Shown: piece after piece, positions 1-64,000 of the stretch | How positions within the stretch are numbered: position 1 is the stretch's first letter | How the letters are laid out: every line of letters begins with the position of its first letter | IMG/VR virus record: IMGVR_UViG_3300008267_000014 | Location: 23,777-87,776 of that record | DNA from: a virus | Direction: 5' to 3' (one strand) | DNA: 64,000 nt | Made by a program: the position numbers and the translations under genes | Notes under the pieces: generated by a model | Told to the model about the DNA's origin: nothing | The model's input: the letters and a program-made list of their open reading frames with translations, nothing else | Database searches by the model: none

Positions 1-426
1 TGGTTAAAATCGAGAGGTATTATGCAAGGGTTATGTAACGCTAATTCTTTAATTTTTAAAGATGAAAACTTACATTGTGACTTCGCAATACACTTATTAA
101 ATAACCATTGTGAAGAAAAACCTAGTGAAGAAAAAATTAAAGAAATTTTACTTTCGGCTTTAGAAATCGAAAAGGAATTTATTACTGAATCTTTACCGGT
201 ATCATTAATAGGTATGAACCAAAACTTAATGAAACAATATTTGGAATTTGTTGTTGATGGGTTATTGGTTAAATTAAATTGTAAAAAAGTATTTAATGTT
301 GAACAACCATTTAAATTCATGGAACAAATTGCAATCGAAACAAAAGGAAACTTTTTCGAGTCAAGAACCATGGAGTATCAAAAAGCAAAACTTAACGAAT
401 CAATTACATTTACAGACGAGTTTTAA
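1..426 (+). CDS. nrdB: Ribonucleotide reductase class Ia, small (beta) subunit, C-terminal part
   Basis: This is the last 141 residues of the radical-generating subunit of class Ia ribonucleotide reductase, which supplies the tyrosyl radical the large subunit needs to make dNTPs. The frame is open to the first base of the window. Residues before the first ATG (position 22; WLKSRGI) still match the family, so that ATG is internal and the gene starts to the left. DENLHCDFA contains the ExxH iron-ligand motif. It is followed by the conserved LIGMNQNLM helix region, and the acidic C-terminus TFTDEF resembles the tail that docks to the large subunit. It ends 19 bp before nrdA. The family is certain; only the N-terminus is missing, because of the window edge. 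Confidence 0.94.
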   Translation, partial: WLKSRGIMQGLCNANSLIFKDENLHCDFAIHLLNNHCEEKPSEEKIKEILLSALEIEKEFITESLPVSLIGMNQNLMKQYLEFVVDGLLVKLNCKKVFNVEQPFKFMEQIAIETKGNFFESRTMEYQKAKLNESITFTDEF

Positions 427-445
427 TCACTATAATTTAGAAACT

Positions 446-2863
446 ATGATGTCATTAAAAATACAAAAACGAAATGGGGAAAGCGTTTCATTTAATCCCC
501 AAAAAATCTATAACCGTATTAAGAAGGCTGCTAAAGGATTAAATGTTAATTCCGATGAAATATTCATCAAGGTTATTACTTCAATGCCAAACGAAGGTAA
601 TATAACAACTAAAGAACTTGATAGATTAGTATATGAAATATCTTCTTCATATACGGGAAGTCACCATGATTATTCAAGATTAGCATCATCTATCGCTATT
701 TCTTTATATCATAAAGAAACTATGGATAGTTTCACTGATACTATGAAATTATTACATAAAGATGGTGTTGTTCATGATAGGTTAATTGAAATTATCACCG
801 CTTACGGTGAAAAAAATATTGATTCAGTTATTAACCATGATAATGATTATAATTTCGATTATTTTGCATGGGTTGCGTTAAATGAAATGTACTTGTTAAA
901 AACATCAACAGGTAAAGCGATTGAAAGACCACAACACATGTATATGAGAATAGCCTTGTGGGTGACGGATTCTTTTGAAGAGGCGGTTGATTATTATAAA
1001 TCATTATCTGAACAACGTATTTCTAAGGCGACTCCTATTATGATTAATTCAGGAACATTAGTTCCCCAATTAGCGTCTTGTGTTTTACATTATAATGACG
1101 GAGATTCAAGACAAGGATTATTAAATACTCTTAACGATATTTCAACTTATTCATCAGATGCTGCGGGTATTGGATTATGTATGTCAAATCAAAGAAGTAA
1201 GGAAAGTCGTATTAGTACTTCAGGTGGTTTTGCAGGTGGTTTATTAAAATATTTAAAAATTGTTAACGAATCATTAAGATTTTTTAACCAACAAGGTAGA
1301 AGACCTGGTAGTGCTGCGGTTTATTTAGAACCTTGGCATAAAGATATTTTCGATTTATTAGATATTAAAAAGAATACGGGTAAAGACGAATTAAGAGCGA
1401 GAGATATTTTCACATCACTTTGGCTTCCTGATAATTTCATGAGAGCGGTTAGAACTAATAATGATTGGTATTTATTCTGTCCTCATGATATTAAAAAAGC
1501 GGGTATTAAAGCGTTACAAGAATGTTTTGGCGATGAATTTGAAGAGAATTATAATAAAGCGGTTAATTTAGGGTTAGGTAAAAAAGTTAAGGCTATGGAT
1601 ATTTGGACTAAAATAATTGAGTCACAAATTGAAACAGGTGTACCTTATTTATGTTCTAAAGATAATGCTAATAAAAAGACTAATCATCAGAACATTGGGG
1701 TTATCAAACAATCTAATCTTTGTAATGAGATTTATCAATACACAGATGAGTCAACAACCGCTATTTGTACCCTATCATCAATCGTTATAAAGAACTTTAT
1801 TAATGACGGTAAATTCGATTTTAATTTATTGTTTAATGAAGTTAGAAAAGTTGTTAGAACTTTAAATAAAGTTATTAATATCAATAGTTATTCTACTGAA
1901 AAAGGTAGAAAAGGTGGTTTAGAACAAAGAGCGATTGCTATTGGTGTACAAGGATTAGCCGATGTATTCTATATTTTAGATTATATTTTCACATCAGATA
2001 TGGCTAGAAAATTGAATAAAGATATTTTTGAGACAATTTATTTTGCCGCTATTACTGAAAGTTGTTCTTTGTGTAAAGAAGGTAAATATGAACCATATCA
2101 ATACTTTAATGGTTCACCAATGTCTAATGGAATATTCCAATTCGATATGTGGGGTTTAAGTAATAATGATTTATCAGGTTTGTGGGATTGGAATTCGTTA
2201 AAAGAAGAGGTTAAAAAGTACGGTGTTTGTAATTCGTTGTTTACGGCTCAAATGCCTGTTGCATCATCAGCTAAAATAACAGGTTCATTTGAAATGACCG
2301 AACCCGCACAATCCGCACTATTTAATAGACGAGTTGTAGGTGGTGAGATTTTAATCGTAAATAAGTATTTAATTCAAGATTTTGAAAAAATTGGTATTTG
2401 GTCTGAAACTTTAAAGAATGATATTATATTAAATGATGGCTCAATTCAGAGTATTGATTTTAATAAATATTTGGATATTGAAGACAAAAATTACAATAAA
2501 AAAGTCAAAAGAATTGAACATTTAGTTTCAAAGTATAAAACTATTTGGGAAATCTCTCAAAGAGAGTTGATTGATATGGCATCTGAAAGAGCACCATTTA
2601 TCGACCAATCACAATCGATGAACATTTATATGTCAAATCCGACCTTATCTAAGGTAACATCATCTCATTTCCACGCATGGGAAAAAGGACTAAAAACATT
2701 ATCTTATTATATTAGAACTAAAGCTATCTCAACGGGGGCTAAACATTTAGCGGTTGACATTTCTAAAACTGAAATAACAAAACCGACTGAAAAAATAAAT
2801 AATAATATTATACCACCAAAACCATCAACATCCGATTTTGAATGTTTTGGTTGTTCATCATAA
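446..2863 (+). CDS. nrdA: Ribonucleotide reductase class Ia, large (alpha) subunit
   Basis: Catalytic subunit that reduces ribonucleoside diphosphates; 805 residues from the ATG at 446. The open frame runs further upstream but there overlaps nrdB and shows no family similarity; a second ATG at 449 is equally possible. Residues 1-95 look like an ATP-cone (allosteric activity site). Visible active-site residues are C212 (SCVLHYN), the NLCNE motif with N424, C426 (thiyl radical) and E428, and C441 (CTLSS). A block near residue 600 (MPVASSAKITGSFE) is of the eukaryote/T4-like type. The C-terminal FECFGCSS carries the C800/C803 redox pair that shuttles electrons from thioredoxin or glutaredoxin. 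It is cotranscribed with nrdB and followed by a terminator. Confidence 0.96.
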   Translation: MMSLKIQKRNGESVSFNPQKIYNRIKKAAKGLNVNSDEIFIKVITSMPNEGNITTKELDRLVYEISSSYTGSHHDYSRLASSIAISLYHKETMDSFTDTMKLLHKDGVVHDRLIEIITAYGEKNIDSVINHDNDYNFDYFAWVALNEMYLLKTSTGKAIERPQHMYMRIALWVTDSFEEAVDYYKSLSEQRISKATPIMINSGTLVPQLASCVLHYNDGDSRQGLLNTLNDISTYSSDAAGIGLCMSNQRSKESRISTSGGFAGGLLKYLKIVNESLRFFNQQGRRPGSAAVYLEPWHKDIFDLLDIKKNTGKDELRARDIFTSLWLPDNFMRAVRTNNDWYLFCPHDIKKAGIKALQECFGDEFEENYNKAVNLGLGKKVKAMDIWTKIIESQIETGVPYLCSKDNANKKTNHQNIGVIKQSNLCNEIYQYTDESTTAICTLSSIVIKNFINDGKFDFNLLFNEVRKVVRTLNKVININSYSTEKGRKGGLEQRAIAIGVQGLADVFYILDYIFTSDMARKLNKDIFETIYFAAITESCSLCKEGKYEPYQYFNGSPMSNGIFQFDMWGLSNNDLSGLWDWNSLKEEVKKYGVCNSLFTAQMPVASSAKITGSFEMTEPAQSALFNRRVVGGEILIVNKYLIQDFEKIGIWSETLKNDIILNDGSIQSIDFNKYLDIEDKNYNKKVKRIEHLVSKYKTIWEISQRELIDMASERAPFIDQSQSMNIYMSNPTLSKVTSSHFHAWEKGLKTLSYYIRTKAISTGAKHLAVDISKTEITKPTEKINNNIIPPKPSTSDFECFGCSS

Positions 2864-2873
2864 TCCCGACAAT

Positions 2874-2906
2874 AATCCCGACACACTGTCGGGATTTTTA
2901 TTTTTA
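2874..2906 (+). terminator. Rho-independent terminator after nrdA
   Basis: A perfect 10-bp stem (AATCCCGACA, 2874-2883; TGTCGGGATT, 2887-2896) with a 3-nt CAC loop is followed by a T-rich run. A second copy of the 5' arm (TAATCCCGAC, 2861-2870) lies just upstream and overlaps the nrdA stop codon. This separates the nucleotide-metabolism genes from the late structural block. Confidence 0.9.
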
Positions 2907-2937
2907 TTATGATACAAAAAAAATATTATTAATATAA

Positions 2938-2945
2938 TATTTATA
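2938..2945 (+). promoter_or_regulatory. TATTTATA putative late promoter element
   Basis: The octamer TATTTATA lies 4 bp before the gp25-like start, directly after the nrdA terminator, where a new transcription unit must begin. It is one of twelve matches to TATTTAT(T/A) in front of transcription units in this window. The very short distance to the ATG would give a nearly leaderless transcript. The function is inferred from recurrence. Confidence 0.45.
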
Positions 2946-2949
2946 TCAT

Positions 2950-3408
2950 ATGGCAAATGGTATAACATATGGGATTAATTTTCCGTTTAATGATTCTACG
3001 GATGGTAAATTCTTGGATTTATCTGAAACTAATCAGGAAGAAATTAGAAGTAACTTAATACATCTTTTATTAACAAGAAAAGGTACTAGATATTATCTAC
3101 CTGATTTTGGAACTCGTTTATACGAATTTATATTTGAACCGATGGATGGTCCTACTTATTCCGAGATTGAATCTGAAATAAGAGAAACCGTTAAAGAATA
3201 TATTCCCGGTATTACTATAACTAAAATGAGTATTTCACCGGCATCTGAAGGTGATGAGGATAAAGGTTCGTTTATCAACGGTAATGATGAACGTGTATTT
3301 AGAGTACCTGGTATTGGTACAAAAGAACATACCGCTAAAATTAGAATCGATTATAGACTAAATGATGATGCTTTTAGTACTAGCGATTTTGTTATTATTA
3401 ATTTATAA
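2950..3408 (+). CDS. Baseplate wedge protein, T4 gp25-like (GPW/gp25 family)
   Basis: A 152-residue protein of the GPW/gp25 family, which forms the inner baseplate wedge and joins the sheath/tube start in contractile tails. Typical family features are the early helix IRSNLIHLLLTRKGTRYY, then LPDFGTRLYEFIFEP (the conserved DFG-RL-x-x-x-F-E core), then an amphipathic helix and a PGI turn. An insert around residues 95-120 (rich in D, E and G) is longer than usual. It is the first gene of the structural block, six bases before the gp6-like gene, the order expected for a baseplate cluster. Confidence 0.9.
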   Translation: MANGITYGINFPFNDSTDGKFLDLSETNQEEIRSNLIHLLLTRKGTRYYLPDFGTRLYEFIFEPMDGPTYSEIESEIRETVKEYIPGITITKMSISPASEGDEDKGSFINGNDERVFRVPGIGTKEHTAKIRIDYRLNDDAFSTSDFVIINL

Positions 3409-3413
3409 GAATT

Positions 3414-5252
3414 ATGGCTGAGAAAAAAATATCGTATACTACAAGAGATTTTGAATCGATTAGAACCGAGTTAGTTAATTTTACAAGGACGTATTATCCT
3501 GATTTATTGGATAATGTTAATGATGCGTCAATATTTTCAGTAATATTGGATTTAAATGCCGCGGTTACTGATAATTTACAATTTAATATTGATAGAAGTA
3601 TTCAAGAGACTGTGTTACAATACGCACAACAAAGGTCATCAATATATAATCTCGCTAGAACGTATGGTTTAAAAATACCGGGATTAAGACCTTCAGTTGC
3701 TTTAGTTGACTTTTCAATAACCGTACCCGCTTATGGTGATAAAGAAGATATAAGATATTGTGGTATATTAAGGAGAGGTTCACAAATTAATGGTGCGGGA
3801 CAAGTTTTTGAAACTGTTTATGATATTGATTTTTCTTCACCAATTAATAATGAAGGTTACCCTAATCGAGTTAAAATACCTAATTTTGACGCTAATAATA
3901 AGTTAATTAATTATACCATTACTAAACGAGAAACTGTTGTTAATGGAACTACTAAAGTGTTTAAAAAAGTTGTAACACCAAATGATGTTAAACCTTTTTA
4001 TGAGTTATTTTTACCTGAGAAAAATGTTTTAGGGATAACTAGTGTTTTATTAAAAGATGGTACACAATATGCTAACGTACCAAGTGTACAAGAATTTTTG
4101 GGTTTAGATAATAGATGGTATGAAGTTAAGTCATTAATTGAAGATAGAGTTTTTGTCGAAGACCCTACCAAAGTTTCTGATAGTCCTGGTATTAAAGTTG
4201 GTAAATATGTTACAACGAGTGACAAATTTATAACCGAATATACACCTGAAGGGTTTCTTAAAATGACCTTTGGTGGTGGTAGTCAATCTGCAGATGAGCA
4301 ATTAAGAGAATTTGCAAGAAATGGATATCAACTTAATTTAAATAAATATTCTAATAATTTCGCATTAGGGTCAACTTTAAAGGCTAACTCAACTGTATTC
4401 GTACAGTATCGTGTTGGTGGTGGTGTTTCTAGTAATTTAGGTGTTAATGTTATAAATAAAATAGGTACTGTTTCATTTTTTGTTAATGGTCCGTCTGAAA
4501 CAATGAATACTACGGTTGTAAATTCATTAAGATGTAATAACGTTACTGCTGCTATTGGGGGTGCTGATTTTCCTAGTTTAGAGGAAGTTAGAAATTTAGT
4601 TTCTTTTAACTTTTCAGCTCAAAATAGAGCGGTGACTATTGATGATTATAACTCATTAATTAGAACTATGCCGTCACAGTTTGGAGCACCTGCTAAAGTG
4701 GCAATCACTGAAGAAAATAATAAAATTATAATTAAGATGTTATCTTATGACGAATCAGGTAAATTAACTGAAATCGTTTCTGACACTCTAAAAAATAATG
4801 TTGCGAATTATTTATCTAATTATCGAATGATGAATGATTATATCTCTATTCAAACTGCAAATGTTATTGATTTAGGTGTAACAATTGATTTAGTTTTAGA
4901 TTCAAGTCAGAACCAAGGTACTGTTATTAGTAAAGTAATTAATATTGTATCCGATTTCTTTGAACCGACTAATCGACAAATGGGTCAAAATGTGAACGTT
5001 TCTGAATTAAGAAAAGAGATTCAGTCCGAAAATGGTATTATCACAATATCTAATATTTCATTTTTTAATAAAGTGGGGGGACAATATTCATCATCACAAA
5101 CATCACAAAGATATGTTGATAATGAAACAAGAGAAATTGAATTAATTGATGATACGATATTCGCGGAACCTAAACAAATTTATCAAATAAGATATCCTAA
5201 TAAGGATATAAATATTAGGGTTAAAAACCAAACAACGACTAATTTTAGTTGA
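3414..5252 (+). CDS. Baseplate wedge protein, T4 gp6 / baseplate J-like
   Basis: A 612-residue baseplate wedge protein. The N-terminus (YTTRDFESIRTELVNFT, then YPDLLDN and the stretch DNLQFNIDRSIQETVLQYA) matches the gp6/J-like pattern in which an early helical segment leads into the 'DNLxxxIDRxxxExxLxxA' signature. A central region (about residues 390-430) with AIGGADFPSLEEVRN and AVTIDDYNSLI is typical of baseplate J proteins. It sits directly after the gp25-like gene with a 5-bp gap, as in many myophages. In T4 the protein forms the heart of the wedge and dimerises around the hub; the same role is inferred here. Confidence 0.87.
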   Translation: MAEKKISYTTRDFESIRTELVNFTRTYYPDLLDNVNDASIFSVILDLNAAVTDNLQFNIDRSIQETVLQYAQQRSSIYNLARTYGLKIPGLRPSVALVDFSITVPAYGDKEDIRYCGILRRGSQINGAGQVFETVYDIDFSSPINNEGYPNRVKIPNFDANNKLINYTITKRETVVNGTTKVFKKVVTPNDVKPFYELFLPEKNVLGITSVLLKDGTQYANVPSVQEFLGLDNRWYEVKSLIEDRVFVEDPTKVSDSPGIKVGKYVTTSDKFITEYTPEGFLKMTFGGGSQSADEQLREFARNGYQLNLNKYSNNFALGSTLKANSTVFVQYRVGGGVSSNLGVNVINKIGTVSFFVNGPSETMNTTVVNSLRCNNVTAAIGGADFPSLEEVRNLVSFNFSAQNRAVTIDDYNSLIRTMPSQFGAPAKVAITEENNKIIIKMLSYDESGKLTEIVSDTLKNNVANYLSNYRMMNDYISIQTANVIDLGVTIDLVLDSSQNQGTVISKVINIVSDFFEPTNRQMGQNVNVSELRKEIQSENGIITISNISFFNKVGGQYSSSQTSQRYVDNETREIELIDDTIFAEPKQIYQIRYPNKDINIRVKNQTTTNFS

Positions 5253-5302
5253 TGATTTATTTTAAAATTTTTTGTTTTATCTTTTAAAAATAGTATATAA
5301 AG

Positions 5303-5310
5303 TATTTATT
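5303..5310 (+). promoter_or_regulatory. TATTTATT putative late promoter element
   Basis: TATTTATT lies 14 bp before the start of the 1655-residue tail protein, in a 72-bp A/T-rich gap. The flank (aaag before, T/A-rich after) resembles the copy at 33284. No recognisable -35 box is present. Confidence 0.5.
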
Positions 5311-5324
5311 TTTAAATTAATAAA

Positions 5325-8300
5325 ATGTCAAATTCATATAGAATAAGAACAACACCTGGTGTTGATAAATCAGTTAAGGTAACATTAGAACAGGATTTTG
5401 AATTTTTAGAAATACTCTCATTAAAAGTATTACAAAGTCAAGTTTATACGAGAGTTTGTTCCGATTACGGTGTTATTGTAGGTCGTGTAAGTGTTAATAA
5501 CGGGTTTGGTATTCCAAACGCTAAAGTATCAGTATTCATCCCTTTAGAAGATTCTGATAGTGGTAACCCTGTAATTACTGAATTATATCCTTATAAAACT
5601 TTAAGTACAACTAATGATGATGGTTATAGGTATAATCTTTTACCAACTGAACCCTCATATAGTAACCATATTCCAACAGGTTCATTTTTCACTAGAGAAG
5701 ATGTTTTAACTAACCCTAATAAAATTGAGGTTTACGATAAGTATTATAAGTATAATGCCGTGACTAATGAAAGTGGTGATTATATGATTTTTGGTGTTCC
5801 GGTGGGTTCACAAACAATTGTTGTTAATGTTGATTTATCTGATATTGGTGAGTTCTCATTATCACCTCAAGATTTAATTAGAATGGGTCGTGCTACCGAA
5901 TCACAAGTAAGTGGTACTAAGTTTAAGTCTTCCGCCAATTTAAATGAATTACCTCAAATTATAACTATAAATAGAACTTTAGATGTTGAACCTTTTTGGG
6001 GTGATGAAAGTGTTTGTACGTTAGGTATTACAAGAACAGATTTTGACTTATCAGATGAGGCGAATATTGATATTCGACCTACAGCAATCTTTATGGGTTC
6101 TATTTTATCAACTAATGACGATTACAGTCTTAAAGCGAATTGTCGACCCGCATTGAAATCGGGTGAATTATGTAGTTTGGTTGTTGGTCCTGGTGAGATA
6201 TTAGCAATTAGACAAACCATTGATATTGATAATAATGGTAGACCTATATTAGAAGAATTTAAATTAGAATCCGGTGGTAAAGTAATAGATGATAACGGTA
6301 CTTGGTTAATTGATGTACCAATGAATTTAGATTATGTTGTTATAAATGAATTTGGTGAGAGAGTTTTATCTAACGACCCTAAAGTTGGGATTCCAACTAA
6401 AGGTAAATATCGATTTAAAGTTAAATGGGGACAACCTCCTACATTATCGGAATCAGTTAAAAGAGCATATTTTTTAGTTCCTAATATAAAAGAGTATGGG
6501 TGGGTGACATCATCGGATGACCCATTATATAAGTCATTCACTACTGACGAATATGAAAGAGTTAAAAAATCATATACGTTTAGTTTAAATTGGGATGATT
6601 ACGGTAGTATTGATAATACGACAGGATTACCTGATACTATCGGGTTACAAATGATACAAGAAGCGATTGATTGCGAAGACAGATTTTATGATATGACTTT
6701 CAATAAAGTTTATACTGTGTCACAAATGATAACTCAATATCGAAAAGGTACTGCCAAAAGAAGATTCATTTCAATAAAAGATATTGTTAATGATACTTGT
6801 GAGAGTGAAAATTACAAATTTCCAACTAACGATGCTTATAAAAAAACCGACATTTTATTTTTAGTATTTACAATATTTAGTTTATTGTTTAGACCTACAT
6901 TATATGTTTTAGTTTTATTATTACATATATTATCATTTATTGTTGTTTACATTTTAGTACCCTTATTAACTTTATTAGTTAGATTAATACAGGCGGTTGC
7001 AAAAATAGTTCAGAAACTGGCTAGTTTGGTAAGTATTAGCATTTCATTACCTAATTTTAGTGAACTTTTAGATAAACTTAACGATATTAAAAACCGGTTT
7101 ACTAATTTCAAAATACCTAATTTAACATATCCTGATTGTGAATTATGTGACTGTAACGACCCATCAACCCAAAGTCCTGATAATACACAGACAATACCGG
7201 GGTCTATTAATCAGACTAATGAAATAATAAATACAGATGGGAGTAATTTATTATTACCGATTAGTAATGTTATTATTTATAATCAAATAACAGGGTATGA
7301 TATAAGTGTTAATGAGTTACTTTCTGGATATCAGATACCTATGACAGGTAATATACCTAATTATGTTGGTACTCCTTATCCTATACCTAATCCTAATAAC
7401 GCTAATAGTGGTTTACAAACCGATTATTATTTTACAAGCGATTTACCGTTATCGGAAAGACTTAATTTATTTAACACTAAATCTAAATATTTTAATAATG
7501 TTGTCGGTGGTGGTGTTAATCAAATAAAAGTTAAATTCGATACTGTTTTAAATCCATCACCAAGTAAGTACCATTTAGATAATGTTATGGTGGTTATGGT
7601 GTCTGAAAATCAAATTAATAAATTTAGTAGTGGACAGATATTATCATTTCAGGATGTTAAATTATCGGGTGATATAAATATTAATACTGATGAAATAAAT
7701 GATTATGGTACTAATAGTATTACAGGTAGTACGTTATTAAATGATACTATAATTACGCAAAAAACAATAACTTATTCAGACCCTAATGGAGGACCAACGT
7801 ATTTAAGTGTTGTTTATAATTTAACAGGTAAAACATCTGATAATGAATGTAAATACGCTAGATATCCTGTAGATATTGAATATTTCCAAGTAATAACAGG
7901 TGTTACATATAATAATTATACGGCACATACCGACACATCATTAGTCAATTCTTTAAATACACGTTTTTTAAATAATGATACGTATATTAACACAATTAAT
8001 TCATTAATGAATGTCCAAGGGCTTAATAATGGGTGTGCGACAAATCAGAAATTTGTAAAACCTATTAACTTAATTAATGGATATGAAAAAAAATATATTG
8101 TTTTTTTAGTGAGAGGTGTAGACCCTAATTCCACTAGAGTGAAATGTGAGTACGATTTAAGTAAATTATTTGGATATAATAATTGGGGTTATATTAAAGT
8201 GAGCGGTTTATTTAAATTAAATATTCCTATTCAAGGAACGCCTCTAAATATTAAACATACCGTTAATGATAATAATACTATTGATACATATAGTAATTTG

Positions 8301-10292
8301 AAACTTTTTTACCCATCTATGTTTTTCCAACCTGGTAATCAAATGTCAGGTTTTACAACATCATTACCTAAATACTATTCTAATTTAGATAATACAACTA
8401 TACCGTCTAATTTAGGGGTAATTAATGATGTTAATTATGGTTTAAAAATTAAAAATGATAATGATTATACGTTAGAATGGGTTAAGCATACTATAGATAC
8501 GGCTTGTAATGTTAGTGGTGATTTAACATATGCCCCAATCCAAACCCAACCGTTGAATAATTCTAGAACGTACATACCTTTTGAACCTATCGAAGGTGGT
8601 TCATTTATGTATTTAAATGTAAGTTTTAATCATTTACCATTTGTAAAGTGGCCGACCAATCAAATTAACATTAGTTACTATAGTAGAAAATACAATAATA
8701 ATGTTAATATATTACCTAGTAATAATTTAACTAACAATATAGTAATGAGGTCAGATAGATTGCCGACTTCAACCATGGTATATGAACCTAAAAAAGGTAA
8801 TGATAATAGTTATCTACTTAATTCTAATCCTATCACGTCTGTTTATTTAGTGAGTGATGATGGATTTATTTCTTCTTCTAATAATGTTACTAACGAAATT
8901 GGTGATGATATACCGGTAATAATACCAAATCCTTTATTAAATAGTTTTAGTTGTAATGGGTTAGTCCCTTTAAATTGTTATTATAATTCAGGTGGTACTG
9001 TCAAAATACAACCATCAGGTAATAGTTGTTATAAACATAATGATGGTAATTTAAAATTAGAAAATGGGTGTTATATATTAGTTACCACACCTATTAAAAC
9101 ATTATTGAGTGATTTTAGTGTTATTACCGAATGGTTGAGTCGATTAACAATTAGTTTTGCGGCATGTAGGAACGTTTTTGGTCATATATTTACAAATAAT
9201 TGGGTAAATGGAACTTTATATGCGTTTAGTTTTAAAAATAACAGATATTTTAATTCTAAGAATGTTCCTTATTCTGTATATTGTAAAGATAATCTATTTT
9301 TTGATAACACAGAAACTTATAATTTTTATTATAGGTGTAGTCCATGGGATTTTACAAATAAAAAATTTATAGGTAAAAATAGTCCTGGATATGATGGAAA
9401 CGAAAAAAATTTACTATATCCTACAACAATAATGGATTTGGGACCTAGAGATTTTTACTCACAAGAAATTGCATTGTCAAACAATTTTGATGGTTATGTA
9501 ATGAAAAATTTAAATAACACTAGTTTTGGTGATGTATCAGAAATACTTAATTTGTTTATTATTACTAGACTTACAAATAGCTCATTTATACAAAAATTAA
9601 TCGCTGGTACAACAGTAGATAGTTTTTTTAGTCGTAAAAATAGAATGATTGACGGAGATTATGCTCAGATGATTTCAATTAATTCGGAAGTCGGTGTAAC
9701 ACCTTTTGAAGCTGAAAATTATCCTAACCCTAATCAGATTTATTATAACGGTGGTGCATCTACAGATGGTGTGTTTGGAATATTTTTTAGTTCAGATACT
9801 CAAGTTAGGGATTATTTAACCCCTAAAAGAACAATAAACGTTAATAACTTACCTATCACTAATTCTTGTTCGTTTGAATATATACCGGTTAAATCACAAA
9901 TAGTACCATTTTATCAGTGGGATGTTAAACAAAATAGTGATGGTGATAGTATATTTGGCTCTCAATTAAACAATTGGTTTACTAATGAAGTTGATACGAA
10001 TGGGTTTTTTAGTAGTAGATATCAATCGATGGATAGAATCCAACCGGTATCTAGATATTTTAGAGGGAATAATATGACTCAAACTAATTATTATAAAGGA
10101 TATATTTATTCTGTTGATAATAGTGGTAATTTAAGTGGGTCGGTATCAAATTGGAATCAAAATTCAGGTATTTATAGTAGAGCAATTACTAATGGTGCAC
10201 CGTTTCACTTCTTTTTTGGTTTAAAACGAGGGAAATCGGCTTTCGATAGGTTCACTACTAAATGGATTGACACAACAAATGAAAATGATTAA
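5325..10292 (+). CDS. Giant tail/baseplate protein with Ig-like N-terminus and internal hydrophobic segment
   Basis: A 1655-residue protein with no clear family over most of its length. Residues about 40-180 resemble a carboxypeptidase-regulatory / Ig-like beta sandwich (VIVGRVSVNNGFGIPNAKVSV, then a GDYMIFGVPVG strand). Residues about 507-565 form an unusually long hydrophobic stretch (starting TDILFLVFTIFSLLF and including several Leu/Val-rich runs) that could span a membrane two or three times. It is followed by an amphipathic helix and a Cys cluster (CELCDC, about residue 605). The rest is Asn/Tyr-rich and beta-like. It lies between the gp6-like gene and other tail genes in one operon and overlaps the next start by one base (TAATG). 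A tail or baseplate location is inferred from context; a membrane-contacting role is speculative. Confidence 0.72.
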   Translation: MSNSYRIRTTPGVDKSVKVTLEQDFEFLEILSLKVLQSQVYTRVCSDYGVIVGRVSVNNGFGIPNAKVSVFIPLEDSDSGNPVITELYPYKTLSTTNDDGYRYNLLPTEPSYSNHIPTGSFFTREDVLTNPNKIEVYDKYYKYNAVTNESGDYMIFGVPVGSQTIVVNVDLSDIGEFSLSPQDLIRMGRATESQVSGTKFKSSANLNELPQIITINRTLDVEPFWGDESVCTLGITRTDFDLSDEANIDIRPTAIFMGSILSTNDDYSLKANCRPALKSGELCSLVVGPGEILAIRQTIDIDNNGRPILEEFKLESGGKVIDDNGTWLIDVPMNLDYVVINEFGERVLSNDPKVGIPTKGKYRFKVKWGQPPTLSESVKRAYFLVPNIKEYGWVTSSDDPLYKSFTTDEYERVKKSYTFSLNWDDYGSIDNTTGLPDTIGLQMIQEAIDCEDRFYDMTFNKVYTVSQMITQYRKGTAKRRFISIKDIVNDTCESENYKFPTNDAYKKTDILFLVFTIFSLLFRPTLYVLVLLLHILSFIVVYILVPLLTLLVRLIQAVAKIVQKLASLVSISISLPNFSELLDKLNDIKNRFTNFKIPNLTYPDCELCDCNDPSTQSPDNTQTIPGSINQTNEIINTDGSNLLLPISNVIIYNQITGYDISVNELLSGYQIPMTGNIPNYVGTPYPIPNPNNANSGLQTDYYFTSDLPLSERLNLFNTKSKYFNNVVGGGVNQIKVKFDTVLNPSPSKYHLDNVMVVMVSENQINKFSSGQILSFQDVKLSGDININTDEINDYGTNSITGSTLLNDTIITQKTITYSDPNGGPTYLSVVYNLTGKTSDNECKYARYPVDIEYFQVITGVTYNNYTAHTDTSLVNSLNTRFLNNDTYINTINSLMNVQGLNNGCATNQKFVKPINLINGYEKKYIVFLVRGVDPNSTRVKCEYDLSKLFGYNNWGYIKVSGLFKLNIPIQGTPLNIKHTVNDNNTIDTYSNLKLFYPSMFFQPGNQMSGFTTSLPKYYSNLDNTTIPSNLGVINDVNYGLKIKNDNDYTLEWVKHTIDTACNVSGDLTYAPIQTQPLNNSRTYIPFEPIEGGSFMYLNVSFNHLPFVKWPTNQINISYYSRKYNNNVNILPSNNLTNNIVMRSDRLPTSTMVYEPKKGNDNSYLLNSNPITSVYLVSDDGFISSSNNVTNEIGDDIPVIIPNPLLNSFSCNGLVPLNCYYNSGGTVKIQPSGNSCYKHNDGNLKLENGCYILVTTPIKTLLSDFSVITEWLSRLTISFAACRNVFGHIFTNNWVNGTLYAFSFKNNRYFNSKNVPYSVYCKDNLFFDNTETYNFYYRCSPWDFTNKKFIGKNSPGYDGNEKNLLYPTTIMDLGPRDFYSQEIALSNNFDGYVMKNLNNTSFGDVSEILNLFIITRLTNSSFIQKLIAGTTVDSFFSRKNRMIDGDYAQMISINSEVGVTPFEAENYPNPNQIYYNGGASTDGVFGIFFSSDTQVRDYLTPKRTINVNNLPITNSCSFEYIPVKSQIVPFYQWDVKQNSDGDSIFGSQLNNWFTNEVDTNGFFSSRYQSMDRIQPVSRYFRGNNMTQTNYYKGYIYSVDNSGNLSGSVSNWNQNSGIYSRAITNGAPFHFFFGLKRGKSAFDRFTTKWIDTTNEND

Positions 10293-12058
10293 TGGGAAAT
10301 GTAAATGATATTAGAATTGTATTAGGTAGTTTAAGATATAAATCAGCGTCAGACACTGATTCATCTATCCAACTACCTTTAGTACAAACTGTTAAAGAAA
10401 ATATTGAATTTGATAGAACAATTAATGTTGATTTAGCAGAAGTCTATGATAAAGAAAGACAAGAATCAACAATAGTTAGACCTACTTGTAAGTTTTCAGT
10501 TTTATTTAAAAATTCATATACAGGAACAACAAACTATACACCATTTAAAAATAATTTATATTACGTAAATGCGTCTAATACCGCGGCTTTACAATGTAAT
10601 AGTAATTCTAATTCTGTCTTATGGGGTGGGTTTCCACAGTATAATGAATTTGATTTTATAAGAAACGATTATAATGTTTCAGGGTATACTTTACCGCCAA
10701 ATAATCATATTGATTTTGTGGCTAAAAGTGCCTCTACCTATAATTGGAATTTTTTTATGAGTTATCCGTATAGTAATAACTTAACAAAAAAAATGAGTGC
10801 GTATAATCCTGATTATGGTGTAACATTAAATTGGGTTGCCGGTGACGGATTACCTTTTGTCATCACTAACGCATCTGAAGGTGGTAATAATATCGTTAGT
10901 CTAAAATCACCATTAAAACATGGTTTATCAATTGGTGAATATGTTAAATTAAGTATTAGTTACAATAATAATCAATATTATCAGGTTTATTCTTTGGGTG
11001 ACTTTGGAGGTAATAATAGTGATTATATTTTTAATATATTTAATTACGGTTTTACAGGGTCTACGTTTAGTGACGGTATTAATGGTACGTTTGTTCGAGT
11101 TGTTGATATAAACAATACGGGAGATACGACTTCAAAGTACTATGTTAAACAAATTAAATTGTTAACTAATGTTGATGATGCGGTTATGACTAAAGCCGGA
11201 TTTGAACAAAATATTTTTGGTGGTAGTAAAAAATTTGAAAGTAGTGGATTAACACCTAATCATATTGAAAGAGTTTCTATTAAAGAAGGTGCTCAATCAT
11301 ATACATTATCATTTAATAAGGATTTTGATATAAGTGAAATACGAGATAATCAAAAAAGACCTATAACTGAATTATTCTTTACTGTTATTTGGAAAGGGTA
11401 TTTTGGATGGACATTCGGAATACCTAATGGAATTAATTATTATGGATTGAAACAGGGTTATGAATGTAACTTACAGTTGATAAATAATTTACCAAATACA
11501 TGGTGGACTAATTCTAATTCTGATAATAGAACTAATTTCCCTATGGGTACTTATACAACACCATTAGGGACTAAACCTTTTACTTATATTAAATCACTTA
11601 AAGCTGGTGATATTATTGACGGTGAATATTGTGAATTTAATGATTTTGAGCAAACCGAAAGAGTAATTAGTCCAATATATCACAAATTCACATTTAATCC
11701 ATTTGTGTTTAATAATAAAGGAAATTTACCAAATTCTAATAATTTATTTGGGTATTATTATGAACCACATCATAAAATAACAATTAAAGAATATTCTGAA
11801 TATGTTGAAGAAGGTGATATAGATTCTGTTGATAATGTCCCTGACTATTCATACTTCTCAACCACTAAAAATTCATTTGTATGGAAAGATATTTATCCTT
11901 ACGGTTATATTGATTCTAATAATGTTGGTGTTGATTATCCATTTGTTAATGGTAAACATTACCCACATACTAATACAATTTTTAGAATAATCCCTGAAGG
12001 TACTAATTTCATAAACAATACGACTGTAGCTGAACCGACAATTGATGGATGCGAATAA
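10292..12058 (+). CDS. Tail-associated structural protein, unknown family
   Basis: A 588-residue protein I do not recognise. The start overlaps the previous stop by one base (TAATG) and the end overlaps the next gene, so it is translationally linked to its neighbours in the baseplate/tail operon. The composition is Asn/Tyr/Thr/Gly-rich without long helices or signal peptide, typical of beta-structured virion proteins. Its N-terminus (NDIRIVLGSLRYKSASDTD, then LPLVQTVKENIEFDRT) looks like a compact anchoring region, followed by many aromatic beta segments. No enzymatic motif is seen. A virion structural role is inferred only from position and composition. Confidence 0.7.
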   Translation: MGNVNDIRIVLGSLRYKSASDTDSSIQLPLVQTVKENIEFDRTINVDLAEVYDKERQESTIVRPTCKFSVLFKNSYTGTTNYTPFKNNLYYVNASNTAALQCNSNSNSVLWGGFPQYNEFDFIRNDYNVSGYTLPPNNHIDFVAKSASTYNWNFFMSYPYSNNLTKKMSAYNPDYGVTLNWVAGDGLPFVITNASEGGNNIVSLKSPLKHGLSIGEYVKLSISYNNNQYYQVYSLGDFGGNNSDYIFNIFNYGFTGSTFSDGINGTFVRVVDINNTGDTTSKYYVKQIKLLTNVDDAVMTKAGFEQNIFGGSKKFESSGLTPNHIERVSIKEGAQSYTLSFNKDFDISEIRDNQKRPITELFFTVIWKGYFGWTFGIPNGINYYGLKQGYECNLQLINNLPNTWWTNSNSDNRTNFPMGTYTTPLGTKPFTYIKSLKAGDIIDGEYCEFNDFEQTERVISPIYHKFTFNPFVFNNKGNLPNSNNLFGYYYEPHHKITIKEYSEYVEEGDIDSVDNVPDYSYFSTTKNSFVWKDIYPYGYIDSNNVGVDYPFVNGKHYPHTNTIFRIIPEGTNFINNTTVAEPTIDGCE

Positions 12059-12851
12059 TAGATATAGAATTAAATTAACTAATGATAATAATCAGTTTAT
12101 TAACATACCTTTAGAAATTAAATGGGATTTCACAGGTAGAGATGATAGTATTGAGTTATATGAAGATGAAGTTATTGGTGGAATTTTAGGAAGTCCCAAA
12201 GATTATGAAATTATGCGATTCGCACATGATTCGCATATTGGTAGTAGTAGAACTGATGTTAATTACGAGTTTAATTTTTTTGGTGGGACTAAAATAGATA
12301 TTCCTACTTCAACTATAACTGATTGGTCTTCTAGTTATCTAAAAGAAGGTTTTACCCAAACTCAAGTTTATTATTATGAAAAACCTTTTACTAAATCTTT
12401 CTTTAAATTAGATTTTTACGATACAACTGATGTTAATACACAAACAATTTATATGACTATTATAATACCTGTTCAACAAGGGTTTACTGAGAATGTGTTA
12501 ATATCGAGTTATTTGTCATCGGTTAAAATTAAAAAACCGACATTTAAATTAGATTACGTTGGTGATAAAGAAGGTTTTTTTATTTATTGGTTAAGAAAAG
12601 AAGAGATTAATGATTTAACCACTTTTTATATGAGTGCTAAATTTTTTGATGCTAGATTAGGTGTTTTTGTTAAAATGATGACAGTGCCACAATCTAACTT
12701 ACCTGATAGATTTAATTTTGACGCTAATAAGTATTTTTATTATAAACTAAAAATTAATAGAGATAATTATACTTATTCGGTGTTTGATTTAAACAATGTA
12801 AGGATTGGTGATACAAACCCCATAAAATGGTATGAATATGTTAATCCGTAA
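12045..12851 (+). CDS. Tail-associated structural protein, unknown family
   Basis: A 268-residue protein of unknown family. I place the start at ATG 12045 (MDANNRYRIKLTND); a TTG one codon earlier is less likely. It overlaps the preceding gene by 14 bp in another frame and its stop overlaps the next ATG (TAATG), so the three genes form a tightly coupled set. The sequence alternates charged and aromatic residues (for example FFKLDFYDTTDVNTQT) and suggests beta structure. It contains no cysteine clusters or transmembrane helices. Probably a baseplate or fibre-connector component; this is inference from its neighbours. Confidence 0.68.
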   Translation: MDANNRYRIKLTNDNNQFINIPLEIKWDFTGRDDSIELYEDEVIGGILGSPKDYEIMRFAHDSHIGSSRTDVNYEFNFFGGTKIDIPTSTITDWSSSYLKEGFTQTQVYYYEKPFTKSFFKLDFYDTTDVNTQTIYMTIIIPVQQGFTENVLISSYLSSVKIKKPTFKLDYVGDKEGFFIYWLRKEEINDLTTFYMSAKFFDARLGVFVKMMTVPQSNLPDRFNFDANKYFYYKLKINRDNYTYSVFDLNNVRIGDTNPIKWYEYVNP

Positions 12852-14035
12852 TGCAAGATAGAGTTTATAATTATAAAATTTCACCTGATGTTATTAGTAA
12901 TAAGATTTTTATTACTGATTATTATATTAATACTGAAAATAATGAAGAATTTGTTGTTTGTTGTGATGTAATTACAAGTGCAACAACTGAAACATTAACA
13001 GGTCAAACGTATGTTTATTCATCGATGACCCAAATATTGTCGGGAGGAACTAACGGGACTTCACTATTAACGGGTATGACTATACCTATCTTTTTAAGTG
13101 AGAATACTGTTGATATTGGATACTATTCAACATTTGATGGAATGGTGGTTCAGAAAGATGTAATGACCAATTTTATTTTTTCATCGAATACGTTAAATCC
13201 ATATTTGGTTCAATTGTATAATACATCTGATATTGAATTTAAAAAATATCTTTCATTTAGTGAGTATAAGATAGATTGGGGTGATAGTACACCAATTGAA
13301 ACTTTAACTGTATTTAGTCCTAATTTTTACCCACACACTTATACACAATCTGGTAATTTTAATATTGTTATGTCAGGTATAAGTCCATGGGGTGTTAATC
13401 TAATAAAAAAAACTGTTACAGTACCTTATAGTGATATTACTATTACAAATCCTAACGGTACTGCTTATTTCTATCCATCAGGAGGGTCTTGGTCAGGAAC
13501 ACCGTTAATGTATGACTATATTTTTAGCGGCGATAGCGAATGTGAAACTCAGTTACAGATAAATAACCAATTTACTTCAGTCCCTATCGTAATTACAGGA
13601 TTTACTAATTCAACCATGAACGATTTAAGTCAATATGGTAGTAAAAATAATCCTGCTTTATTTGCGGGTAAGTTTAAAATAGGTATAGAAGTAACTGCGA
13701 ATACTAATACAATAGGTACTTTTTGGGGGCCTTCAAATGATGGATTGTATACAGGGTATACTATAAATGGTATTGATTACTATGATTATAATGATGGTAC
13801 AACTATTTTTATTGCGAAATCATCAGGGTTAACATCTGATATGTTAATTTGTTCAGCAATAACTAAAAACGAAACGTTATTAAATGTAATAGACGAACCT
13901 GAAGTACAATCTAATGTCTACATAGAACGTGGGAAAACTTCGGGATTAGAATCGTTACAAAGACTTGGTGAAGTGGATAACGTGGGTGACTTAGAAAAAT
14001 ATGGATATGGTTTTTTTAATGTCACAAAAACATAA
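12851..14035 (+). CDS. Tail structural protein with PKD-like domain
   Basis: A 394-residue protein with a PKD-type Ig fold at about residues 135-190: YKIDWGDSTP, a PHTYTQSGNFNIVMSG strand pair, and a closing KKTVTVPYS strand. The WGD...HxY..G.Y pattern is the family hallmark. PKD domains usually act as spacers or carbohydrate/protein-binding modules in extracellular proteins. The C-terminus (RGKTSGLESLQRLGEVDNV, then a short aromatic tail) looks like a conserved attachment motif. It starts on the stop codon of the previous gene and is followed by a gap with a putative late promoter. A virion surface role is inferred. Confidence 0.75.
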   Translation: MQDRVYNYKISPDVISNKIFITDYYINTENNEEFVVCCDVITSATTETLTGQTYVYSSMTQILSGGTNGTSLLTGMTIPIFLSENTVDIGYYSTFDGMVVQKDVMTNFIFSSNTLNPYLVQLYNTSDIEFKKYLSFSEYKIDWGDSTPIETLTVFSPNFYPHTYTQSGNFNIVMSGISPWGVNLIKKTVTVPYSDITITNPNGTAYFYPSGGSWSGTPLMYDYIFSGDSECETQLQINNQFTSVPIVITGFTNSTMNDLSQYGSKNNPALFAGKFKIGIEVTANTNTIGTFWGPSNDGLYTGYTINGIDYYDYNDGTTIFIAKSSGLTSDMLICSAITKNETLLNVIDEPEVQSNVYIERGKTSGLESLQRLGEVDNVGDLEKYGYGFFNVTKT

Positions 14036-14041
14036 TAATGA

Positions 14042-14049
14042 TATTTATA
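14042..14049 (+). promoter_or_regulatory. TATTTATA putative late promoter element
   Basis: TATTTATA, preceded by TGA, lies 30 bp upstream of the start at 14080, in the only sizeable gap of this part of the operon. Confidence 0.45.
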
Positions 14050-14079
14050 TTTAAATAAATTAAGAAAAAAATTAACTGA

Positions 14080-14988
14080 ATGGCAACGGGAGTTTATGGA
14101 ACTATAAGACCAGCGGATGTATCACCGGCAGATGTTGATATAATATTAAATTATACACCATCTAGAGATGAAACTAATAACTTTGTAATGACTAAGTTAG
14201 ACTCTACATCGGTATTGAAGCCCTACTTTAACAATAGTAGTACAGGTGGTAATGCTAATGTTGAGATACTCGGTGGGTTATATAATTTAAAATTACCTTC
14301 AGATGTCTTCAATAAAATAGGTATCTATACAATCTATATTAGACCTGCTCAAATTAGAACTAAAATTTTGGATTGTGGTGTTTTATCCGCAATACCAAAT
14401 GTTAAAGGATTAGTTATTGATTTAAGTGAAGTACCATCACAATTTAGAAATAAATTTGTTACACAAGGATTAGTTGGTTTTAGAATTGAGTATTTAAATA
14501 CTGATGGGACTAAAATCCCTAATTTTTTCAGAATAATAACATCTTCATTTTTTTGTGAACCTGTTGTTCAAAATTTAACTAATACGTCTCAAAAGGCTAT
14601 TAGATATAGATACACCGATAATAATACTAATTTAATATTTTGTACGGTATCACCATCATCGTCACCAAGTAATAAACCTAACGCGACTCCTTTTATTGGA
14701 CAACCAAATCAAAATATCATCATTAGTAATACGTTCTTCAATCCTATTACTTTAGATATTGAAATGGCTGAACATGATTTCTCAACATTAGCTATTGCGT
14801 TGTTTGGTAATCAAACAAAATCAATGGATGACGGTATTTACACTATGTACGATAGTAATAACAATATTTATAAACAATACAACTTATACGAAATTAGAGA
14901 CCAATTTAATCATTTATTATACGAAGTTAGACAAGATAGAAATAATAACATTGACTTTAGTAAAAACTTTACAAACATCACTCAATAA
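14080..14988 (+). CDS. Baseplate/tail structural protein, unknown family
   Basis: A 302-residue protein of unrecognised family. The N-terminal section (MATGVYGTIRPADVSPADVD) followed by IYTIYIRPAQIRTKI suggests a beta-rich fold. The C-terminal portion ends in a helix-like stretch (YNLYEIRDQFNHLLYEVR). Its stop codon overlaps the start of the 1018-residue gpI-like baseplate protein (TAATG), implying coupled translation and probably a shared complex. There is no signal peptide or catalytic motif. A baseplate wedge component between gp6-like and gpI-like proteins is the most economical reading, but no family similarity supports a specific name. Confidence 0.7.
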   Translation: MATGVYGTIRPADVSPADVDIILNYTPSRDETNNFVMTKLDSTSVLKPYFNNSSTGGNANVEILGGLYNLKLPSDVFNKIGIYTIYIRPAQIRTKILDCGVLSAIPNVKGLVIDLSEVPSQFRNKFVTQGLVGFRIEYLNTDGTKIPNFFRIITSSFFCEPVVQNLTNTSQKAIRYRYTDNNTNLIFCTVSPSSSPSNKPNATPFIGQPNQNIIISNTFFNPITLDIEMAEHDFSTLAIALFGNQTKSMDDGIYTMYDSNNNIYKQYNLYEIRDQFNHLLYEVRQDRNNNIDFSKNFTNITQ

Positions 14989-17900
14989 TGGCTGAAAAAA
15001 AATATATTTGTCCCCCAACACCAGCAACTGGTTCAGGTACATTTTCTGACGATTTAGTCGGTTTTCAGTTAGTGCAAGGTGGTGGGTTAACTCAAGGTAA
15101 TTTTACGTTTAATACGGCTATTACTGAAAAAAGTAATAGAACTTTTAATACGGGTACTTTTTCAGACCCGATTAATTTAGATTCGTTAGGTATTGAAAGT
15201 GTTCAACAATCTAAACAGATTTTTGAAAATAATTTTAAAGTCTATCCTAATTTTGATTTAAGTCAAATTACTAATTTTACATTATATGGTTCATTACAAA
15301 AACGATTTTCAGTATCTGTTCAGAAAATAATTAATTATTTTCCAGCATCTATTGAATCTACTTTTTTGGGTATTAATTATAGTACAGGTGCAACGGCTAC
15401 TAATATTAGTTATAATCCTATAACAGATACTACGGTTTTTGATTTAGATTGTTCTAGACTTCGTAATCAATTTGATGTTGATTTTACTGTTAACGCAACT
15501 AGAAATTTAGAACTTAGAGAAATTAGTGTTTCACCATTAAGGAATTTAACTGTTGAATACGCTAAATATTCATTGTTTTTTAAATCTAACGAATATAGTG
15601 TATCGTATATAATACCTACAACTTCATTAGTTGATGGTACTTTAACTATTTCAGTAATAGGTAATCCTTTTTCGGGTAATACAGAATCTTTTGATAACTT
15701 GTTAATTAGACCTAACGATTATGAAGTTAATCGAGTATTCAACGAAGAGTTTGATGAAGTTGAAAAATTTCTATTAAATAGAAATGTTAACCCTAAATAT
15801 ACGGCAACATTTAGTGTACCTAAAGAAAGTGATGATGGTACTTATTATAGTATTAATCAAAATATTACTTGGCCTTTAAATGGGTCTTGGAATATTGATA
15901 TTATTTCTTCGCAATTTACAAATTATTTAACTGATTTGAATACTATTGCGGAATCTTTAGATTCATATAAAACGAATTTAATTTCAAGATTTTTAACGAC
16001 AGATGCGATTAAAGATTTTGATACTATTGACCAAAAAGTTGAAAAATCATTACAAATTTATGGTAGAAGTTTTGATGAAACTAAAAAGTTCATAGATGCT
16101 TTGGCATATATGAATTCGGTTAATTATAATGTGGGTAATGACATACCGTCCCAATTATTAAAAAATTTAGCTCAAACATTAGGGTGGAAAACAAATATGT
16201 CACCTATTACCAATGAAGATTTTTTAGCGTCAGTTTTTGGTCAAAAGGTAACTGAAAAGTCACAATTTACCGGTATTTCCACACCATCAACACCTGATGA
16301 ATTAAATTATCAATATTTTAGAAATTTAATTTTAAATTCGGCATATCTCTTTAAATCTAAAGGAACTAGAAAATCTGTAGAAAATCTAATGAGATTAATT
16401 GGTGCTCCTGATGCCTTAGTTGATTTCAATGAGTATGTGTATTTAGCTGACCAAGCAATTAATCTTAATCAATTTAATAGTCAATTTGGACAAATTTCAG
16501 GTGGAACTTATTTAATAGAGTTACCTGTTTTAGACCAAAATGACGTATATACCTTCCAAGGAGTTTCTTATACAGGATTCACAACAAGTTCAATTATTAA
16601 AGATGTTAATATTGGTAGAGATGAATATCCTATGGATGATAACGGTTTTCCTAGAGCACCGTTGGATAGTGAAGAATATTATTTTCAAATAGGTTCAGGG
16701 TGGTTTGAACAAACGCCTGAACATAGAGCACCTGAAAGTGTTAATTTAACTAATAGTGTGTTCACAGGTTCAAATCCTGATTTCCAAACCGAGTTAATAC
16801 CATATACCTATGGTCAAGATTATTTAACTCCGTTTAGAGATTTTCCATTTATGGATTTAGGGTATAACCTAAATAAGAGTGTTGATAACAATAAAAGTTG
16901 GGTTGTTAATGAAACAGGATTAAGAAGTAATCTTGATGGAGGTTATAATGCTAGATATTATACTAGTGATGAAAGATTAGTTTTGAATGTTAAAAATATC
17001 GATTTATTTTTAAATCCTTCACAAGGTTTATTGTATGATGTTTGGTACATGTCGAGAGAATATAACTTCCCGATACCTGATGAAGGGTTAAATTATACCC
17101 CCTCAACGTATTGTAATCCAATACCTAGTGGTTATATGAAAATGGGTGTTAATCAATTTAGTACTACGTTTCCGAATGTACCATACCCACAAAAAGGGGG
17201 TGTTGATTGGACTGAAATCAATCCTAAACCTAAACAACAAACATTTTTTGAGTTCGCACAGACATTTTGGTCTAATATGATTAATGTTCGTAATAGACAG
17301 TATTCTTCAGGTGGTTATCCTACTTTAGAATCTATTTATTGGAAATATTTAGAATCTGAGAATTTCATTAATCAACCAAATGATAATTTCACATATAAAA
17401 CAATGATTGATTATGTGAATGGTCTTGGTGATTATTGGGTTAGATTAGTTGAACAAATGATGCCGGCATCGACATTATTTAATTCAGGTGTAAGATACGA
17501 GAATTCAATTTTCCATAGACAAAAATTTGCATGGAGAAGACAAAGAGGTTGTGAAATTATTCCTGTTCCTTGTGGTCCTTGTACATTATCGGGTAATTTA
17601 TATACTGTTGATTGTCCGACTCAAAGTGTTGAATGTTCATTGTATCCATGGAATGATAATCCGGCAATACAATCATTTTCAGCTATATTAGGTAATGTTA
17701 TTAATTCATATGTCGGCTCAATTGGGACTAACATTAATAGTTGTAACTTAAATAGTATAACATCTGAATGGTTTGTTGACATTAGATTAAATGATGTTAC
17801 AGTTGTTAGTAAATCGTTTTTTAACGGAGTTGGTTTATCTGTACCCGCATTAAGTTCACCAAGTAATGTTGATTGGCTAAATGCCGTTATAGAATCCTTA

Positions 17901-18044
17901 GATGAATTTAAAAATTATGGGTATGATTATGAAATAATTGAAAATGAAACTATTTTAATATATAACACATTATGTTCAGAATCAGATGAAGGTGTTTCAT
18001 TCAAACTAAATGTTGGAATAAATTTTAATATAACTTGTAATTAA
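14988..18044 (+). CDS. Large baseplate protein with P2 gpI-like helical region
   Basis: A 1018-residue protein. About residues 395-480 resemble the phage tail protein I (P2 gpI / T4 gp7-like) pattern: LLKNLAQTLGWKT, then YFRNLILNSAYLFKSKGTRK followed by a VENLMRLIGAP helix, the 'KGT..SVE..L..LG' signature of baseplate wedge proteins. The N-terminal 280 residues are beta-rich. The region after residue 500 holds many aromatic and Gly/Pro-rich segments. A Cys-rich linker (CGPCTLSGN, then CPTQSVEC) at about residues 863-885 leads to a final beta domain that may interface with the next protein. It overlaps both neighbours by one base (TAATG). In the family, gpI/gp7 links the wedge to the periphery and fibres. 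Confidence 0.77.
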   Translation: MAEKKYICPPTPATGSGTFSDDLVGFQLVQGGGLTQGNFTFNTAITEKSNRTFNTGTFSDPINLDSLGIESVQQSKQIFENNFKVYPNFDLSQITNFTLYGSLQKRFSVSVQKIINYFPASIESTFLGINYSTGATATNISYNPITDTTVFDLDCSRLRNQFDVDFTVNATRNLELREISVSPLRNLTVEYAKYSLFFKSNEYSVSYIIPTTSLVDGTLTISVIGNPFSGNTESFDNLLIRPNDYEVNRVFNEEFDEVEKFLLNRNVNPKYTATFSVPKESDDGTYYSINQNITWPLNGSWNIDIISSQFTNYLTDLNTIAESLDSYKTNLISRFLTTDAIKDFDTIDQKVEKSLQIYGRSFDETKKFIDALAYMNSVNYNVGNDIPSQLLKNLAQTLGWKTNMSPITNEDFLASVFGQKVTEKSQFTGISTPSTPDELNYQYFRNLILNSAYLFKSKGTRKSVENLMRLIGAPDALVDFNEYVYLADQAINLNQFNSQFGQISGGTYLIELPVLDQNDVYTFQGVSYTGFTTSSIIKDVNIGRDEYPMDDNGFPRAPLDSEEYYFQIGSGWFEQTPEHRAPESVNLTNSVFTGSNPDFQTELIPYTYGQDYLTPFRDFPFMDLGYNLNKSVDNNKSWVVNETGLRSNLDGGYNARYYTSDERLVLNVKNIDLFLNPSQGLLYDVWYMSREYNFPIPDEGLNYTPSTYCNPIPSGYMKMGVNQFSTTFPNVPYPQKGGVDWTEINPKPKQQTFFEFAQTFWSNMINVRNRQYSSGGYPTLESIYWKYLESENFINQPNDNFTYKTMIDYVNGLGDYWVRLVEQMMPASTLFNSGVRYENSIFHRQKFAWRRQRGCEIIPVPCGPCTLSGNLYTVDCPTQSVECSLYPWNDNPAIQSFSAILGNVINSYVGSIGTNINSCNLNSITSEWFVDIRLNDVTVVSKSFFNGVGLSVPALSSPSNVDWLNAVIESLDEFKNYGYDYEIIENETILIYNTLCSESDEGVSFKLNVGINFNITCN

Positions 18045-20278
18045 TGTCTTGTTTACTATCATATAACTTAATCGGAATAACCGGTGATTGTACAAATCAA
18101 AGTTTAGGTTCGTTTGAAATTGAAATTTTCGGTGATGCTCCTGATTTTACGATACAATGGTTATCACCCATCACTAGTACTATACCATTAGGTGAAGGTG
18201 CTACCATTTATAACGTCGAAAATCTAAGCTCAGGAACGTATGTTTTTAATATTATTGACAGTTGTTCTCCAACTAACACAACAGTGCCCGTTTCAATCTA
18301 TATTTCTAGTGGAACTTGTTGCACTATATCTGAAATACAAAATACTTTATGTAATCAAAATAATGGGTCTTTAACTGCCACCACAACATATGATTATGGT
18401 GAAAGTTCATTTTACTTATATCATAATACTTTAGGTTATATAACATCAGGTGTTACCGATGTTAATTTACCAACGAACTCTACTGTATTCACTAGCTTAA
18501 GTGCTGGTACTTATTATGTTATTGTCGATGATGGGGGTGGATGTACAGGAACAACAGAAAGTGTTGTTATACAACCATCAGATAGTCTTGATTTTGGATT
18601 TTTCATAGTTAACGATGCGGGGTGTGCGGTCAACTCAGGTAAAATATTTGTTACAGGTTTAACAGGTAATCCTCCATATACTTATTTATGGACTAATGGT
18701 GAAACTACTGATTCAATAACGGGATTAACTGCCGGTGCTTACGGTGTTACAATCACCGATAGTTCAGGTTGTGAGGTTAGTAAAGATACATATGTGGTAC
18801 AAGTACCACCGATGGGTCAATCGGGTATATTAGTTACACAACCATCTTGTTTTACAAGTAATGGTTCTGCAACTATCTATATTTCTGGTGGTACATCACC
18901 ATTTTATTATTCGGGTTCTAATGGAACTATAATTGTAGATTTCAGTAATATTGTAGTCTTTGATAATTTACCGGCAGGAACATTTAACTATTATGTCCAA
19001 GATTCGGGTTTATGTAAATATTATGGTAGTGTTAGTTTAATAACCCCATTGAGTTTTAATATTGTTTCTGTAATAAAAACTAATTCAAGTTGTAGTAATG
19101 ATGCGGGAACTATTAATGTTCAGGTATCTTCAGGAACACCACCATATACATTCTCATTAACATATCCAAATTCTTCGGTTAATACCACAACAACAACATT
19201 TGGTAATTATACCTTTAATAATTTAGCTTCGGGCGAATATACATTATCAATTACTGATGCTGGTGAATGTGAGTACACTGAAACAGTTATAATTGAAAAT
19301 GAGGTTTTATTTTATCTTGATATTCAAACTACGGGAACTACTTGTAACATATCTAATGGTTCGATAAGTGTTGAAGTTTCAGGGGGTACAGGTCCTTATT
19401 TATATGAGATTGATGGTGATATTTTTCAGTCTAATGAAACAACGTTAAGTTCTCAAACATTTAATAATATTTCATCTGGTAATTATTTGGTGTCAGTTAC
19501 GGACAATAGTGTTCCTTGTAAACAAACGTTTCCTATTTTTGTTCCATCATCAAATAGTGTTGATTTTATTACAACTAGTTCTAATCCTACAGGTATTAAT
19601 AATGGTGTTATTACAACTCTAATAATTGATGGTGAACCACCATTTACGTTAGAGTGGAGTTCTAATGTTAATGGACAAACAGGTATGACCGTTACTAATT
19701 TATCGGCAGGTACTTATACCATTAAAATAACTGATGATAACGGATGTGTTAAAGAAAAAACAGTTATACTACAAGGTAGTAATACGTCAAGTAATTATTC
19801 TATTTATAATGTTTGTGAGAGTATTTTTCAAAATACCGTTGTTAATCTTCAGAAAAAGGCTCTTAATATGTTACTTGAAGGTTTTAATGATTTAACCTCA
19901 AATGAAGAAAATTGTATTCTAAATCAAGCTATTTTTGATGCATCTGTTACTATTAATGGTGTTACAAATAGACAATCTTTTTATACTGGTAGTACATTAA
20001 GTGATGTGCCGACAGATACTATGTGGGGTGACGCTATCATTGAATTAATAACGTCATATGATGGTATTACAGATGTTTTTATCGATTACAATAATAATGA
20101 CGTTTCGGTTATAGCTGAATGTGATTTATCTGAGGCTAAAGTTTCGGTTAATATGGTAATTCGTTATGATATATCATGTTCTACTTGTAATGATTGTCCT
20201 GAATGTGGAAGTAAACAATTTCAAGACTTTGAATGTTTTGATTTCATGGATTATGTTCCTTATGATTTTATGGGTTAA
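18044..20278 (+). CDS. Adhesin-like tail protein with seven SprB-type repeats
   Basis: A 744-residue protein. About residues 1-580 comprise seven tandem Ig-like repeats of 75-95 residues resembling the SprB repeat of flavobacterial gliding adhesins. Each has a Cys-containing start (such as TQPSCFTSNGS), a GG(T)xPYxY core (NPPYTYLWTNGETT), a L(S/T)AGTYxVxxTD strand and a closing GC. The repeats are diverged, not recent copies. The C-terminal 165 residues form a different domain with a helix (VNLQKKALNMLLEGFND) and a Cys cluster (CSTCNDCPECG), probably the virion anchor. Translation is coupled to the gpI-like gene. SprB repeats belong to Bacteroidetes cell-surface proteins; here they presumably extend from the tail as a host-binding or spacer module. 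Confidence 0.82.
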   Translation: MSCLLSYNLIGITGDCTNQSLGSFEIEIFGDAPDFTIQWLSPITSTIPLGEGATIYNVENLSSGTYVFNIIDSCSPTNTTVPVSIYISSGTCCTISEIQNTLCNQNNGSLTATTTYDYGESSFYLYHNTLGYITSGVTDVNLPTNSTVFTSLSAGTYYVIVDDGGGCTGTTESVVIQPSDSLDFGFFIVNDAGCAVNSGKIFVTGLTGNPPYTYLWTNGETTDSITGLTAGAYGVTITDSSGCEVSKDTYVVQVPPMGQSGILVTQPSCFTSNGSATIYISGGTSPFYYSGSNGTIIVDFSNIVVFDNLPAGTFNYYVQDSGLCKYYGSVSLITPLSFNIVSVIKTNSSCSNDAGTINVQVSSGTPPYTFSLTYPNSSVNTTTTTFGNYTFNNLASGEYTLSITDAGECEYTETVIIENEVLFYLDIQTTGTTCNISNGSISVEVSGGTGPYLYEIDGDIFQSNETTLSSQTFNNISSGNYLVSVTDNSVPCKQTFPIFVPSSNSVDFITTSSNPTGINNGVITTLIIDGEPPFTLEWSSNVNGQTGMTVTNLSAGTYTIKITDDNGCVKEKTVILQGSNTSSNYSIYNVCESIFQNTVVNLQKKALNMLLEGFNDLTSNEENCILNQAIFDASVTINGVTNRQSFYTGSTLSDVPTDTMWGDAIIELITSYDGITDVFIDYNNNDVSVIAECDLSEAKVSVNMVIRYDISCSTCNDCPECGSKQFQDFECFDFMDYVPYDFMG

Positions 20279-20314
20279 ATATGAATTTTAACTAATCATT
20301 TAATAATATAGTGA

Positions 20315-20322
20315 TATTTATT
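20315..20322 (+). promoter_or_regulatory. TATTTATT putative late promoter element
   Basis: TATTTATT, preceded by GTGA, lies 13 bp upstream of the fibre gene at 20336, within a 57-bp intergenic gap. Confidence 0.5.
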
Positions 20323-20335
20323 GTAAAACTTTATT

Positions 20336-22297
20336 ATGTTATTAACAGATAGAATTGAATATTCAGGTGCTAGTGGTGACCATCTAATACATATCGTTGT
20401 CACTGGAGATACTTCTCAAAATCCCGCAGGTAGTTCATTTAAATTACCTCTAAGTAAAGTTGTCGATATTGTGCCTTACGCAACGGGTGGTACTTATAAT
20501 TCGATAACGGGTGATATAACGTTTACAAATAGTACAGGTGGAACATTTGTTGTTTCAGGTATAACTTGTGATACCATTGAAATAACTAATTCTGAATTTT
20601 TAAATTTAATAGATACTAATAGTGTAAAAGTAGGTTGTTTTTATAAAATAACTGACCCTATTAATGCTGATGAAGGAGTTATCGTTCAAGGTGTTATAAC
20701 TAATTCTAATTCTAGTTTACAAGGTAGTGGTATTTTTTTAAATGCCGATTATCAGGGAGTTGGTGATTATAGTGGGGTTAGTGGATATACAGGAAATATA
20801 GGTATTTGGGGAACAACACCTAGAAGTGTGTCGGTTGGAAATGTTGTATTATGGAATAACTTACATTATAAAAACTTAACAGGTTCATGGGGTTCAGCAC
20901 CAACTGGGGATAGTACAAATTGGGTTCTTTTAACAAAAAGCGTTACTAATGGTTATATTAGAGAAATTGATTTTATAAAATATAATGTTTACACTAATTT
21001 GGTTATTTATAGAGCTGATAGGAGATTAAACGAAGTTGATTATGCTACTTTTGGAGGAAGTGATAATAATTTTAATGAATTTCAATGGGGTAAAGATAGA
21101 GTAACTGGGAATAAGTTAAAGGGTAAAGGTAGAATGAATTGTGCTAATAGCAATTGTACTTTTACAAATAACTTAATAGAGGGTACTTTAACAGACACTA
21201 CTCAAGTTAATGGGTTCATTGGTAGTTATATTTCAAATATAATATCAAATGAAAGTTATATAACTTGTACTAACTATAATTATGGTTTTGTTACTAATAA
21301 TAGTTTAACAGGAGCATCTTATATATTATTTGGTTTTATTGAATATGGTTCAGAAATAATAAAAAATACTTTAAATACTAGCTCTTATATAGATATTAAC
21401 ATAACAGCAGGTTATAGAGCTTTTGTAAATAACATTTTACAAAATGAAAGCTATTTTATTTGTCCTAACATACAAGCAAGTTTAAGCAATAATTCAATAA
21501 ATAATAGGTCTTGGATAATTATTGATATTTGTGAGGGGGTGTTGATGGAAAATAGATTAAATTGTGGTAGTCAATTACTTATAGATTATGTTCAAACATT
21601 AATTCAATTTAATCAATTAGATAATAATAGTGTAATTACTATAAACCAATGTCAAACTGCATTACTTAAAAATACTTTAGATAAATCAACTATAACTATA
21701 AGCACAGTATGTAATTATACAATTCAAAGAAATTATTTAAGTCATTCTGTTATAACTGTACCAACTTTTAATGCTAGTTTTGAGGAAAATAATTTACAAA
21801 ATAGTGGTATTGTTGGTACAGAATTTAATTTTACTAATTATATTTTAAACTGTATTGTATCTAATTATTCAATAGATTTGAGTGTTATTACTAATGGGCA
21901 GCAATACAAAACATTAAATTTAGGATATAGTAATTTTGATAAAACTTTAGATTTAGACAATCCTACTATTTACGATTTGTCAACTCAAACTTTAATAATC
22001 CAAGATTTTGGTATTATTGGCATATATAGATTAACAAATACAACATCAAAAACTATTTCAAAAATAACTACTAATTATGGTGGTGATAGGGTAATGAGAT
22101 ATTACACAGATAGTAGTTTAGATTTTCAACATACTTTAATAGCAAGTGCAACTGATGGGGATTTAGTTTGTGACGCTCCAAGTAGTATAATTACGATTAT
22201 AGGTAGAACTATCGGTTCAGATTTTATAGAATATCAGCAAAGTATTGATGGTGGACAATGTTTAAATTTAAGAACAAATTTAGTAAAACTAGCTTAA
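20336..22297 (+). CDS. Tail fibre-like protein with beta-helix-type repeats
   Basis: A 653-residue protein. The N-terminal region (about 1-85) contains VVDIVPYATGG and ITFTNSTGGTFVVSGI, a module also seen in the SHAEG fibre at 29706 (LIFTNATGGTITISGI), so it likely serves to attach fibres. Residues about 240-520 show irregular repeats of 20-25 residues rich in Asn, Ser and Ile (for example NNILQNESYFICPN and NNSINNRSWIIIDI), the kind of pattern that folds as a right-handed beta-helix. A C-terminal beta domain follows. There is no catalytic motif, so depolymerase activity is unproven. It heads a fibre operon with the SHAEG gene 33 bp downstream. Confidence 0.75.
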   Translation: MLLTDRIEYSGASGDHLIHIVVTGDTSQNPAGSSFKLPLSKVVDIVPYATGGTYNSITGDITFTNSTGGTFVVSGITCDTIEITNSEFLNLIDTNSVKVGCFYKITDPINADEGVIVQGVITNSNSSLQGSGIFLNADYQGVGDYSGVSGYTGNIGIWGTTPRSVSVGNVVLWNNLHYKNLTGSWGSAPTGDSTNWVLLTKSVTNGYIREIDFIKYNVYTNLVIYRADRRLNEVDYATFGGSDNNFNEFQWGKDRVTGNKLKGKGRMNCANSNCTFTNNLIEGTLTDTTQVNGFIGSYISNIISNESYITCTNYNYGFVTNNSLTGASYILFGFIEYGSEIIKNTLNTSSYIDINITAGYRAFVNNILQNESYFICPNIQASLSNNSINNRSWIIIDICEGVLMENRLNCGSQLLIDYVQTLIQFNQLDNNSVITINQCQTALLKNTLDKSTITISTVCNYTIQRNYLSHSVITVPTFNASFEENNLQNSGIVGTEFNFTNYILNCIVSNYSIDLSVITNGQQYKTLNLGYSNFDKTLDLDNPTIYDLSTQTLIIQDFGIIGIYRLTNTTSKTISKITTNYGGDRVMRYYTDSSLDFQHTLIASATDGDLVCDAPSSIITIIGRTIGSDFIEYQQSIDGGQCLNLRTNLVKLA

Positions 22298-22330
22298 ATA
22301 ATAAAATTAAAAAAAATATAATAAAAATTT

Positions 22331-25300
22331 ATGATAACATTAAGTGAAGTACCTTCAGGTGGGAGTTTTACAGGTGGAACTGTAAATGGTGCAACTTATT
22401 TTACAGGTGGATTAACAGCTAATACATTTAGTGCTACTACATATCTTAATTTACCTGAAAACCCATATTGGACTTCAGGGTCAACTTGGAACGGAACAAA
22501 TTATCCGATTAAAGCGAATAATGATAGTGGGTTAGATGCTACAGGTGATTATTCAGTTGCTGAAGGTTATAATACAACTGCGGTTGGATTTGGTAGTCAT
22601 GTCGAAGGTTCTAGCTCGACATCTATAGGTGTTATTTCACACGCTGAAGGTTATTTTACTATATCATGTGGTGGTTATAGTCATGCTGAAGGTTGTTTAA
22701 CTATTTCTTGTGGTTATACTAGTCATTCTGAGGGTAGTGAAACCACCGCAATAGGGTTTGCAAGTCATGCTGAAGGTGAAAAGACTAAATCTTGTGGAAT
22801 ATCTAGTCATGCTGAAGGATATTTAACCATATCGTGTGGTGATAGAAGTCATACTGAAGGTCTTTGTACAACATCAATTGGTGATAATAGTCATGCTGAA
22901 GGTGAATGTACAATAACTAGTGGTAATAGTAGTCATGCTGAAGGTTTTATTACGACCGCTATTGGGTGTTATAGTCACAGTGAAGGTGAATGTACCATGG
23001 CTTGTGGTTGTGCTAGTCACGTTGAAGGTCAATTTAGTAGTGCGATTGGTGATTTTTCACACGCGGAAGGTTGGGTTAGTAAAGCCTATGGGTGGGCTAG
23101 TCACACACAAAATGATAGTACAGTTGCTTGTGGTGATGCAAGTCACGCCGAAGGTAGTGAAACTACCGCTATCGGTAATCTAAGTCACGCTGAAGGGGGT
23201 GATACTACGGCTATTGGTGATAATAGTCACGTAGAAGGTCAATTCACAACGGGTTGTGGGTACGCAAGTCATGCTGAAGGATTTGGGTCTTTAGCTTATG
23301 GATGTGCAAGTCATGCCGAAGGTCAATTAACAATAGCTACGGGACAAATGTCACATGCTGAAGGATATTCAACAAAAACTGGAGGTGAAATATTAGAACC
23401 GTTTAATAATAACGGAATATTTTATTCGGCATCAACTAACCCGTTATTATATGTATTATATGATTTTTCATCGTTGATTAGTGGTACTAGAATTCAAGTA
23501 AGTACTATTAATAGTGCATTTGAATCTTTCGTAGCTTCAACTTATTATGATAGTATATCAGGTATGACTATCATTACGTTAACTTCTGACGAATACGGGT
23601 TAGACATATCTTACACAACTGAAGGTATATCCATATTTAATTTTCAAAACACAATACAAGGAGATGCTTCACATGCTGAAGGTCAAATGTCGGTCGCATA
23701 TGGTGATGCTTCACATGCTGAAGGTAGAAATACAATAGCTTATGGTGATTATTCACATTCTGAAGGTATAACTACAACATCTTGTGGTTGTTACTCACAT
23801 TCTGAAGGAGTGTTAACTACTTCGTTAGGAGTTGCTTCACACGCAGAAGGTAGTCGTACAACCGCTTGTAATGTACATACTCATTCGGAAGGTGCTTGTA
23901 CTATTGCCGATGGTGACGGCTCACACTCTGAGGGTATTTATAGTACCTCCGTGGGTCATTATTCTCACGTTGAAGGTGTTGGTACAACATCGATAGGTTA
24001 TGGTTCGCATGCTGAAGGTGGTTTTTATGATAGTATTGAAGATACATTTTATGAGGGTGGAACGTCAATAGGACGTGGTTCACACGCTGAAGGTTATAAA
24101 ACAACATCATTTAGTACTGTTTCACATTCGGAAGGTACTCAAACAAGGTCAGGTATTAACGCTTACGGGATATCCGCAGAAACTGTAACAAACGGATTTT
24201 TGATTTTAAATACTATATATGACGTTAGCACTGAGTTTTCGATAGGGGATACTGTTATTTTAGAAGATGTGCCGTTATTAAACATATTATCAACTGTAAG
24301 TAGTGTATTTTTTAATGGAACTTTAACAACGATACAATTATCCAATTCAGGTTTAACTGGTAATTATAAAAAAATTGCCAATATAGATAATGTTAATCCT
24401 AATTACGCTGATTCATCGATAGGTTATGGTTCGCATGCTGAGGGTGCTGGTACAAAATCAATTGCTGGATATAGTCATGTTGAAGGGGTTAATACTAAAA
24501 CTTATGGTGGTGGTTCACATGCTGAAGGTAGAGATACAACAACTATCGGAAGAGCATCACATTCGGAAGGTGATTGTACTGTTGCGACAGGTTACAGTTC
24601 TCACGCTGAAGGTGGTTGTAACAATTCATATGGGACTTTCTCACACGCTGAAGGTAGATGTACCATGGCTTGTAATTGGATGTCACATTCGGAAGGTGAT
24701 TGTACAACATCTTTAGGTTATGGTTCACATTCAGAAGGTTATTCTACTACATCAGGAGCTAAAGGATTTAGTATATATAATAATACGGTTTCAAATGGGT
24801 TATTACAATTAGAAAATAATTATGGTGATGTTACATCGGAATTTAATCCTAATAATACGGTAACATTATTTGATGGGACGTATTTTAATCCTGTTTTCAC
24901 TATTTCTGCGGTTACATATGATATATTATTATCCGCAACAACAATTCAATTATATCAAAGTTGGGTCACAAGTACATATTTACAAATTGTTAATTTAAAT
25001 AATTTAGATAGTGTGTATGCGGACGCACCTGTTGGTGATTTTTCACATTCTGAAGGGTATTGTACTAAAGCTATTGGCTACCAATCCGAATCGCAAGGTC
25101 TTTGTACTATATCATTTGGTAATACGTCACATTCTGAAGGTCAGAAAACAACTGCAATTGGTGGTGCTAGTCATTCTGAAGGTAGTGATACAACGGCATT
25201 TGGGTGTTCTAGTCATGCTGAAGGTCTTTGTACTATGGCTTGTGGTAATTATAGTCATTCTGAAGGTAGTGAAACAATTGCTTACTGTGATAATAGTCAC

Positions 25301-25744
25301 GCTGGTGGAGTTTCGTCAATCGCTAGTGGTGATACATCATTTATTCATTCAACTTGTTCGGTAGTAACAGGTGACAGAAGTGCTGTTATTGGTGGTCAAA
25401 ATATTACGGGAACAACAAATGATACTGTTTATGTACCTAATTTGAATATTGGTATTATTGGGTCGGGTACAAGTGTTAGTATTTTAGGTGTTGATGGTAG
25501 TGGTTATGTTGTTAGTGGTAATAGTCTAACAAGTAAGTATATTACAAATTTAACATTCACTGGTAGTGAAACTAAAACTATTACCCATAACCTTAATACA
25601 AAATTTGTTCATTGTTCAGTTTGGGACACTAGTACTAATGAATTAATAACGGCACAAGTTGTGAGGGTTACCGGTAGTGAAACTACTTCATTATACATTA
25701 CTATTGCAACTGCGGGTAATTATGATATATTAATAACAGGATAA
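22331..25744 (+). CDS. Tail fibre with about 40 SHAEG (YadA-head-like) repeats
   Basis: An 1137-residue fibre protein. After an N-terminal module (SGGSFTGGTVNGATYFTGGL, then an ANNDSGLDATG linker), it consists of roughly 40 repeats of about 14 residues with consensus GxxSHAEGxxTTAxG. These resemble the left-handed beta-roll repeats of trimeric autotransporter (YadA) heads seen in many phage fibres. Three non-repeat inserts of 60-100 residues interrupt them (around residues 350-440, 610-690 and 815-895); the last two are similar to each other. The repeats end in a cap region (TSFIHSTCSVVTGDRSAVI and GGQNIT) and a C-terminal beta domain (THNLNTKFVHCSVWD). It is paralogous to the gene at 29706. 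Confidence 0.87.
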   Translation: MITLSEVPSGGSFTGGTVNGATYFTGGLTANTFSATTYLNLPENPYWTSGSTWNGTNYPIKANNDSGLDATGDYSVAEGYNTTAVGFGSHVEGSSSTSIGVISHAEGYFTISCGGYSHAEGCLTISCGYTSHSEGSETTAIGFASHAEGEKTKSCGISSHAEGYLTISCGDRSHTEGLCTTSIGDNSHAEGECTITSGNSSHAEGFITTAIGCYSHSEGECTMACGCASHVEGQFSSAIGDFSHAEGWVSKAYGWASHTQNDSTVACGDASHAEGSETTAIGNLSHAEGGDTTAIGDNSHVEGQFTTGCGYASHAEGFGSLAYGCASHAEGQLTIATGQMSHAEGYSTKTGGEILEPFNNNGIFYSASTNPLLYVLYDFSSLISGTRIQVSTINSAFESFVASTYYDSISGMTIITLTSDEYGLDISYTTEGISIFNFQNTIQGDASHAEGQMSVAYGDASHAEGRNTIAYGDYSHSEGITTTSCGCYSHSEGVLTTSLGVASHAEGSRTTACNVHTHSEGACTIADGDGSHSEGIYSTSVGHYSHVEGVGTTSIGYGSHAEGGFYDSIEDTFYEGGTSIGRGSHAEGYKTTSFSTVSHSEGTQTRSGINAYGISAETVTNGFLILNTIYDVSTEFSIGDTVILEDVPLLNILSTVSSVFFNGTLTTIQLSNSGLTGNYKKIANIDNVNPNYADSSIGYGSHAEGAGTKSIAGYSHVEGVNTKTYGGGSHAEGRDTTTIGRASHSEGDCTVATGYSSHAEGGCNNSYGTFSHAEGRCTMACNWMSHSEGDCTTSLGYGSHSEGYSTTSGAKGFSIYNNTVSNGLLQLENNYGDVTSEFNPNNTVTLFDGTYFNPVFTISAVTYDILLSATTIQLYQSWVTSTYLQIVNLNNLDSVYADAPVGDFSHSEGYCTKAIGYQSESQGLCTISFGNTSHSEGQKTTAIGGASHSEGSDTTAFGCSSHAEGLCTMACGNYSHSEGSETIAYCDNSHAGGVSSIASGDTSFIHSTCSVVTGDRSAVIGGQNITGTTNDTVYVPNLNIGIIGSGTSVSILGVDGSGYVVSGNSLTSKYITNLTFTGSETKTITHNLNTKFVHCSVWDTSTNELITAQVVRVTGSETTSLYITIATAGNYDILITG
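22590..25310 (+). repeat. In-frame 42-bp SHAEG repeat array
   Basis: About 40 degenerate copies of a 42-bp unit (core 'agtcatgctgaaggt') encode the SHAEG repeats of the fibre gene. Copies keep the reading frame and vary mainly at third codon positions and in two or three variable residues per unit, so this is a coding repeat under protein selection. It is interrupted by three unique inserts. Confidence 0.85.
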
Positions 25745-25760
25745 TTTTAAAAATTAAAAT

Positions 25761-28004
25761 ATGGCAAATAGAATAGAAACAGGATTAAATATAAAAGGAT
25801 TAAGTGGTGATACTAACGCATTACACGTAACAGGTAACTCATTTATAAATGGTGATGTTAACATCACAGGTAATGTTAATGTTATTGGTACAGCAACAAC
25901 TTTAAATACTGAAACCGTTCAAACAAGAGATAATAGAATACTGTTGAATTATAGTGGTACTACATTAAGTGCGATTGGTGGTGGTATTGAAGTTTTAAGT
26001 GGTAAAACTAATGGTACTAATATTAGTTTAACTACGGATAGTAATGGTGATTGGAATTCAAATACTGGTCTAAATATTAGTGGTAGGACTTCTGATAATA
26101 CAACATATGGTTTAAGAGTACAAAATAACGGTGGTACAGATAATTTAGTTATTAGAAATGATGGTAATGTTGGTATTGGGACAAGTAGTCCAACAAGAAT
26201 TTTGGATAGTAGAGGTACTTTTAATCTACAACCAAGTACAAACACTTTTTTAAGATTTGATTCTTACATGATAGAAGCCCAAGTTGGTAGTTCAAGTAAC
26301 GCCTTAGCCATTAATATAGATAATTTTGGTGGTTCTCAATTAAGAGGTAGTGGTTCTTCTGGGTTAGTAAGTGGTTCAAATAGTTTCGGTATAACTAGTG
26401 GTGGGTTAGGTTGGTTTAGGATAGACGATAAACTTATTTTTTCATATAGTGATAATTACGTTATAGGATGGTGGGATTTACAAAATAGTAGATTTAGAAT
26501 AGGTGGTGGGGGATATTCACCAATTTATTCTTCAACCACAGAAACATTTGAAGTTATTGGTACTTCAAAAATAAGTGGTAATGTCGGTATAGGTATAACT
26601 GGTTCAACAGATGTTAATACTAAACTTAAAATCGTTGGTACAGATTCATCATCAAATTACGGATTAAAAGTCCAAAATAGTGGTGGTACAGATAATTTAG
26701 TAGTTAGAAATGATGGTAACGTTGGTATCGGAACAAGTAGTCCAATATCTAAATTACATATTAAAACAACACAAAATCTTACTTCTAATATTGATTACTT
26801 TTTACTAGGAAGTGATATATCTAATTATTTCATTAGAGCTCACACAAATGGTTATGGTAGTTATGAGACAAGTAGTTTAAAGTTCGCAACTTATGGTGGT
26901 GATATTAATTTTACACTAGGTTCTAATGCTCAAAATAATTTTAATGTTAAACATTCAATATTTAATAATGAATTTAATGTTGGTGGTGGTAGTTTTTATA
27001 GTAAATTTTATCATGGTGGTTTTGCACAAAGTGATGGTATTATCGATGAGTCTTATTTTACTGGTTCAATTATTCCGTCAAGAAAAACGACAAAAACCAT
27101 TATATCTAATAATGAAGGTGGTACTCTTGCTGATACGTATGAAGGATTAAGAATTAGGAAAGGTAATTGGGTTAATACATCTGGTACTACATATTACCCA
27201 TTAATCGCTTTAGATGGTAATGTTGGTATCGGAACGGCAACACCAAATGCAAAACTAACCATAGAAAGTCAAAGTGGTATTACTTATCCACTTAGTGTTT
27301 CTAGTGTAAATGTAGGTTTAACTAGAAGTAGATTCCTAAATGCTGGTGGTAATCAAACTGACATACAGATAGGTAATAATAATGGTGGTAATTCATTATA
27401 CTTAGGTTTAACAAATACTTCAATACCTTATTTAGATAATAGAACTAGTAATAATTTCGAATATCAAATAGTTGGTATTCCAAAAGTTACAATAGACACA
27501 TCTGGTAATGTTGGTATAGGGACAAGTACCCCTGGATTTAAACTTCAAGTTATTAACGATAATAATACTGTTGGGATAGAAACAACTGTTGATGGTTCTT
27601 CTACACCATTACGACTAACATCTACAGATGGAGGGTTTTCAGATAATCAAGAAATAAGAATTGATACTTACCAATCATCATCAATAGTTACAAGATTTGC
27701 CACTTACTACGATAGTTCAACAACATGGGGATTTAAATTTTATGGGACAAATAGTTTCTTAAATTCTCAACCAATAATGACATTAAATGGTAATGGTAAC
27801 GTTGGTATTGGAACAACATCACCAACGGCTAAATTAGATATATCCGGTAATACCGGTTATAATCAATTAAGGTTAAGGACATCTTATACACCAACAAGTT
27901 CTAGTGATACTAGCGGTAATGTCGGTGATATAGCTTGGGATGACAATTATTTTTATTGGAAAACATCATCACAATGGTTAAGAGTTAGTGGTCAAACGTT
28001 TTAA
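25761..28004 (+). CDS. Tail fibre protein with GNVGIGT repeats
   Basis: A 747-residue fibre. The motif 'GNVGIGTSSPT.KL' recurs about six times (for example near residues 135, 275, 325, 490, 580 and 685), separated by unique beta-rich segments. It is a common architecture in phage and Bacteroidetes fibre proteins where each motif starts a new trimeric segment. The N-terminus carries VNITGNVNVIGTATTLNTET, typical of fibre shafts. The C-terminus (GDIAWDDNYFYWKTSSQWLR and a short tail) is nearly the same module that ends the SHAEG fibre at 29706, suggesting an exchangeable tip or cap. It is 17 bp after the previous fibre gene and followed by a bidirectional terminator. Confidence 0.82.
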   Translation: MANRIETGLNIKGLSGDTNALHVTGNSFINGDVNITGNVNVIGTATTLNTETVQTRDNRILLNYSGTTLSAIGGGIEVLSGKTNGTNISLTTDSNGDWNSNTGLNISGRTSDNTTYGLRVQNNGGTDNLVIRNDGNVGIGTSSPTRILDSRGTFNLQPSTNTFLRFDSYMIEAQVGSSSNALAINIDNFGGSQLRGSGSSGLVSGSNSFGITSGGLGWFRIDDKLIFSYSDNYVIGWWDLQNSRFRIGGGGYSPIYSSTTETFEVIGTSKISGNVGIGITGSTDVNTKLKIVGTDSSSNYGLKVQNSGGTDNLVVRNDGNVGIGTSSPISKLHIKTTQNLTSNIDYFLLGSDISNYFIRAHTNGYGSYETSSLKFATYGGDINFTLGSNAQNNFNVKHSIFNNEFNVGGGSFYSKFYHGGFAQSDGIIDESYFTGSIIPSRKTTKTIISNNEGGTLADTYEGLRIRKGNWVNTSGTTYYPLIALDGNVGIGTATPNAKLTIESQSGITYPLSVSSVNVGLTRSRFLNAGGNQTDIQIGNNNGGNSLYLGLTNTSIPYLDNRTSNNFEYQIVGIPKVTIDTSGNVGIGTSTPGFKLQVINDNNTVGIETTVDGSSTPLRLTSTDGGFSDNQEIRIDTYQSSSIVTRFATYYDSSTTWGFKFYGTNSFLNSQPIMTLNGNGNVGIGTTSPTAKLDISGNTGYNQLRLRTSYTPTSSSDTSGNVGDIAWDDNYFYWKTSSQWLRVSGQTF

Positions 28005-28021
28005 AAAAAATATTATATATA

Positions 28022-28058
28022 AAAAGTCAGATTAAAGAAATCTGACTTTTATTTTTTT
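28022..28058. terminator. Bidirectional terminator between convergent genes
   Basis: A 12-bp stem (AAAAGTCAGATT, 28022-28033; AATCTGACTTTT, 28039-28050) with a 5-nt loop is followed on the + strand by ATTTTTTT and on the - strand by T-rich sequence. It serves the + fibre gene and the - methyltransferase gene. The last codons and stop of the methyltransferase lie inside the hairpin. Confidence 0.88.
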
Positions 28059-28712
28059 AGGGTCTATATATTGTTCACAATATTCTAATAGGTTTTTAGG
28101 TGTATTGATTTCATCATTTTTTAATGTATGAAATTCCCCTATTAAGTATTCTATTTTATTAAATAATTCAGGATTTATATTTTTAAGAATATCATATTCC
28201 GCCCCCTCACAGTCTATTTTTAATAGTTTAATTTTATTAACCTTTTCAGTTTTTAAAATGTCATCTATAACTACATTAATGGGTAATGATTTAATAATAT
28301 TTTTATAGTATAAACCAACGGGTTCTTCATATACAAAAGATGAACCACCTGTATTACCAACTGGCATATTCATTATAACATCTCTACCATCAGAAGTGAT
28401 TGCGTTATTAAAAATCCTTACATTATTTATATTATTTAATTGAATGTTTTTACTTAAACAATGAAATGTATTATATGTTGGCTCAAATGAAAATATTTTA
28501 CAATTAGGATTAACTTTAGATAAATAAGTTGAAACAACACCTACGTGAGCCCCAATGTCAATAATAACATCATCATCATTTATTTTTAATTCATTTAGAT
28601 GGTATTCTTCTTTCAGTTCTTCATAAATCCAATATACTGAATTTGATTTTTTATGGTCGTAAAATTTAATACGTTCATCTAGTATTCTTATTTCTTTAAG
28701 TGAGTTTATCAT
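28032..28712 (-). CDS. FkbM-family methyltransferase
   Basis: A 226-residue SAM-dependent methyltransferase of the FkbM type, enzymes that O-methylate sugars or small molecules. Motif I is at about residues 49-60 (VIIDIGAHVGVV). It is followed by the acidic loop IFSFEPTY that binds the SAM ribose, the LSKNIQLNN helix, and a downstream IKLLKIDCEGAEYDIL segment (the 'DxEGxE' hallmark of FkbM). It overlaps the glycosyltransferase by 4 bp (ATGA), so the two form a coupled pair on the strand opposite the flanking fibre genes. The substrate is unknown; a sugar added by the neighbouring enzyme is plausible. Its final residues are encoded in the terminator hairpin. Confidence 0.88.
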   Translation of the reverse strand: MINSLKEIRILDERIKFYDHKKSNSVYWIYEELKEEYHLNELKINDDDVIIDIGAHVGVVSTYLSKVNPNCKIFSFEPTYNTFHCLSKNIQLNNINNVRIFNNAITSDGRDVIMNMPVGNTGGSSFVYEEPVGLYYKNIIKSLPINVVIDDILKTEKVNKIKLLKIDCEGAEYDILKNINPELFNKIEYLIGEFHTLKNDEINTPKNLLEYCEQYIDPKKIKVRFL

Positions 28713-29617
28713 AATTCAAATTCAATATCGTAAGCTTTATCTTTTTCAAGAGATTTTATAATATCATTAACATTAAATAATGTTTTGGTATCAAATGGAA
28801 ATTCGGTAGGTTTACCTGTAATATCGTAAGGTTGTAAATAACTTTTTTGAGTTGTATGATGAACTATTTTAGCATCTGTCACAATATTATCATGTAAATC
28901 ATAACCAAATACTTTTGGATTATTCACGACCCAACAAACTGTTGATGGTATATTAAGTGCCGTTGATATATGTTGACAAACTGAGTCAATGAATAAACGT
29001 TTATCTGAATACATTATCATAATAGCGATTTCTCTCATTGGTTTAGTTAAACCTTCAGCACCGTTAATTAAAATTTGTTTTTCACCTTTAATTTGGAAGG
29101 TATGATAACCTAAATTATTATAATGTCTAACAATTTTCTCACAGTCTATTACAGGTAAATCTCTAGCCCAAGAATAACCTTCTTCATAAGAACCACCGAA
29201 TGGTTGTATTAAAAAAATTGGTTTATTTATTTTTGAAATAATTGTATTTCTAACATATGAAATTTCTCTTTGTGAGAAAAATAATTCAGGTTGTTCACCG
29301 TTATATGGTATATTAAATAAATCACACCAAATTTTAATTAAATGTGCTCTTTCGTATAAATAATCTTCAGTATCATAAGGATTTAAAATCATTATTTTAC
29401 TGTTTTTATTTTTAACATAATCATCGTAGAAATATTTTAATTCACCGAATTTAAATATTTTATATACGTTAGGATTATTATACCATAAATCATCCCAAGC
29501 TGTAACAATGATAATTTTACTTTGAGGGTATTGTTTTTTTAATGCTTTAATAACGGCGGTTGCCATAACATTTTTACCCGCACCCCCTTTTATTTCGAAA
29601 ATAATATATTCGTGCAT
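28709..29617 (-). CDS. Glycosyltransferase family 9-like (heptosyltransferase fold)
   Basis: A 302-residue protein resembling GT9 ADP-heptosyltransferases (GT-B fold). The N-terminus has the typical Gly-rich loop and helix (IFEIKGGAGKNVMATAVIKA) followed by QYPQSKIIIVT. The second half has the donor-site pattern: IFLIQPFGGS, then a DCEKIVRHYNNLGYHTFQIKG strand-helix unit, and a DSVCQHISTALNIPSTVCW segment matching the 'D(S/T)GxxHxAxALxxPxVxxxG' motif in degenerate form. It is the first gene of a two-gene unit with FkbM. Possible substrates are the phage fibres, host surface polysaccharide, or DNA modifications; the sequence does not decide. Confidence 0.82.
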   Translation of the reverse strand: MHEYIIFEIKGGAGKNVMATAVIKALKKQYPQSKIIIVTAWDDLWYNNPNVYKIFKFGELKYFYDDYVKNKNSKIMILNPYDTEDYLYERAHLIKIWCDLFNIPYNGEQPELFFSQREISYVRNTIISKINKPIFLIQPFGGSYEEGYSWARDLPVIDCEKIVRHYNNLGYHTFQIKGEKQILINGAEGLTKPMREIAIMIMYSDKRLFIDSVCQHISTALNIPSTVCWVVNNPKVFGYDLHDNIVTDAKIVHHTTQKSYLQPYDITGKPTEFPFDTKTLFNVNDIIKSLEKDKAYDIEFEL

Positions 29618-29677
29618 ATGAATAGTTTTAAATAAAAAAATATAATATTAAACGAAAAACTAAACTGTGCGGATTGA

Positions 29678-29685
29678 TATTTATA
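29678..29685 (+). promoter_or_regulatory. TATTTATA putative late promoter element
   Basis: TATTTATA, preceded by TTGA, lies 20 bp before the second SHAEG fibre, in the 88-bp divergent gap with the glycosyltransferase gene. Confidence 0.5.
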
Positions 29686-29705
29686 TTATAAAAAAATAAT
29701 ATATT

Positions 29706-32700
29706 ATGACTGATTTTAGTTCTCTTGGGGGTGTTGGTATCATTGGGTTTATTTCACCTAAAGGTACAAATGATACTTATGCGGTTATTGACCCTACTTA
29801 TGGTGTCGATGGTTTACGAAATGTTAACACAACTTCTGATTTAGATTTAATAACAACCGAAAGAAGACGTGCGGGTATGATTGTCGGTGTCTCTGGTGGT
29901 ACGACATATTATAAATTAAACCCTGAACCTTGGAACTATAGCTCAACCGATTGGTCAATCTTTTATACAGGGGAAAATGCATTAATTGGTGTTAGTCTTG
30001 TTAATGGGGATTTAATTTTTACAAACGCAACCGGAGGGACGATTACGATTTCGGGTATTAGTTCTAATGAAATTTATTGGACTTCAGGCTCAACTGGAAA
30101 TTTCTCAATTAAGGCTAATAATGATAGTGGGTTAGACGCTATAGGTGATTATTCATTAGCCGAAGGGTATGATACAAAAGCTATTGGTGATTATTCATTT
30201 GCCGGTGGTTCAGGAACTACAGCAACGACAATATCGAGTGTTGCATTAGGTGTTAATAGTATTTCAAATGCTACCAATGTTTTAGAATTAGATACACCGA
30301 TATCAATTTATTATACTAATTTAACGACTGAAGATTATTGTAATGATTATGGACTTTATATGATAGTAATACCAAATACTAATCCGTATATTGATTTTTA
30401 TGATTACATTTTTAATAGACAATCGACATTTATATTAAGTGGTAGTAGTGGTACTAAAATAGTGAACAATACTACAATTAGTGTTGATGATGTTTATGTG
30501 AGTTATGATACATTTTTATTTTTTTATGATTGTGAAAATGGTACTGATTATACAATAATTAGTGGTAATACTTTCATTGATACAACGGTTAGTGGTAGTT
30601 CAGCATTTGCGTTTGGGACTAATTTAAAATCTTGTGGTTCTAATAGTTTTGCTGAAGGTAGATGTAATAGTGCTATTGGTTCATATAGTCATTCTGAAGG
30701 ATATAAGACAACTAGCTTAGGTCTTGGTAGTCATTCTGAAGGTAGTTGTAATATATCTTGTGGACGTTATACTCACTCTGAAGGTGGTTTAACTACTGCT
30801 ATAGGTAGTTATAGTCATGCTGAAGGATATAATACTTCTACTATTGGTGATTATACCCATGCTGAAGGATATAATAGTAAAGCGATTGGGTTATATAGTC
30901 ATGCTGAAGGATATAATACTATCGCTTGTGGTCAATATAGTCATGCTGAAGGATATAATACTATCGCTTGTGGTCAATATAGTCATGCGGAAGGGTATAA
31001 TACTATTACTTATGGTCAATATAGTCATGCTGAAGGGAATTGTTCAAAAGCTTGCGGTTTTGGGTCACATGCTGAAGGTGGTGGTGTTTATTGTAGTGGT
31101 AACTATCTATCAGGAGGTGTTGCGATTGGTCCTGGTAGTCATGCTGAAGGTATATGTACCCTTGCATGTGGTGATGGTAGCCATGCTGAAGGGTATGGTG
31201 CTGGTGGTGTTGGTATTTGTGGTATATGTTATAGAACAATTGCATCAGGTTGTGGGTCACATGCCGAAGGGTTAGTAACAACCTCTATTGGTAGTGGGTC
31301 ACATGCGGAAGGTGGGTTTGCACGATGTATTACCAATTGTGTTGGACAAAGTTATACCGTTATTTATCTTGGTGGTACGGCAATTGGTGGTGGTAGTCAT
31401 GCTGAGGGAGGTAATACTAGAACATCAGGAATTACTAGTCATGCAGAAGGATACGGAAGTACATCATTTGGGTTTGGAGGACATTCAGAAGGAATTCATT
31501 CGACCTCAATCGGAAATGGGTCACATGCTGAAGGTGGGTTTTATATCCCTACAGCGTTTACAGGTGATATTTGTTATATTAGTGGGGGTGTTGCTATAGG
31601 GGATAGTAGTCATGCGGAAGGTATTGATACTAAATCTTGTGGTGTTGCAAGTCATGCTGAAGGTAGTGGTACTACCGCTTATGGTTTTGTTAGTCATTCG
31701 GGTGGTATTAATACAATTGCTTCTGGGAATACATCATTCATCCATTCAACCAATTCTGTTGTAATTGGTGATAGAAGTGTTGTGTTAGGAGGTCAAAATA
31801 TAACAGGTGATACATCAGACACTGTTTATGTGCCTAAATTAAATATCGGTACATTAGGTACAGGGTCTAGTATTAATAATTTAGGTATCGATGTTAATGG
31901 TTTTATTGTGACTGGAACAACTTCAGGTGGAAGTTTTACAGGTGGAACTGTAAATGGTGATACTAATTTTACAGGTGGATTATCAGCTAATACATTTAGT
32001 GCTAGCACATATTTTAATTTACCTGAAAATCCATATTGGACATCAGGTTCAACTTGGAACGGTGCAAATTATCCGATTAAAGCTAATAATGATAGTGGTT
32101 TAGATGCAACTGGTAGTTATTCAGTTGCAGAAGGTTATGGAACATGTACTATTACGTTAGCGATTAGTAGTCATGCTGAGGGACATCGTACCACAACATT
32201 TGCATGTGGTAGTCATTCCGAAGGTAGTTGTACTACGGCTTACGGTTGTTTTAGTCATAGTGAAGGTTTTTGTACTAAATCTTGTGGATGTAATAGTCAT
32301 GCTGAAGGTTGTTTTACAACATCAATAGGTAATAATAGTCATTCTGAAGGTTCGTGTAACATATCTTGTAATAATTCAAGTCACGCTGAAGGTTTTTGTA
32401 CCACATCTTTTTGTTCTTATAGTCATACTGAAGGAACTGATACTAAAACTTATGGTCAATATAGTCATGCTGAAGGACAATCGACAACAACTAGTGGTCA
32501 AAGTAGTCATGCTGAAGGTAATTTAACGACATCAATTGGTAGATATAGTCATGCTGAAGGATATTCCACTAATTCTTGTGGTTGTTATAGTCATGCTGAA
32601 GGTGAATGTTCCGATACTTGTGGTAATTATAGTCATGCTGAAGGAACTATAACCGTTTCATCGGGATGTGGTAGTCATGCTGAAGGTATTTGTACCACAT

Positions 32701-33254
32701 CTATAGGTAAACACAGTCATTCTGAGGGTAATAATACTAAATCATGCGGATGTGGTAGCCATGCTGAAGGTTATTATACAACTTCAATTGGTTTTTATAG
32801 TCATGCCGAAGGTTGTGGAACTACCTCTTTTACTGATTATAGTCACGCTGAAGGTATTTGTACGGTATCATTATCATTAGGTAGTCACTCAGAAGGGTTT
32901 TGTACTACTGCTGGAAATTGTTTTTCACATTCGGAAGGAATTTGTACTTTGACAATAGGATGTGCTAGTCATTCAGGTGGTATTAATACGATAGCTTCAG
33001 GTGACACGTCATTTATCCACTCAACAAATTCAGTTATAACCGGTAATAGAAGTGTTATTTTAGGAGGTCAAAATATAACAGGTAGTACTGATGATACAGT
33101 ATATGTCCCTGATTTAGTAATTAGAAAATCTCAAATAGTTCCTACAGGTAGTACCCATAATATTGGTGAAAATGGGTCTGTTACTTGGGATAATGATAAT
33201 TTCTATTGGAAGGCTAATGGTTTATGGTTAAAAATTAGTGGAATAACTTTTTAA
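29706..33254 (+). CDS. Second, internally duplicated SHAEG-repeat tail fibre
   Basis: An 1182-residue paralogue of the fibre at 22331. It contains two complete SHAEG blocks of about 20 repeats each (about residues 140-690 and 800-1110), each ending with a cap region (NTSFIHSTNSVVIGDRSV, GGQNIT). The second block is preceded by the same linker that opens the 22331 protein (SGGSFTGGTVNGDTNFTGGL), still highly similar at the DNA level. The N-terminus (FSSLGGVGIIGFISPKGTND) is unique and probably attaches it to the virion. The C-terminus shares the WDNDNFYWKANGLWLKISG module with the 25761 fibre. It looks like a fusion product of two fibre genes by recombination. Confidence 0.86.
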   Translation: MTDFSSLGGVGIIGFISPKGTNDTYAVIDPTYGVDGLRNVNTTSDLDLITTERRRAGMIVGVSGGTTYYKLNPEPWNYSSTDWSIFYTGENALIGVSLVNGDLIFTNATGGTITISGISSNEIYWTSGSTGNFSIKANNDSGLDAIGDYSLAEGYDTKAIGDYSFAGGSGTTATTISSVALGVNSISNATNVLELDTPISIYYTNLTTEDYCNDYGLYMIVIPNTNPYIDFYDYIFNRQSTFILSGSSGTKIVNNTTISVDDVYVSYDTFLFFYDCENGTDYTIISGNTFIDTTVSGSSAFAFGTNLKSCGSNSFAEGRCNSAIGSYSHSEGYKTTSLGLGSHSEGSCNISCGRYTHSEGGLTTAIGSYSHAEGYNTSTIGDYTHAEGYNSKAIGLYSHAEGYNTIACGQYSHAEGYNTIACGQYSHAEGYNTITYGQYSHAEGNCSKACGFGSHAEGGGVYCSGNYLSGGVAIGPGSHAEGICTLACGDGSHAEGYGAGGVGICGICYRTIASGCGSHAEGLVTTSIGSGSHAEGGFARCITNCVGQSYTVIYLGGTAIGGGSHAEGGNTRTSGITSHAEGYGSTSFGFGGHSEGIHSTSIGNGSHAEGGFYIPTAFTGDICYISGGVAIGDSSHAEGIDTKSCGVASHAEGSGTTAYGFVSHSGGINTIASGNTSFIHSTNSVVIGDRSVVLGGQNITGDTSDTVYVPKLNIGTLGTGSSINNLGIDVNGFIVTGTTSGGSFTGGTVNGDTNFTGGLSANTFSASTYFNLPENPYWTSGSTWNGANYPIKANNDSGLDATGSYSVAEGYGTCTITLAISSHAEGHRTTTFACGSHSEGSCTTAYGCFSHSEGFCTKSCGCNSHAEGCFTTSIGNNSHSEGSCNISCNNSSHAEGFCTTSFCSYSHTEGTDTKTYGQYSHAEGQSTTTSGQSSHAEGNLTTSIGRYSHAEGYSTNSCGCYSHAEGECSDTCGNYSHAEGTITVSSGCGSHAEGICTTSIGKHSHSEGNNTKSCGCGSHAEGYYTTSIGFYSHAEGCGTTSFTDYSHAEGICTVSLSLGSHSEGFCTTAGNCFSHSEGICTLTIGCASHSGGINTIASGDTSFIHSTNSVITGNRSVILGGQNITGSTDDTVYVPDLVIRKSQIVPTGSTHNIGENGSVTWDNDNFYWKANGLWLKISGITF
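30897..30980 (+). repeat. Perfect 42-bp tandem duplication within the SHAEG array
   Basis: Two identical 42-bp units (30897-30938 and 30939-30980) encode YSHAEGYNTIACGQ-type repeats, followed by a third, slightly diverged copy. Perfect identity in an otherwise degenerate array points to a recent slippage or unequal-exchange event. Confidence 0.9.
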
Positions 33255-33283
33255 ATAAAATAAAAAAATAATAAATTAAAAAG

Positions 33284-33291
33284 TATTTATT
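33284..33291 (+). promoter_or_regulatory. TATTTATT putative late promoter element
   Basis: TATTTATT, preceded by AAAG, lies 8 bp before the start at 33300, within a 45-bp gap after the SHAEG fibre. Confidence 0.48.
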
Positions 33292-33299
33292 AAATAATT

Positions 33300-35255
33300 A
33301 TGACATCTATCCAAATTACCGAAATATCAGGATTAACATATCCTTATGATATCTATGTTTGTGATGTTTTTGGTAATCAATGTTTATTAGTGGCCACTAT
33401 TAATAGTGATGTACCACCAGTAAATACTTTAGTATTACCACCACAATTTAATACCGCTCCTGCAGTTGGTGTTAAAATAGTTTCACATGATTGTGTTAAA
33501 TTTAACATAGTTTATTGTTATTTGGTTTATACTAGAACGCCTACGCCAACACCTACAGTTACACCAACGATTACACCAACGAACACTCTAACACCTACTA
33601 ACACTGAAACACCTACTCAAACTCCTACAAATACCGTTACACCAACTAATACTGAAACACCTACTGTTACGCCAACTCCAACTAACACTGAAACGCCTAC
33701 TCAGACCCCAACTAATACGATTACACCGACTAATACTGTCACACCTACTAATACTGAAACGCCGACGCAAACTCCGACTAATACACTAACACCTACAAAT
33801 ACCGTAACTCCCACAAACACTATTACACCTACAAATACTGAAACACCAACGGTTACTCCGACACCAACAAATACTATCACGCCAACTAATACAATTACAC
33901 CAACTGTTACACAAACACCAACAAATACTCTTACGCCTACTAACACTGAAACCCCTACAGTTACCCCAACTAATACTCTTACGCCAACAAATACCGAAAC
34001 TCCTACTCAAACACCTACAAACACCATTACGCCAACAAATACTGAAACGCCGACTCAAACTCCTACAAATACTATAACACCTACTAATACTGAAACGCCG
34101 ACGCAAACTCCGACTAATACGGTCACACCGACTAATACTGAAACACCTACACAAACCCCAACTAATACGGTTACTCCGACAAATACTATAACACCAACTA
34201 ATACTGAAACTCCGACTCAAACACCTACTAATACGGCAACACCTACTGTTACACAAACACCTACTAATACTGAAACTCCAACACAAACACCTACCAATAC
34301 TATTACTCCGACAAATACCGAAACTCCAACACAAACTCCGACAAATACGGTAACCCCAACAAATACTGAAACTCCAACACAAACACCTACCAATACTGTT
34401 ACACCAACTAACACCGAAACGCCTACTCAGACCCCTACCAATACTTTAACACCGACTAATACCGAGACACCAACACAAACTCCTACTAATACAATTACAC
34501 CTACCAACACCGAAACGCCTACACAAACACCAACTAATACAGTCACACCAACTAATACGGAGACCCCAACTCAAACCCCTACTAATACGATTACACCTAC
34601 TAATACTGAAACACCTACTCAAACTCCAACCAATACGATAACACCAACTAACACCGAAACGCCTACTCAGACCCCGACCAATACTCAAACACCGACTAAT
34701 ACGATTACACCTACAAATACTGAAACCCCTACCGTTACTCCAACTAATACTGTTACGCCGACCAATACAGAAACTCCAACACAGACCCCTACTAATACCC
34801 AAACTCCAACTAACACAATCACACCAACAAATACTGAAACGCCTACTCAGACCCCAACTAACACAGTTACACCTACTAATACTTTAACCCCAACTAACAC
34901 TCAAACTCCTACTCAAACGCCTACAAATACTATAACACCTACTAACACTGAAACCCCTACACAGACACCTACCAACACGATAACACCTACTAATACTGAA
35001 ACACCAACGCAAACACCGACTAATACCGAAACACCAACGCAAACGCCAACAAATACGATTACACCTACGAATAGTGAGACACCTACACAAACGCCAACTA
35101 ATACGGCAACGCCAACATATACCCCATCAATAACACCATCGTATACACCATCGGCAACACCAACTTTAACACCATCACCAATAGTGGGTGATTTCTTATT
35201 ACTTGAAACCGGTGATTATTTATTATTAGAAACAGGTGATAAGATTATATTATAA
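33300..35255 (+). CDS. Thr/Pro-repeat stalk protein with small N-terminal beta domain
   Basis: A 651-residue protein in three parts. Residues 1-79 form a small domain ([19 protein letters not shown], then [12 protein letters not shown]) also found as the stand-alone protein at 45672. Residues about 80-627 are an extremely regular Thr/Pro/Asn array (units such as [10 protein letters not shown] and TPTNTIT). The C-terminus is a Leu-rich repeat tail ([18 protein letters not shown]). Such PT arrays behave as extended rigid stalks and are common O-glycosylation substrates; whether that happens here is unknown. It lies at the end of the + fibre block with a terminator after it. The antisense open frames through the array are by-products of the repeat. 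Confidence 0.8.
33537..35180 (+). repeat. Tandem 18-bp-type repeat encoding TPTNT(E/I/V/L) units
   Basis: About 1.6 kb of short tandem repeats based on 'acacctactaatactgaa' and variants codes the Thr/Pro stalk. Codons for Thr and Pro vary freely while the protein pattern stays constant, which shows selection on the protein. It would be prone to length change. Confidence 0.88.
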
Positions 35256-35291
35256 AAAAAAATATCGGTCATTTCTAACCGATATTTTTTT
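35254..35291. terminator. Bidirectional terminator at the convergence of the two structural blocks
   Basis: AAAAAAATATCGGT pairs with ACCGATATTTTTTT around an 8-nt loop (35270-35277). The A-run on one side and T-run on the other let it stop transcription from both the + fibre gene and the - strand operon ending at 35311. Confidence 0.88.
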
Positions 35292-35310
35292 ATTAAAGCT
35301 TAAAGTGTAC

Positions 35311-35910
35311 TTACCAAATACCTTGTTGTTTCATATAACCTAAAACACAACAATAAGCATCTGATTGGTCAAAATTTTCTTTTTTAAGTGTATTATTTTT
35401 AGTGTATAACCATTGTATTTGTGGTTCTTTTTTTGCGACTTTTTCCCAAATTATCATTTTTTTATCGATGTCTTTAGGTAATCCTCCGAATAACACATGT
35501 TTACCTTTATCATTAACTTGGACTAATTCGGGAAATGCATATTTTCTTGAATTGTAAGTTGAAATGAATTTAGGTACAATTCCTAAAGTATCATAAATTT
35601 CTTTACAAAGAAATGAGTTAAATCTTAATAATGTTTGAACTGTGTTAATGTTATTTGAATTTAACAAAGGTTCTTCAATTATTACGTTAACGATACCCAT
35701 ACCTTGATATTGGATTAATTTTTTCTTAAAAATTTCAGCCTTTAAAAGTAATTCGGTGATTTTACAATCTTGTTTAGGTTTAGGTTGTGGTGAAATATGA
35801 CATAATTCTAAAAGTTCTTTATCGATAATATCAAATAATGCCCAACCAATTGTTCTGGTTGAGATGTCTAATCCTAATACTTTTGGTTTTTCTTTTAATG
35901 GTTTTTTCAT
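35311..35910 (-). CDS. RuvC-like (RNase H fold) nuclease, probable Holliday junction resolvase
   Basis: A 199-residue protein with the RuvC/RNase H-fold acidic residues. D15 lies in VLGLDISTRTIGWALF (first strand with the catalytic Asp and following Thr/Gly turn), E79/E80 in NVIIEEPLL (end of a strand), and D181/D184 in FDQSDAYCCVLGYM (final helix). This order and spacing fit a RuvC-type endonuclease that resolves recombination or replication junctions before packaging, the role T4 gp49 has with a different fold. It is the last gene of the - strand structural operon, 3 bp after the tail protein at 35914, so it is probably expressed late. No T4-like endonuclease VII is seen in the window. Confidence 0.83.
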   Translation of the reverse strand: MKKPLKEKPKVLGLDISTRTIGWALFDIIDKELLELCHISPQPKPKQDCKITELLLKAEIFKKKLIQYQGMGIVNVIIEEPLLNSNNINTVQTLLRFNSFLCKEIYDTLGIVPKFISTYNSRKYAFPELVQVNDKGKHVLFGGLPKDIDKKMIIWEKVAKKEPQIQWLYTKNNTLKKENFDQSDAYCCVLGYMKQQGIW

Positions 35911-35913
35911 AAA

Positions 35914-38304
35914 TTAAAAATCGAATTTTACGATAAATTGCTGAATACCTTGTCTAAGAGTTGGAGATTGCAGCTTAGATATAATCATAAGATTTTTATT
36001 TGAGTCGTAAAGACTAATTTCTGTAATATATGATTTTGTACCTTTAGTCCAAGTAGGATTAGATGAAGTTAAAAATTCAGATTTTGATAAGTTTAATTTA
36101 TATTTCATTTCATAAATTGTTGCTTGTATATCAGTTTCTAAATTACCATAGAAATAATATTCATCTCCAAAATTAAGAGTTTGACCTGTATCACCAATCG
36201 TTGATAATGGTATATAATCATTTAAATCATAAAAATCGGCGGCATCATAAGCGTCTTTTGTAATAACAAATGTTGTACCTGTTAATGTATTTTGTGTTAG
36301 ATAACCATTAACTGTTGTCGCACTTACTTGGTCTGTAACGTCAATAATTCTCCATTCATCAGATAGCGGTCTTGTATCACCTGATACTTTTTGACAGATA
36401 AGTTCAATTTTTTCGGCAAAAAAACCTTCTTTAAATGTATTATCGTAATCAGTCAAACAAGGGAAATTACCCCCAAAACTAACACCTACATTATCTGAAT
36501 TCGAAGTACTACAATCATTAGGTCCAAAAATATTAACATAATAATTACAATGTATTGAATTGGTAAAAGCGCTTGTATTTGTGAATCTGTACGTTACGTA
36601 CATGTTTTCACTACCGCCTGATAATACACCTATATTACTACCATTACTTGAACCACATGTGTTAGGTGATACTAAATTTAGTTTAGGGGCTGGTAATGTC
36701 CAATTACGATTAGATTTATATGACATTGCGGCAACGATTTCTTCATCGTCTATAATAATGATATGGTCGTCAGGAAAAACTTTACCAATTCTACTTGGTA
36801 ATCCATTAGACACTACATGTGTATCCCATAGATTAAAATATCTTAAACCAGGTGTGTTCATGTCCTCATTTTTAGTTGATTTTAAATATTCGACTTGAAA
36901 TAAATCAACATCATCAAAATTAGGTGGGTCAACCCAAAAAGTTTCACCATAACAACATTCAGGGTTTTTATGCCACATTAACCAAGGAATGTGTAGTTTG
37001 AAATTTCTAGCTTCACCTGTTGAACTTGTTGGTGATGATGGGTCAAATGGTTCTAATGCGAATTTTTCACCATAGAATGAATCTATAGTTTGATTCGTAT
37101 AATGTATCACAGCAATTGCTTTTTGTTTTTCAGGTGTTACTGTAACTTTTTGATTAAATGAGTCATAAAAATAAACAGAATCAGTATCTGTTTGACCACT
37201 AGAATTCATGTAACCAAAATATTCTTTAGCACCAATATAATTTATTGAACCAAAACCTGTGTAATCAACATTAATTGATGATACGATACCTGCAGGACTT
37301 TCAGACCAAGGAATATTCATATTCCAAATCTTAACGTTAAACTCGTCTTGATTACATACCGATTCAAAATTAATAACATCATCACTCCAATGATTAAGAG
37401 GTGTGACGCTATCATATAAATCAGTCATAGTATTAGGATATACAATTACCCTAGCATAACAACTTGTGAATGATATTGATGAATAATCAGGGACTGGTCT
37501 ATCTAATGTATAACTATCATTACATATATCAACAATTCGATATGTTAACATAGGGTAACAAGAACTCATTGTCATTGAACATTCTGTTGAAACAACAGGT
37601 GTTGGGTTAGGACAATATGTTGCCGAAGGGGTTGGTGTTGGTGTTGGTGATGAACAAGGTGTACCACTAACAGGTGTTGCTGATGGTGTGGGTGTCGGTG
37701 TTGAATATTGAGAACTTGTTGGTGTAGGTGTTGGTAAATTAATACAACTACAATTATTATCGCCTAATTTATCATAGTAAATTGTGATAAAATCGCCAAT
37801 TGATGGTGAACTATAATTGGTTGGATTACAATTTAAATTGATTACTTTTATTGTTGTACCACCTGTTAATGTTGACATGTCAATAACGTAATTAGAGTTA
37901 ACAACATAATCATTTCCGGTTAGAGTACTCCAATTAGTTGGTAATGATGTAGTATCACCGGTAAAGAAACCTCTCATAGCCGCTGTATTATAAATTGGGC
38001 TAACTACTGAATCCATATATGGAATACCGTAAGTGTTTCCAACAGTACCATCAACATAATATGGGTATTTTACGTTACCTTTATTAGATTGTGGTACACC
38101 ACTACTATTTTGAGAATTAAATGATGGTGTTAATACCATACTGTTAGATTGTTGGTAGGTTGAGGGTAAATTATTATAATTTATCTCACTATCCCCAATT
38201 TGAAAGTAACTAATATTAAAAGTACCTTGAGATAATTTTTGTCTTGCGGTATCGGTTAATTTTGTATTTACTAACGCTGATGTATTTTTTAATATAAATG
38301 ACAT
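35914..38304 (-). CDS. Tail/baseplate appendage protein with PT linkers
   Basis: A 796-residue virion-type protein. The N-terminus (KNTSALVNTKLTDTARQKLS, then FNISYFQIGDSEINY) resembles phage fibre or baseplate proteins that start with 'LT..G...........IGD'. The C-terminus (YITEISLYDSNKNLMIISKL, ending in VKFDF) matches a tail-protein ending seen in such proteins, so the two ends probably form one domain split by a long insert. Within it are two short PT-rich linkers (PTPTPTSSQYSTPTPTP and SPTPTPTPSATYCPNPTPV) and cysteines. No promoter motif in the correct orientation is visible in the 43-bp gap upstream; it is probably transcribed with the genes before it. Confidence 0.72.
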   Translation of the reverse strand: MSFILKNTSALVNTKLTDTARQKLSQGTFNISYFQIGDSEINYNNLPSTYQQSNSMVLTPSFNSQNSSGVPQSNKGNVKYPYYVDGTVGNTYGIPYMDSVVSPIYNTAAMRGFFTGDTTSLPTNWSTLTGNDYVVNSNYVIDMSTLTGGTTIKVINLNCNPTNYSSPSIGDFITIYYDKLGDNNCSCINLPTPTPTSSQYSTPTPTPSATPVSGTPCSSPTPTPTPSATYCPNPTPVVSTECSMTMSSCYPMLTYRIVDICNDSYTLDRPVPDYSSISFTSCYARVIVYPNTMTDLYDSVTPLNHWSDDVINFESVCNQDEFNVKIWNMNIPWSESPAGIVSSINVDYTGFGSINYIGAKEYFGYMNSSGQTDTDSVYFYDSFNQKVTVTPEKQKAIAVIHYTNQTIDSFYGEKFALEPFDPSSPTSSTGEARNFKLHIPWLMWHKNPECCYGETFWVDPPNFDDVDLFQVEYLKSTKNEDMNTPGLRYFNLWDTHVVSNGLPSRIGKVFPDDHIIIIDDEEIVAAMSYKSNRNWTLPAPKLNLVSPNTCGSSNGSNIGVLSGGSENMYVTYRFTNTSAFTNSIHCNYYVNIFGPNDCSTSNSDNVGVSFGGNFPCLTDYDNTFKEGFFAEKIELICQKVSGDTRPLSDEWRIIDVTDQVSATTVNGYLTQNTLTGTTFVITKDAYDAADFYDLNDYIPLSTIGDTGQTLNFGDEYYFYGNLETDIQATIYEMKYKLNLSKSEFLTSSNPTWTKGTKSYITEISLYDSNKNLMIISKLQSPTLRQGIQQFIVKFDF

Positions 38305-38347
38305 TTTATTATTTTAAATTTTATTTATTCATGTTCTGATTTAGTAT

Positions 38348-39490
38348 TTAACTTCTATTGTAAAATGGGTCAGAAATGACTACTGTACAACAATTACATC
38401 CTGTGATACTGGCATTACTTAAAGATATATTAGAACTGTCAAATGTTGATGAACAACAATCTAAATATGAACCGGCATAATTTTCTAAATCAAATCCAAA
38501 TGGTATTGGAGTCCATTCATCAGGTGGTAACCAAGCACCAGGAGGTGTTGGAGTTGGAGTCGGTGTTTGAGTAGGAGTGAGTGTTGGTGTGTTATTACAA
38601 GTTTTATTAAGGGTACTAACAGTTTGAATTGTGAAAGTATCTGTTGATGTTATTGTTATAGTATTCCTATTGTGTGAAACGTTTCTAGTATATGTTAAAT
38701 AAGATTGACACCCTATTTGAGCATTTGGTTGAGTTGATTCCACCGTATTATCAATATATGAAATTGGATTACCATTTTTCAATACTTGTGTTGTGAATGT
38801 GTAGTTAGCTGAATTAGAATAAGGTGTTCGTATAAATTGACTATATAAACTCATATCAAATGTAATTGTTACACCGTTTGGTAAAGGTGGTGATACTGAT
38901 AACGAATATGTGTCTTGAACAGTTGTTGTGGTTGTTGTTGAAACTAACGTTGCTGAACCAAGTAACGACGCTGTTAGAGTATATTGTGTTGGTGAAGTTT
39001 GTTGGGCTAAAGTAACTGTTGAAGATACTACAGTACCTACATTATCAATAACTTTAACTGAATATTGACCACCACACAAACCATTAGCTATTGCTGATGT
39101 ACCATATGTTAATCCATTATTAAATGAATAACCGTAAGGTGGTACACCGCCTGTTGCTTGAATGGTAATTGTACCGTCACAAGTACAGGTTGGATTACTA
39201 AGACTAGTGGTAAATTCTAATAGGTCTAATGGCGGACAAACACCTTGGTTTGCGTCAACACTATAACTATCGCCAATTACCGTCCAATTATTATTTATTG
39301 GTGGATAAGCTGGATTAGTATTAATTACTTGAGTTGAACCCAAACTTGACCCTGACATTCTCCAAGCATTTATTGATGTATCCCAAATTATTTTAAGTGT
39401 ACTATCATCTGACAACCATGATTGATAACCATTATAAGTTCCATTTGGGTTGAAATGTGCGTTAGTTTTATATTGACCTTCGAAAAACAT
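38348..39490 (-). CDS. Adhesin-like virion protein with an SprB-type repeat and PT linker
   Basis: A 380-residue protein. The N-terminal 85 residues (KTNAHFNPNGTYNGYQSWL, then IIWDTSINAWRMSGSSLGST) look like a small beta domain also recognisable in the 42159 protein (YWTGSTNGYYLYYKYTSNQW). Residues about 95-165 form one SprB-like repeat (SNPTCTCDGTITIQATGG, VPPYGYSFNNG, GGQYSVKVID). A beta segment, a short PT linker (TPTLTPTQTPTPTPTPPG) and a 50-residue Cys-containing tail (CNCCTVVISDPF) follow. It lies 4 bp after its neighbour in the - strand operon. A surface location on the virion is inferred. Confidence 0.72.
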   Translation of the reverse strand: MFFEGQYKTNAHFNPNGTYNGYQSWLSDDSTLKIIWDTSINAWRMSGSSLGSTQVINTNPAYPPINNNWTVIGDSYSVDANQGVCPPLDLLEFTTSLSNPTCTCDGTITIQATGGVPPYGYSFNNGLTYGTSAIANGLCGGQYSVKVIDNVGTVVSSTVTLAQQTSPTQYTLTASLLGSATLVSTTTTTTVQDTYSLSVSPPLPNGVTITFDMSLYSQFIRTPYSNSANYTFTTQVLKNGNPISYIDNTVESTQPNAQIGCQSYLTYTRNVSHNRNTITITSTDTFTIQTVSTLNKTCNNTPTLTPTQTPTPTPTPPGAWLPPDEWTPIPFGFDLENYAGSYLDCCSSTFDSSNISLSNASITGCNCCTVVISDPFYNRS

Positions 39491-39494
39491 ATTA

Positions 39495-39881
39495 TTAATT
39501 AATTATTGTAAAATTTAAGCAAAAATCATATAACTCAGGTACAGGTGTTGGTGTTGGTGTAGGTGATGGTGATGGAGTTGTCGTTGCTGATAAAACACAA
39601 ACTTGAGTTAATTGAAAATCGTTATAGTAATCTTTTATTGTTGCGGTATAAGTCCCAATACTTAGATTAGTTATTGTATCACCTATACCACCATTATCCC
39701 ATTGAATGTCATAAGGATATGTACCACCAGTTATGATTAGACTTGCGATACCATCTGTTGACGTAGTACTTGATGGGTTAGTTGAATTACAAATAACTGA
39801 CATTGGAAATATAGTTATCACACCACATTCATTTCTTTCTGTTGGGGTGTTTGTTGAAAATATATTTCGTTTTTTAACCAT
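39495..39881 (-). CDS. Small SprB-repeat protein with PT linker
   Basis: A 128-residue protein made of essentially one SprB-like repeat (about residues 25-95: SVICNSTNPSSTTSTDG, then GGTYPYDIQWDNGGIGDTIT and LSIGTYTATIKD), a PT linker (TTTPSPSPTPTPTPVPE) and a short beta-strand tail (LYDFCLNFTIIN). The domain plus linker is an isolated version of a module repeated seven times in the protein at 18044. It begins a sub-operon after a putative late promoter and is followed 4 bp later by the 38348 gene. It may decorate the fibre complex; the function is not known. Confidence 0.7.
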   Translation of the reverse strand: MVKKRNIFSTNTPTERNECGVITIFPMSVICNSTNPSSTTSTDGIASLIITGGTYPYDIQWDNGGIGDTITNLSIGTYTATIKDYYNDFQLTQVCVLSATTTPSPSPTPTPTPVPELYDFCLNFTIIN

Positions 39882-39896
39882 TTTATATTTTTACTA

Positions 39897-39904
39897 TATA
39901 AATA
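39897..39904 (-). promoter_or_regulatory. TATTTATA putative late promoter element (- strand)
   Basis: Read on the - strand, TATTTATA lies 15 bp upstream of the start of the small SprB-repeat gene (39881), in the 69-bp gap behind the 39951 gene. Confidence 0.48.
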
Positions 39905-39950
39905 ATCAATAATTTGGTTTTTTGTATTAAAAAGTTATAATAATACTATA

Positions 39951-42146
39951 CTATATAATATAATATGGGTTAACATATGTTGCAACACCACCTTCGAAAG
40001 TGTATGCTAAATTCCAATAATATAATGGCATACCGTTAGAGACCTCTTTTCCGAATATTTTAAAATCATCGTAATTTGATGGTGCGTTATGTAAAACGAC
40101 ATAAAATGAAGAATGATATTGGTTATAAGTTGTCCCATCATCATCTCTTGGGTATAATGTTGGTAAATCAGGACAAACAATTGAAACTAAATTAGGTATC
40201 GATTCATTATTACCGAAAGAATCTGAATAAAACGGATATGTTGTAACTTGTTGTTTAATTATTGAACTTTTTTTTGTTGTTATTTGAGCATCGGGGATTA
40301 AATTAGGATAATCAACAAAATTAACACCTTTAATATAATTAAAAGGCTCTTCACATTTAGTACCAATTGACCAAGAATATGAAAATGGTGAAGTATAAGT
40401 ATTATTGTTAACTGAACTAACTATAGTATCGATAGTATTATAACAAGTTCCTGAACTACATACATCAGTGCCACCTGTAAATTCAATATGTCTTACCATA
40501 TTAGGCATTGTAATTTGAATTGTATATGTTCCACCTGTTGATGAATACGTTATATTAGAATGTTGTGATATTGATATTTGACGATATTGTGTATTATCGC
40601 CGCATAAATCACTACCTGTTATATTACTTGGAAAAACAAAACCCCATTCTTTGTAATAACCAACTTCTGTGTCAGGTACACTTGTTGTAAAAAACGACCT
40701 AATATATTCTAATTTATCATGATAAAAATTATAATCATTGATATTATCAAATTGTAATGTGATAATACCTGTACCACCAACACCTGTATTGGTTTTCGTA
40801 AGGGTTATATTACCACCATCTTGAGGAGCACAAGAGTTACCGACACCAAATGGTGTTATTACGTATTCACAACCTCTGACATTATATTTGAATTCTAAAG
40901 AAACTGAACTGGTGTTAAAATCAAAAGTCGAATTAGTATAATCAACAAGTGTTTGTGGTGGTGACCCACTACATCCGCTAACTTGAAACGATATTGTTTT
41001 AGCACTACATACTATTGGTGAATTTATAATTGACGATTCTATAATCTTCAATGACTCGTTTAAGTAATCATTATTACATGAGTAACAATCTATAGTATCT
41101 AAACATGCAAAATTTAAATACCAGTTAGTTTGAGAGTTACCTGAATTCGGTATGACTTCAATTAACAATCTATCATTAGCCGACCTTGTTAATCCTGTTA
41201 ACGTTACTATTTTACGAAAAGGTCCCCAATAATTTGTATTTGGAATATCATATGGTGTCCAAACGTTACCAGGGTATGGGTATAAACCAGAACCCATGTT
41301 CCACCAATCTAATACAATTGGTCTTTGATACGCATCACCATAATATGTTAGTTTAAATTCATCTGTTATTGTTACAGCATCAAAACTCCATGCAAAAAAG
41401 TTAGTATTGCCCGATAATTTAAAGGTAGCTGCTACCCCTTTTGCCGGTGCGTTAAATCCGTTTGCAACAAATGATAATTGGTGTGTATATTTTTCTGTTG
41501 GATAATTACCATTATCACAAGTGTATGCGGATATTGATACTTGAATACCTGATAGACAATCTAAATAAGCGTCTATCTCACCAGGCGTTTCATTATTATA
41601 TGAAAATTTTTTCCCATCGTAATATAGATTGCTAATAATTGGGAAATAATAACCTTCTTCTAATGGTATTGCACTATCATTTAAAATTGGATGTGTGAAT
41701 GAATAACCTGAAAATTCAGAGCCATAACCTGATGTAAATGATAAAGGTAATGAATTTGAAAAAACTGATGTTTCACTAGGTCCGTACCAATTAATTTTAT
41801 AACTACTGATAGGTGTTTCACAACTACCGGTTAAGTTACCGACACTTAAACGACCAACTGTTGATGCTGAATATAAATCAAAATCAAATGAGCAAATTTC
41901 ACATATGTCGTTATCTTGGATTGGTATTGTACAATAACAACCTGTGTTGGTATCTCTAAGTCTAATACTGGTTGTACCATCAGGGACATCAACTCTATAA
42001 GGACAATTAGGTTCTGTTACTGAATCTAAAGTTATTTGACTTTCTATTGGATTAATAGTATCTAAATCTGAATACACAATAAACGGACCTGTTAGTCCAG
42101 GATATGAGTTTAGATTAGTTAAACATATTTGAATTCTTTTTGACAT
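39951..42146 (-). CDS. Virion adhesin-like protein, unknown family
   Basis: A 731-residue protein. The N-terminal 80 residues (CLTNLNSYPGLTGPFIVYSD, then CPYRVDVPDGTTSIRLRDT) appear distantly related to the small domain at the start of the 33300 protein and the 45672 protein: G-PF-IY-D, a PY.F..P strand, and a (K/R)L-D/N-GC end. The rest is beta-rich with many Cys pairs (CSYNNDYLNE-type regions, CSGSPPQT, CSSGTCYN) and no helical or membrane segment. It starts 12 bp after the DUF285-repeat gene in the same operon. No enzyme motif is recognised. A virion surface role is inferred from context only. Confidence 0.66.
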   Translation of the reverse strand: MSKRIQICLTNLNSYPGLTGPFIVYSDLDTINPIESQITLDSVTEPNCPYRVDVPDGTTSIRLRDTNTGCYCTIPIQDNDICEICSFDFDLYSASTVGRLSVGNLTGSCETPISSYKINWYGPSETSVFSNSLPLSFTSGYGSEFSGYSFTHPILNDSAIPLEEGYYFPIISNLYYDGKKFSYNNETPGEIDAYLDCLSGIQVSISAYTCDNGNYPTEKYTHQLSFVANGFNAPAKGVAATFKLSGNTNFFAWSFDAVTITDEFKLTYYGDAYQRPIVLDWWNMGSGLYPYPGNVWTPYDIPNTNYWGPFRKIVTLTGLTRSANDRLLIEVIPNSGNSQTNWYLNFACLDTIDCYSCNNDYLNESLKIIESSIINSPIVCSAKTISFQVSGCSGSPPQTLVDYTNSTFDFNTSSVSLEFKYNVRGCEYVITPFGVGNSCAPQDGGNITLTKTNTGVGGTGIITLQFDNINDYNFYHDKLEYIRSFFTTSVPDTEVGYYKEWGFVFPSNITGSDLCGDNTQYRQISISQHSNITYSSTGGTYTIQITMPNMVRHIEFTGGTDVCSSGTCYNTIDTIVSSVNNNTYTSPFSYSWSIGTKCEEPFNYIKGVNFVDYPNLIPDAQITTKKSSIIKQQVTTYPFYSDSFGNNESIPNLVSIVCPDLPTLYPRDDDGTTYNQYHSSFYVVLHNAPSNYDDFKIFGKEVSNGMPLYYWNLAYTFEGGVATYVNPYYII

Positions 42147-42158
42147 AAATTATTAATT

Positions 42159-45100
42159 TTATAAACCACCTAAATCAGTTATGGTCCAATTATAAGTGTT
42201 AGTTAAAATATCTCTTGAAGGACCTGAGTTTGAGATAAAATAATATGAATCACCACCATTAAATACAACATCGTTTCTAACTGATTGAGATGCCCATCCA
42301 TTTAATAATGAATCATATGAAAAATACGATAATGGAACATTTAAAAACATATTTTCAGCATATACTAAATCAGTTACATCCCAACCACCAATATTTTGGT
42401 CGAATGATAATGCATTTGCGAACATGTTATATGTATTAGTTACTTTCCAACTTGGTATTGGTTGATTAAATGACGTAGCACCTGAGAACATATTTGCTGT
42501 ACTAATACCGGTTACAATCCAGTTACCAATCGAAGGACTACCACCATTATTGAAAGATGTTGCGTTTACAAACATTTCAGATAATGAGTAATCTGTATTA
42601 TAAGCGTTATATATATTACTAATATCCCAGTCACCTATATTTTGATTAAATGATGTTGCGTTTCTAAACATTCCGTAGAAACCATTGGAATTACTGGTTA
42701 TCCAATTATTTAAAGGTTGGTTAAATGATGTTGCATAAGCGAACACTTCCTCCATATTATAAACTTGACTAACGTCCCAATTATTTATTGAAGAACTACC
42801 TCCGTTATTAAAAGAAGTTGCTCCTGAAAACATACGATACATATTTGTTAAACCACTTACATTCCAATCACCTAAATCTTGATTGAAATTCGTAGCACCA
42901 TTGAACATGTGTGACATCTGAGTTACATTACTAACGTCCCAATTATTTAAAGGTTGATTGAATGATGTTGCGTTAGCAAACATTGAGTCCAAATAATAAA
43001 TATTACTTGTATTCCACCCATTTAATGGTTGGTTGAAATTTGTTGCGTTAGCGAACATATAACCGATATTTGTTGCTCCGGTAATATTCCAATTATTTAA
43101 TGGTTGGTTGAAATTTGTTGCGTTATAGAACATTGCACCAAAAGTTTCTACATTACTAACGTCCCAATTATTTATTGAAGGGCTTCCGCCATTATTAAAT
43201 GATGTCGCATTACGAAACAAACCGTTCATTTCAATAACATTACTGACATTTAAATTACCAATATCTTGATTAAATGATGTTGCACTATAAAACATATTTG
43301 TAATGATAGTTCCTGGTTTAAATACCCATTGTTCAAAATTATTAATAGTTGTTAATGAAATACAATATTGGAATAAACTTTCTAAATAATATGATATATT
43401 TGTTGGAACATCCGTAACCGAAGATAAATCTAAATTAACGTATGCATAAAAATCATACTCGTTTAAATCTATGTCACCCCATTTAGTTATTGATATTGTT
43501 TTTCTTGACCCATTATAATTATAAAACCTAAATCTACCATCGATTTTAATAGTATAAACACCTGTTGATGTGTAGGTGTGTTTATGTGAGAAAAAACTAC
43601 CGGCTCCGATAGTCATTACAGTACCATCACCCCAATCAATCGTTGACCCTGAGTATGAATATATCGTAATTGCAAATTGTCTATTACCTAATTGGTAATC
43701 AGGTATTGTGGTATCTATAATCATCGTAAATGGATTAATCATTGGTACCGGTGTTGGATATGGTGTTGTAGTCGGTGTTGGTGTTACAGAAGTTGATGTT
43801 GGTGTTTGTGTTGGTAAATCAATATATGTAAATCCGGTAATACCGCAATCATCGTGAGGTGTTGCAAATGGAGTCCTTGTTTGAGTTACCGTTGGTGTAA
43901 CTGTTGGTGTCATTGTGTTGGTTGGAGATAACGTTGGTGTAATAGTCGGTGTTTGAGTAACGGTTGGTGTTGCGGTTTTTGTCGGCCTAGGTGTTGGTGT
44001 GTTAGTTTTTGTAACAGTTGGTGTTATGGTTGGTGTTGCGGTGTTCGTTTGTGTAGGAGTTGGCGTAATATAAATTGACCCTGATGATGATAATGTGGGT
44101 GTATTTGAAGATGTTATTGTGTTTGTAGGTGTGATAGTTGGTGTTATTGTGTTTGTAGGTGTAAAAGTTGGTGTTATTGTGTTTGTAGGTGTAAAAGTTG
44201 GTGTAGGTGTTCTTGTTGGTTCACATATCACGCAATTTATAGAAATTGAATTTAATATGATTGTATTCGCACCTGTAATGTCAGTAGTGGTTCCTAAATA
44301 AGTAACACATTTAGTATTACCATCAACATCGGCGTTAAATACCATACCAATCTCAATTGAACCACCACCTGGTACTATTAAAACATCATTAGTTGTATAT
44401 AGTATATTAGGGTCATTACAATCTGAGAACTTTTTACTAATAGGGCAGTTAATGTAATCATTAATAGTATTAAAAGTAACATCACCTGAGAAATTAAAAG
44501 GTCTATCAATAATACCTGATTGTGTTGGAGTAACTGTTGGCGTTGCTGTAGGTGTTGGTGTATATTTAACAACATTAGCATCGATTATAATACTATTACA
44601 TACATTAGTCGATGTTGGTGTTGGTGTCGGTGTAGGTGTTGATGATGTTGTAGGTGTTGGTGTCGTACAATCAACGGGCGAACAATCAAAAAATGTATTA
44701 AAATCTAAAACTGAACAATTATTAGTTGGTGTTGGAGTTGGTGTAGGACAAATCCCTACCGATAAGTATTCATCAAATAAATCAGGACAATTACTATAGC
44801 ATGGTGATTTACCGGCCAATAAACAGTCACCACCCAAAGTATTCGATAAACACCATTGGTTAGACGTGTATTTATAATAAAGGTAATAACCATTAGTACT
44901 ACCAGTCCAATAAGGTGCTGTATAATACGTTCCCGCTAATGTAAAATTATCGTTATATATATCAAACCCTGTATTAGTTAAACAATAAAATTCTTCAGTA
45001 CATGGTTCAGGACAATCACATAAAATATCACTTTCATTTATAATACCATATTCAGATTCTGTAGTTGGGTAACTTGATGAACAAACAACTACAGATGTTG

Positions 45101-45608
45101 AGGCTGAAACTGTTATAGGGGATATCGTTCCATAACAACAAGGTGTAAATGTGAAATCAATAGATTCCGTTTCGTTATTATTAGTTAATGTAAATTCTTT
45201 ACAATAACAACAAATTGGGTCTTCTTCAACTATACTAATATTAACATACTCACCAAAAGTACCGTTAGGATATCTAGTACTACAAATAGTAATACTATCA
45301 CCAAAACCTATTGTTATTGGTGATGTTAATTCTTCATCACAACAAGGTTCAAAATTAATTATTGCATCTGTTGTTTCTGAGTTATTATTAATGTTATATC
45401 TATAACAGTAACATGGCGGTGTTTCAGTTAATTCAATTAAGAAATCACTACCTATTTCACCAACAGGTGCTGAATTTGAAAGAATAGTAAATGACCCTTC
45501 AGGTGATACTGATAATGGCGAACTTAATTCTTCCGTACAACAAGGTTCAAACGATATCGTTGATAATTCCGCTCCTTGATTAGTTATCGAATATGCTTTA
45601 CAACTCAT
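42159..45608 (-). CDS. Giant multidomain adhesin: Cys-rich repeats, PT linkers, PKD, twelve BspA/DUF285 repeats
   Basis: An 1149-residue mosaic. Residues 1-200 hold three tandem Cys-rich repeats of about 60 residues (FEPCCTEELSSPLSV, FEPCCDEELTSPITI, FTPCCYGTISPITV, each with a CYC or CCYC motif). A small domain with YWTGSTNGYYLYYKYTSN follows, then PT linkers and a PT-rich stalk at about residues 480-620. A PKD-like domain lies at about 640-690 (STIDWGDGTVMTIG, then HKHTYTSTGVYTIKI). Twelve 22-33-residue BspA/DUF285 repeats occupy about 775-1105 (consensus FNQPLNNWDVSNV..M..MF..ATS). DUF285 repeats are typical of mycoplasma and bacterial surface proteins. This is a strong receptor-binding candidate. 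It heads the operon behind a putative late promoter. Confidence 0.82.
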   Translation of the reverse strand: MSCKAYSITNQGAELSTISFEPCCTEELSSPLSVSPEGSFTILSNSAPVGEIGSDFLIELTETPPCYCYRYNINNNSETTDAIINFEPCCDEELTSPITIGFGDSITICSTRYPNGTFGEYVNISIVEEDPICCYCKEFTLTNNNETESIDFTFTPCCYGTISPITVSASTSVVVCSSSYPTTESEYGIINESDILCDCPEPCTEEFYCLTNTGFDIYNDNFTLAGTYYTAPYWTGSTNGYYLYYKYTSNQWCLSNTLGGDCLLAGKSPCYSNCPDLFDEYLSVGICPTPTPTPTNNCSVLDFNTFFDCSPVDCTTPTPTTSSTPTPTPTPTSTNVCNSIIIDANVVKYTPTPTATPTVTPTQSGIIDRPFNFSGDVTFNTINDYINCPISKKFSDCNDPNILYTTNDVLIVPGGGSIEIGMVFNADVDGNTKCVTYLGTTTDITGANTIILNSISINCVICEPTRTPTPTFTPTNTITPTFTPTNTITPTITPTNTITSSNTPTLSSSGSIYITPTPTQTNTATPTITPTVTKTNTPTPRPTKTATPTVTQTPTITPTLSPTNTMTPTVTPTVTQTRTPFATPHDDCGITGFTYIDLPTQTPTSTSVTPTPTTTPYPTPVPMINPFTMIIDTTIPDYQLGNRQFAITIYSYSGSTIDWGDGTVMTIGAGSFFSHKHTYTSTGVYTIKIDGRFRFYNYNGSRKTISITKWGDIDLNEYDFYAYVNLDLSSVTDVPTNISYYLESLFQYCISLTTINNFEQWVFKPGTIITNMFYSATSFNQDIGNLNVSNVIEMNGLFRNATSFNNGGSPSINNWDVSNVETFGAMFYNATNFNQPLNNWNITGATNIGYMFANATNFNQPLNGWNTSNIYYLDSMFANATSFNQPLNNWDVSNVTQMSHMFNGATNFNQDLGDWNVSGLTNMYRMFSGATSFNNGGSSSINNWDVSQVYNMEEVFAYATSFNQPLNNWITSNSNGFYGMFRNATSFNQNIGDWDISNIYNAYNTDYSLSEMFVNATSFNNGGSPSIGNWIVTGISTANMFSGATSFNQPIPSWKVTNTYNMFANALSFDQNIGGWDVTDLVYAENMFLNVPLSYFSYDSLLNGWASQSVRNDVVFNGGDSYYFISNSGPSRDILTNTYNWTITDLGGL
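42310..43290 (-). repeat. DUF285/BspA-type repeat array (coding)
   Basis: Twelve tandem repeats of about 75-100 bp encode the leucine-rich-like units. Two variants alternate: FNQPLNNW and FNNGGSPSINNW types. The near-identical repetition of the FNNGGSPSINNW variant at three places suggests segmental duplication. Confidence 0.8.
44111..44200 (-). repeat. 30-bp tandem repeat in the PT stalk
   Basis: Three 30-bp units (44111-44140, 44141-44170, 44171-44200), the last two identical, encode [10 protein letters not shown]-type segments of the 1149-residue adhesin. They are an internal, recent expansion of the stalk. Confidence 0.85.
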
Positions 45609-45625
45609 TTAAAAAAATATATTTT

Positions 45626-45633
45626 AATAAATA
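45626..45633 (-). promoter_or_regulatory. TATTTATT putative late promoter element (- strand)
   Basis: On the - strand TATTTATT is followed by AAAA and lies 17 bp before the start of the 1149-residue adhesin at 45608. Confidence 0.5.
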
Positions 45634-45671
45634 TAGTATCTATTAAAAACTTTTGAATAATAATTCCTATA

Positions 45672-45887
45672 TTAAACGGATAATGTGTCGTATTTGACAC
45701 AACCATTGTTATCAACTATTTTTAAATTAAATTCATTTTGACTATTCATTATAGTTGGAACATCGAATGAATATGGAAATGTTGAAATAGTATCAATATA
45801 AACACACACTGTTGAAAGATTATCACAAAGATAAATGTTAAAAGGTGTTGTCCCTGTGATGTTATTTATTGTTATATTTGTTGGCAT
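45672..45887 (-). CDS. Small stand-alone beta-domain protein (71 residues)
   Basis: A 71-residue protein that matches, over its whole length, the N-terminal domain of the Thr/Pro-stalk protein at 33300 (ITGTTPFNIYLCDNLSTVC against [20 protein letters not shown] in aligned parts, and LKIVDNNGCVKYD against [12 protein letters not shown]). I choose the ATG at 45887; an upstream ATG at 45923 would extend the protein through the putative late promoter and adds residues with no counterpart in the paralogue. It is the first gene of the - strand structural block. Function unknown; possibly an attachment or capping module for virion appendages. Confidence 0.68.
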   Translation of the reverse strand: MPTNITINNITGTTPFNIYLCDNLSTVCVYIDTISTFPYSFDVPTIMNSQNEFNLKIVDNNGCVKYDTLSV

Positions 45888-45902
45888 TATATAGTTTTTA
45901 AC

Positions 45903-45910
45903 TATAAATA
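45903..45910 (-). promoter_or_regulatory. TATTTATA putative late promoter element (- strand)
   Basis: On the - strand TATTTATA, followed by GTTAAAA, lies 15 bp upstream of the chosen start at 45887. It sits in the 85-bp divergent gap with the primase gene. Confidence 0.5.
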
Positions 45911-45972
45911 TAAACTTAGTCAAAAACTAGTGAAGGTTGATTTATTAGTTAATTTATTATATTATTAAAAAT

Positions 45973-46872
45973 ATGTCAGATGATAGTGAAATTTTAGTGG
46001 ATTTATTACGTGATGTATTAGGTGATGAACATTTACACTATGAACATAAGGGGCAAATTTCATTCAATTGTCCCGAATGTGATGAGGATAGGAATAAAGG
46101 TAATTTAGAAGTTAATTATTTTTCACATTTATATAAATGTTGGAGTTGTTCCGAGGTTAATAATACTCACGGTCCTTTAGGTAAATTATTCGATAAATAC
46201 GGTACAAAACAACAAAAAAAAGTGTATGAAGTTATTAGACCAGAACAATATACCCCAAAAGAAAAACAGGTTAAGAAATTAAAATTACCTGATAATTTTA
46301 AATACTTTAAAGAGGTTAGTAATGCTTACCCTATTAGACGTACAGCATATAACTATTTAATTAGTCGAGGTATTACTGATAAAATTATCGATAAATATAA
46401 AATAGGTTTTTGTGATAGTGGAAGTCATTCTGGTAGAATCGTAGTTCCTTCATTTAACGAAATGGGTGTACTGAACTATTATATTGCTAGAAGTTGGTAT
46501 CCGAACACTAAAGCAAAATATAAAAACCCTGAAACACCGAAGGATGAAATCATTTTCAATGAAAGTTTAATAAATTGGAATGAAGATATTTTTTTAGTTG
46601 AAGGTGTTTTTGATTCGTTTTTCTTACCTAATAGTATTCCTATGTTAGGTAAACATATGTCAGAGTTATTGTTTACTAGTTTATATAATAGAGCTATGGG
46701 TAATATAATAATCGCTTTAGATGGTGATGCGTTCGATAACGGAGTTAAATTATATCATGAATTAAATGGTGGTGGTTTGTATGGTAAAATAAAAATTTTG
46801 AAATTACCTATAGATAAAGATGTTTGTGATTTAAAGGGTGAAATAAATGAATTTTATTATAATATGAGATGA
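45973..46872 (+). CDS. DNA primase (zinc finger plus TOPRIM)
   Basis: A 299-residue primase that would lay down RNA primers for lagging-strand synthesis. The N-terminal zinc-binding domain has CPEC (33-36) and CWSC (56-59) in the frame FNCPECDEDR and YKCWSCSE, followed by the typical HGPLGKLF stretch. A TOPRIM core follows: the conserved Glu in IFLVEGVFDSFF (about residue 210), then ALDGDAFDNG (D250/D252). There is no helicase domain, so a separate replicative helicase must lie elsewhere. It heads a replication/recombination operon and overlaps the next gene by 4 bp (ATGA). A weak upstream TTG / TATATTAT pair (18-bp spacing) may be its promoter. Confidence 0.87.
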   Translation: MSDDSEILVDLLRDVLGDEHLHYEHKGQISFNCPECDEDRNKGNLEVNYFSHLYKCWSCSEVNNTHGPLGKLFDKYGTKQQKKVYEVIRPEQYTPKEKQVKKLKLPDNFKYFKEVSNAYPIRRTAYNYLISRGITDKIIDKYKIGFCDSGSHSGRIVVPSFNEMGVLNYYIARSWYPNTKAKYKNPETPKDEIIFNESLINWNEDIFLVEGVFDSFFLPNSIPMLGKHMSELLFTSLYNRAMGNIIIALDGDAFDNGVKLYHELNGGGLYGKIKILKLPIDKDVCDLKGEINEFYYNMR

Positions 46873-47738
46873 GTGATATATTAATAATTAAAGATGAAAT
46901 TTTAAAAATTTTAGAAAATAAACGAAGTGAGTTACAGTTAACTTTTTTAGAAGATACACATACTTACACTATGATTGACAAAAATGGTGTATTAAGGTCT
47001 GATTGGCCGTCCGTATCGAAAGTGATGAAACTTTTTTATACTGAATTTGACACTGATGGTATTGCCGAAAAGAAATCTAAAGGTAATCCTGAAGAAAAGG
47101 CTCGTTTACTAAAAGAATGGAGTGATGCTGGTGCATATTCAACAAATATGGGGTCTAGAGTTCATTACTATCTTGAAAAAAAATCTGTCGAAATGTTCGG
47201 TATCGATAAAGAAGTAAGAGCACCTATATTTGAGGTCGATTTTACACAAATACTAAAAGGTGACTCAATGATAACTGCGGGAACTAAGTATTTGGAGTTA
47301 ATGAAAGAAAGAGATGGTATTCTTTTGGATACTGAAATAGTTTTTGGTTCAAATGATTTAGGGTATACAGGACAAGCGGATACCGGATGGTTATTTTACA
47401 ATAAAGAAAAAAATGATATTGGTATTGTTATAACTGATTATAAAACTAATAAAAAGAAAAATTTTGAATCAAATCGGTTTACTAAAAAAATGAAATACCC
47501 ATTTGATAATTTAGATGATACTGCATTAGGTCATTATTTTACACAATTGCCATTATATGGTAAGTTATTATTGGATATGTTAAAAGGTTCTAAATATGAA
47601 GACATTAAAATTTACGGTTGTATTGTTGTTCATCTAAATGAAAATGGTGAATTTGAAGAATATCGAGTACCAAAAGATATTCAAACAACTATTCTTAACA
47701 TGGATATGTCAAAATATTTGACTAAAATAAAAAAATAA
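46869..47738 (+). CDS. PD-(D/E)XK nuclease, RecB/Cas4-like exonuclease
   Basis: A 289-residue protein with the PD-(D/E)XK signature of RecB-type exonucleases: H99 in MGSRVHYYLE, E156 in LLDTEIVFG, D171 in GYTGQADTGWL, and D190-x-K192 in VITDYKTNKK, followed by the QLPLYGKLLL helix (the 'QxxxY' motif). This ordering is standard for the family and supports a metal-dependent exonuclease. It overlaps the primase by 4 bp and precedes gp47, so it may process DNA ends in replication or recombination. The region from residue 30 to 60 (TYTMIDKNG, then WPSVSKVM) is also typical of this phage nuclease group. No Fe-S cysteine set is seen. Confidence 0.85.
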   Translation: MSDILIIKDEILKILENKRSELQLTFLEDTHTYTMIDKNGVLRSDWPSVSKVMKLFYTEFDTDGIAEKKSKGNPEEKARLLKEWSDAGAYSTNMGSRVHYYLEKKSVEMFGIDKEVRAPIFEVDFTQILKGDSMITAGTKYLELMKERDGILLDTEIVFGSNDLGYTGQADTGWLFYNKEKNDIGIVITDYKTNKKKNFESNRFTKKMKYPFDNLDDTALGHYFTQLPLYGKLLLDMLKGSKYEDIKIYGCIVVHLNENGEFEEYRVPKDIQTTILNMDMSKYLTKIKK

Positions 47739-47752
47739 ATTATAGTTTAAAC

Positions 47753-47866
47753 ATGGAAAACAATATCAAATGGTATTACAACACAACGTGGGATAATACG
47801 AATAATAAAATAATAGTTAACTACATAATAAACAATAAACTAAATTTTAATTTAAATGGAAACTAA
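47753..47866 (+). CDS. Small hypothetical protein (37 residues)
   Basis: A short open frame between the nuclease and zinc-ribbon genes: MENNIKWYYNTTWDNTNN and a further 19 residues. Its last 11 bases overlap the next start (ATGGAAACTAA). The spacing of 14 bp after the nuclease and the overlap fit the packing of the operon, but at this length it could be chance. Asn/Lys/Ile content is no different from the surrounding A/T-rich DNA, and nothing suggests a function. Confidence 0.35.
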   Translation: MENNIKWYYNTTWDNTNNKIIVNYIINNKLNFNLNGN

Positions 47867-48092
47867 CCAACCTAGAATTGATTTAAAACAACAAGCCACC
47901 GTTGAGTGTGAAAATTGTAAAGGAATGTACTTTAAAGAGGTTACTTTATTAAAACGAGTACCTGGTTTAATGCTTGGTAAAAGTGAAGATACATTAGTTC
48001 CCTTTCCGACATACAAATGTGATTCTTGTGGACACGTAAATACTGAGTTTGCGTTATTTGATGAAACTAATAAAACAAATTTAATTCAATAA
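47856..48092 (+). CDS. Small zinc-ribbon protein
   Basis: A 78-residue protein with two CxxC knuckles, CENCKG (about residues 18-23) and CDSCGH (about 59-64), separated by 37 residues, that would bind one zinc. Between them lies a short LLKRVPGLMLGKSEDTLVPF segment. Such ribbons often bind nucleic acid or a protein partner. Its position between the PD-(D/E)XK nuclease and gp47, with a 6-bp gap to the latter, suggests a replication or recombination accessory role. I do not recognise a specific family, and no catalytic residues are visible. Confidence 0.72.
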   Translation: METNQPRIDLKQQATVECENCKGMYFKEVTLLKRVPGLMLGKSEDTLVPFPTYKCDSCGHVNTEFALFDETNKTNLIQ

Positions 48093-48098
48093 TAAAAC

Positions 48099-48875
48099 AT
48101 GATAACTAAATTAGTTCATTTTTCGGATTTACATCTTAGAATGTATAAAGACCATAAATTGTATCGTGATATTTTAACTGATATGATAAATCAATTTAGA
48201 GCTCTTAAACCGGATAGAATTGTTTTTACGGGAGATTTAGTACATTCTAAAAACCAAGTTACACCTGAATTAATTGAAATGGTTAGTTGGATATTGACAG
48301 AATGTTCAAACATTTCAAAGACTGTGATTATCCCCGGTAACCATGATTTTATACCTAACTTAGAGAGGTTAGATACTTTAACACCTATCATTAATTCGTT
48401 AAATAATCCTAATATCTTTTATTTTAAAGATAGAGGTGTTTACGAAGATGAAAACGTGTCTTGGTGTGTTTACTCACAATTTCAAGGTAATATACCACCT
48501 GATATAACAGATGCCAAGGGTATTAAAGTTGGATTATTTCATGGACCTATTCAAGGAATGAAGACTGAATTAGGATTTGATTTTGGAGAGGAAGCATATC
48601 CTGTTACTAAATTTGATGGTTTAGATGTTGTATTGTGTGGTGATATCCATTTACGACAAGAATTTAAGATACAAAATGGTAAGGGGTATATGATTGGTTC
48701 TACAATTTCTCAAAATTTTTCTGAAAAAATTGATAGACATGGTTATGGTATTTTAGATTTAACAACTATGAAATATGATTATGTTGATTTACATAATCCA
48801 AAACCATACATGTCATTTAGAATTACATCATATGATGATATTATTAAGGAAAGTGAAAAATTGGTAAATGTTTAA
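48099..48875 (+). CDS. Recombination endonuclease subunit gp47 (SbcD/Mre11-like)
   Basis: A 258-residue metallophosphoesterase with all Mre11/SbcD blocks in order: HFSDLHL (7-13), FTGDLVHS (43-50), IIPGNHDF (77-84), GLFHGP (145-150) and CGDIHLR (180-186). These bind two Mn ions and give dsDNA exonuclease / ssDNA endonuclease activity. With gp46 it should form the MR complex that resects DNA ends for recombination-dependent replication, as in T4. It is somewhat shorter than bacterial SbcD and lacks a capping extension. The start of the next gene overlaps its last 8 bases, so translation is coupled, although gp46 follows only after three intervening genes. Confidence 0.92.
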   Translation: MITKLVHFSDLHLRMYKDHKLYRDILTDMINQFRALKPDRIVFTGDLVHSKNQVTPELIEMVSWILTECSNISKTVIIPGNHDFIPNLERLDTLTPIINSLNNPNIFYFKDRGVYEDENVSWCVYSQFQGNIPPDITDAKGIKVGLFHGPIQGMKTELGFDFGEEAYPVTKFDGLDVVLCGDIHLRQEFKIQNGKGYMIGSTISQNFSEKIDRHGYGILDLTTMKYDYVDLHNPKPYMSFRITSYDDIIKESEKLVNV

Positions 48876-49740
48876 AATTAATGATTCATATAATAAGGAC
48901 ATCCTCAGTTTTTGTAAAACTAATAATATTGAGGATGTTCAATTATTTGTTAATAAATGTTTTAAACAAGGTTTTGATGTTAAAAAATATGGTTTGTTAG
49001 GTGGTGATGTTGAAGAAATTGTAAAAGAAATCGAAGTTATAAAAGAAGTTGAAGTAATTAAAGAGGTTTTTATTGAAAAAGAAATCCCTGTAGAAATTAT
49101 TAAAGAAATTATAGTCGAAAAACCTGTTGAAGTTATTAAAGAAATTATAGTCGAAAAGACTATACCTGTCGAGACTATTAAGGAGGTAATTGTTGAAAAG
49201 ACTATACCTGTTGAGATTATTAAGGAAGTTATAGTTGAAAAGGTTACTGAAGTTTTATCACCACCAATTGAAGTTAAAGTTATTGAATATATTGATAGAG
49301 AAATTAAAGTTGAAGTCCCTATTGAAAAGATAATTTATGTATCAGGTGAAACTCATACAATTATTAATGAAAAAATAATTGAAGTTCCTGTTGAAAAAAT
49401 TGTGACAAACACTATTGAGAAAATAATTGAAATCCCTGTTGAAAAGATTATTACAAATACTATTGAAAAAATTGTTGAAGTTCCTGTAGAAAAAATTGTA
49501 ATAAATACTGTTGAAAAAATTGTTGAAGTTGAAAAAATTGTTGAAGTTATTAAGGAAGTTGATAATGCGAATCACAAACAAAAAATGTTAGAAAATACTT
49601 TACAAAAAGTGAGGGAAGAATTGATTATAAAAAATAAAAAAATAGAAGAATTAGAAGAAATAAATAAAAAATTAGAATCTTTAAATTCACAACAAACTGC
49701 GGTTTATTTAAAAGGGTCTAATCTAAGTCAAAAAATGTAA
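48868..49740 (+). CDS. Repetitive V/I-E-K protein of unknown function
   Basis: A 290-residue protein. Residues 1-45 form a small helical domain (SFCKTNNIEDVQLFVNKCFK, then GFDVKKYGLLG). Residues about 50-230 are a degenerate repeat of 12-14 residues built on IIVEKTIPVE(T/I)IKE and later on VEKIVTNTIEKI, giving alternating hydrophobic and charged residues over a long stretch. The last 60 residues are a predicted coiled coil (KMLENTLQKVREELIIKN, then ELEEINKKLESLN). The composition is extreme: Glu, Lys, Ile and Val dominate. It overlaps gp47 by 8 bp and lies inside the gp47-gp46 interval, so it probably accompanies the recombination machinery. I know no function for it. Confidence 0.72.
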   Translation: MFKINDSYNKDILSFCKTNNIEDVQLFVNKCFKQGFDVKKYGLLGGDVEEIVKEIEVIKEVEVIKEVFIEKEIPVEIIKEIIVEKPVEVIKEIIVEKTIPVETIKEVIVEKTIPVEIIKEVIVEKVTEVLSPPIEVKVIEYIDREIKVEVPIEKIIYVSGETHTIINEKIIEVPVEKIVTNTIEKIIEIPVEKIITNTIEKIVEVPVEKIVINTVEKIVEVEKIVEVIKEVDNANHKQKMLENTLQKVREELIIKNKKIEELEEINKKLESLNSQQTAVYLKGSNLSQKM

Positions 49741-49742
49741 AT

Positions 49743-50084
49743 ATGGAAATTATAGTTTGGTTTATAGTAAGTTACGGGTTAATGAATATTATGGTTTATG
49801 GGTCAATATTCCAAGGACTTCGTAATAGTTTTAAAAAATGGGGCGAAGGTAATCATCCATTAAATTTTTTAGGTGAATTTATATCAGGTATATTAACTTG
49901 TCCGATGTGTTTTAGTTTTCACGGAGGTTGGTTTTTATCGTTAGTTTTATTTTCACCTATTAATCATTTGTTTCATACTCCGTTATGGTATAGTTGGTTT
50001 TTTGATGCCATTTTATCATCAGGTGCAGTATGGGCAATCAATTCAATAATTGAGTGGTTTGAAGAAAATCGACCTATCAAATGA
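49743..50084 (+). CDS. Small membrane protein with CPMC motif (DUF1360-like)
   Basis: A 113-residue protein with a transmembrane helix at about residues 2-24, a second hydrophobic stretch at about 45-75 that contains the TCPMCFSFHGGW motif (CxxC at 53-56 and H60), and a third at about 82-103. The combination recalls small DUF1360-like membrane proteins seen in phages and bacteria, whose function is unknown. The CxxC plus His could bind a metal. Its position between recombination genes is unexpected; it starts 3 bp after the repeat protein, so it belongs to the same operon. Confidence 0.7.
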   Translation: MEIIVWFIVSYGLMNIMVYGSIFQGLRNSFKKWGEGNHPLNFLGEFISGILTCPMCFSFHGGWFLSLVLFSPINHLFHTPLWYSWFFDAILSSGAVWAINSIIEWFEENRPIK

Positions 50085-50134
50085 TTTGAGAATATTAAAA
50101 TTTAATGTTATAATTTAATAATTGATATACAACT

Positions 50135-50314
50135 ATGGGAAAAAGAGATAAAGAACATCGCAAAAAAGTTCAAAAAAGAAATGAACGGCTTCTTAATGAA
50201 CAAAAACTAATGGAAAAACAGTATAAAGAAATGCTAGAACAAAGATTAGCTTTGATTAAAGAACGATTAGCGTCAATGTCTGGTAATAGTGAAAACGACA
50301 TAACTATTGATTAA
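50135..50314 (+). CDS. Small charged, coiled-coil protein (59 residues)
   Basis: A 59-residue protein starting GKRDKEHRKKVQKRNERL that is predominantly helical and very basic at the N-terminus (a run of K and R), with a middle segment (EQKLMEKQYKEMLEQRLALI) suited to a coiled coil and an acidic end (ENDITID). It ends 1 bp before the gp46 start. The 50-bp A/T-rich leader holds a weak promoter-like pair (TTG near 50088 and TATAATTT about 20 bp downstream). A nucleic-acid-binding or gp46-accessory role is possible but unproven. Confidence 0.6.
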   Translation: MGKRDKEHRKKVQKRNERLLNEQKLMEKQYKEMLEQRLALIKERLASMSGNSENDITID

Positions 50315-50315
50315 A

Positions 50316-52646
50316 ATGGAAGAAACTTTAGAGTTACAAAAATTAGATAATCCCTACATACAGGTTGTTTGGGAGGATTATGCGGAAAATTTCACACAGG
50401 AAAAAATTAAAAGTGTTAAACATTATTTCCAAAAGAAATATAATACGACACATATTAATATTATTACTAAATCTAAATCGGTTGATGAGGTTAATCATAA
50501 TGTTGATATCTCATTCAATATTTTAGATACTAATTACCAATTAGAATTAATTAAAGGGTTTTTAAAATCTAAAAATAATGAAAACTTATTTGATAAGATA
50601 TATGACTTAGATACTCAAGTTAATAATAAAATGGTTTTATCTCAAAATGAGGTAACACCATTTAAAAAATGGTATATTAAAAATATCGAATTTTCTAATT
50701 TCTTATCATATGGTGAAAAACAAAAAATTGATTTTGAAAAATGTAATGGTATTTCGGTTGTTGAATCAAATCCCCCAAATTTTGGTGGGAAGTCGGTATT
50801 AACCGTTGATTTGTTATTATACTTATTTTTTAATGAGACAACAAAAACCACTAAAGCTGAAGAGATTTTTAATAGATTTACGGATAAAAATACGGTTTCT
50901 GTTAAAGGTGAAATAGTTATCGATGGTGATGAATATATTATTGAGAGAAACATTACTCGTAAATTATCTAAAAACGGTGAATGGAATGTTAAAACTGAAT
51001 TAGATTTTTTCAAAAAATTATCGGATGGTAGTTTACAAAACTTCACCGGTGAACAAAGACGTGAAACAGAATCGTTTATTAAAACATCCATCGGTACTAA
51101 GGATGATTTTTTAATGACTATATTAACGACAGCAACAAATCTCGAAGACTTAATTGATTCAAAACCTACGGCTCGTGGACAAGTATTATCTCGATTCATG
51201 GGTCTTGACTTTTTAAAGAAAAAAGAAGAGTCGGCTAAGGAATTATATAGTGAGTTTTCTAAATCGATGATTTCAAATGTTTATAACACCGAATCATTAA
51301 AAACTGATATTGAAACTTATAAAAATAATATTCAATTAATGACAGATGAAAATGTGAATTTACATAAAGATTTAATTGATATACAAGAGAGAATAATTAA
51401 AGGTCAAGAATATCGAGATAGTTTGATGCAAAGTAAACATACCGATATTGATAGGGAAATTAGTCAATTATCACCTGATAAAGTTTCTAATGAAGTACAG
51501 TTGTTAAAAAATCAAAGAAGTGGTGTTGAAAAACAATTAACCGAATTAAAGGTAGTTGAACCTAGTGAATTTTATCATGAAGACAAACACGATGAGGTTA
51601 AGAATGAGTATAACAAACAATACCAAGAATTAGTTAGAGTTCAAACTGAGATTAAGTCTATTGAGAAGCTACAATCATCGGTTAGTGGGGGTATTATATG
51701 TGAACATTGTGGTATTGATTTAATGAACGCTTCAATCACACAAGCAAAAATTAATGAACTTGCTGGATTTATTACGCAAAAAGACCAAATTGATGGGTTA
51801 ATGCGTGAATTATCCAACAAAGAAAAGGGTTTTGTCACACTTAAAAAAGAGTTTGATGAATATGAAAAGAACAAACTTATTAAGGAGAAATACGAATTAA
51901 GTATAGAATCTTTTGACCTTAAAATTAAAGGGTTGAATGAAAAATTACAAAAGTATAATGAGTTACAGGATAAGATTTTAGCTAATGATAAAATAGAAAC
52001 TCAATTACTTAAAGCGGGTCAAAGAATTACCGAATTAGAGTCCGAAAAAAATACGGTAAACAGAAAAATTGATAATAACAAATATCAAATGGAGTCTTTG
52101 AACGAAAAGATAAAACATAATTTATCCCTCATCGAAAAAATTATTGAAGAATCGGGTAAAGAGAAAATATACAAACTTTATTTAGAAATTTACGGTAAGA
52201 ATGGAATCTCTAAAATAATAATGAAAACTATGTTACCTTTAATAAATTCTGAACTTCAAAGATTACTTGAAGATAGTTGTCATTTTAGGTTAGAAGTTAG
52301 AATTAATGATAAGAATGAAGTTGATTTTATTATGATTGATAATAACACTCAAGTTGAAAAGAATATGGCGTCTGGGTCAGGATATGAAAGAAGTATTGCA
52401 TCCCTATCACTAAGGTCAGTTCTAAGTAAAATATGTTCATTACCAAAACCGAATATAGTGGTATTTGACGAAATTTTTGGTAAGGTATCTAACGATAATT
52501 TAGAGATGGTTTCAACATTTTTTGGTAAAATTAAAGAATATTTTGAAAAAATATTTGTTATCACTCATAATCCATTGGTTAGTACTTGGTCAGATAATGT
52601 TGTTAAAATTAAAAAGATAGATAATGTAAGTTATGTGACACAATAA
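50316..52646 (+). CDS. Recombination endonuclease subunit gp46 (SbcC/Rad50-like)
   Basis: A 776-residue SMC-like ATPase, partner of gp47. The start is ATG 50316; a TTG nine bases earlier is less likely. The ATPase N-lobe begins only at residue about 120 (IKNIEFSNFLSYGEKQKIDF), so there is an N-terminal extension of about 115 residues not typical for the family. Walker A is degenerate but keeps GGKS (ESNPPNFGGKS, about 150-160). A coiled coil surrounds a zinc hook CEHC (462-465). The C-lobe has a signature region (SGSGYERSIASLSLRSVL) and Walker B (NIVVFDEIFGK, about 713-723). The family resects and tethers DNA ends. It ends just before the first of the two host-type promoters. Confidence 0.9.
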   Translation: MEETLELQKLDNPYIQVVWEDYAENFTQEKIKSVKHYFQKKYNTTHINIITKSKSVDEVNHNVDISFNILDTNYQLELIKGFLKSKNNENLFDKIYDLDTQVNNKMVLSQNEVTPFKKWYIKNIEFSNFLSYGEKQKIDFEKCNGISVVESNPPNFGGKSVLTVDLLLYLFFNETTKTTKAEEIFNRFTDKNTVSVKGEIVIDGDEYIIERNITRKLSKNGEWNVKTELDFFKKLSDGSLQNFTGEQRRETESFIKTSIGTKDDFLMTILTTATNLEDLIDSKPTARGQVLSRFMGLDFLKKKEESAKELYSEFSKSMISNVYNTESLKTDIETYKNNIQLMTDENVNLHKDLIDIQERIIKGQEYRDSLMQSKHTDIDREISQLSPDKVSNEVQLLKNQRSGVEKQLTELKVVEPSEFYHEDKHDEVKNEYNKQYQELVRVQTEIKSIEKLQSSVSGGIICEHCGIDLMNASITQAKINELAGFITQKDQIDGLMRELSNKEKGFVTLKKEFDEYEKNKLIKEKYELSIESFDLKIKGLNEKLQKYNELQDKILANDKIETQLLKAGQRITELESEKNTVNRKIDNNKYQMESLNEKIKHNLSLIEKIIEESGKEKIYKLYLEIYGKNGISKIIMKTMLPLINSELQRLLEDSCHFRLEVRINDKNEVDFIMIDNNTQVEKNMASGSGYERSIASLSLRSVLSKICSLPKPNIVVFDEIFGKVSNDNLEMVSTFFGKIKEYFEKIFVITHNPLVSTWSDNVVKIKKIDNVSYVTQ

Positions 52647-52647
52647 T

Positions 52648-52678
52648 TTGGTAGGTAATAAAAAAATAGGTATATTTG
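52648..52678 (+). promoter_or_regulatory. Bacteroidetes-type promoter P1 (TTG, 20 bp, TATATTTG)
   Basis: TTG at 52648-52650 and TATATTTG at 52671-52678, separated by 20 bp, match the Bacteroidetes -33 (TTG) and -7 (TAnnTTTG) boxes at their usual spacing. The start codon of the following gene is 28 bp downstream. The spacer shares GTAGGTAATAAAAAA with the second promoter 302 bp further on. Confidence 0.85.
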
Positions 52679-52706
52679 TATCTGAAATCTATTAAAATAA
52701 ACTAAT

Positions 52707-52943
52707 ATGAATACACAAATTGTATTAATCAGTGTTGAACATAATAATGCGAGAAAAGTATGTGAAAAAATTCAAAATGGGACTTATCCTACATTTAGTC
52801 ATTTAAAAAAAAGTTTGAATGAAGAATTGGGTGGGTTAGATGAAGTCATCGTTTTAACAATTAGTCAATTTATGGATGAAGTGAATGACCAAATAATGGA
52901 TAATTTATCCGATTATTTTATGACCTATGTTAAGATAGGTTAA
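52707..52943 (+). CDS. Small hypothetical protein (78 residues)
   Basis: A 78-residue protein I do not recognise. It is mixed alpha/beta in appearance: a strand (TQIVLISVEH), helices around ARKVCEKIQNGTYP and HLKKSLNEELGG, and a second strand (DEVIVLTISQF) before a helix (DEVNDQIMDNLSDYFM) and a final strand. It begins 28 bp after the first host-type promoter and ends 8 bp before the second, so it is a one-gene unit likely made early or in the middle of infection. No catalytic or binding motif is seen. Confidence 0.65.
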   Translation: MNTQIVLISVEHNNARKVCEKIQNGTYPTFSHLKKSLNEELGGLDEVIVLTISQFMDEVNDQIMDNLSDYFMTYVKIG

Positions 52944-52950
52944 AATAAAT

Positions 52951-52980
52951 TTGGTAGGTAATAAAAAATAGGTATATTTG
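52951..52980 (+). promoter_or_regulatory. Bacteroidetes-type promoter P2 (TTG, 19 bp, TATATTTG)
   Basis: TTG at 52951-52953 and TATATTTG at 52973-52980 with 19 bp between them. The sequence is nearly identical to the promoter at 52648 (shared AATTTGGTAGGTAATA and ATAGGTATATTTGTA segments). It would drive the 189-residue protein and the sigma factor. Confidence 0.85.
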
Positions 52981-52996
52981 TATAAAATTTAATATT

Positions 52997-53566
52997 ATGG
53001 AAACTAAAAAAAATAAGTACATTTTATTTTTATTCGACAAACATGAAAAACAAGATGAGTTTGTGTCTGAAATTGCTCAAGAAATATCAATTTTAACTGA
53101 TGATACTAATATATCTTTTTATTACGGTCCTGAGGCTTCAGTTTATACATTTTCGTCTGTTGATGATTTACCTACGGTCACTGAATTTGTTGAAATAATT
53201 TTAAGTATTTTTAACGCCACCTATTTTTTATTACCTTATACCAATGACAATCTGTCATTCGGACTTGAGAAAGATGTTGCTGAACATTTGTTTGGAGACT
53301 CAAAACCTGATAAAATGACCGAATTTGATAATGAAATCAAAAATTTGAATGATTTTGGTAATATTATGCCGAATTTTAATTCTGAAATGATGGAAATGTT
53401 TGGTGAGGAAGAAGACGAGATTAAAAAAATTATTAGAATGAATAATAAAAAATCGTTACAGCCTAGTATGGACGAAATCCTTGAAAAAATTTCTGATAAA
53501 GGATATAGTTCATTAACAAAAAAAGAGTTAGATTTGCTTAATCAATATTCAAAACAATTAAACTAA
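52997..53566 (+). CDS. Hypothetical protein with C-terminal Bacteroidetes DUF6576-like motif
   Basis: A 189-residue protein. The N-terminal half is alpha/beta (NKYILFLFDKHEKQDEF, then a FYYGPEASVYTFSS strand). An acidic linker includes MEMFGEEEDEIKK. The last 35 residues (SMDEILEKISDKGYSSLTKK, then ELDLLNQYSKQ) resemble the short C-terminal motif common in Bacteroidetes proteins such as certain rhomboids ('DEIL.KIS..GY.SLT..E...L'). This supports a Bacteroidetes host but does not give a function. It starts 17 bp after the second host-type promoter and precedes the sigma factor by 5 bp, so both are probably expressed together. Confidence 0.65.
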   Translation: METKKNKYILFLFDKHEKQDEFVSEIAQEISILTDDTNISFYYGPEASVYTFSSVDDLPTVTEFVEIILSIFNATYFLLPYTNDNLSFGLEKDVAEHLFGDSKPDKMTEFDNEIKNLNDFGNIMPNFNSEMMEMFGEEEDEIKKIIRMNNKKSLQPSMDEILEKISDKGYSSLTKKELDLLNQYSKQLN

Positions 53567-53571
53567 TTTAT

Positions 53572-54372
53572 ATGAAAACTAAAAATACAGGTATGACAAT
53601 TAATCAAGACGAAATACAAGTTTACTTAAAAGACATTCGTAAAATAAAAGTAATGACCGCTAGTCGAGAAAAAGAATTATCAGAAATGATGTTATCATCG
53701 GATATAACTGATAGTAAAAAACTCGAAATACAAAAAGAACTTTTGGAAGGTAATCTACGTTTTGTTATTACAATTGCTAAACAATATCAGAATCAAGGGT
53801 TAAGTTTCTCAGATTTGATATCTGAAGGGAACTTAGGGTTATTGAAAGCAATTCAAAATTTTGATTGGTCTAAAAATTTAAGATTTATATCTTATGCGGT
53901 TTGGTGGGTTAAACAATCAATTTTACAATCGTTAAATGATAACGCTAGAACTATTAGATTACCGGTTAATGTTGTTCAAGATTTATATAAAGCTAAAAAA
54001 GAGGCTGATAATAAAGGGGGTACTTTAGATTCTAAATTCTTAAACTTACCGTCTATAATTGCTTTAGATATGAATATTAATGAAGATGGTGATACATTAA
54101 TAGATGTTATTAAAAATGATGGTGCTGATATGCCTGATGAGATTTTTAACACTAAAGATATGTTGAAAACAAAATTAATAGGTTTGTTAGATATCTTAGA
54201 TGAAAGAGAAAAAGCTATTATTCAGGACTATTTCGGTTTGACAGGTACGCAAAGAACGTTAGAAGACATTGGTAATGATTTTGGTTTAACCAAGGAGAGA
54301 GTACGACAAATTAAAGAACGTGCGTTGAGAGTCTTACGTAATAATTCATCAGAATTATTTGATTATTTATAA
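53572..54372 (+). CDS. RNA polymerase sigma-70 family factor, Bacteroidetes primary type
   Basis: A 266-residue sigma factor with regions in order. Region 1.2 is near residues 14-40 (EIQVYLKDIRKIKVMTA). Region 2 is about 58-123, including NLRFVITIAKQYQNQGLS, the core-binding DLISEGNLGLLKAI, and the -10 recognition segment FISYAVWWVKQSILQSL. Region 3 starts at IRLPVNVV. Region 4 is about 205-257 with the helix-turn-helix TLEDIGNDFGLTKERVRQIK. The size and lack of a long region 1.1 match the short Bacteroidetes RpoD. It would direct host polymerase to phage promoters; the TATTTAT(T/A) motif is the candidate target. It lies 5 bp after the previous gene, under the host-type promoters. Confidence 0.92.
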   Translation: MKTKNTGMTINQDEIQVYLKDIRKIKVMTASREKELSEMMLSSDITDSKKLEIQKELLEGNLRFVITIAKQYQNQGLSFSDLISEGNLGLLKAIQNFDWSKNLRFISYAVWWVKQSILQSLNDNARTIRLPVNVVQDLYKAKKEADNKGGTLDSKFLNLPSIIALDMNINEDGDTLIDVIKNDGADMPDEIFNTKDMLKTKLIGLLDILDEREKAIIQDYFGLTGTQRTLEDIGNDFGLTKERVRQIKERALRVLRNNSSELFDYL

Positions 54373-54390
54373 TAAATTAGATAAGGTTAA

Positions 54391-54398
54391 TATTTATT
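54391..54398 (+). promoter_or_regulatory. TATTTATT putative late promoter element
   Basis: TATTTATT is followed by AATTAAAA and lies 19 bp before the membrane-protein gene at 54418, directly after the sigma factor. Confidence 0.5.
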
Positions 54399-54417
54399 AA
54401 TTAAAATAAAAAATAAA

Positions 54418-54723
54418 ATGAAATCAGTACTAAATTATATCGACCAATGGGGTCTTAGAATTGTAACATTTTTAACTATTATTGTCTTTTTTAAGACATG
54501 TACTACCAATAGTCGAATTGATGTGTTAAATGATGAATTTGTTAAATCACATATGATTTTAAACACTAAAATAGATTCTCATAATGTTATTCTTAGGAAT
54601 GAAATTAAAATTGAAGGTTTGAAAAGTGAAAAAAGAATGATACAATCAACCGATAGAAAAATTTTAGATGTTAATAGACAATCTGAGATTGATAAAGAGT
54701 TAGAAATCTTAAATAAGAAATGA
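54418..54723 (+). CDS. Membrane-anchored coiled-coil protein
   Basis: A 101-residue protein with one N-terminal transmembrane helix (about residues 12-27; LRIVTFLTIIVFFKTC) followed by a charged helix with coiled-coil character (residues about 35-100). Charge distribution suggests the C-terminal part is on the outer side or in the cytoplasm; it cannot be decided here. It overlaps the next gene by 4 bp (ATGA). It is next to a four-helix membrane protein, an amidase and another membrane-anchored protein, so it may belong to a lysis module, but no holin or spanin family is recognised. Confidence 0.65.
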   Translation: MKSVLNYIDQWGLRIVTFLTIIVFFKTCTTNSRIDVLNDEFVKSHMILNTKIDSHNVILRNEIKIEGLKSEKRMIQSTDRKILDVNRQSEIDKELEILNKK

Positions 54724-55628
54724 ATAAAATAATTAGATGGGTAAAAAACAATCCAAATAGAACAATGTTCTTAATACCTATCATTTTAGTTGCGGGGATT
54801 TCAATTTCACATGTTGTTTCATGGTATAATTTAGCAAATCCAATTAGTTGGGCGATTTATTTATCAATCGCTATTGAAATTGGTGCTATGACAGCTTTAG
54901 TTGCTGCAACTAATAAAATAAAAGGTGGTGTTTGGATTATGTTCGGATTAATTACATTTATTCAAATGATAGGTAATATTTTCTTTTCATATAAGGAGAT
55001 TGATGTAAATGGAGACCTATTTAAATCATGGATGGAATTGACTTCACCTGTTTGGGAAGCGTTAGGTTCTAAAATAGACGATACAATCGCATTGAAAAGA
55101 TGGTTAGCATTTTTAGAAGGTGGGTTATTACCTATTATTTCATTAACGTCTTTACATTTTTTTGTTAATTATGATGACGGTAAAACCAACACTGATGATA
55201 AAGTAATCATAAATGAAGAAACTTTGGATGATGAACCTGAAGTTAAAAATGTTGTAAAGGAAAATGTTGAAACTTATAAGGAGAGTAAAAAAAAAATACT
55301 TAACAGTTCGTTAATTAACTTATTTCGTAATACTTCTTTGAGTAAAACCCTAAAAGAAGTTAATCGTGAAAATTTAGAACTATTAATTAACCCTAACCAA
55401 AATGATGAAACTATAACTACAGTTAGTAATGAAACTAATGAGAATAATAATAGATTCAATAACGATGAAATAATTAATAATCAAATAGATAATAATGGTG
55501 ATTATAAATTCGAAGTATTCCGTAATAATGAGATTGAAGAAGCTAATGTGGAAACAAATGTTGAAACTGAAAAAGTTGATTTAAATGATAATTTTATTAA
55601 AACTAAAAGATTGACTTATAAAAAATAA
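54720..55628 (+). CDS. Polytopic membrane protein (four helices) with acidic C-terminal tail
   Basis: A 302-residue protein with four hydrophobic segments (about 16-36, 42-63, 68-91 and 133-150), then a long hydrophilic Asn/Glu-rich tail to residue 302 (containing ENVETYKESKKKI and a NETNENNNRFNNDE low-complexity part). It overlaps its upstream neighbour by 4 bp. The size and long tail do not fit classical small holins, so a lysis role is only suggested by the amidase 12 bp downstream. It might also anchor or modify the host membrane during assembly. No known family was recognised. Confidence 0.66.
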   Translation: MNKIIRWVKNNPNRTMFLIPIILVAGISISHVVSWYNLANPISWAIYLSIAIEIGAMTALVAATNKIKGGVWIMFGLITFIQMIGNIFFSYKEIDVNGDLFKSWMELTSPVWEALGSKIDDTIALKRWLAFLEGGLLPIISLTSLHFFVNYDDGKTNTDDKVIINEETLDDEPEVKNVVKENVETYKESKKKILNSSLINLFRNTSLSKTLKEVNRENLELLINPNQNDETITTVSNETNENNNRFNNDEIINNQIDNNGDYKFEVFRNNEIEEANVETNVETEKVDLNDNFIKTKRLTYKK

Positions 55629-55640
55629 TATTATTAGTTA

Positions 55641-56249
55641 ATGTTTATTATAATGGATAATATTATAAAATACGGGGAGTTTAAACCCAACGGAAAACAA
55701 AGGAAAAAGAAACAAATAATATTAACCCATACCTCAAGAGGTATTAATGATTATTTAGTGGGTTTAAAATATCGTCATAATGGTGAATATGATAGAATAC
55801 CTAACTATGTAATATCCAGAGAAGGTAAAATTTTAAAATTATTATCTAACGTTGAATATAGTAATTTTTTTAATGATAAAAATGTTAATCGTAATTCGAT
55901 TATAATCTCATTGGAAAATTTAGGTTGGTTACATAAAGAACCGTTAAAAGGGTATTATGTTAACTGGATTGGTGATATTTATAATGGAGTGGTTTGTGAG
56001 AAGAAATGGAGGGATTATTATTTTTGGCAACCCTACCTTGAATCTCAGATAAACGCAACAGTTGATTTATGTAAACATTTATTCAATGAAATGTCAATTA
56101 AATCAAATGTCGTTGGGCATAACACTAAAATAAATGGTATTGAAAAATATGAAGGGTTGGTAACAAGAAGTAATTACGATGTTGATTATACTGATGTTAG
56201 TCCGGCTTTTAATTTTGATGAATTTTTAAAAAAAATAGAAAATGAATAA
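55641..56249 (+). CDS. N-acetylmuramoyl-L-alanine amidase-like protein (probable endolysin)
   Basis: A 202-residue protein resembling Amidase_2 (PGRP fold) enzymes that cut the bond between muramic acid and the stem peptide. Visible elements are a first zinc-ligand segment ILTHTSRG, a strand pair RIPNYVISREGKILKLL, the NRNSIIISLENLGWL segment (equivalent to 'NxxSIGIxLxN'), and a GHNTKING site with the second His. The third ligand region (TDVSPAFNFDEF) is less typical. The first ATG is at 55641; an ATG at 55653 is equally acceptable. The 8-bp overlap with the next gene fits the operon. No secretion signal is seen, so a holin or similar would be needed. Confidence 0.76.
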   Translation: MFIIMDNIIKYGEFKPNGKQRKKKQIILTHTSRGINDYLVGLKYRHNGEYDRIPNYVISREGKILKLLSNVEYSNFFNDKNVNRNSIIISLENLGWLHKEPLKGYYVNWIGDIYNGVVCEKKWRDYYFWQPYLESQINATVDLCKHLFNEMSIKSNVVGHNTKINGIEKYEGLVTRSNYDVDYTDVSPAFNFDEFLKKIENE

Positions 56250-56868
56250 TACACACGACGAAATAAAAAAACTACTAAAAGCATCTAAAAGTTTATTGGG
56301 TAATAAAAAACTAAATGAAGATGTTTTAAATATTAAAAGTAAATATGGTATCATTACTGAGGATGATGTTGAATCTGATAATATAACTAAAAAGTACGAT
56401 ATTGGTCAGGCAATTGAAGACGAAATCGAAGATGATGAATATGAAACAGCTGAAAAAGTTGACGATGAATCTGAAAGTAAAGACGATAAAAAACAAGCTT
56501 ATAGAATTTCCGGTGGTATTTTAGTATTACACGGTAAAGAACAAACAGATTTAGAGTTAACAACCGACGAAAAAATATCGTTCCAAGAAACAATGGAAGA
56601 ATTTGTTGAAGAAGTATCCGATATGGCGGATTTCAATAAATTAAATGTTTATCCAAAAAATGTTGAATGGTCAGGAAAAATAATTGATTTTGATATTGAT
56701 TTCTTTTTTTCAATCGGGGAAGAAAATGGGATTTATATTAATGGTAATATGATTAAAACTGACGAAAAATTCATTGAGATGGTTAATAAATTAAAAACTT
56801 ATTATGAAAAGTTTAAATCAAAATGGGCTAAAGTTTTAGCATCAAGAAAAAAAACTATTAAAGATTAA
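56242..56868 (+). CDS. Acidic hypothetical protein, possible virion-assembly protein
   Basis: A 208-residue protein of unknown family. The first 35 residues form a helix (HDEIKKLLKASKSLLGN), followed by a very acidic central region (about 45-85; DEIEDDEYETAEKVDDESES) and a folded C-terminal part (about 90-205) with beta strands and a final basic helix (YEKFKSKWAKVLASRKK). Overlap with the amidase by 8 bp and direct abutment (0 bp gap) to the next gene indicate translational coupling. A structural or scaffolding role would fit the pattern but nothing in the sequence proves it. Confidence 0.6.
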   Translation: MNNTHDEIKKLLKASKSLLGNKKLNEDVLNIKSKYGIITEDDVESDNITKKYDIGQAIEDEIEDDEYETAEKVDDESESKDDKKQAYRISGGILVLHGKEQTDLELTTDEKISFQETMEEFVEEVSDMADFNKLNVYPKNVEWSGKIIDFDIDFFFSIGEENGIYINGNMIKTDEKFIEMVNKLKTYYEKFKSKWAKVLASRKKTIKD

Positions 56869-57486
56869 ATGAAATTTAATTTAAATAAAATTGATTTTAA
56901 AACAATAACAATAATAATTCTTATTATTGTTATTTTGCTTTTAAGAATGTGTCAACCACATAATGATGATACCGGTAAACACATCAAAGTCGATGGGAAG
57001 ACATATCAAGTATTGAAACATACCGTTGACACAATATATGTCCCTGTAACTAAAACCGTATTTAAAAAGGGTGAAACTATTTTTAAAGAAAAAACTATAT
57101 ACGTCAATATACCTAATAAAATTGATACGTTAAGTATTATTAAAAATTATTATAGTCAGAATATCTATAAAGACACTTTAAAAATGGGAGATAGTTTAGG
57201 ATATGTTTCAATCGTTGATACTATTTTTAATAATAAGATAGAATCAAGGACTTGGGATTCACATATCAATAAAATGGTAATTAAAGAAACCACAATTGTT
57301 AAAGATTTACCTAAAATACGTCTTTATTTAGGAGGTAATATTTCAATTACCGATAAATATTTCATACATACATTGATACCGACCATTTTAATAAAAACTA
57401 AAAAAGAAAAAATATATTCAATAGGTGTTGGTATTGATACAAAACGAAATATTTATTATCAAGGTGGATTTTATTTAAAAATTTAA
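56869..57486 (+). CDS. Membrane-anchored protein, possible spanin-like or assembly factor
   Basis: A 205-residue protein with an N-terminal transmembrane helix (about residues 11-27; TITIIILIIVILLLRMC), then an extended soluble part with repeated Thr/Val/Lys-rich strands (TVDTIYVPVTKTVFKKG; IDTLSIIKNYY), ending in beta strands (PKIRLYLGGNISITD, then GVGIDTKRNIYYQGGFYLKI) reminiscent of a small beta domain. No lipobox is seen. Close to the amidase, it might connect the inner membrane with the outer envelope as i-spanins do, but its beta-rich ectodomain differs from the classical coiled-coil type. The start directly follows the previous stop codon. Confidence 0.6.
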   Translation: MKFNLNKIDFKTITIIILIIVILLLRMCQPHNDDTGKHIKVDGKTYQVLKHTVDTIYVPVTKTVFKKGETIFKEKTIYVNIPNKIDTLSIIKNYYSQNIYKDTLKMGDSLGYVSIVDTIFNNKIESRTWDSHINKMVIKETTIVKDLPKIRLYLGGNISITDKYFIHTLIPTILIKTKKEKIYSIGVGIDTKRNIYYQGGFYLKI

Positions 57487-57490
57487 TATT

Positions 57491-58018
57491 ATGTCAATAC
57501 AAACTCAAATAAAAGATAAATATAATCAAATGATGGCCGGAAATACGGATAGTAGTATGGAGAGCGTTATGGTTAATAATGAATTTACATCATCTTTAAG
57601 TGAAAATGATGGAGAATTAGAAGGTGAAAAAACTGAATCGACAGGAGCGTCAAGTGCCGGTGGATATAGTCAACCTTTATTTGGTGAAACTGAAGAAACA
57701 ACTAAAGTCGAAACTAAAGAGGCTACAGGAGCATCTTCATCAGGTTCATATGAAACAACTTCAGCATGGGCTAAATCTACAAGTAAAAAAGATTGGAAAG
57801 GTAAATCTAAAACACAAATACCTGGAGGTAAATTTGTCCAAGTAAAGGAAAAATGTAAAAAATTCCCGTACTGTAATCAAGGCGATATAAATGCTTTAAA
57901 AATATTCGAAAATGATTTATTAAAAAAAGTTATTACTAATGTTAGTAAAAAATTAAATATTAATGAATCGGTTATTAAGAATATAATAGCTTATGAGTAT
58001 AGAAACTTATTATCATAA
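57491..58018 (+). CDS. Hypothetical structural/assembly protein
   Basis: A 175-residue protein with a Ser/Gly/Thr/Glu-rich disordered N-terminal half that repeats a motif: ESTGASSAGGYSQPLFGE and KEATGASSSGSYETTSAW. The second half contains a conserved-looking core (QIPGGKFVQVKEKCKKFPYC) and a C-terminal helical region (DINALKIFENDLLKKVITN). Low complexity next to a compact core is common in scaffold, core or capsid-decoration proteins. It lies 5 bp after the membrane-anchored gene and precedes another late motif. I do not recognise the family. Confidence 0.6.
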   Translation: MSIQTQIKDKYNQMMAGNTDSSMESVMVNNEFTSSLSENDGELEGEKTESTGASSAGGYSQPLFGETEETTKVETKEATGASSSGSYETTSAWAKSTSKKDWKGKSKTQIPGGKFVQVKEKCKKFPYCNQGDINALKIFENDLLKKVITNVSKKLNINESVIKNIIAYEYRNLLS

Positions 58019-58041
58019 TATAACAAATAAAAAAAAATAAA

Positions 58042-58049
58042 TATTTATT
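58042..58049 (+). promoter_or_regulatory. TATTTATT putative late promoter element
   Basis: TATTTATT followed by AAGAAACA lies 13 bp before the gene at 58063, in a 44-bp gap. Confidence 0.48.
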
Positions 58050-58062
58050 AAGAAACAACATA

Positions 58063-59391
58063 ATGGAAAAAAAATATAAAAATGTAAAAAGTTTAGTTAA
58101 TAAAGCATTAACTGAGACTTTAGAAGAAAGAACCAATCATATTTTAAATAAACTTATCCAAAATCCTGGTGATTTTATTGAAGTTGATGACGATGGTGAT
58201 GATTATGGTGATGATGAAATCGAAGAAATTAACGAATATGGTGAAGAGTGTAATGAATGTGGTGATAAAATGATGTATGAGTTTGAAGAAGAAGATTTAA
58301 ATCCTGAAAATGAATTTGATTATACTATGGAAGAAGTTTCTGATAGTGGTACAAATGTTGAAGGTTGTAAAAATGTTGAAGCGGTTATCAAATCTAAAGG
58401 TGGCGATGCTGACGAATTAGATTTAGAATTACTTGACAGATACAATTGTAAAAGTTTAAATGAATCGTTAAAAGGTGGTCAAAAAAAATTGGACAAAAAT
58501 AAAGATGGTAAGATATCAGGTAAGGATTTTGAAATCATGAGAAAAGAAAAAAATGTTTGTCCTGAATGTGGTATGAAAAATTGTGAATGTGACCATAAAA
58601 AATCGGAAACTAAAGAATCTGATGAAAAATTCATACAAAGGGCTTCTAAATCTATGGAGAAAAAAGGTACTAAAGGTAAGTTTGGTAAAAATATTAAAGG
58701 TTATAAAGGTGCTGAACATAAGGAATCTGTTAAATTAACTGAATCGGAATTAATTGATTTAATTGAATCTATCGTTAAAGAAGAAAAATTACAAAACATT
58801 GGTGGTAAACCAAAAGGGTTGGCTGCTTATGAAAAGGCACATAAAGGTTCAGGTGATGAAAATGAAAAAAACATTAAATCTGTTACTAAAAAAATGAGTG
58901 ATTATTTGAAGGACGGTTCTAAAGGTGATTATTCAATGAATCCTAAAATGTTCCCTAAAGGAAACGGTGAGTTAGAAAAGATGTCTACTAAAGCTTATAG
59001 AATGTCAGAAAAAGGAAAAGAATTTATTGATGATTTTATGAGACCTGGTATGGAAAATCTTGATTATGATGAGATTCATCCTAATGAAGAATGGGTATCA
59101 GATAATATCGAAGGTTCATCTAAAACAGGTAATAATCCAAAATGGGCTAACGCTGAAGAAACTGAATTAGGTGAAAAAATAAATAAGAAACGTAAAGAAA
59201 ATAAGTTAGCTAAAGCTAAACGAATGGCTTATAATAAATCGGCACAACCTGTTGTTACTGATAAAGTAGGTGATGAGGATGGTAAAGGTGTTGATATAAA
59301 ACTTGAGTCTGTTAAGAAAGAAGAAAAAGTTTTAAATGAAGAATTTAATAAAATTCAACGTTTAATGAACTACAATAGAAAAACACAATAA
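58063..59391 (+). CDS. Hypothetical structural/assembly protein with EF-hand-like loop and CxxC pairs
   Basis: A 442-residue, highly charged protein of unknown family. The N-terminus is helical (VKSLVNKALTETLEERTNHI). An acidic stretch at about 41-60 (VDDDGDDYGDD) is followed by CNECGD (63-68). A textbook EF-hand loop lies at 144-155 (DKNKDGKISGKD), then CPECGMKNCEC at 166-176. Helical motifs such as LTESELIDLIESIVKEEK recur in phage scaffold-like proteins. It ends in a short conserved-looking tail (EEFNKIQRLMNYNRK). The EF loop suggests calcium binding, though there is only one. It has its own putative late promoter and a terminator after it. Confidence 0.62.
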   Translation: MEKKYKNVKSLVNKALTETLEERTNHILNKLIQNPGDFIEVDDDGDDYGDDEIEEINEYGEECNECGDKMMYEFEEEDLNPENEFDYTMEEVSDSGTNVEGCKNVEAVIKSKGGDADELDLELLDRYNCKSLNESLKGGQKKLDKNKDGKISGKDFEIMRKEKNVCPECGMKNCECDHKKSETKESDEKFIQRASKSMEKKGTKGKFGKNIKGYKGAEHKESVKLTESELIDLIESIVKEEKLQNIGGKPKGLAAYEKAHKGSGDENEKNIKSVTKKMSDYLKDGSKGDYSMNPKMFPKGNGELEKMSTKAYRMSEKGKEFIDDFMRPGMENLDYDEIHPNEEWVSDNIEGSSKTGNNPKWANAEETELGEKINKKRKENKLAKAKRMAYNKSAQPVVTDKVGDEDGKGVDIKLESVKKEEKVLNEEFNKIQRLMNYNRKTQ

Positions 59392-59418
59392 TTTACTTTA
59401 TTTAAAAAGAATCATATA

Positions 59419-59453
59419 ATTCTCCATAGACACTATCTATGGAGAATTTTTTT
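59419..59453 (+). terminator. Terminator hairpin that contains the next gene's start codon
   Basis: An 11-bp perfect stem (ATTCTCCATAG, 59419-59429; CTATGGAGAAT, 59437-59447) with a 7-nt loop is followed by TTTTTT. The ATG of the gene at 59439 lies inside the 3' arm, so hairpin formation would hide the start codon. Confidence 0.82.
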
Positions 59454-59906
59454 AATTATATAACAAAACCATTGTCACCCGAAGATGTTGACGTTTGGTT
59501 TAGAAGTAATAATATTATTACTGAAAAATTAACGTTATTTTATGATTTCTCATATTCATTGAATATGTTAATATTAAAAACGTATTTAGGTGAAACAACC
59601 ACGTCTAACGTAACCAAAATCCAATTAACCGATAATGATAATGATAAACATTTTGAATGGTGTTGGAATAAAACAATCGATAATTTTAAAAAGGAAAATA
59701 TAACCTTTAATTACAAAGGAGAACATTACGAGTACTTTAAATCCTTTTTTGATGAAACTTTCTATAAACAGAAAGAAGACGATATTAGGTATTCCATCAA
59801 AGAATTTTTAGATGATTTATTTAACACTAAAAAACCTTTTACTAAATCTGATTTAGATATGGTTTCATCGATTTATAAAGTGTTGGAGAAAAATATGGAC
59901 GAATAA
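59439..59906 (+). CDS. Hypothetical protein, start codon inside a terminator hairpin
   Basis: A 155-residue protein of unknown family, probably a compact fold (SPEDVDVWFRSNNIITEKL; an FDETFYKQKEDDIRYSIKEF helix). The ATG at 59439 lies in the stem of the terminator after the previous gene. The protein seems to begin at or near this codon (MENFFNYITKPLSPED), because the next in-frame ATG would remove more than 40 residues that look folded. Either the gene is repressed by the structure or it is transcribed through the hairpin by read-through. It is followed by a 77-bp gap. Confidence 0.65.
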   Translation: MENFFNYITKPLSPEDVDVWFRSNNIITEKLTLFYDFSYSLNMLILKTYLGETTTSNVTKIQLTDNDNDKHFEWCWNKTIDNFKKENITFNYKGEHYEYFKSFFDETFYKQKEDDIRYSIKEFLDDLFNTKKPFTKSDLDMVSSIYKVLEKNMDE

Positions 59907-59983
59907 AATTAAATGATTGTATTTACATTGGAATTAAAAAAATTAACTTATATAGTGTAATAAATAATAAAACAATAAAATAA

Positions 59984-60166
59984 ATGGAAACATTAGAACA
60001 AATCAAAACATTGACTGAAGAATTATCTGTTGATACTTTAAAGTTTTTTAAAGGTAATAAAAGTGCCGGTACTAGAGCTAGACAGTCAGCTCAACAATTA
60101 AAGGCGTTATTACAACAACTTAGATTAGAAATTCTTGACGAAAGAAAAAAAGAAGAAACTGAATAA
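59984..60166 (+). CDS. Hc1 histone H1-like small nucleoid protein
   Basis: A 60-residue protein that resembles the Hc1-type histone H1-like family found in Bacteroidetes: an N-terminal helix (LEQIKTLTEELSVDTLKFF), the signature segment GNKSAGTRARQSAQQLKALL, and a final helix (QQLRLEILDERKKEE). Family members are small DNA-binding or nucleoid-associated proteins. Here it could compact phage or host DNA or influence transcription. The gene is followed by a one-base overlap (TAATG) with a small membrane-protein gene. Its A/T-rich leader holds a weak promoter-like pair, TTG near 59929 and TATAGTGT 20 bp later. Confidence 0.8.
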   Translation: METLEQIKTLTEELSVDTLKFFKGNKSAGTRARQSAQQLKALLQQLRLEILDERKKEETE

Positions 60167-60354
60167 TGAATAATATTGATACAATATATCTTTTTTTATT
60201 TATATTATCAGTTCTAACTGTTATTAGAACAGTTTTTAGAATAATTAGTTCCCTACTAGATAAAGAACCCCAAAGGTTGTATTTTAGTAGTAGGGAACTT
60301 TTATTGATTGGAATATCAATATCGTACATTTTAACATTTTTAATAAAACACTAA
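60166..60354 (+). CDS. Small two-helix membrane protein
   Basis: A 62-residue protein with two hydrophobic helices (about 5-28 and 45-60) joined by a short loop (DKEPQRLYFSSREL). Its start overlaps the stop of the Hc1-like gene (TAATG), suggesting coupled translation. A 12-bp inverted repeat lies inside the coding sequence (60247-60258 and 60288-60299). A small holin-like or membrane-modifying role is possible. The high hydrophobicity argues for a real protein rather than a chance frame, but the internal palindrome deserves caution. Confidence 0.55.
   Translation: MNNIDTIYLFLFILSVLTVIRTVFRIISSLLDKEPQRLYFSSRELLLIGISISYILTFLIKH
60247..60299. repeat. 12-bp inverted repeat inside a small coding gene
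   Basis: AGTTCCCTACTA (60247-60258) and TAGTAGGGAACT (60288-60299) are perfectly complementary with a 29-nt spacer that itself contains a nested AACC/GGTT pairing. TTTTATTG follows on the + strand. It could form a strong hairpin in the mRNA. Confidence 0.8.
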
Positions 60355-60356
60355 TT

Positions 60357-60788
60357 ATGAGCTTATATAAAGAATTTTCAACGTTATTACCTTATTTACA
60401 ATCAATAAGAAAACTTAAAAACTATCTTAGTTTTGATGTTAGTATTCCTGTTAGTTGGAAGCTACCTAAAAAATACGTTGATGAAGAAAAAGTTATGGAA
60501 CAACAATCAAAAGTAACTACTGAAAGGTTAATCTCGTTTGTTTCTGAAATTAATGAAGATGCTGTTGAAAAAACAAGTAATGATATTTTAAGTATCATTA
60601 AATATAATTTGGACAGGGAAGAAAAAGAAAAATTATTTCAGGATAAAGTTAGTGAATTAAAAGTTATTTTTGAAAAACAAACATTGAGAAAGTTAAAAAC
60701 TTTGTCATTTGAAATAAAGAATGAAAAAATCGAATTAGAAGATGGAGAAGAAGAACTTAGACCTTCAACTGAAATGGTTGGAGAGTGA
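60357..60788 (+). CDS. Hypothetical helical protein
   Basis: A 143-residue protein of unknown family. The start is 2 bp after the previous stop. Sequence features are an N-terminal region LLPYLQSIRKLKNYLSFDVS, a short linker (VPVSWKLPKKY-like), then mainly charged helices (ERLISFVSEINEDAVEKTSN; DREEKEKLFQDKVSELKVIF) and a Glu-rich end. No cysteine, signal or catalytic motif. It overlaps the next gene by 47 bp, and the following genes overlap in turn, so they form a compact set of small proteins that may act together. Confidence 0.62.
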   Translation: MSLYKEFSTLLPYLQSIRKLKNYLSFDVSIPVSWKLPKKYVDEEKVMEQQSKVTTERLISFVSEINEDAVEKTSNDILSIIKYNLDREEKEKLFQDKVSELKVIFEKQTLRKLKTLSFEIKNEKIELEDGEEELRPSTEMVGE

Positions 60789-60933
60789 AAAACAAAAAGA
60801 TTTAACCGAATTAAATAACGATAAATTAAAAATAATTAATGAAATTAAATCGGTTAATAAAGAACTAATTATACCAAAAAAAGAAGAGAAATTAAGTGTA
60901 TGGAAAAAAATCACAAGAGTATTGATGGGATAA
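60742..60933 (+). CDS. Small charged hypothetical protein overlapping both neighbours
   Basis: A 63-residue protein, rich in Lys, Glu and Leu (LQLKWLESEKQKDLTELNND; a SVNKELIIPKKEEKL segment). The start at 60742 lies within the previous gene, in another frame, and the end overlaps the next gene by 34 bp. A mainly helical charged protein fits. The double overlap makes the start uncertain; the alternative is a shorter frame. Function unknown. Confidence 0.5.
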   Translation: MEKKNLDLQLKWLESEKQKDLTELNNDKLKIINEIKSVNKELIIPKKEEKLSVWKKITRVLMG

Positions 60934-61163
60934 TCGAAAAACTAGCGTTAATAGTTGAAGCTAGTGAGAATTTATTCCCTGATGGAAAGATGGCGGTTGT
61001 TTTTCAGTTGAATGATGAAGACTTCAAAAAAGTACAAAAAAATTTTAGAGATATAGATAAGAGTCATACTAAATTCAAAATAGACATATCCGGTACTGAA
61101 TTCATTTTTTTACAGGAAACGTCGTTGAATGACGAAAAAGATAAGATTTTGGATAACCATTAA
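60900..61163 (+). CDS. Small hypothetical protein
   Basis: An 87-residue protein with an N-terminal helix (SIDGIIEKLALIVEASENLF) and strands such as KMAVVFQLNDEDFKK and TKFKIDISGTEFIFLQET, a plausible small alpha/beta fold. It overlaps the previous gene by 34 bp and, at its 3' end, the convergent - strand gene by 62 bp. No homologue is recognised, and no motif suggests a function. Confidence 0.6.
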   Translation: MEKNHKSIDGIIEKLALIVEASENLFPDGKMAVVFQLNDEDFKKVQKNFRDIDKSHTKFKIDISGTEFIFLQETSLNDEKDKILDNH

Positions 61164-61749
61164 TAGATAATAAATGATATAATGATTTTCTTTGAGCTGT
61201 CGATATATCTTTAACAAACATACAATCAGTTCTTTTTTGAGAAATAAACAAATTGGTTAAACTATCTAAAAATCGGTATGAATCATTTTCTGTTTTAAAT
61301 GTAAATAAATTAATATTATCATCGTTTTGAAGTATGATTTTATTATTTAAACTTGATAACATTTTTAACCCCGGTTTAGATAAATAATTTAAGATAAACT
61401 CATTTGAGTTTATCTTTTTTTTTGTGGTATAATCAACAAAAAATTCATCTATTTTGTATGATGATAATTTTTTAACATTAAAGCCATCGAAATCCAAATC
61501 TACTTTAAGTTGACGACCAAATTCGTCTTTAGTATAATAACGTTCACTATTAGAATTAGTTCGTTCTATTAATAATAACTCATAATCGGATTCTGAACCA
61601 TTTTCAAATCGTTTTTCGAAAATAACATTATTACTTTCATTAACTAATGATTGATAAAATTCATCAGCATTTTTTAATGTCTTAAATTTATTGATTATTT
61701 TCTTTTTTACTTTATTCTTAAATAAAACTACTATATAGTTATAATCCAT
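61102..61749 (-). CDS. Hypothetical protein on the opposite strand
   Basis: A 215-residue protein of unknown family. It contains two similar-looking beta-helix units (IVVLFKNKVKKKIINKFKTL; INLFTFKTENDSYRFLDSL), a charged middle with a TKDEFGRQLKVDLDFDGF strand and a basic C-terminus (YPKSYLFRHSTTFPVKK). Its 3' end overlaps the + strand gene by 62 bp. It starts beside a TATTTATT motif on the - strand and diverges from the DnaJ gene. Its placement between early-type genes makes a role in host takeover or regulation possible, but there is no direct evidence. Confidence 0.65.
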   Translation of the reverse strand: MDYNYIVVLFKNKVKKKIINKFKTLKNADEFYQSLVNESNNVIFEKRFENGSESDYELLLIERTNSNSERYYTKDEFGRQLKVDLDFDGFNVKKLSSYKIDEFFVDYTTKKKINSNEFILNYLSKPGLKMLSSLNNKIILQNDDNINLFTFKTENDSYRFLDSLTNLFISQKRTDCMFVKDISTAQRKSLYHLLSINGYPKSYLFRHSTTFPVKK

Positions 61750-61767
61750 AATTAATAATTAATTTTA

Positions 61768-61775
61768 AATAAATA
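61768..61775 (-). promoter_or_regulatory. TATTTATT putative late-type promoter element (- strand)
   Basis: On the - strand TATTTATT (with TTA before and TAAAATT after) lies 18 bp upstream of the start at 61749, in the 33-bp divergent gap before the DnaJ gene. The same A/T-rich run could also serve the + direction. Confidence 0.4.
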
Positions 61776-61782
61776 TAAGTAA

Positions 61783-62700
61783 ATGAATACTGAAGATTAT
61801 TACAAGGTATTGGGTGTTGAAGAAAATTCCACACAAGATGAAATAAAGAAGGCGTATCGTAAACTAGCCGTTCAGTATCATCCTGATAAAGGAGGTTCTG
61901 AAGATAAATTTAAAGAAATATCTGAAGCCTATGATACATTAGGTGATGAAGAGAAAAGAAATAAGTATGATAATCAAAGGCGAAACCCATTCGGAAATTT
62001 TGGTGGGGGTGGTTTTAACCCTTTTGATGATTTCTTTAGTGGTATTAGAAATGAGACTGCTAGACGAGGTGTCCCTGATAAAGTGATAGATGTTGATATA
62101 ACTGTTACTGAATCGTATAATGGTAGTGAGAAGACCGTTACCTACCAACAAAAACATATGTGTGTTCCATGTAATGGTCAAGGTGGTGAAAAAAACACAT
62201 GTAATGCTTGTCATGGCCATGGTGTTATAACCCAACAAATAGGTACTGGTTTATTTGTTCAAATTTTAAGAACAACATGTAATCAATGTAATGGTAAAGG
62301 GTTTAAATATACTAAAGTATGTAATTCTTGTAATGGTAATACAACCCAAAGTAAAAACGAAACTATTACATTTAAATTACCTCACGGTATTGATGAAGGA
62401 CAGTTTTTAAAGATTCAAGGTAAAGGGGATTATTCTAACGGTATGTATGGTAATTTAGTTATACGTGTTAGATTAAATAACAGTGATGATTTTGAAAAAT
62501 ATAATGACGATTTAATATATAATTATTATTTTGACTTAGAAGGTCTTAATAAAGAATTTATCGAAATCCCACACCCTAAAGGGAAAATCTCGGTTAAAAT
62601 GCCAAATGAATTTGATACTACAAAACCATTAAGAGTAAAATCGAAAGGGTTTAATATGGGTGATTTGTTTGTTAAATTACATGTAAAATTCACACGTTAG
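61783..62700 (+). CDS. dnaJ: DnaJ (Hsp40) co-chaperone
   Basis: A 305-residue type I DnaJ. The J domain (residues 5-67) begins [20 protein letters not shown] and carries HPD at 33-35, the motif that stimulates DnaK ATPase. A Gly/Phe-rich linker ([18 protein letters not shown]) follows. The zinc domain has four CxxC pairs (127-130, 140-143, 166-169, 180-183), and a C-terminal substrate-binding region has the [19 protein letters not shown] signature. It is somewhat shorter than E. coli DnaJ (376 residues) but has all domains. No dnaK is in the window, so it probably works with the host DnaK to fold virion proteins or remodel replication complexes. It converges on a - strand gene with no gap. 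Confidence 0.95.
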
Positions 62701-62713
62701 TTAACGTGTGAAT
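62688..62713. terminator. Palindrome covering both stop codons of convergent genes
   Basis: ATTCACACGTTA (62688-62699) and TAACGTGTGAAT (62702-62713) are complementary with a two-base centre. The stop codons of the + and - genes (62698-62700 and 62701-62703) lie inside. There is no long T run, so a terminator is likely but not proven. Confidence 0.55.
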
Positions 62714-62889
62714 AATGTAATTAAGTTATTAAATAATTTAACTGTTCCATACATAGAACTGGCTAATATGTAAACACTAATCGTAATCATAAGAATATGT
62801 TTAGAATTTAATCCTTTTTTTGATTTACATGAATTACATGGTTTACTAGGGGTTTCATTTATTATTTCTGCAAATTCGATATTTTCCAT
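62701..62889 (-). CDS. Small membrane protein with CxxC
   Basis: A 62-residue protein with a soluble N-terminus containing CNSCKS (about residues 18-23) and a hydrophobic segment (about 32-52; ILMITISVYILASSMYG), then a short tail (VKLFNNLITLFTR). A redox or metal site near a membrane anchor could be envisaged, but no family is recognised. Its stop codon is directly adjacent to that of DnaJ. Its start lies in an A/T-rich intergenic region with a TATATTTG element for the opposite direction. Confidence 0.6.
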   Translation of the reverse strand: MENIEFAEIINETPSKPCNSCKSKKGLNSKHILMITISVYILASSMYGTVKLFNNLITLFTR

Positions 62890-62899
62890 AATTTATTTA

Positions 62900-62907
62900 T
62901 ATATTTG
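62900..62907 (+). promoter_or_regulatory. TATATTTG, possible Bacteroidetes -7 element
   Basis: TATATTTG matches the -7 box used at 52671 and 52973. No clear TTG is found at the -33 distance, so this would be a weaker version. It lies upstream of the 48-residue gene at 62989 and the methyltransferase. Confidence 0.4.
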
Positions 62908-62988
62908 TTATTATGAATTATAATAAACTTTCAGGTATAAAGAAATTGATTAATTGATAAATTATGGTTATTTTTAAAAAAAAAGATT

Positions 62989-63135
62989 ATGAATAAAGAA
63001 GAATTAATTTTGGAAATATACGAGTTATCTAAAATCCATCATAATGATATGGATTTTGGTAGAGAAATAAGAAAAATGTTAGTTTTATTGGAGAATGAAA
63101 CTAATGATATAAAAAATAATGTAAAAAAAATATAA
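62989..63135 (+). CDS. Small helical hypothetical protein (48 residues)
   Basis: A 48-residue open frame: MNKEELILEIYELSKIHHND, then a FGREIRKMLVLLENETNDIK helix and a basic end. The composition is typical of a short helical protein. It ends 4 bp before the methyltransferase start, which supports coexpression. It may be a small regulator or accessory; no assignment is possible. Confidence 0.5.
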   Translation: MNKEELILEIYELSKIHHNDMDFGREIRKMLVLLENETNDIKNNVKKI

Positions 63136-63139
63136 AAAT

Positions 63140-63979
63140 ATGTTAAGTTGGATTGGTGGTAAATCAAAAATTGGTAAATGGTTAGTGGAATATTATCCTG
63201 AAGATATGGAAATATATACAGAACCTTTTGGAGGTATGATGTGGTGTTACTTTAATATGGATTTGAGTAAGTACCCTAATTTAAAAAAAATAGTTTATAA
63301 TGATTTCAACCCGTTAAACTATAATTTATTCAAATGTTTACAAAATCCTAATGAATTATTATTAGCTATTAATTCAATTGAATGTCAACAATTAGGGGTT
63401 GAAAATACACCCCAACATTTAAAAGAACAATTTAAAAAATTTCAGACTGAAATTTTTAATGAAGGTTTTATTATTAAAGATTGTGATTATGAAGTCGCGG
63501 CTAAATATGTGTATGTTGTAACTCAAGTATTTAGTGGTTCTAAACCTGAAACGAGTTCGTATATTGACCTTAAAGGGAAATATAAATCAAAATATTTAAC
63601 ATTTAGAGACAAGCTACTAAAACCAAATTGGATTGAGTATTTTTTAAAAATAACCCATGTTGAAAATTTAGATTTTGAAGACCTTATTAAAAAATATGAT
63701 TCTGATAAAACATTTCATTATGTCGATGCCCCTTACTGGAAAACTGAAAATTATTATTCTAATCACGATTTTGATAGGACTGACCATGAAAGATTAGCTA
63801 ATGTTTTAAAGACGGTTAATGGTAAATTTGGAATGTCTTATTATGATTTTCCTTTATTATCCGAATGGTTTCCAAATGATGTATATAAATGGGAGAAAAA
63901 AGAGTTTGCTAAGGCGGCTGCTGCTAAAAAAGGTAAACCTCAAACTATGGGTGAGGAATTATTAATTATGAATTATTAA
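63140..63979 (+). CDS. dam: DNA adenine methyltransferase (Dam-like, D12 class)
   Basis: A 279-residue N6-adenine methyltransferase. SAM-binding motifs are WIGGKSKIG (4-12) and YTEPFGGMMWCYFNM (26-40), followed by the YNDFNPLNYNLF segment. The catalytic motif is DAPYW (196-200), where the usual DPPY is replaced by DAPY. The C-terminus (GEELLIMNY) matches the family end. It would methylate adenine in a short DNA target, protecting phage DNA from restriction or regulating genes; the target is unknown. It is complete and ends 21 bp before the window edge. The only neighbour in the window is a small gene 4 bp upstream. Confidence 0.9.
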   Translation: MLSWIGGKSKIGKWLVEYYPEDMEIYTEPFGGMMWCYFNMDLSKYPNLKKIVYNDFNPLNYNLFKCLQNPNELLLAINSIECQQLGVENTPQHLKEQFKKFQTEIFNEGFIIKDCDYEVAAKYVYVVTQVFSGSKPETSSYIDLKGKYKSKYLTFRDKLLKPNWIEYFLKITHVENLDFEDLIKKYDSDKTFHYVDAPYWKTENYYSNHDFDRTDHERLANVLKTVNGKFGMSYYDFPLLSEWFPNDVYKWEKKEFAKAAAAKKGKPQTMGEELLIMNY

Positions 63980-64000
63980 TTTTTTTTAATTTTAATATAT

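Follow-up and report, generated by a model that had tools for sequence, protein, structure and literature searches.

In T4-like and other phages, tail fibres exchange their tips, so that a conserved base carries a variable receptor-binding end and the junctions are mosaic. The adhesins studied in this work share these three traits; they differ in that the junction is the Thr/Pro stalk of one protein and in that the tips appear wholly unrelated in sequence.

The tip of the adhesin analysed here belongs with the DUF285, BspA-like or PARCEL proteins (PF03382, TIGR02167), with which it shares 25-residue repeats, a PKD-like N-cap and a C-cap, bacterial and archaeal examples being about 31-45% identical. 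Unlike BspA-like bacterial surface proteins, the phage adhesin has neither signal peptide nor sorting tail and is fused to an anchor and a Thr/Pro stalk; clear palindromes were not seen in its DNA.

Tips of the DUF285 type have been met in other phages before. Using tblastn, it was matched in 109 of 50,697 phage records, including jumbo phages with many copies; PHROGs includes families matching the repeat tract, and a structure model of residues 622-1149 gave 59 matches at E<=1e-3 among viral models, most of them to BspA-like proteins from phages and giant viruses. Tips of 25-38% identity, along with model matches, were found in Vibrio phages pir03 and sm033, Sphingomonas phage PAU, Klebsiella phage N1M2, Aeromonas phages D3/LAh10, Pseudomonas phage OBP and Synechococcus phages, all of which are without the Cys-rich repeats and the anchor (LEC/MID) described below. 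The annotation of pir03 includes a DUF285 gene, named PARCEL (PMC7765460). Purified particles of Aureococcus anophagefferens virus (AaV) contain two DUF285 proteins (PMC7507832), but this is a eukaryotic giant virus with another architecture, and the likeness is an analogy only. An earlier note on this DNA had called the use of DUF285 repeats as a phage receptor-binding tip unusual; these records show that DUF285 itself is no rarity in phages. On its use as a phage tip, the literature yielded nothing beyond annotations and the AaV proteome. What is notable is rather the place of the gene, in a variable island, and its build, with a tip that looks like an exchangeable tool.

The window, i.e. 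the whole stretch of 64,000 nucleotides analysed, comes from a virus record of 87,776 bases, which encodes a baseplate wedge protein, a ribonucleotide reductase, a primase, a recombination nuclease and a sigma factor. Relatives of the wedge protein were found in at least 596 viral stretches (the best 80 of these being 78-87% identical), and the virus belongs to an abundant, mostly uncultured T4-like clade. By wedge protein the nearest isolates are distant, namely the Flavobacterium immuto phages and Microcystis phage Mel-JY01 (25-26%). The Flavobacterium phages vB_FspM_immuto share the order baseplate wedge - spike - primase, with identities of 26% for the wedge and 34% for the primase, but between spike and primase they have only short genes and no Thr/Pro adhesins. 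A 744-aa protein of the tail region (18044-20278) carries four stretches of SprB repeats and marginally matches Por_Secre_tail; such domains typify surface proteins of Bacteroidota. The best bacterial match of the adhesin tip is from Flavobacteriales, tip homologues being spread over many phyla. Because of the SprB-like repeats, the immuto link and this best match, the host is probably a member of the Bacteroidota, as far as sequence comparison tells.

The adhesin ORF (42159-45608, minus strand, ATG start) encodes 1149 aa, comprising from N- to C-terminus three Cys-rich repeats, a small conserved domain, Thr/Pro tracts, a PKD-like domain and DUF285 units:

45411..45608, minus strand: Cys-rich repeat 1 (residues 1-66; three-copy alignment and HMM)
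45207..45410, minus strand: Cys-rich repeat 2 (residues 67-134; three-copy alignment and HMM)
45018..45206, minus strand: Cys-rich repeat 3 (residues 135-197; three-copy alignment and HMM)
44739..45017, minus strand: anchor part 1 (LEC), the small conserved WCLS...GKSPC...CPDL domain (residues 198-290; 146 viral stretches)
44544..44738, minus strand: short Thr/Pro tracts with a small Cys box (residues 291-355; conserved in A2)
44214..44543, minus strand: anchor part 2 (MID) (residues 356-465; comparison of relatives)
43746..44213, minus strand: long Thr/Pro stalk (residues 466-621; in relatives the corresponding stalk bounds the exchange)
43329..43745, minus strand: PKD-like beta-sandwich with N-cap, WGDG...HTY...TKWGDI (residues 622-760; model and bacterial alignment)
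42303..43328, minus strand: DUF285/PARCEL repeat tract of 12-13 units (residues 761-1102; PF03382, TIGR02167)
42162..42302, minus strand: C-terminal cap, NGW...NWTITDLGG (residues 1103-1149; found in bacterial and phage DUF285 proteins too; predicted secondary structure)

The earlier note had described a mosaic adhesin ending in twelve DUF285 repeats and had suggested a profile search and a structure prediction, both of which agree with it. PF03382 (DUF285) matched in four stretches at E=9.8e-90 (296.8 bits for a cut-off of 25) and TIGR02167 (PARCEL repeat) at 54.3 bits (cut-off 30). Twelve units are readable over residues 784 to 1102 (22-36 aa, mostly 25, some 29, one 36); one degenerate unit precedes them, and with a loose pattern the count is 13. 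For residues 622-1149 the model is confident (pLDDT 85, pTM 0.81) and consists of a beta-sandwich followed by a short-strand solenoid with a capped C-terminus; related solved structures were found neither by sequence nor, for this model, by fold at E<=0.001. The three Cys-rich repeats also named in that note do align with one another. Its Thr/Pro stalk is present, not as a single one but as several tracts, the longest at about residues 466-621. As for its PKD domain, the adhesin gave no Pfam PKD match even at E<=1; the modelled region is a confident beta-sandwich (pLDDT about 90) with the WGDG...HTY motif, and the homologous stretch of one relative (L271) gave a sub-threshold PKD_4 match (E 2.4e-5), so that PKD-like is a fair label, by motif and predicted fold only. 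The term lectin-like, applied to residues ~203-290, is a guess; profile searches returned no family match for this part, and modelling of the anchor gave a poor result (pLDDT 46).

The same note had read good conservation of the repeats as a sign of recent expansion. Over the aligned core, adjacent units share only 48-57% of their residues and 52-73% of their nucleotides, and where their residues agree, codons are shared at 0.576, near the level of synonymous shuffles (0.510 +/- 0.035); this divergence and near-random sharing of synonymous codons speak against a recent expansion. Tandem Repeats Finder reported only 3.3 copies with 67% match. The units at 813 and 838 have all ten codons in common, which may point to duplication or conversion on a local scale.

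Over its whole length, from the PKD-like start to the C-cap, the tip has homologues among exported surface proteins of bacteria, and it probably sticks to a cell. This homology would also suit a protein that, like its bacterial homologues, is displayed on or outside the host cell, having been made there during infection and serving superinfection exclusion or cell aggregation. Of the 23 bacterial homologues, most have a signal-like hydrophobic segment at the start and many extend beyond the cap, whereas the phage adhesin has no N-terminal hydrophobic segment (maximum hydropathy 0.58 vs mostly 2-3), shows neither export signal nor sorting tail, and stops at the C-terminal cap, all of which makes a host-surface role quite improbable.

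The adhesin gene sits in a variable island with a RuvC-like resolvase on one side and the primase on the other. The island was compared among sixteen related contigs around these two genes, and in most of them the anchor adjoins a small conserved protein beside the primase. Its borders and main neighbours in the window are:

35311..35910, minus strand: RuvC-like resolvase, island border (65-82% in 18 relatives)
35914..38304, minus strand: 796-aa conserved fibre-like protein, N-terminus LKNTSALVNTKLTDTARQKLSQG, island flank (C-terminal part 45-71% in relatives)
39951..42146, minus strand: 731-aa neighbour (28-33% relatives in the same island)
45672..45923, minus strand: small protein by the adhesin, about 71 aa from the likelier ATG (48-65% beside the primase in most relatives)
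45973..46872, plus strand: primase, other island border (57-77% in 15 relatives; 34% to the immuto DNA primase)

A direct scan returned no close relatives of the 731-aa neighbour, its 28-33% relatives lying in the islands of other records. No counterpart of the fibre-like protein was found among known phages, and its C-terminus weakly resembles immuto protein 165, which is encoded among tail genes. In G011 (L142:4442-10030) the fibre-like protein reaches 1862 aa, about 1000 residues longer than that of its relatives, and its conserved C-terminal part was matched as two separate pieces. By-eye inspection upstream of the island genes gave no clear shared late-promoter motif. Several island proteins bear Thr/Pro tracts; adjoining the island, a 651-aa protein (33300-35255, plus strand) consists mostly of Thr/Pro repeats (99 TPT/PTP motifs). 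Two large paralogous tail-spike-like proteins (22331-25744 and 29706-33254), related to the immuto tail spike, have YadA-head-like repeats (PF05658 in the first) and flank two minus-strand genes, one of them methyltransferase-like.

The shared anchor with its many exchangeable tips, absent from the earlier note, is the more telling feature of this locus. The anchor (residues ~198-465) matches no Pfam family; its first part is 46-60% identical at the syntenic locus of relatives, and a scan with the anchor alignment found it in 146 environmental viral stretches. None of the 50,697 phage records has the Cys-rich repeats or the LEC/MID anchor, and no known phage of that collection carries the N-terminal 456 residues. 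A close relative of the window's own adhesin was likewise not found in searches, which may omit near-identical records. In G026 (L138:6021-6602) the anchor gene is shortened to 193 aa by a stop in its middle part.

Tips were surveyed in 71 anchor proteins that could be split automatically, 10 further ones not being split by the script. They fell into about 15 clusters, i.e. DUF285 plus about 14 other types, these counts being approximate since the DUF285 cluster also takes in other tips via a common Cys-rich module. Three of the 71 end in a DUF285 tip, namely those of the window, of L271 and of G001 (also numbered L294), and in about 20 fewer than 60 residues follow the stalk, i.e. there is almost no tip. 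Two Fib_succ_major tips were found on the same anchor (L252:5998-7569 and L273:5998-7746). At the island, the adhesin ends in DUF285 in the window and G001, in an NNTISGDI-type solenoid in G015, G024 and G038, in other ways in G036, G040, G030, G021 and G043, and with almost no tip in G007. Tips differ in 14 of the 34 complete pairs whose anchors are at least 80% identical, several of these pairs not being independent events. The anchor proteins show a conserved base with an exchanged distal domain, as phage receptor-binding proteins and virion adhesins would.

The exchange is best seen in the trio G001, G015 and G024, whose anchors are 78-98% identical and whose flanking genes share 88-94% DNA identity; G001 has a tip unrelated to those of G015 and G024, the break lying within the Thr/Pro stalk. 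Between G001 and G015, the primase and the fibre-like gene are 91.6% and 93.7% identical in DNA, and protein identity falls from 92-98% in the anchor to 74% in the stalk and, in aligned 60-residue blocks, to 15-30% in the tip, which, judged by sequence, is the level of unrelated proteins. The G015 and G024 tips are 67-88% identical and evolve faster as proteins: their dN/dS is 0.64 overall (0.36-1.39 per 100 codons) vs 0.09-0.21 for the anchor and 0.03-0.08 for the primase and fibre gene; within that pair the anchor has 0.21, next to 0.05-0.08 for core genes. Since synonymous divergence is 0.069 in the first 100 tip codons vs 0.286 in the anchor, it looks as if this tip was transferred after the lineages had parted. 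A raised dN/dS was not observed in DUF285 tips as such, whose single close pair (G039/G043) is almost identical in the tip; in this pair the part before the tip differs at 45% of synonymous sites, and junctions therefore also lie inside that DUF285 gene. In G001, G015 and G024 the next gene bears DUF285, with 8 to 16 units (loose pattern) after a near-constant start of 72 residues.

All relatives are metagenome contigs, any single one of which could be a chimeric assembly. An artefact is unlikely because sequence matching its relatives lies on either side of the G001 swap and because DUF285 follows the anchor in three separate contigs. The contigs of G036 and G037 (L129:10159-11833; L145 contig end) both stop within a repeat that codes for Thr/Pro; this suggests that assembly tends to fail at repeats of this kind and that the tip counts are too low.

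In a set of 50 related records, which includes many fragments, DUF285 occurs anywhere in 8. It sits in different island genes in different relatives; this scatter, together with the horizontal transfer proposed for the PARCEL repeat family (PMC2996958), would agree with a selfish coding element spreading without selected function in the phage. We regard this as highly improbable: the long ORFs stay open, the N- and C-caps are complete, and the tip occupies one fixed place behind the stalk where unrelated domains stand elsewhere. Two candidate devices for moving or varying the repeats were set aside. For PARCEL palindromes, the DNA coding the units held no inverted repeats and no dyads above shuffles, and a consensus-level dyad test was mixed, with p=0.007 against synonymous shuffles but 0.127 against codon-column permutation, by a method other than the MEME of PMC2996958. 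For a diversity-generating retroelement, a PF00078 reverse transcriptase was found in none of 11 records, which are possibly incomplete.

Taken together, it is likely that the protein is a virion adhesin, either receptor-binding or first-contact, with an exchangeable tip, in a T4-like phage probably infecting Bacteroidota. Such a role fits the tip exchange, the absent export signals and the neighbourhood; the location in the particle, the binding end, the receptor and the host are inferred. The N-terminal repeats and anchor would attach the adhesin to the particle, the Thr/Pro tracts would serve as spacer, and the PKD-like domain and DUF285 solenoid would form the binding tip, an end common to bacterial surface-protein genes; unrelated tips would replace one another by recombination in the Thr/Pro-coding region.

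An accessory decoration of the virion, binding non-receptor targets (extracellular polysaccharide, particles or other cells) and changing its tip without any change of host range, seems unlikely to us. It would agree with the separate tail-spike-like proteins, with the Thr/Pro tracts of several island proteins and with the relatives that have almost no tip, some of these viruses thus being able to do without one. Under receptor binding, however, one would equally expect tips to be exchanged and to evolve faster as proteins. A further proposal is put forward tentatively, as possible yet well short of probable: the island might be a dedicated tip-exchange locus, in which an undescribed anchor family lies beside a phage RuvC-like resolvase, the Thr/Pro-coding repeats act as recombination joint, and genes for bacterial surface proteins supply the tips (DUF285, Fib_succ_major and other solenoids), which change host range.

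These adhesins offer a natural protein series, one base with many ends, in viruses common in metagenomes and hardly cultured. Tip type can be tested as a host predictor and the stalk repeats as an exchange joint, and DUF285, a domain of unknown function, would gain a testable cell-binding role. Elsewhere in the window, a 290-aa protein (48868-49740) has a long repetitive EVIKEV/EKIVEV tract, and relatives have genes of similar start and position.
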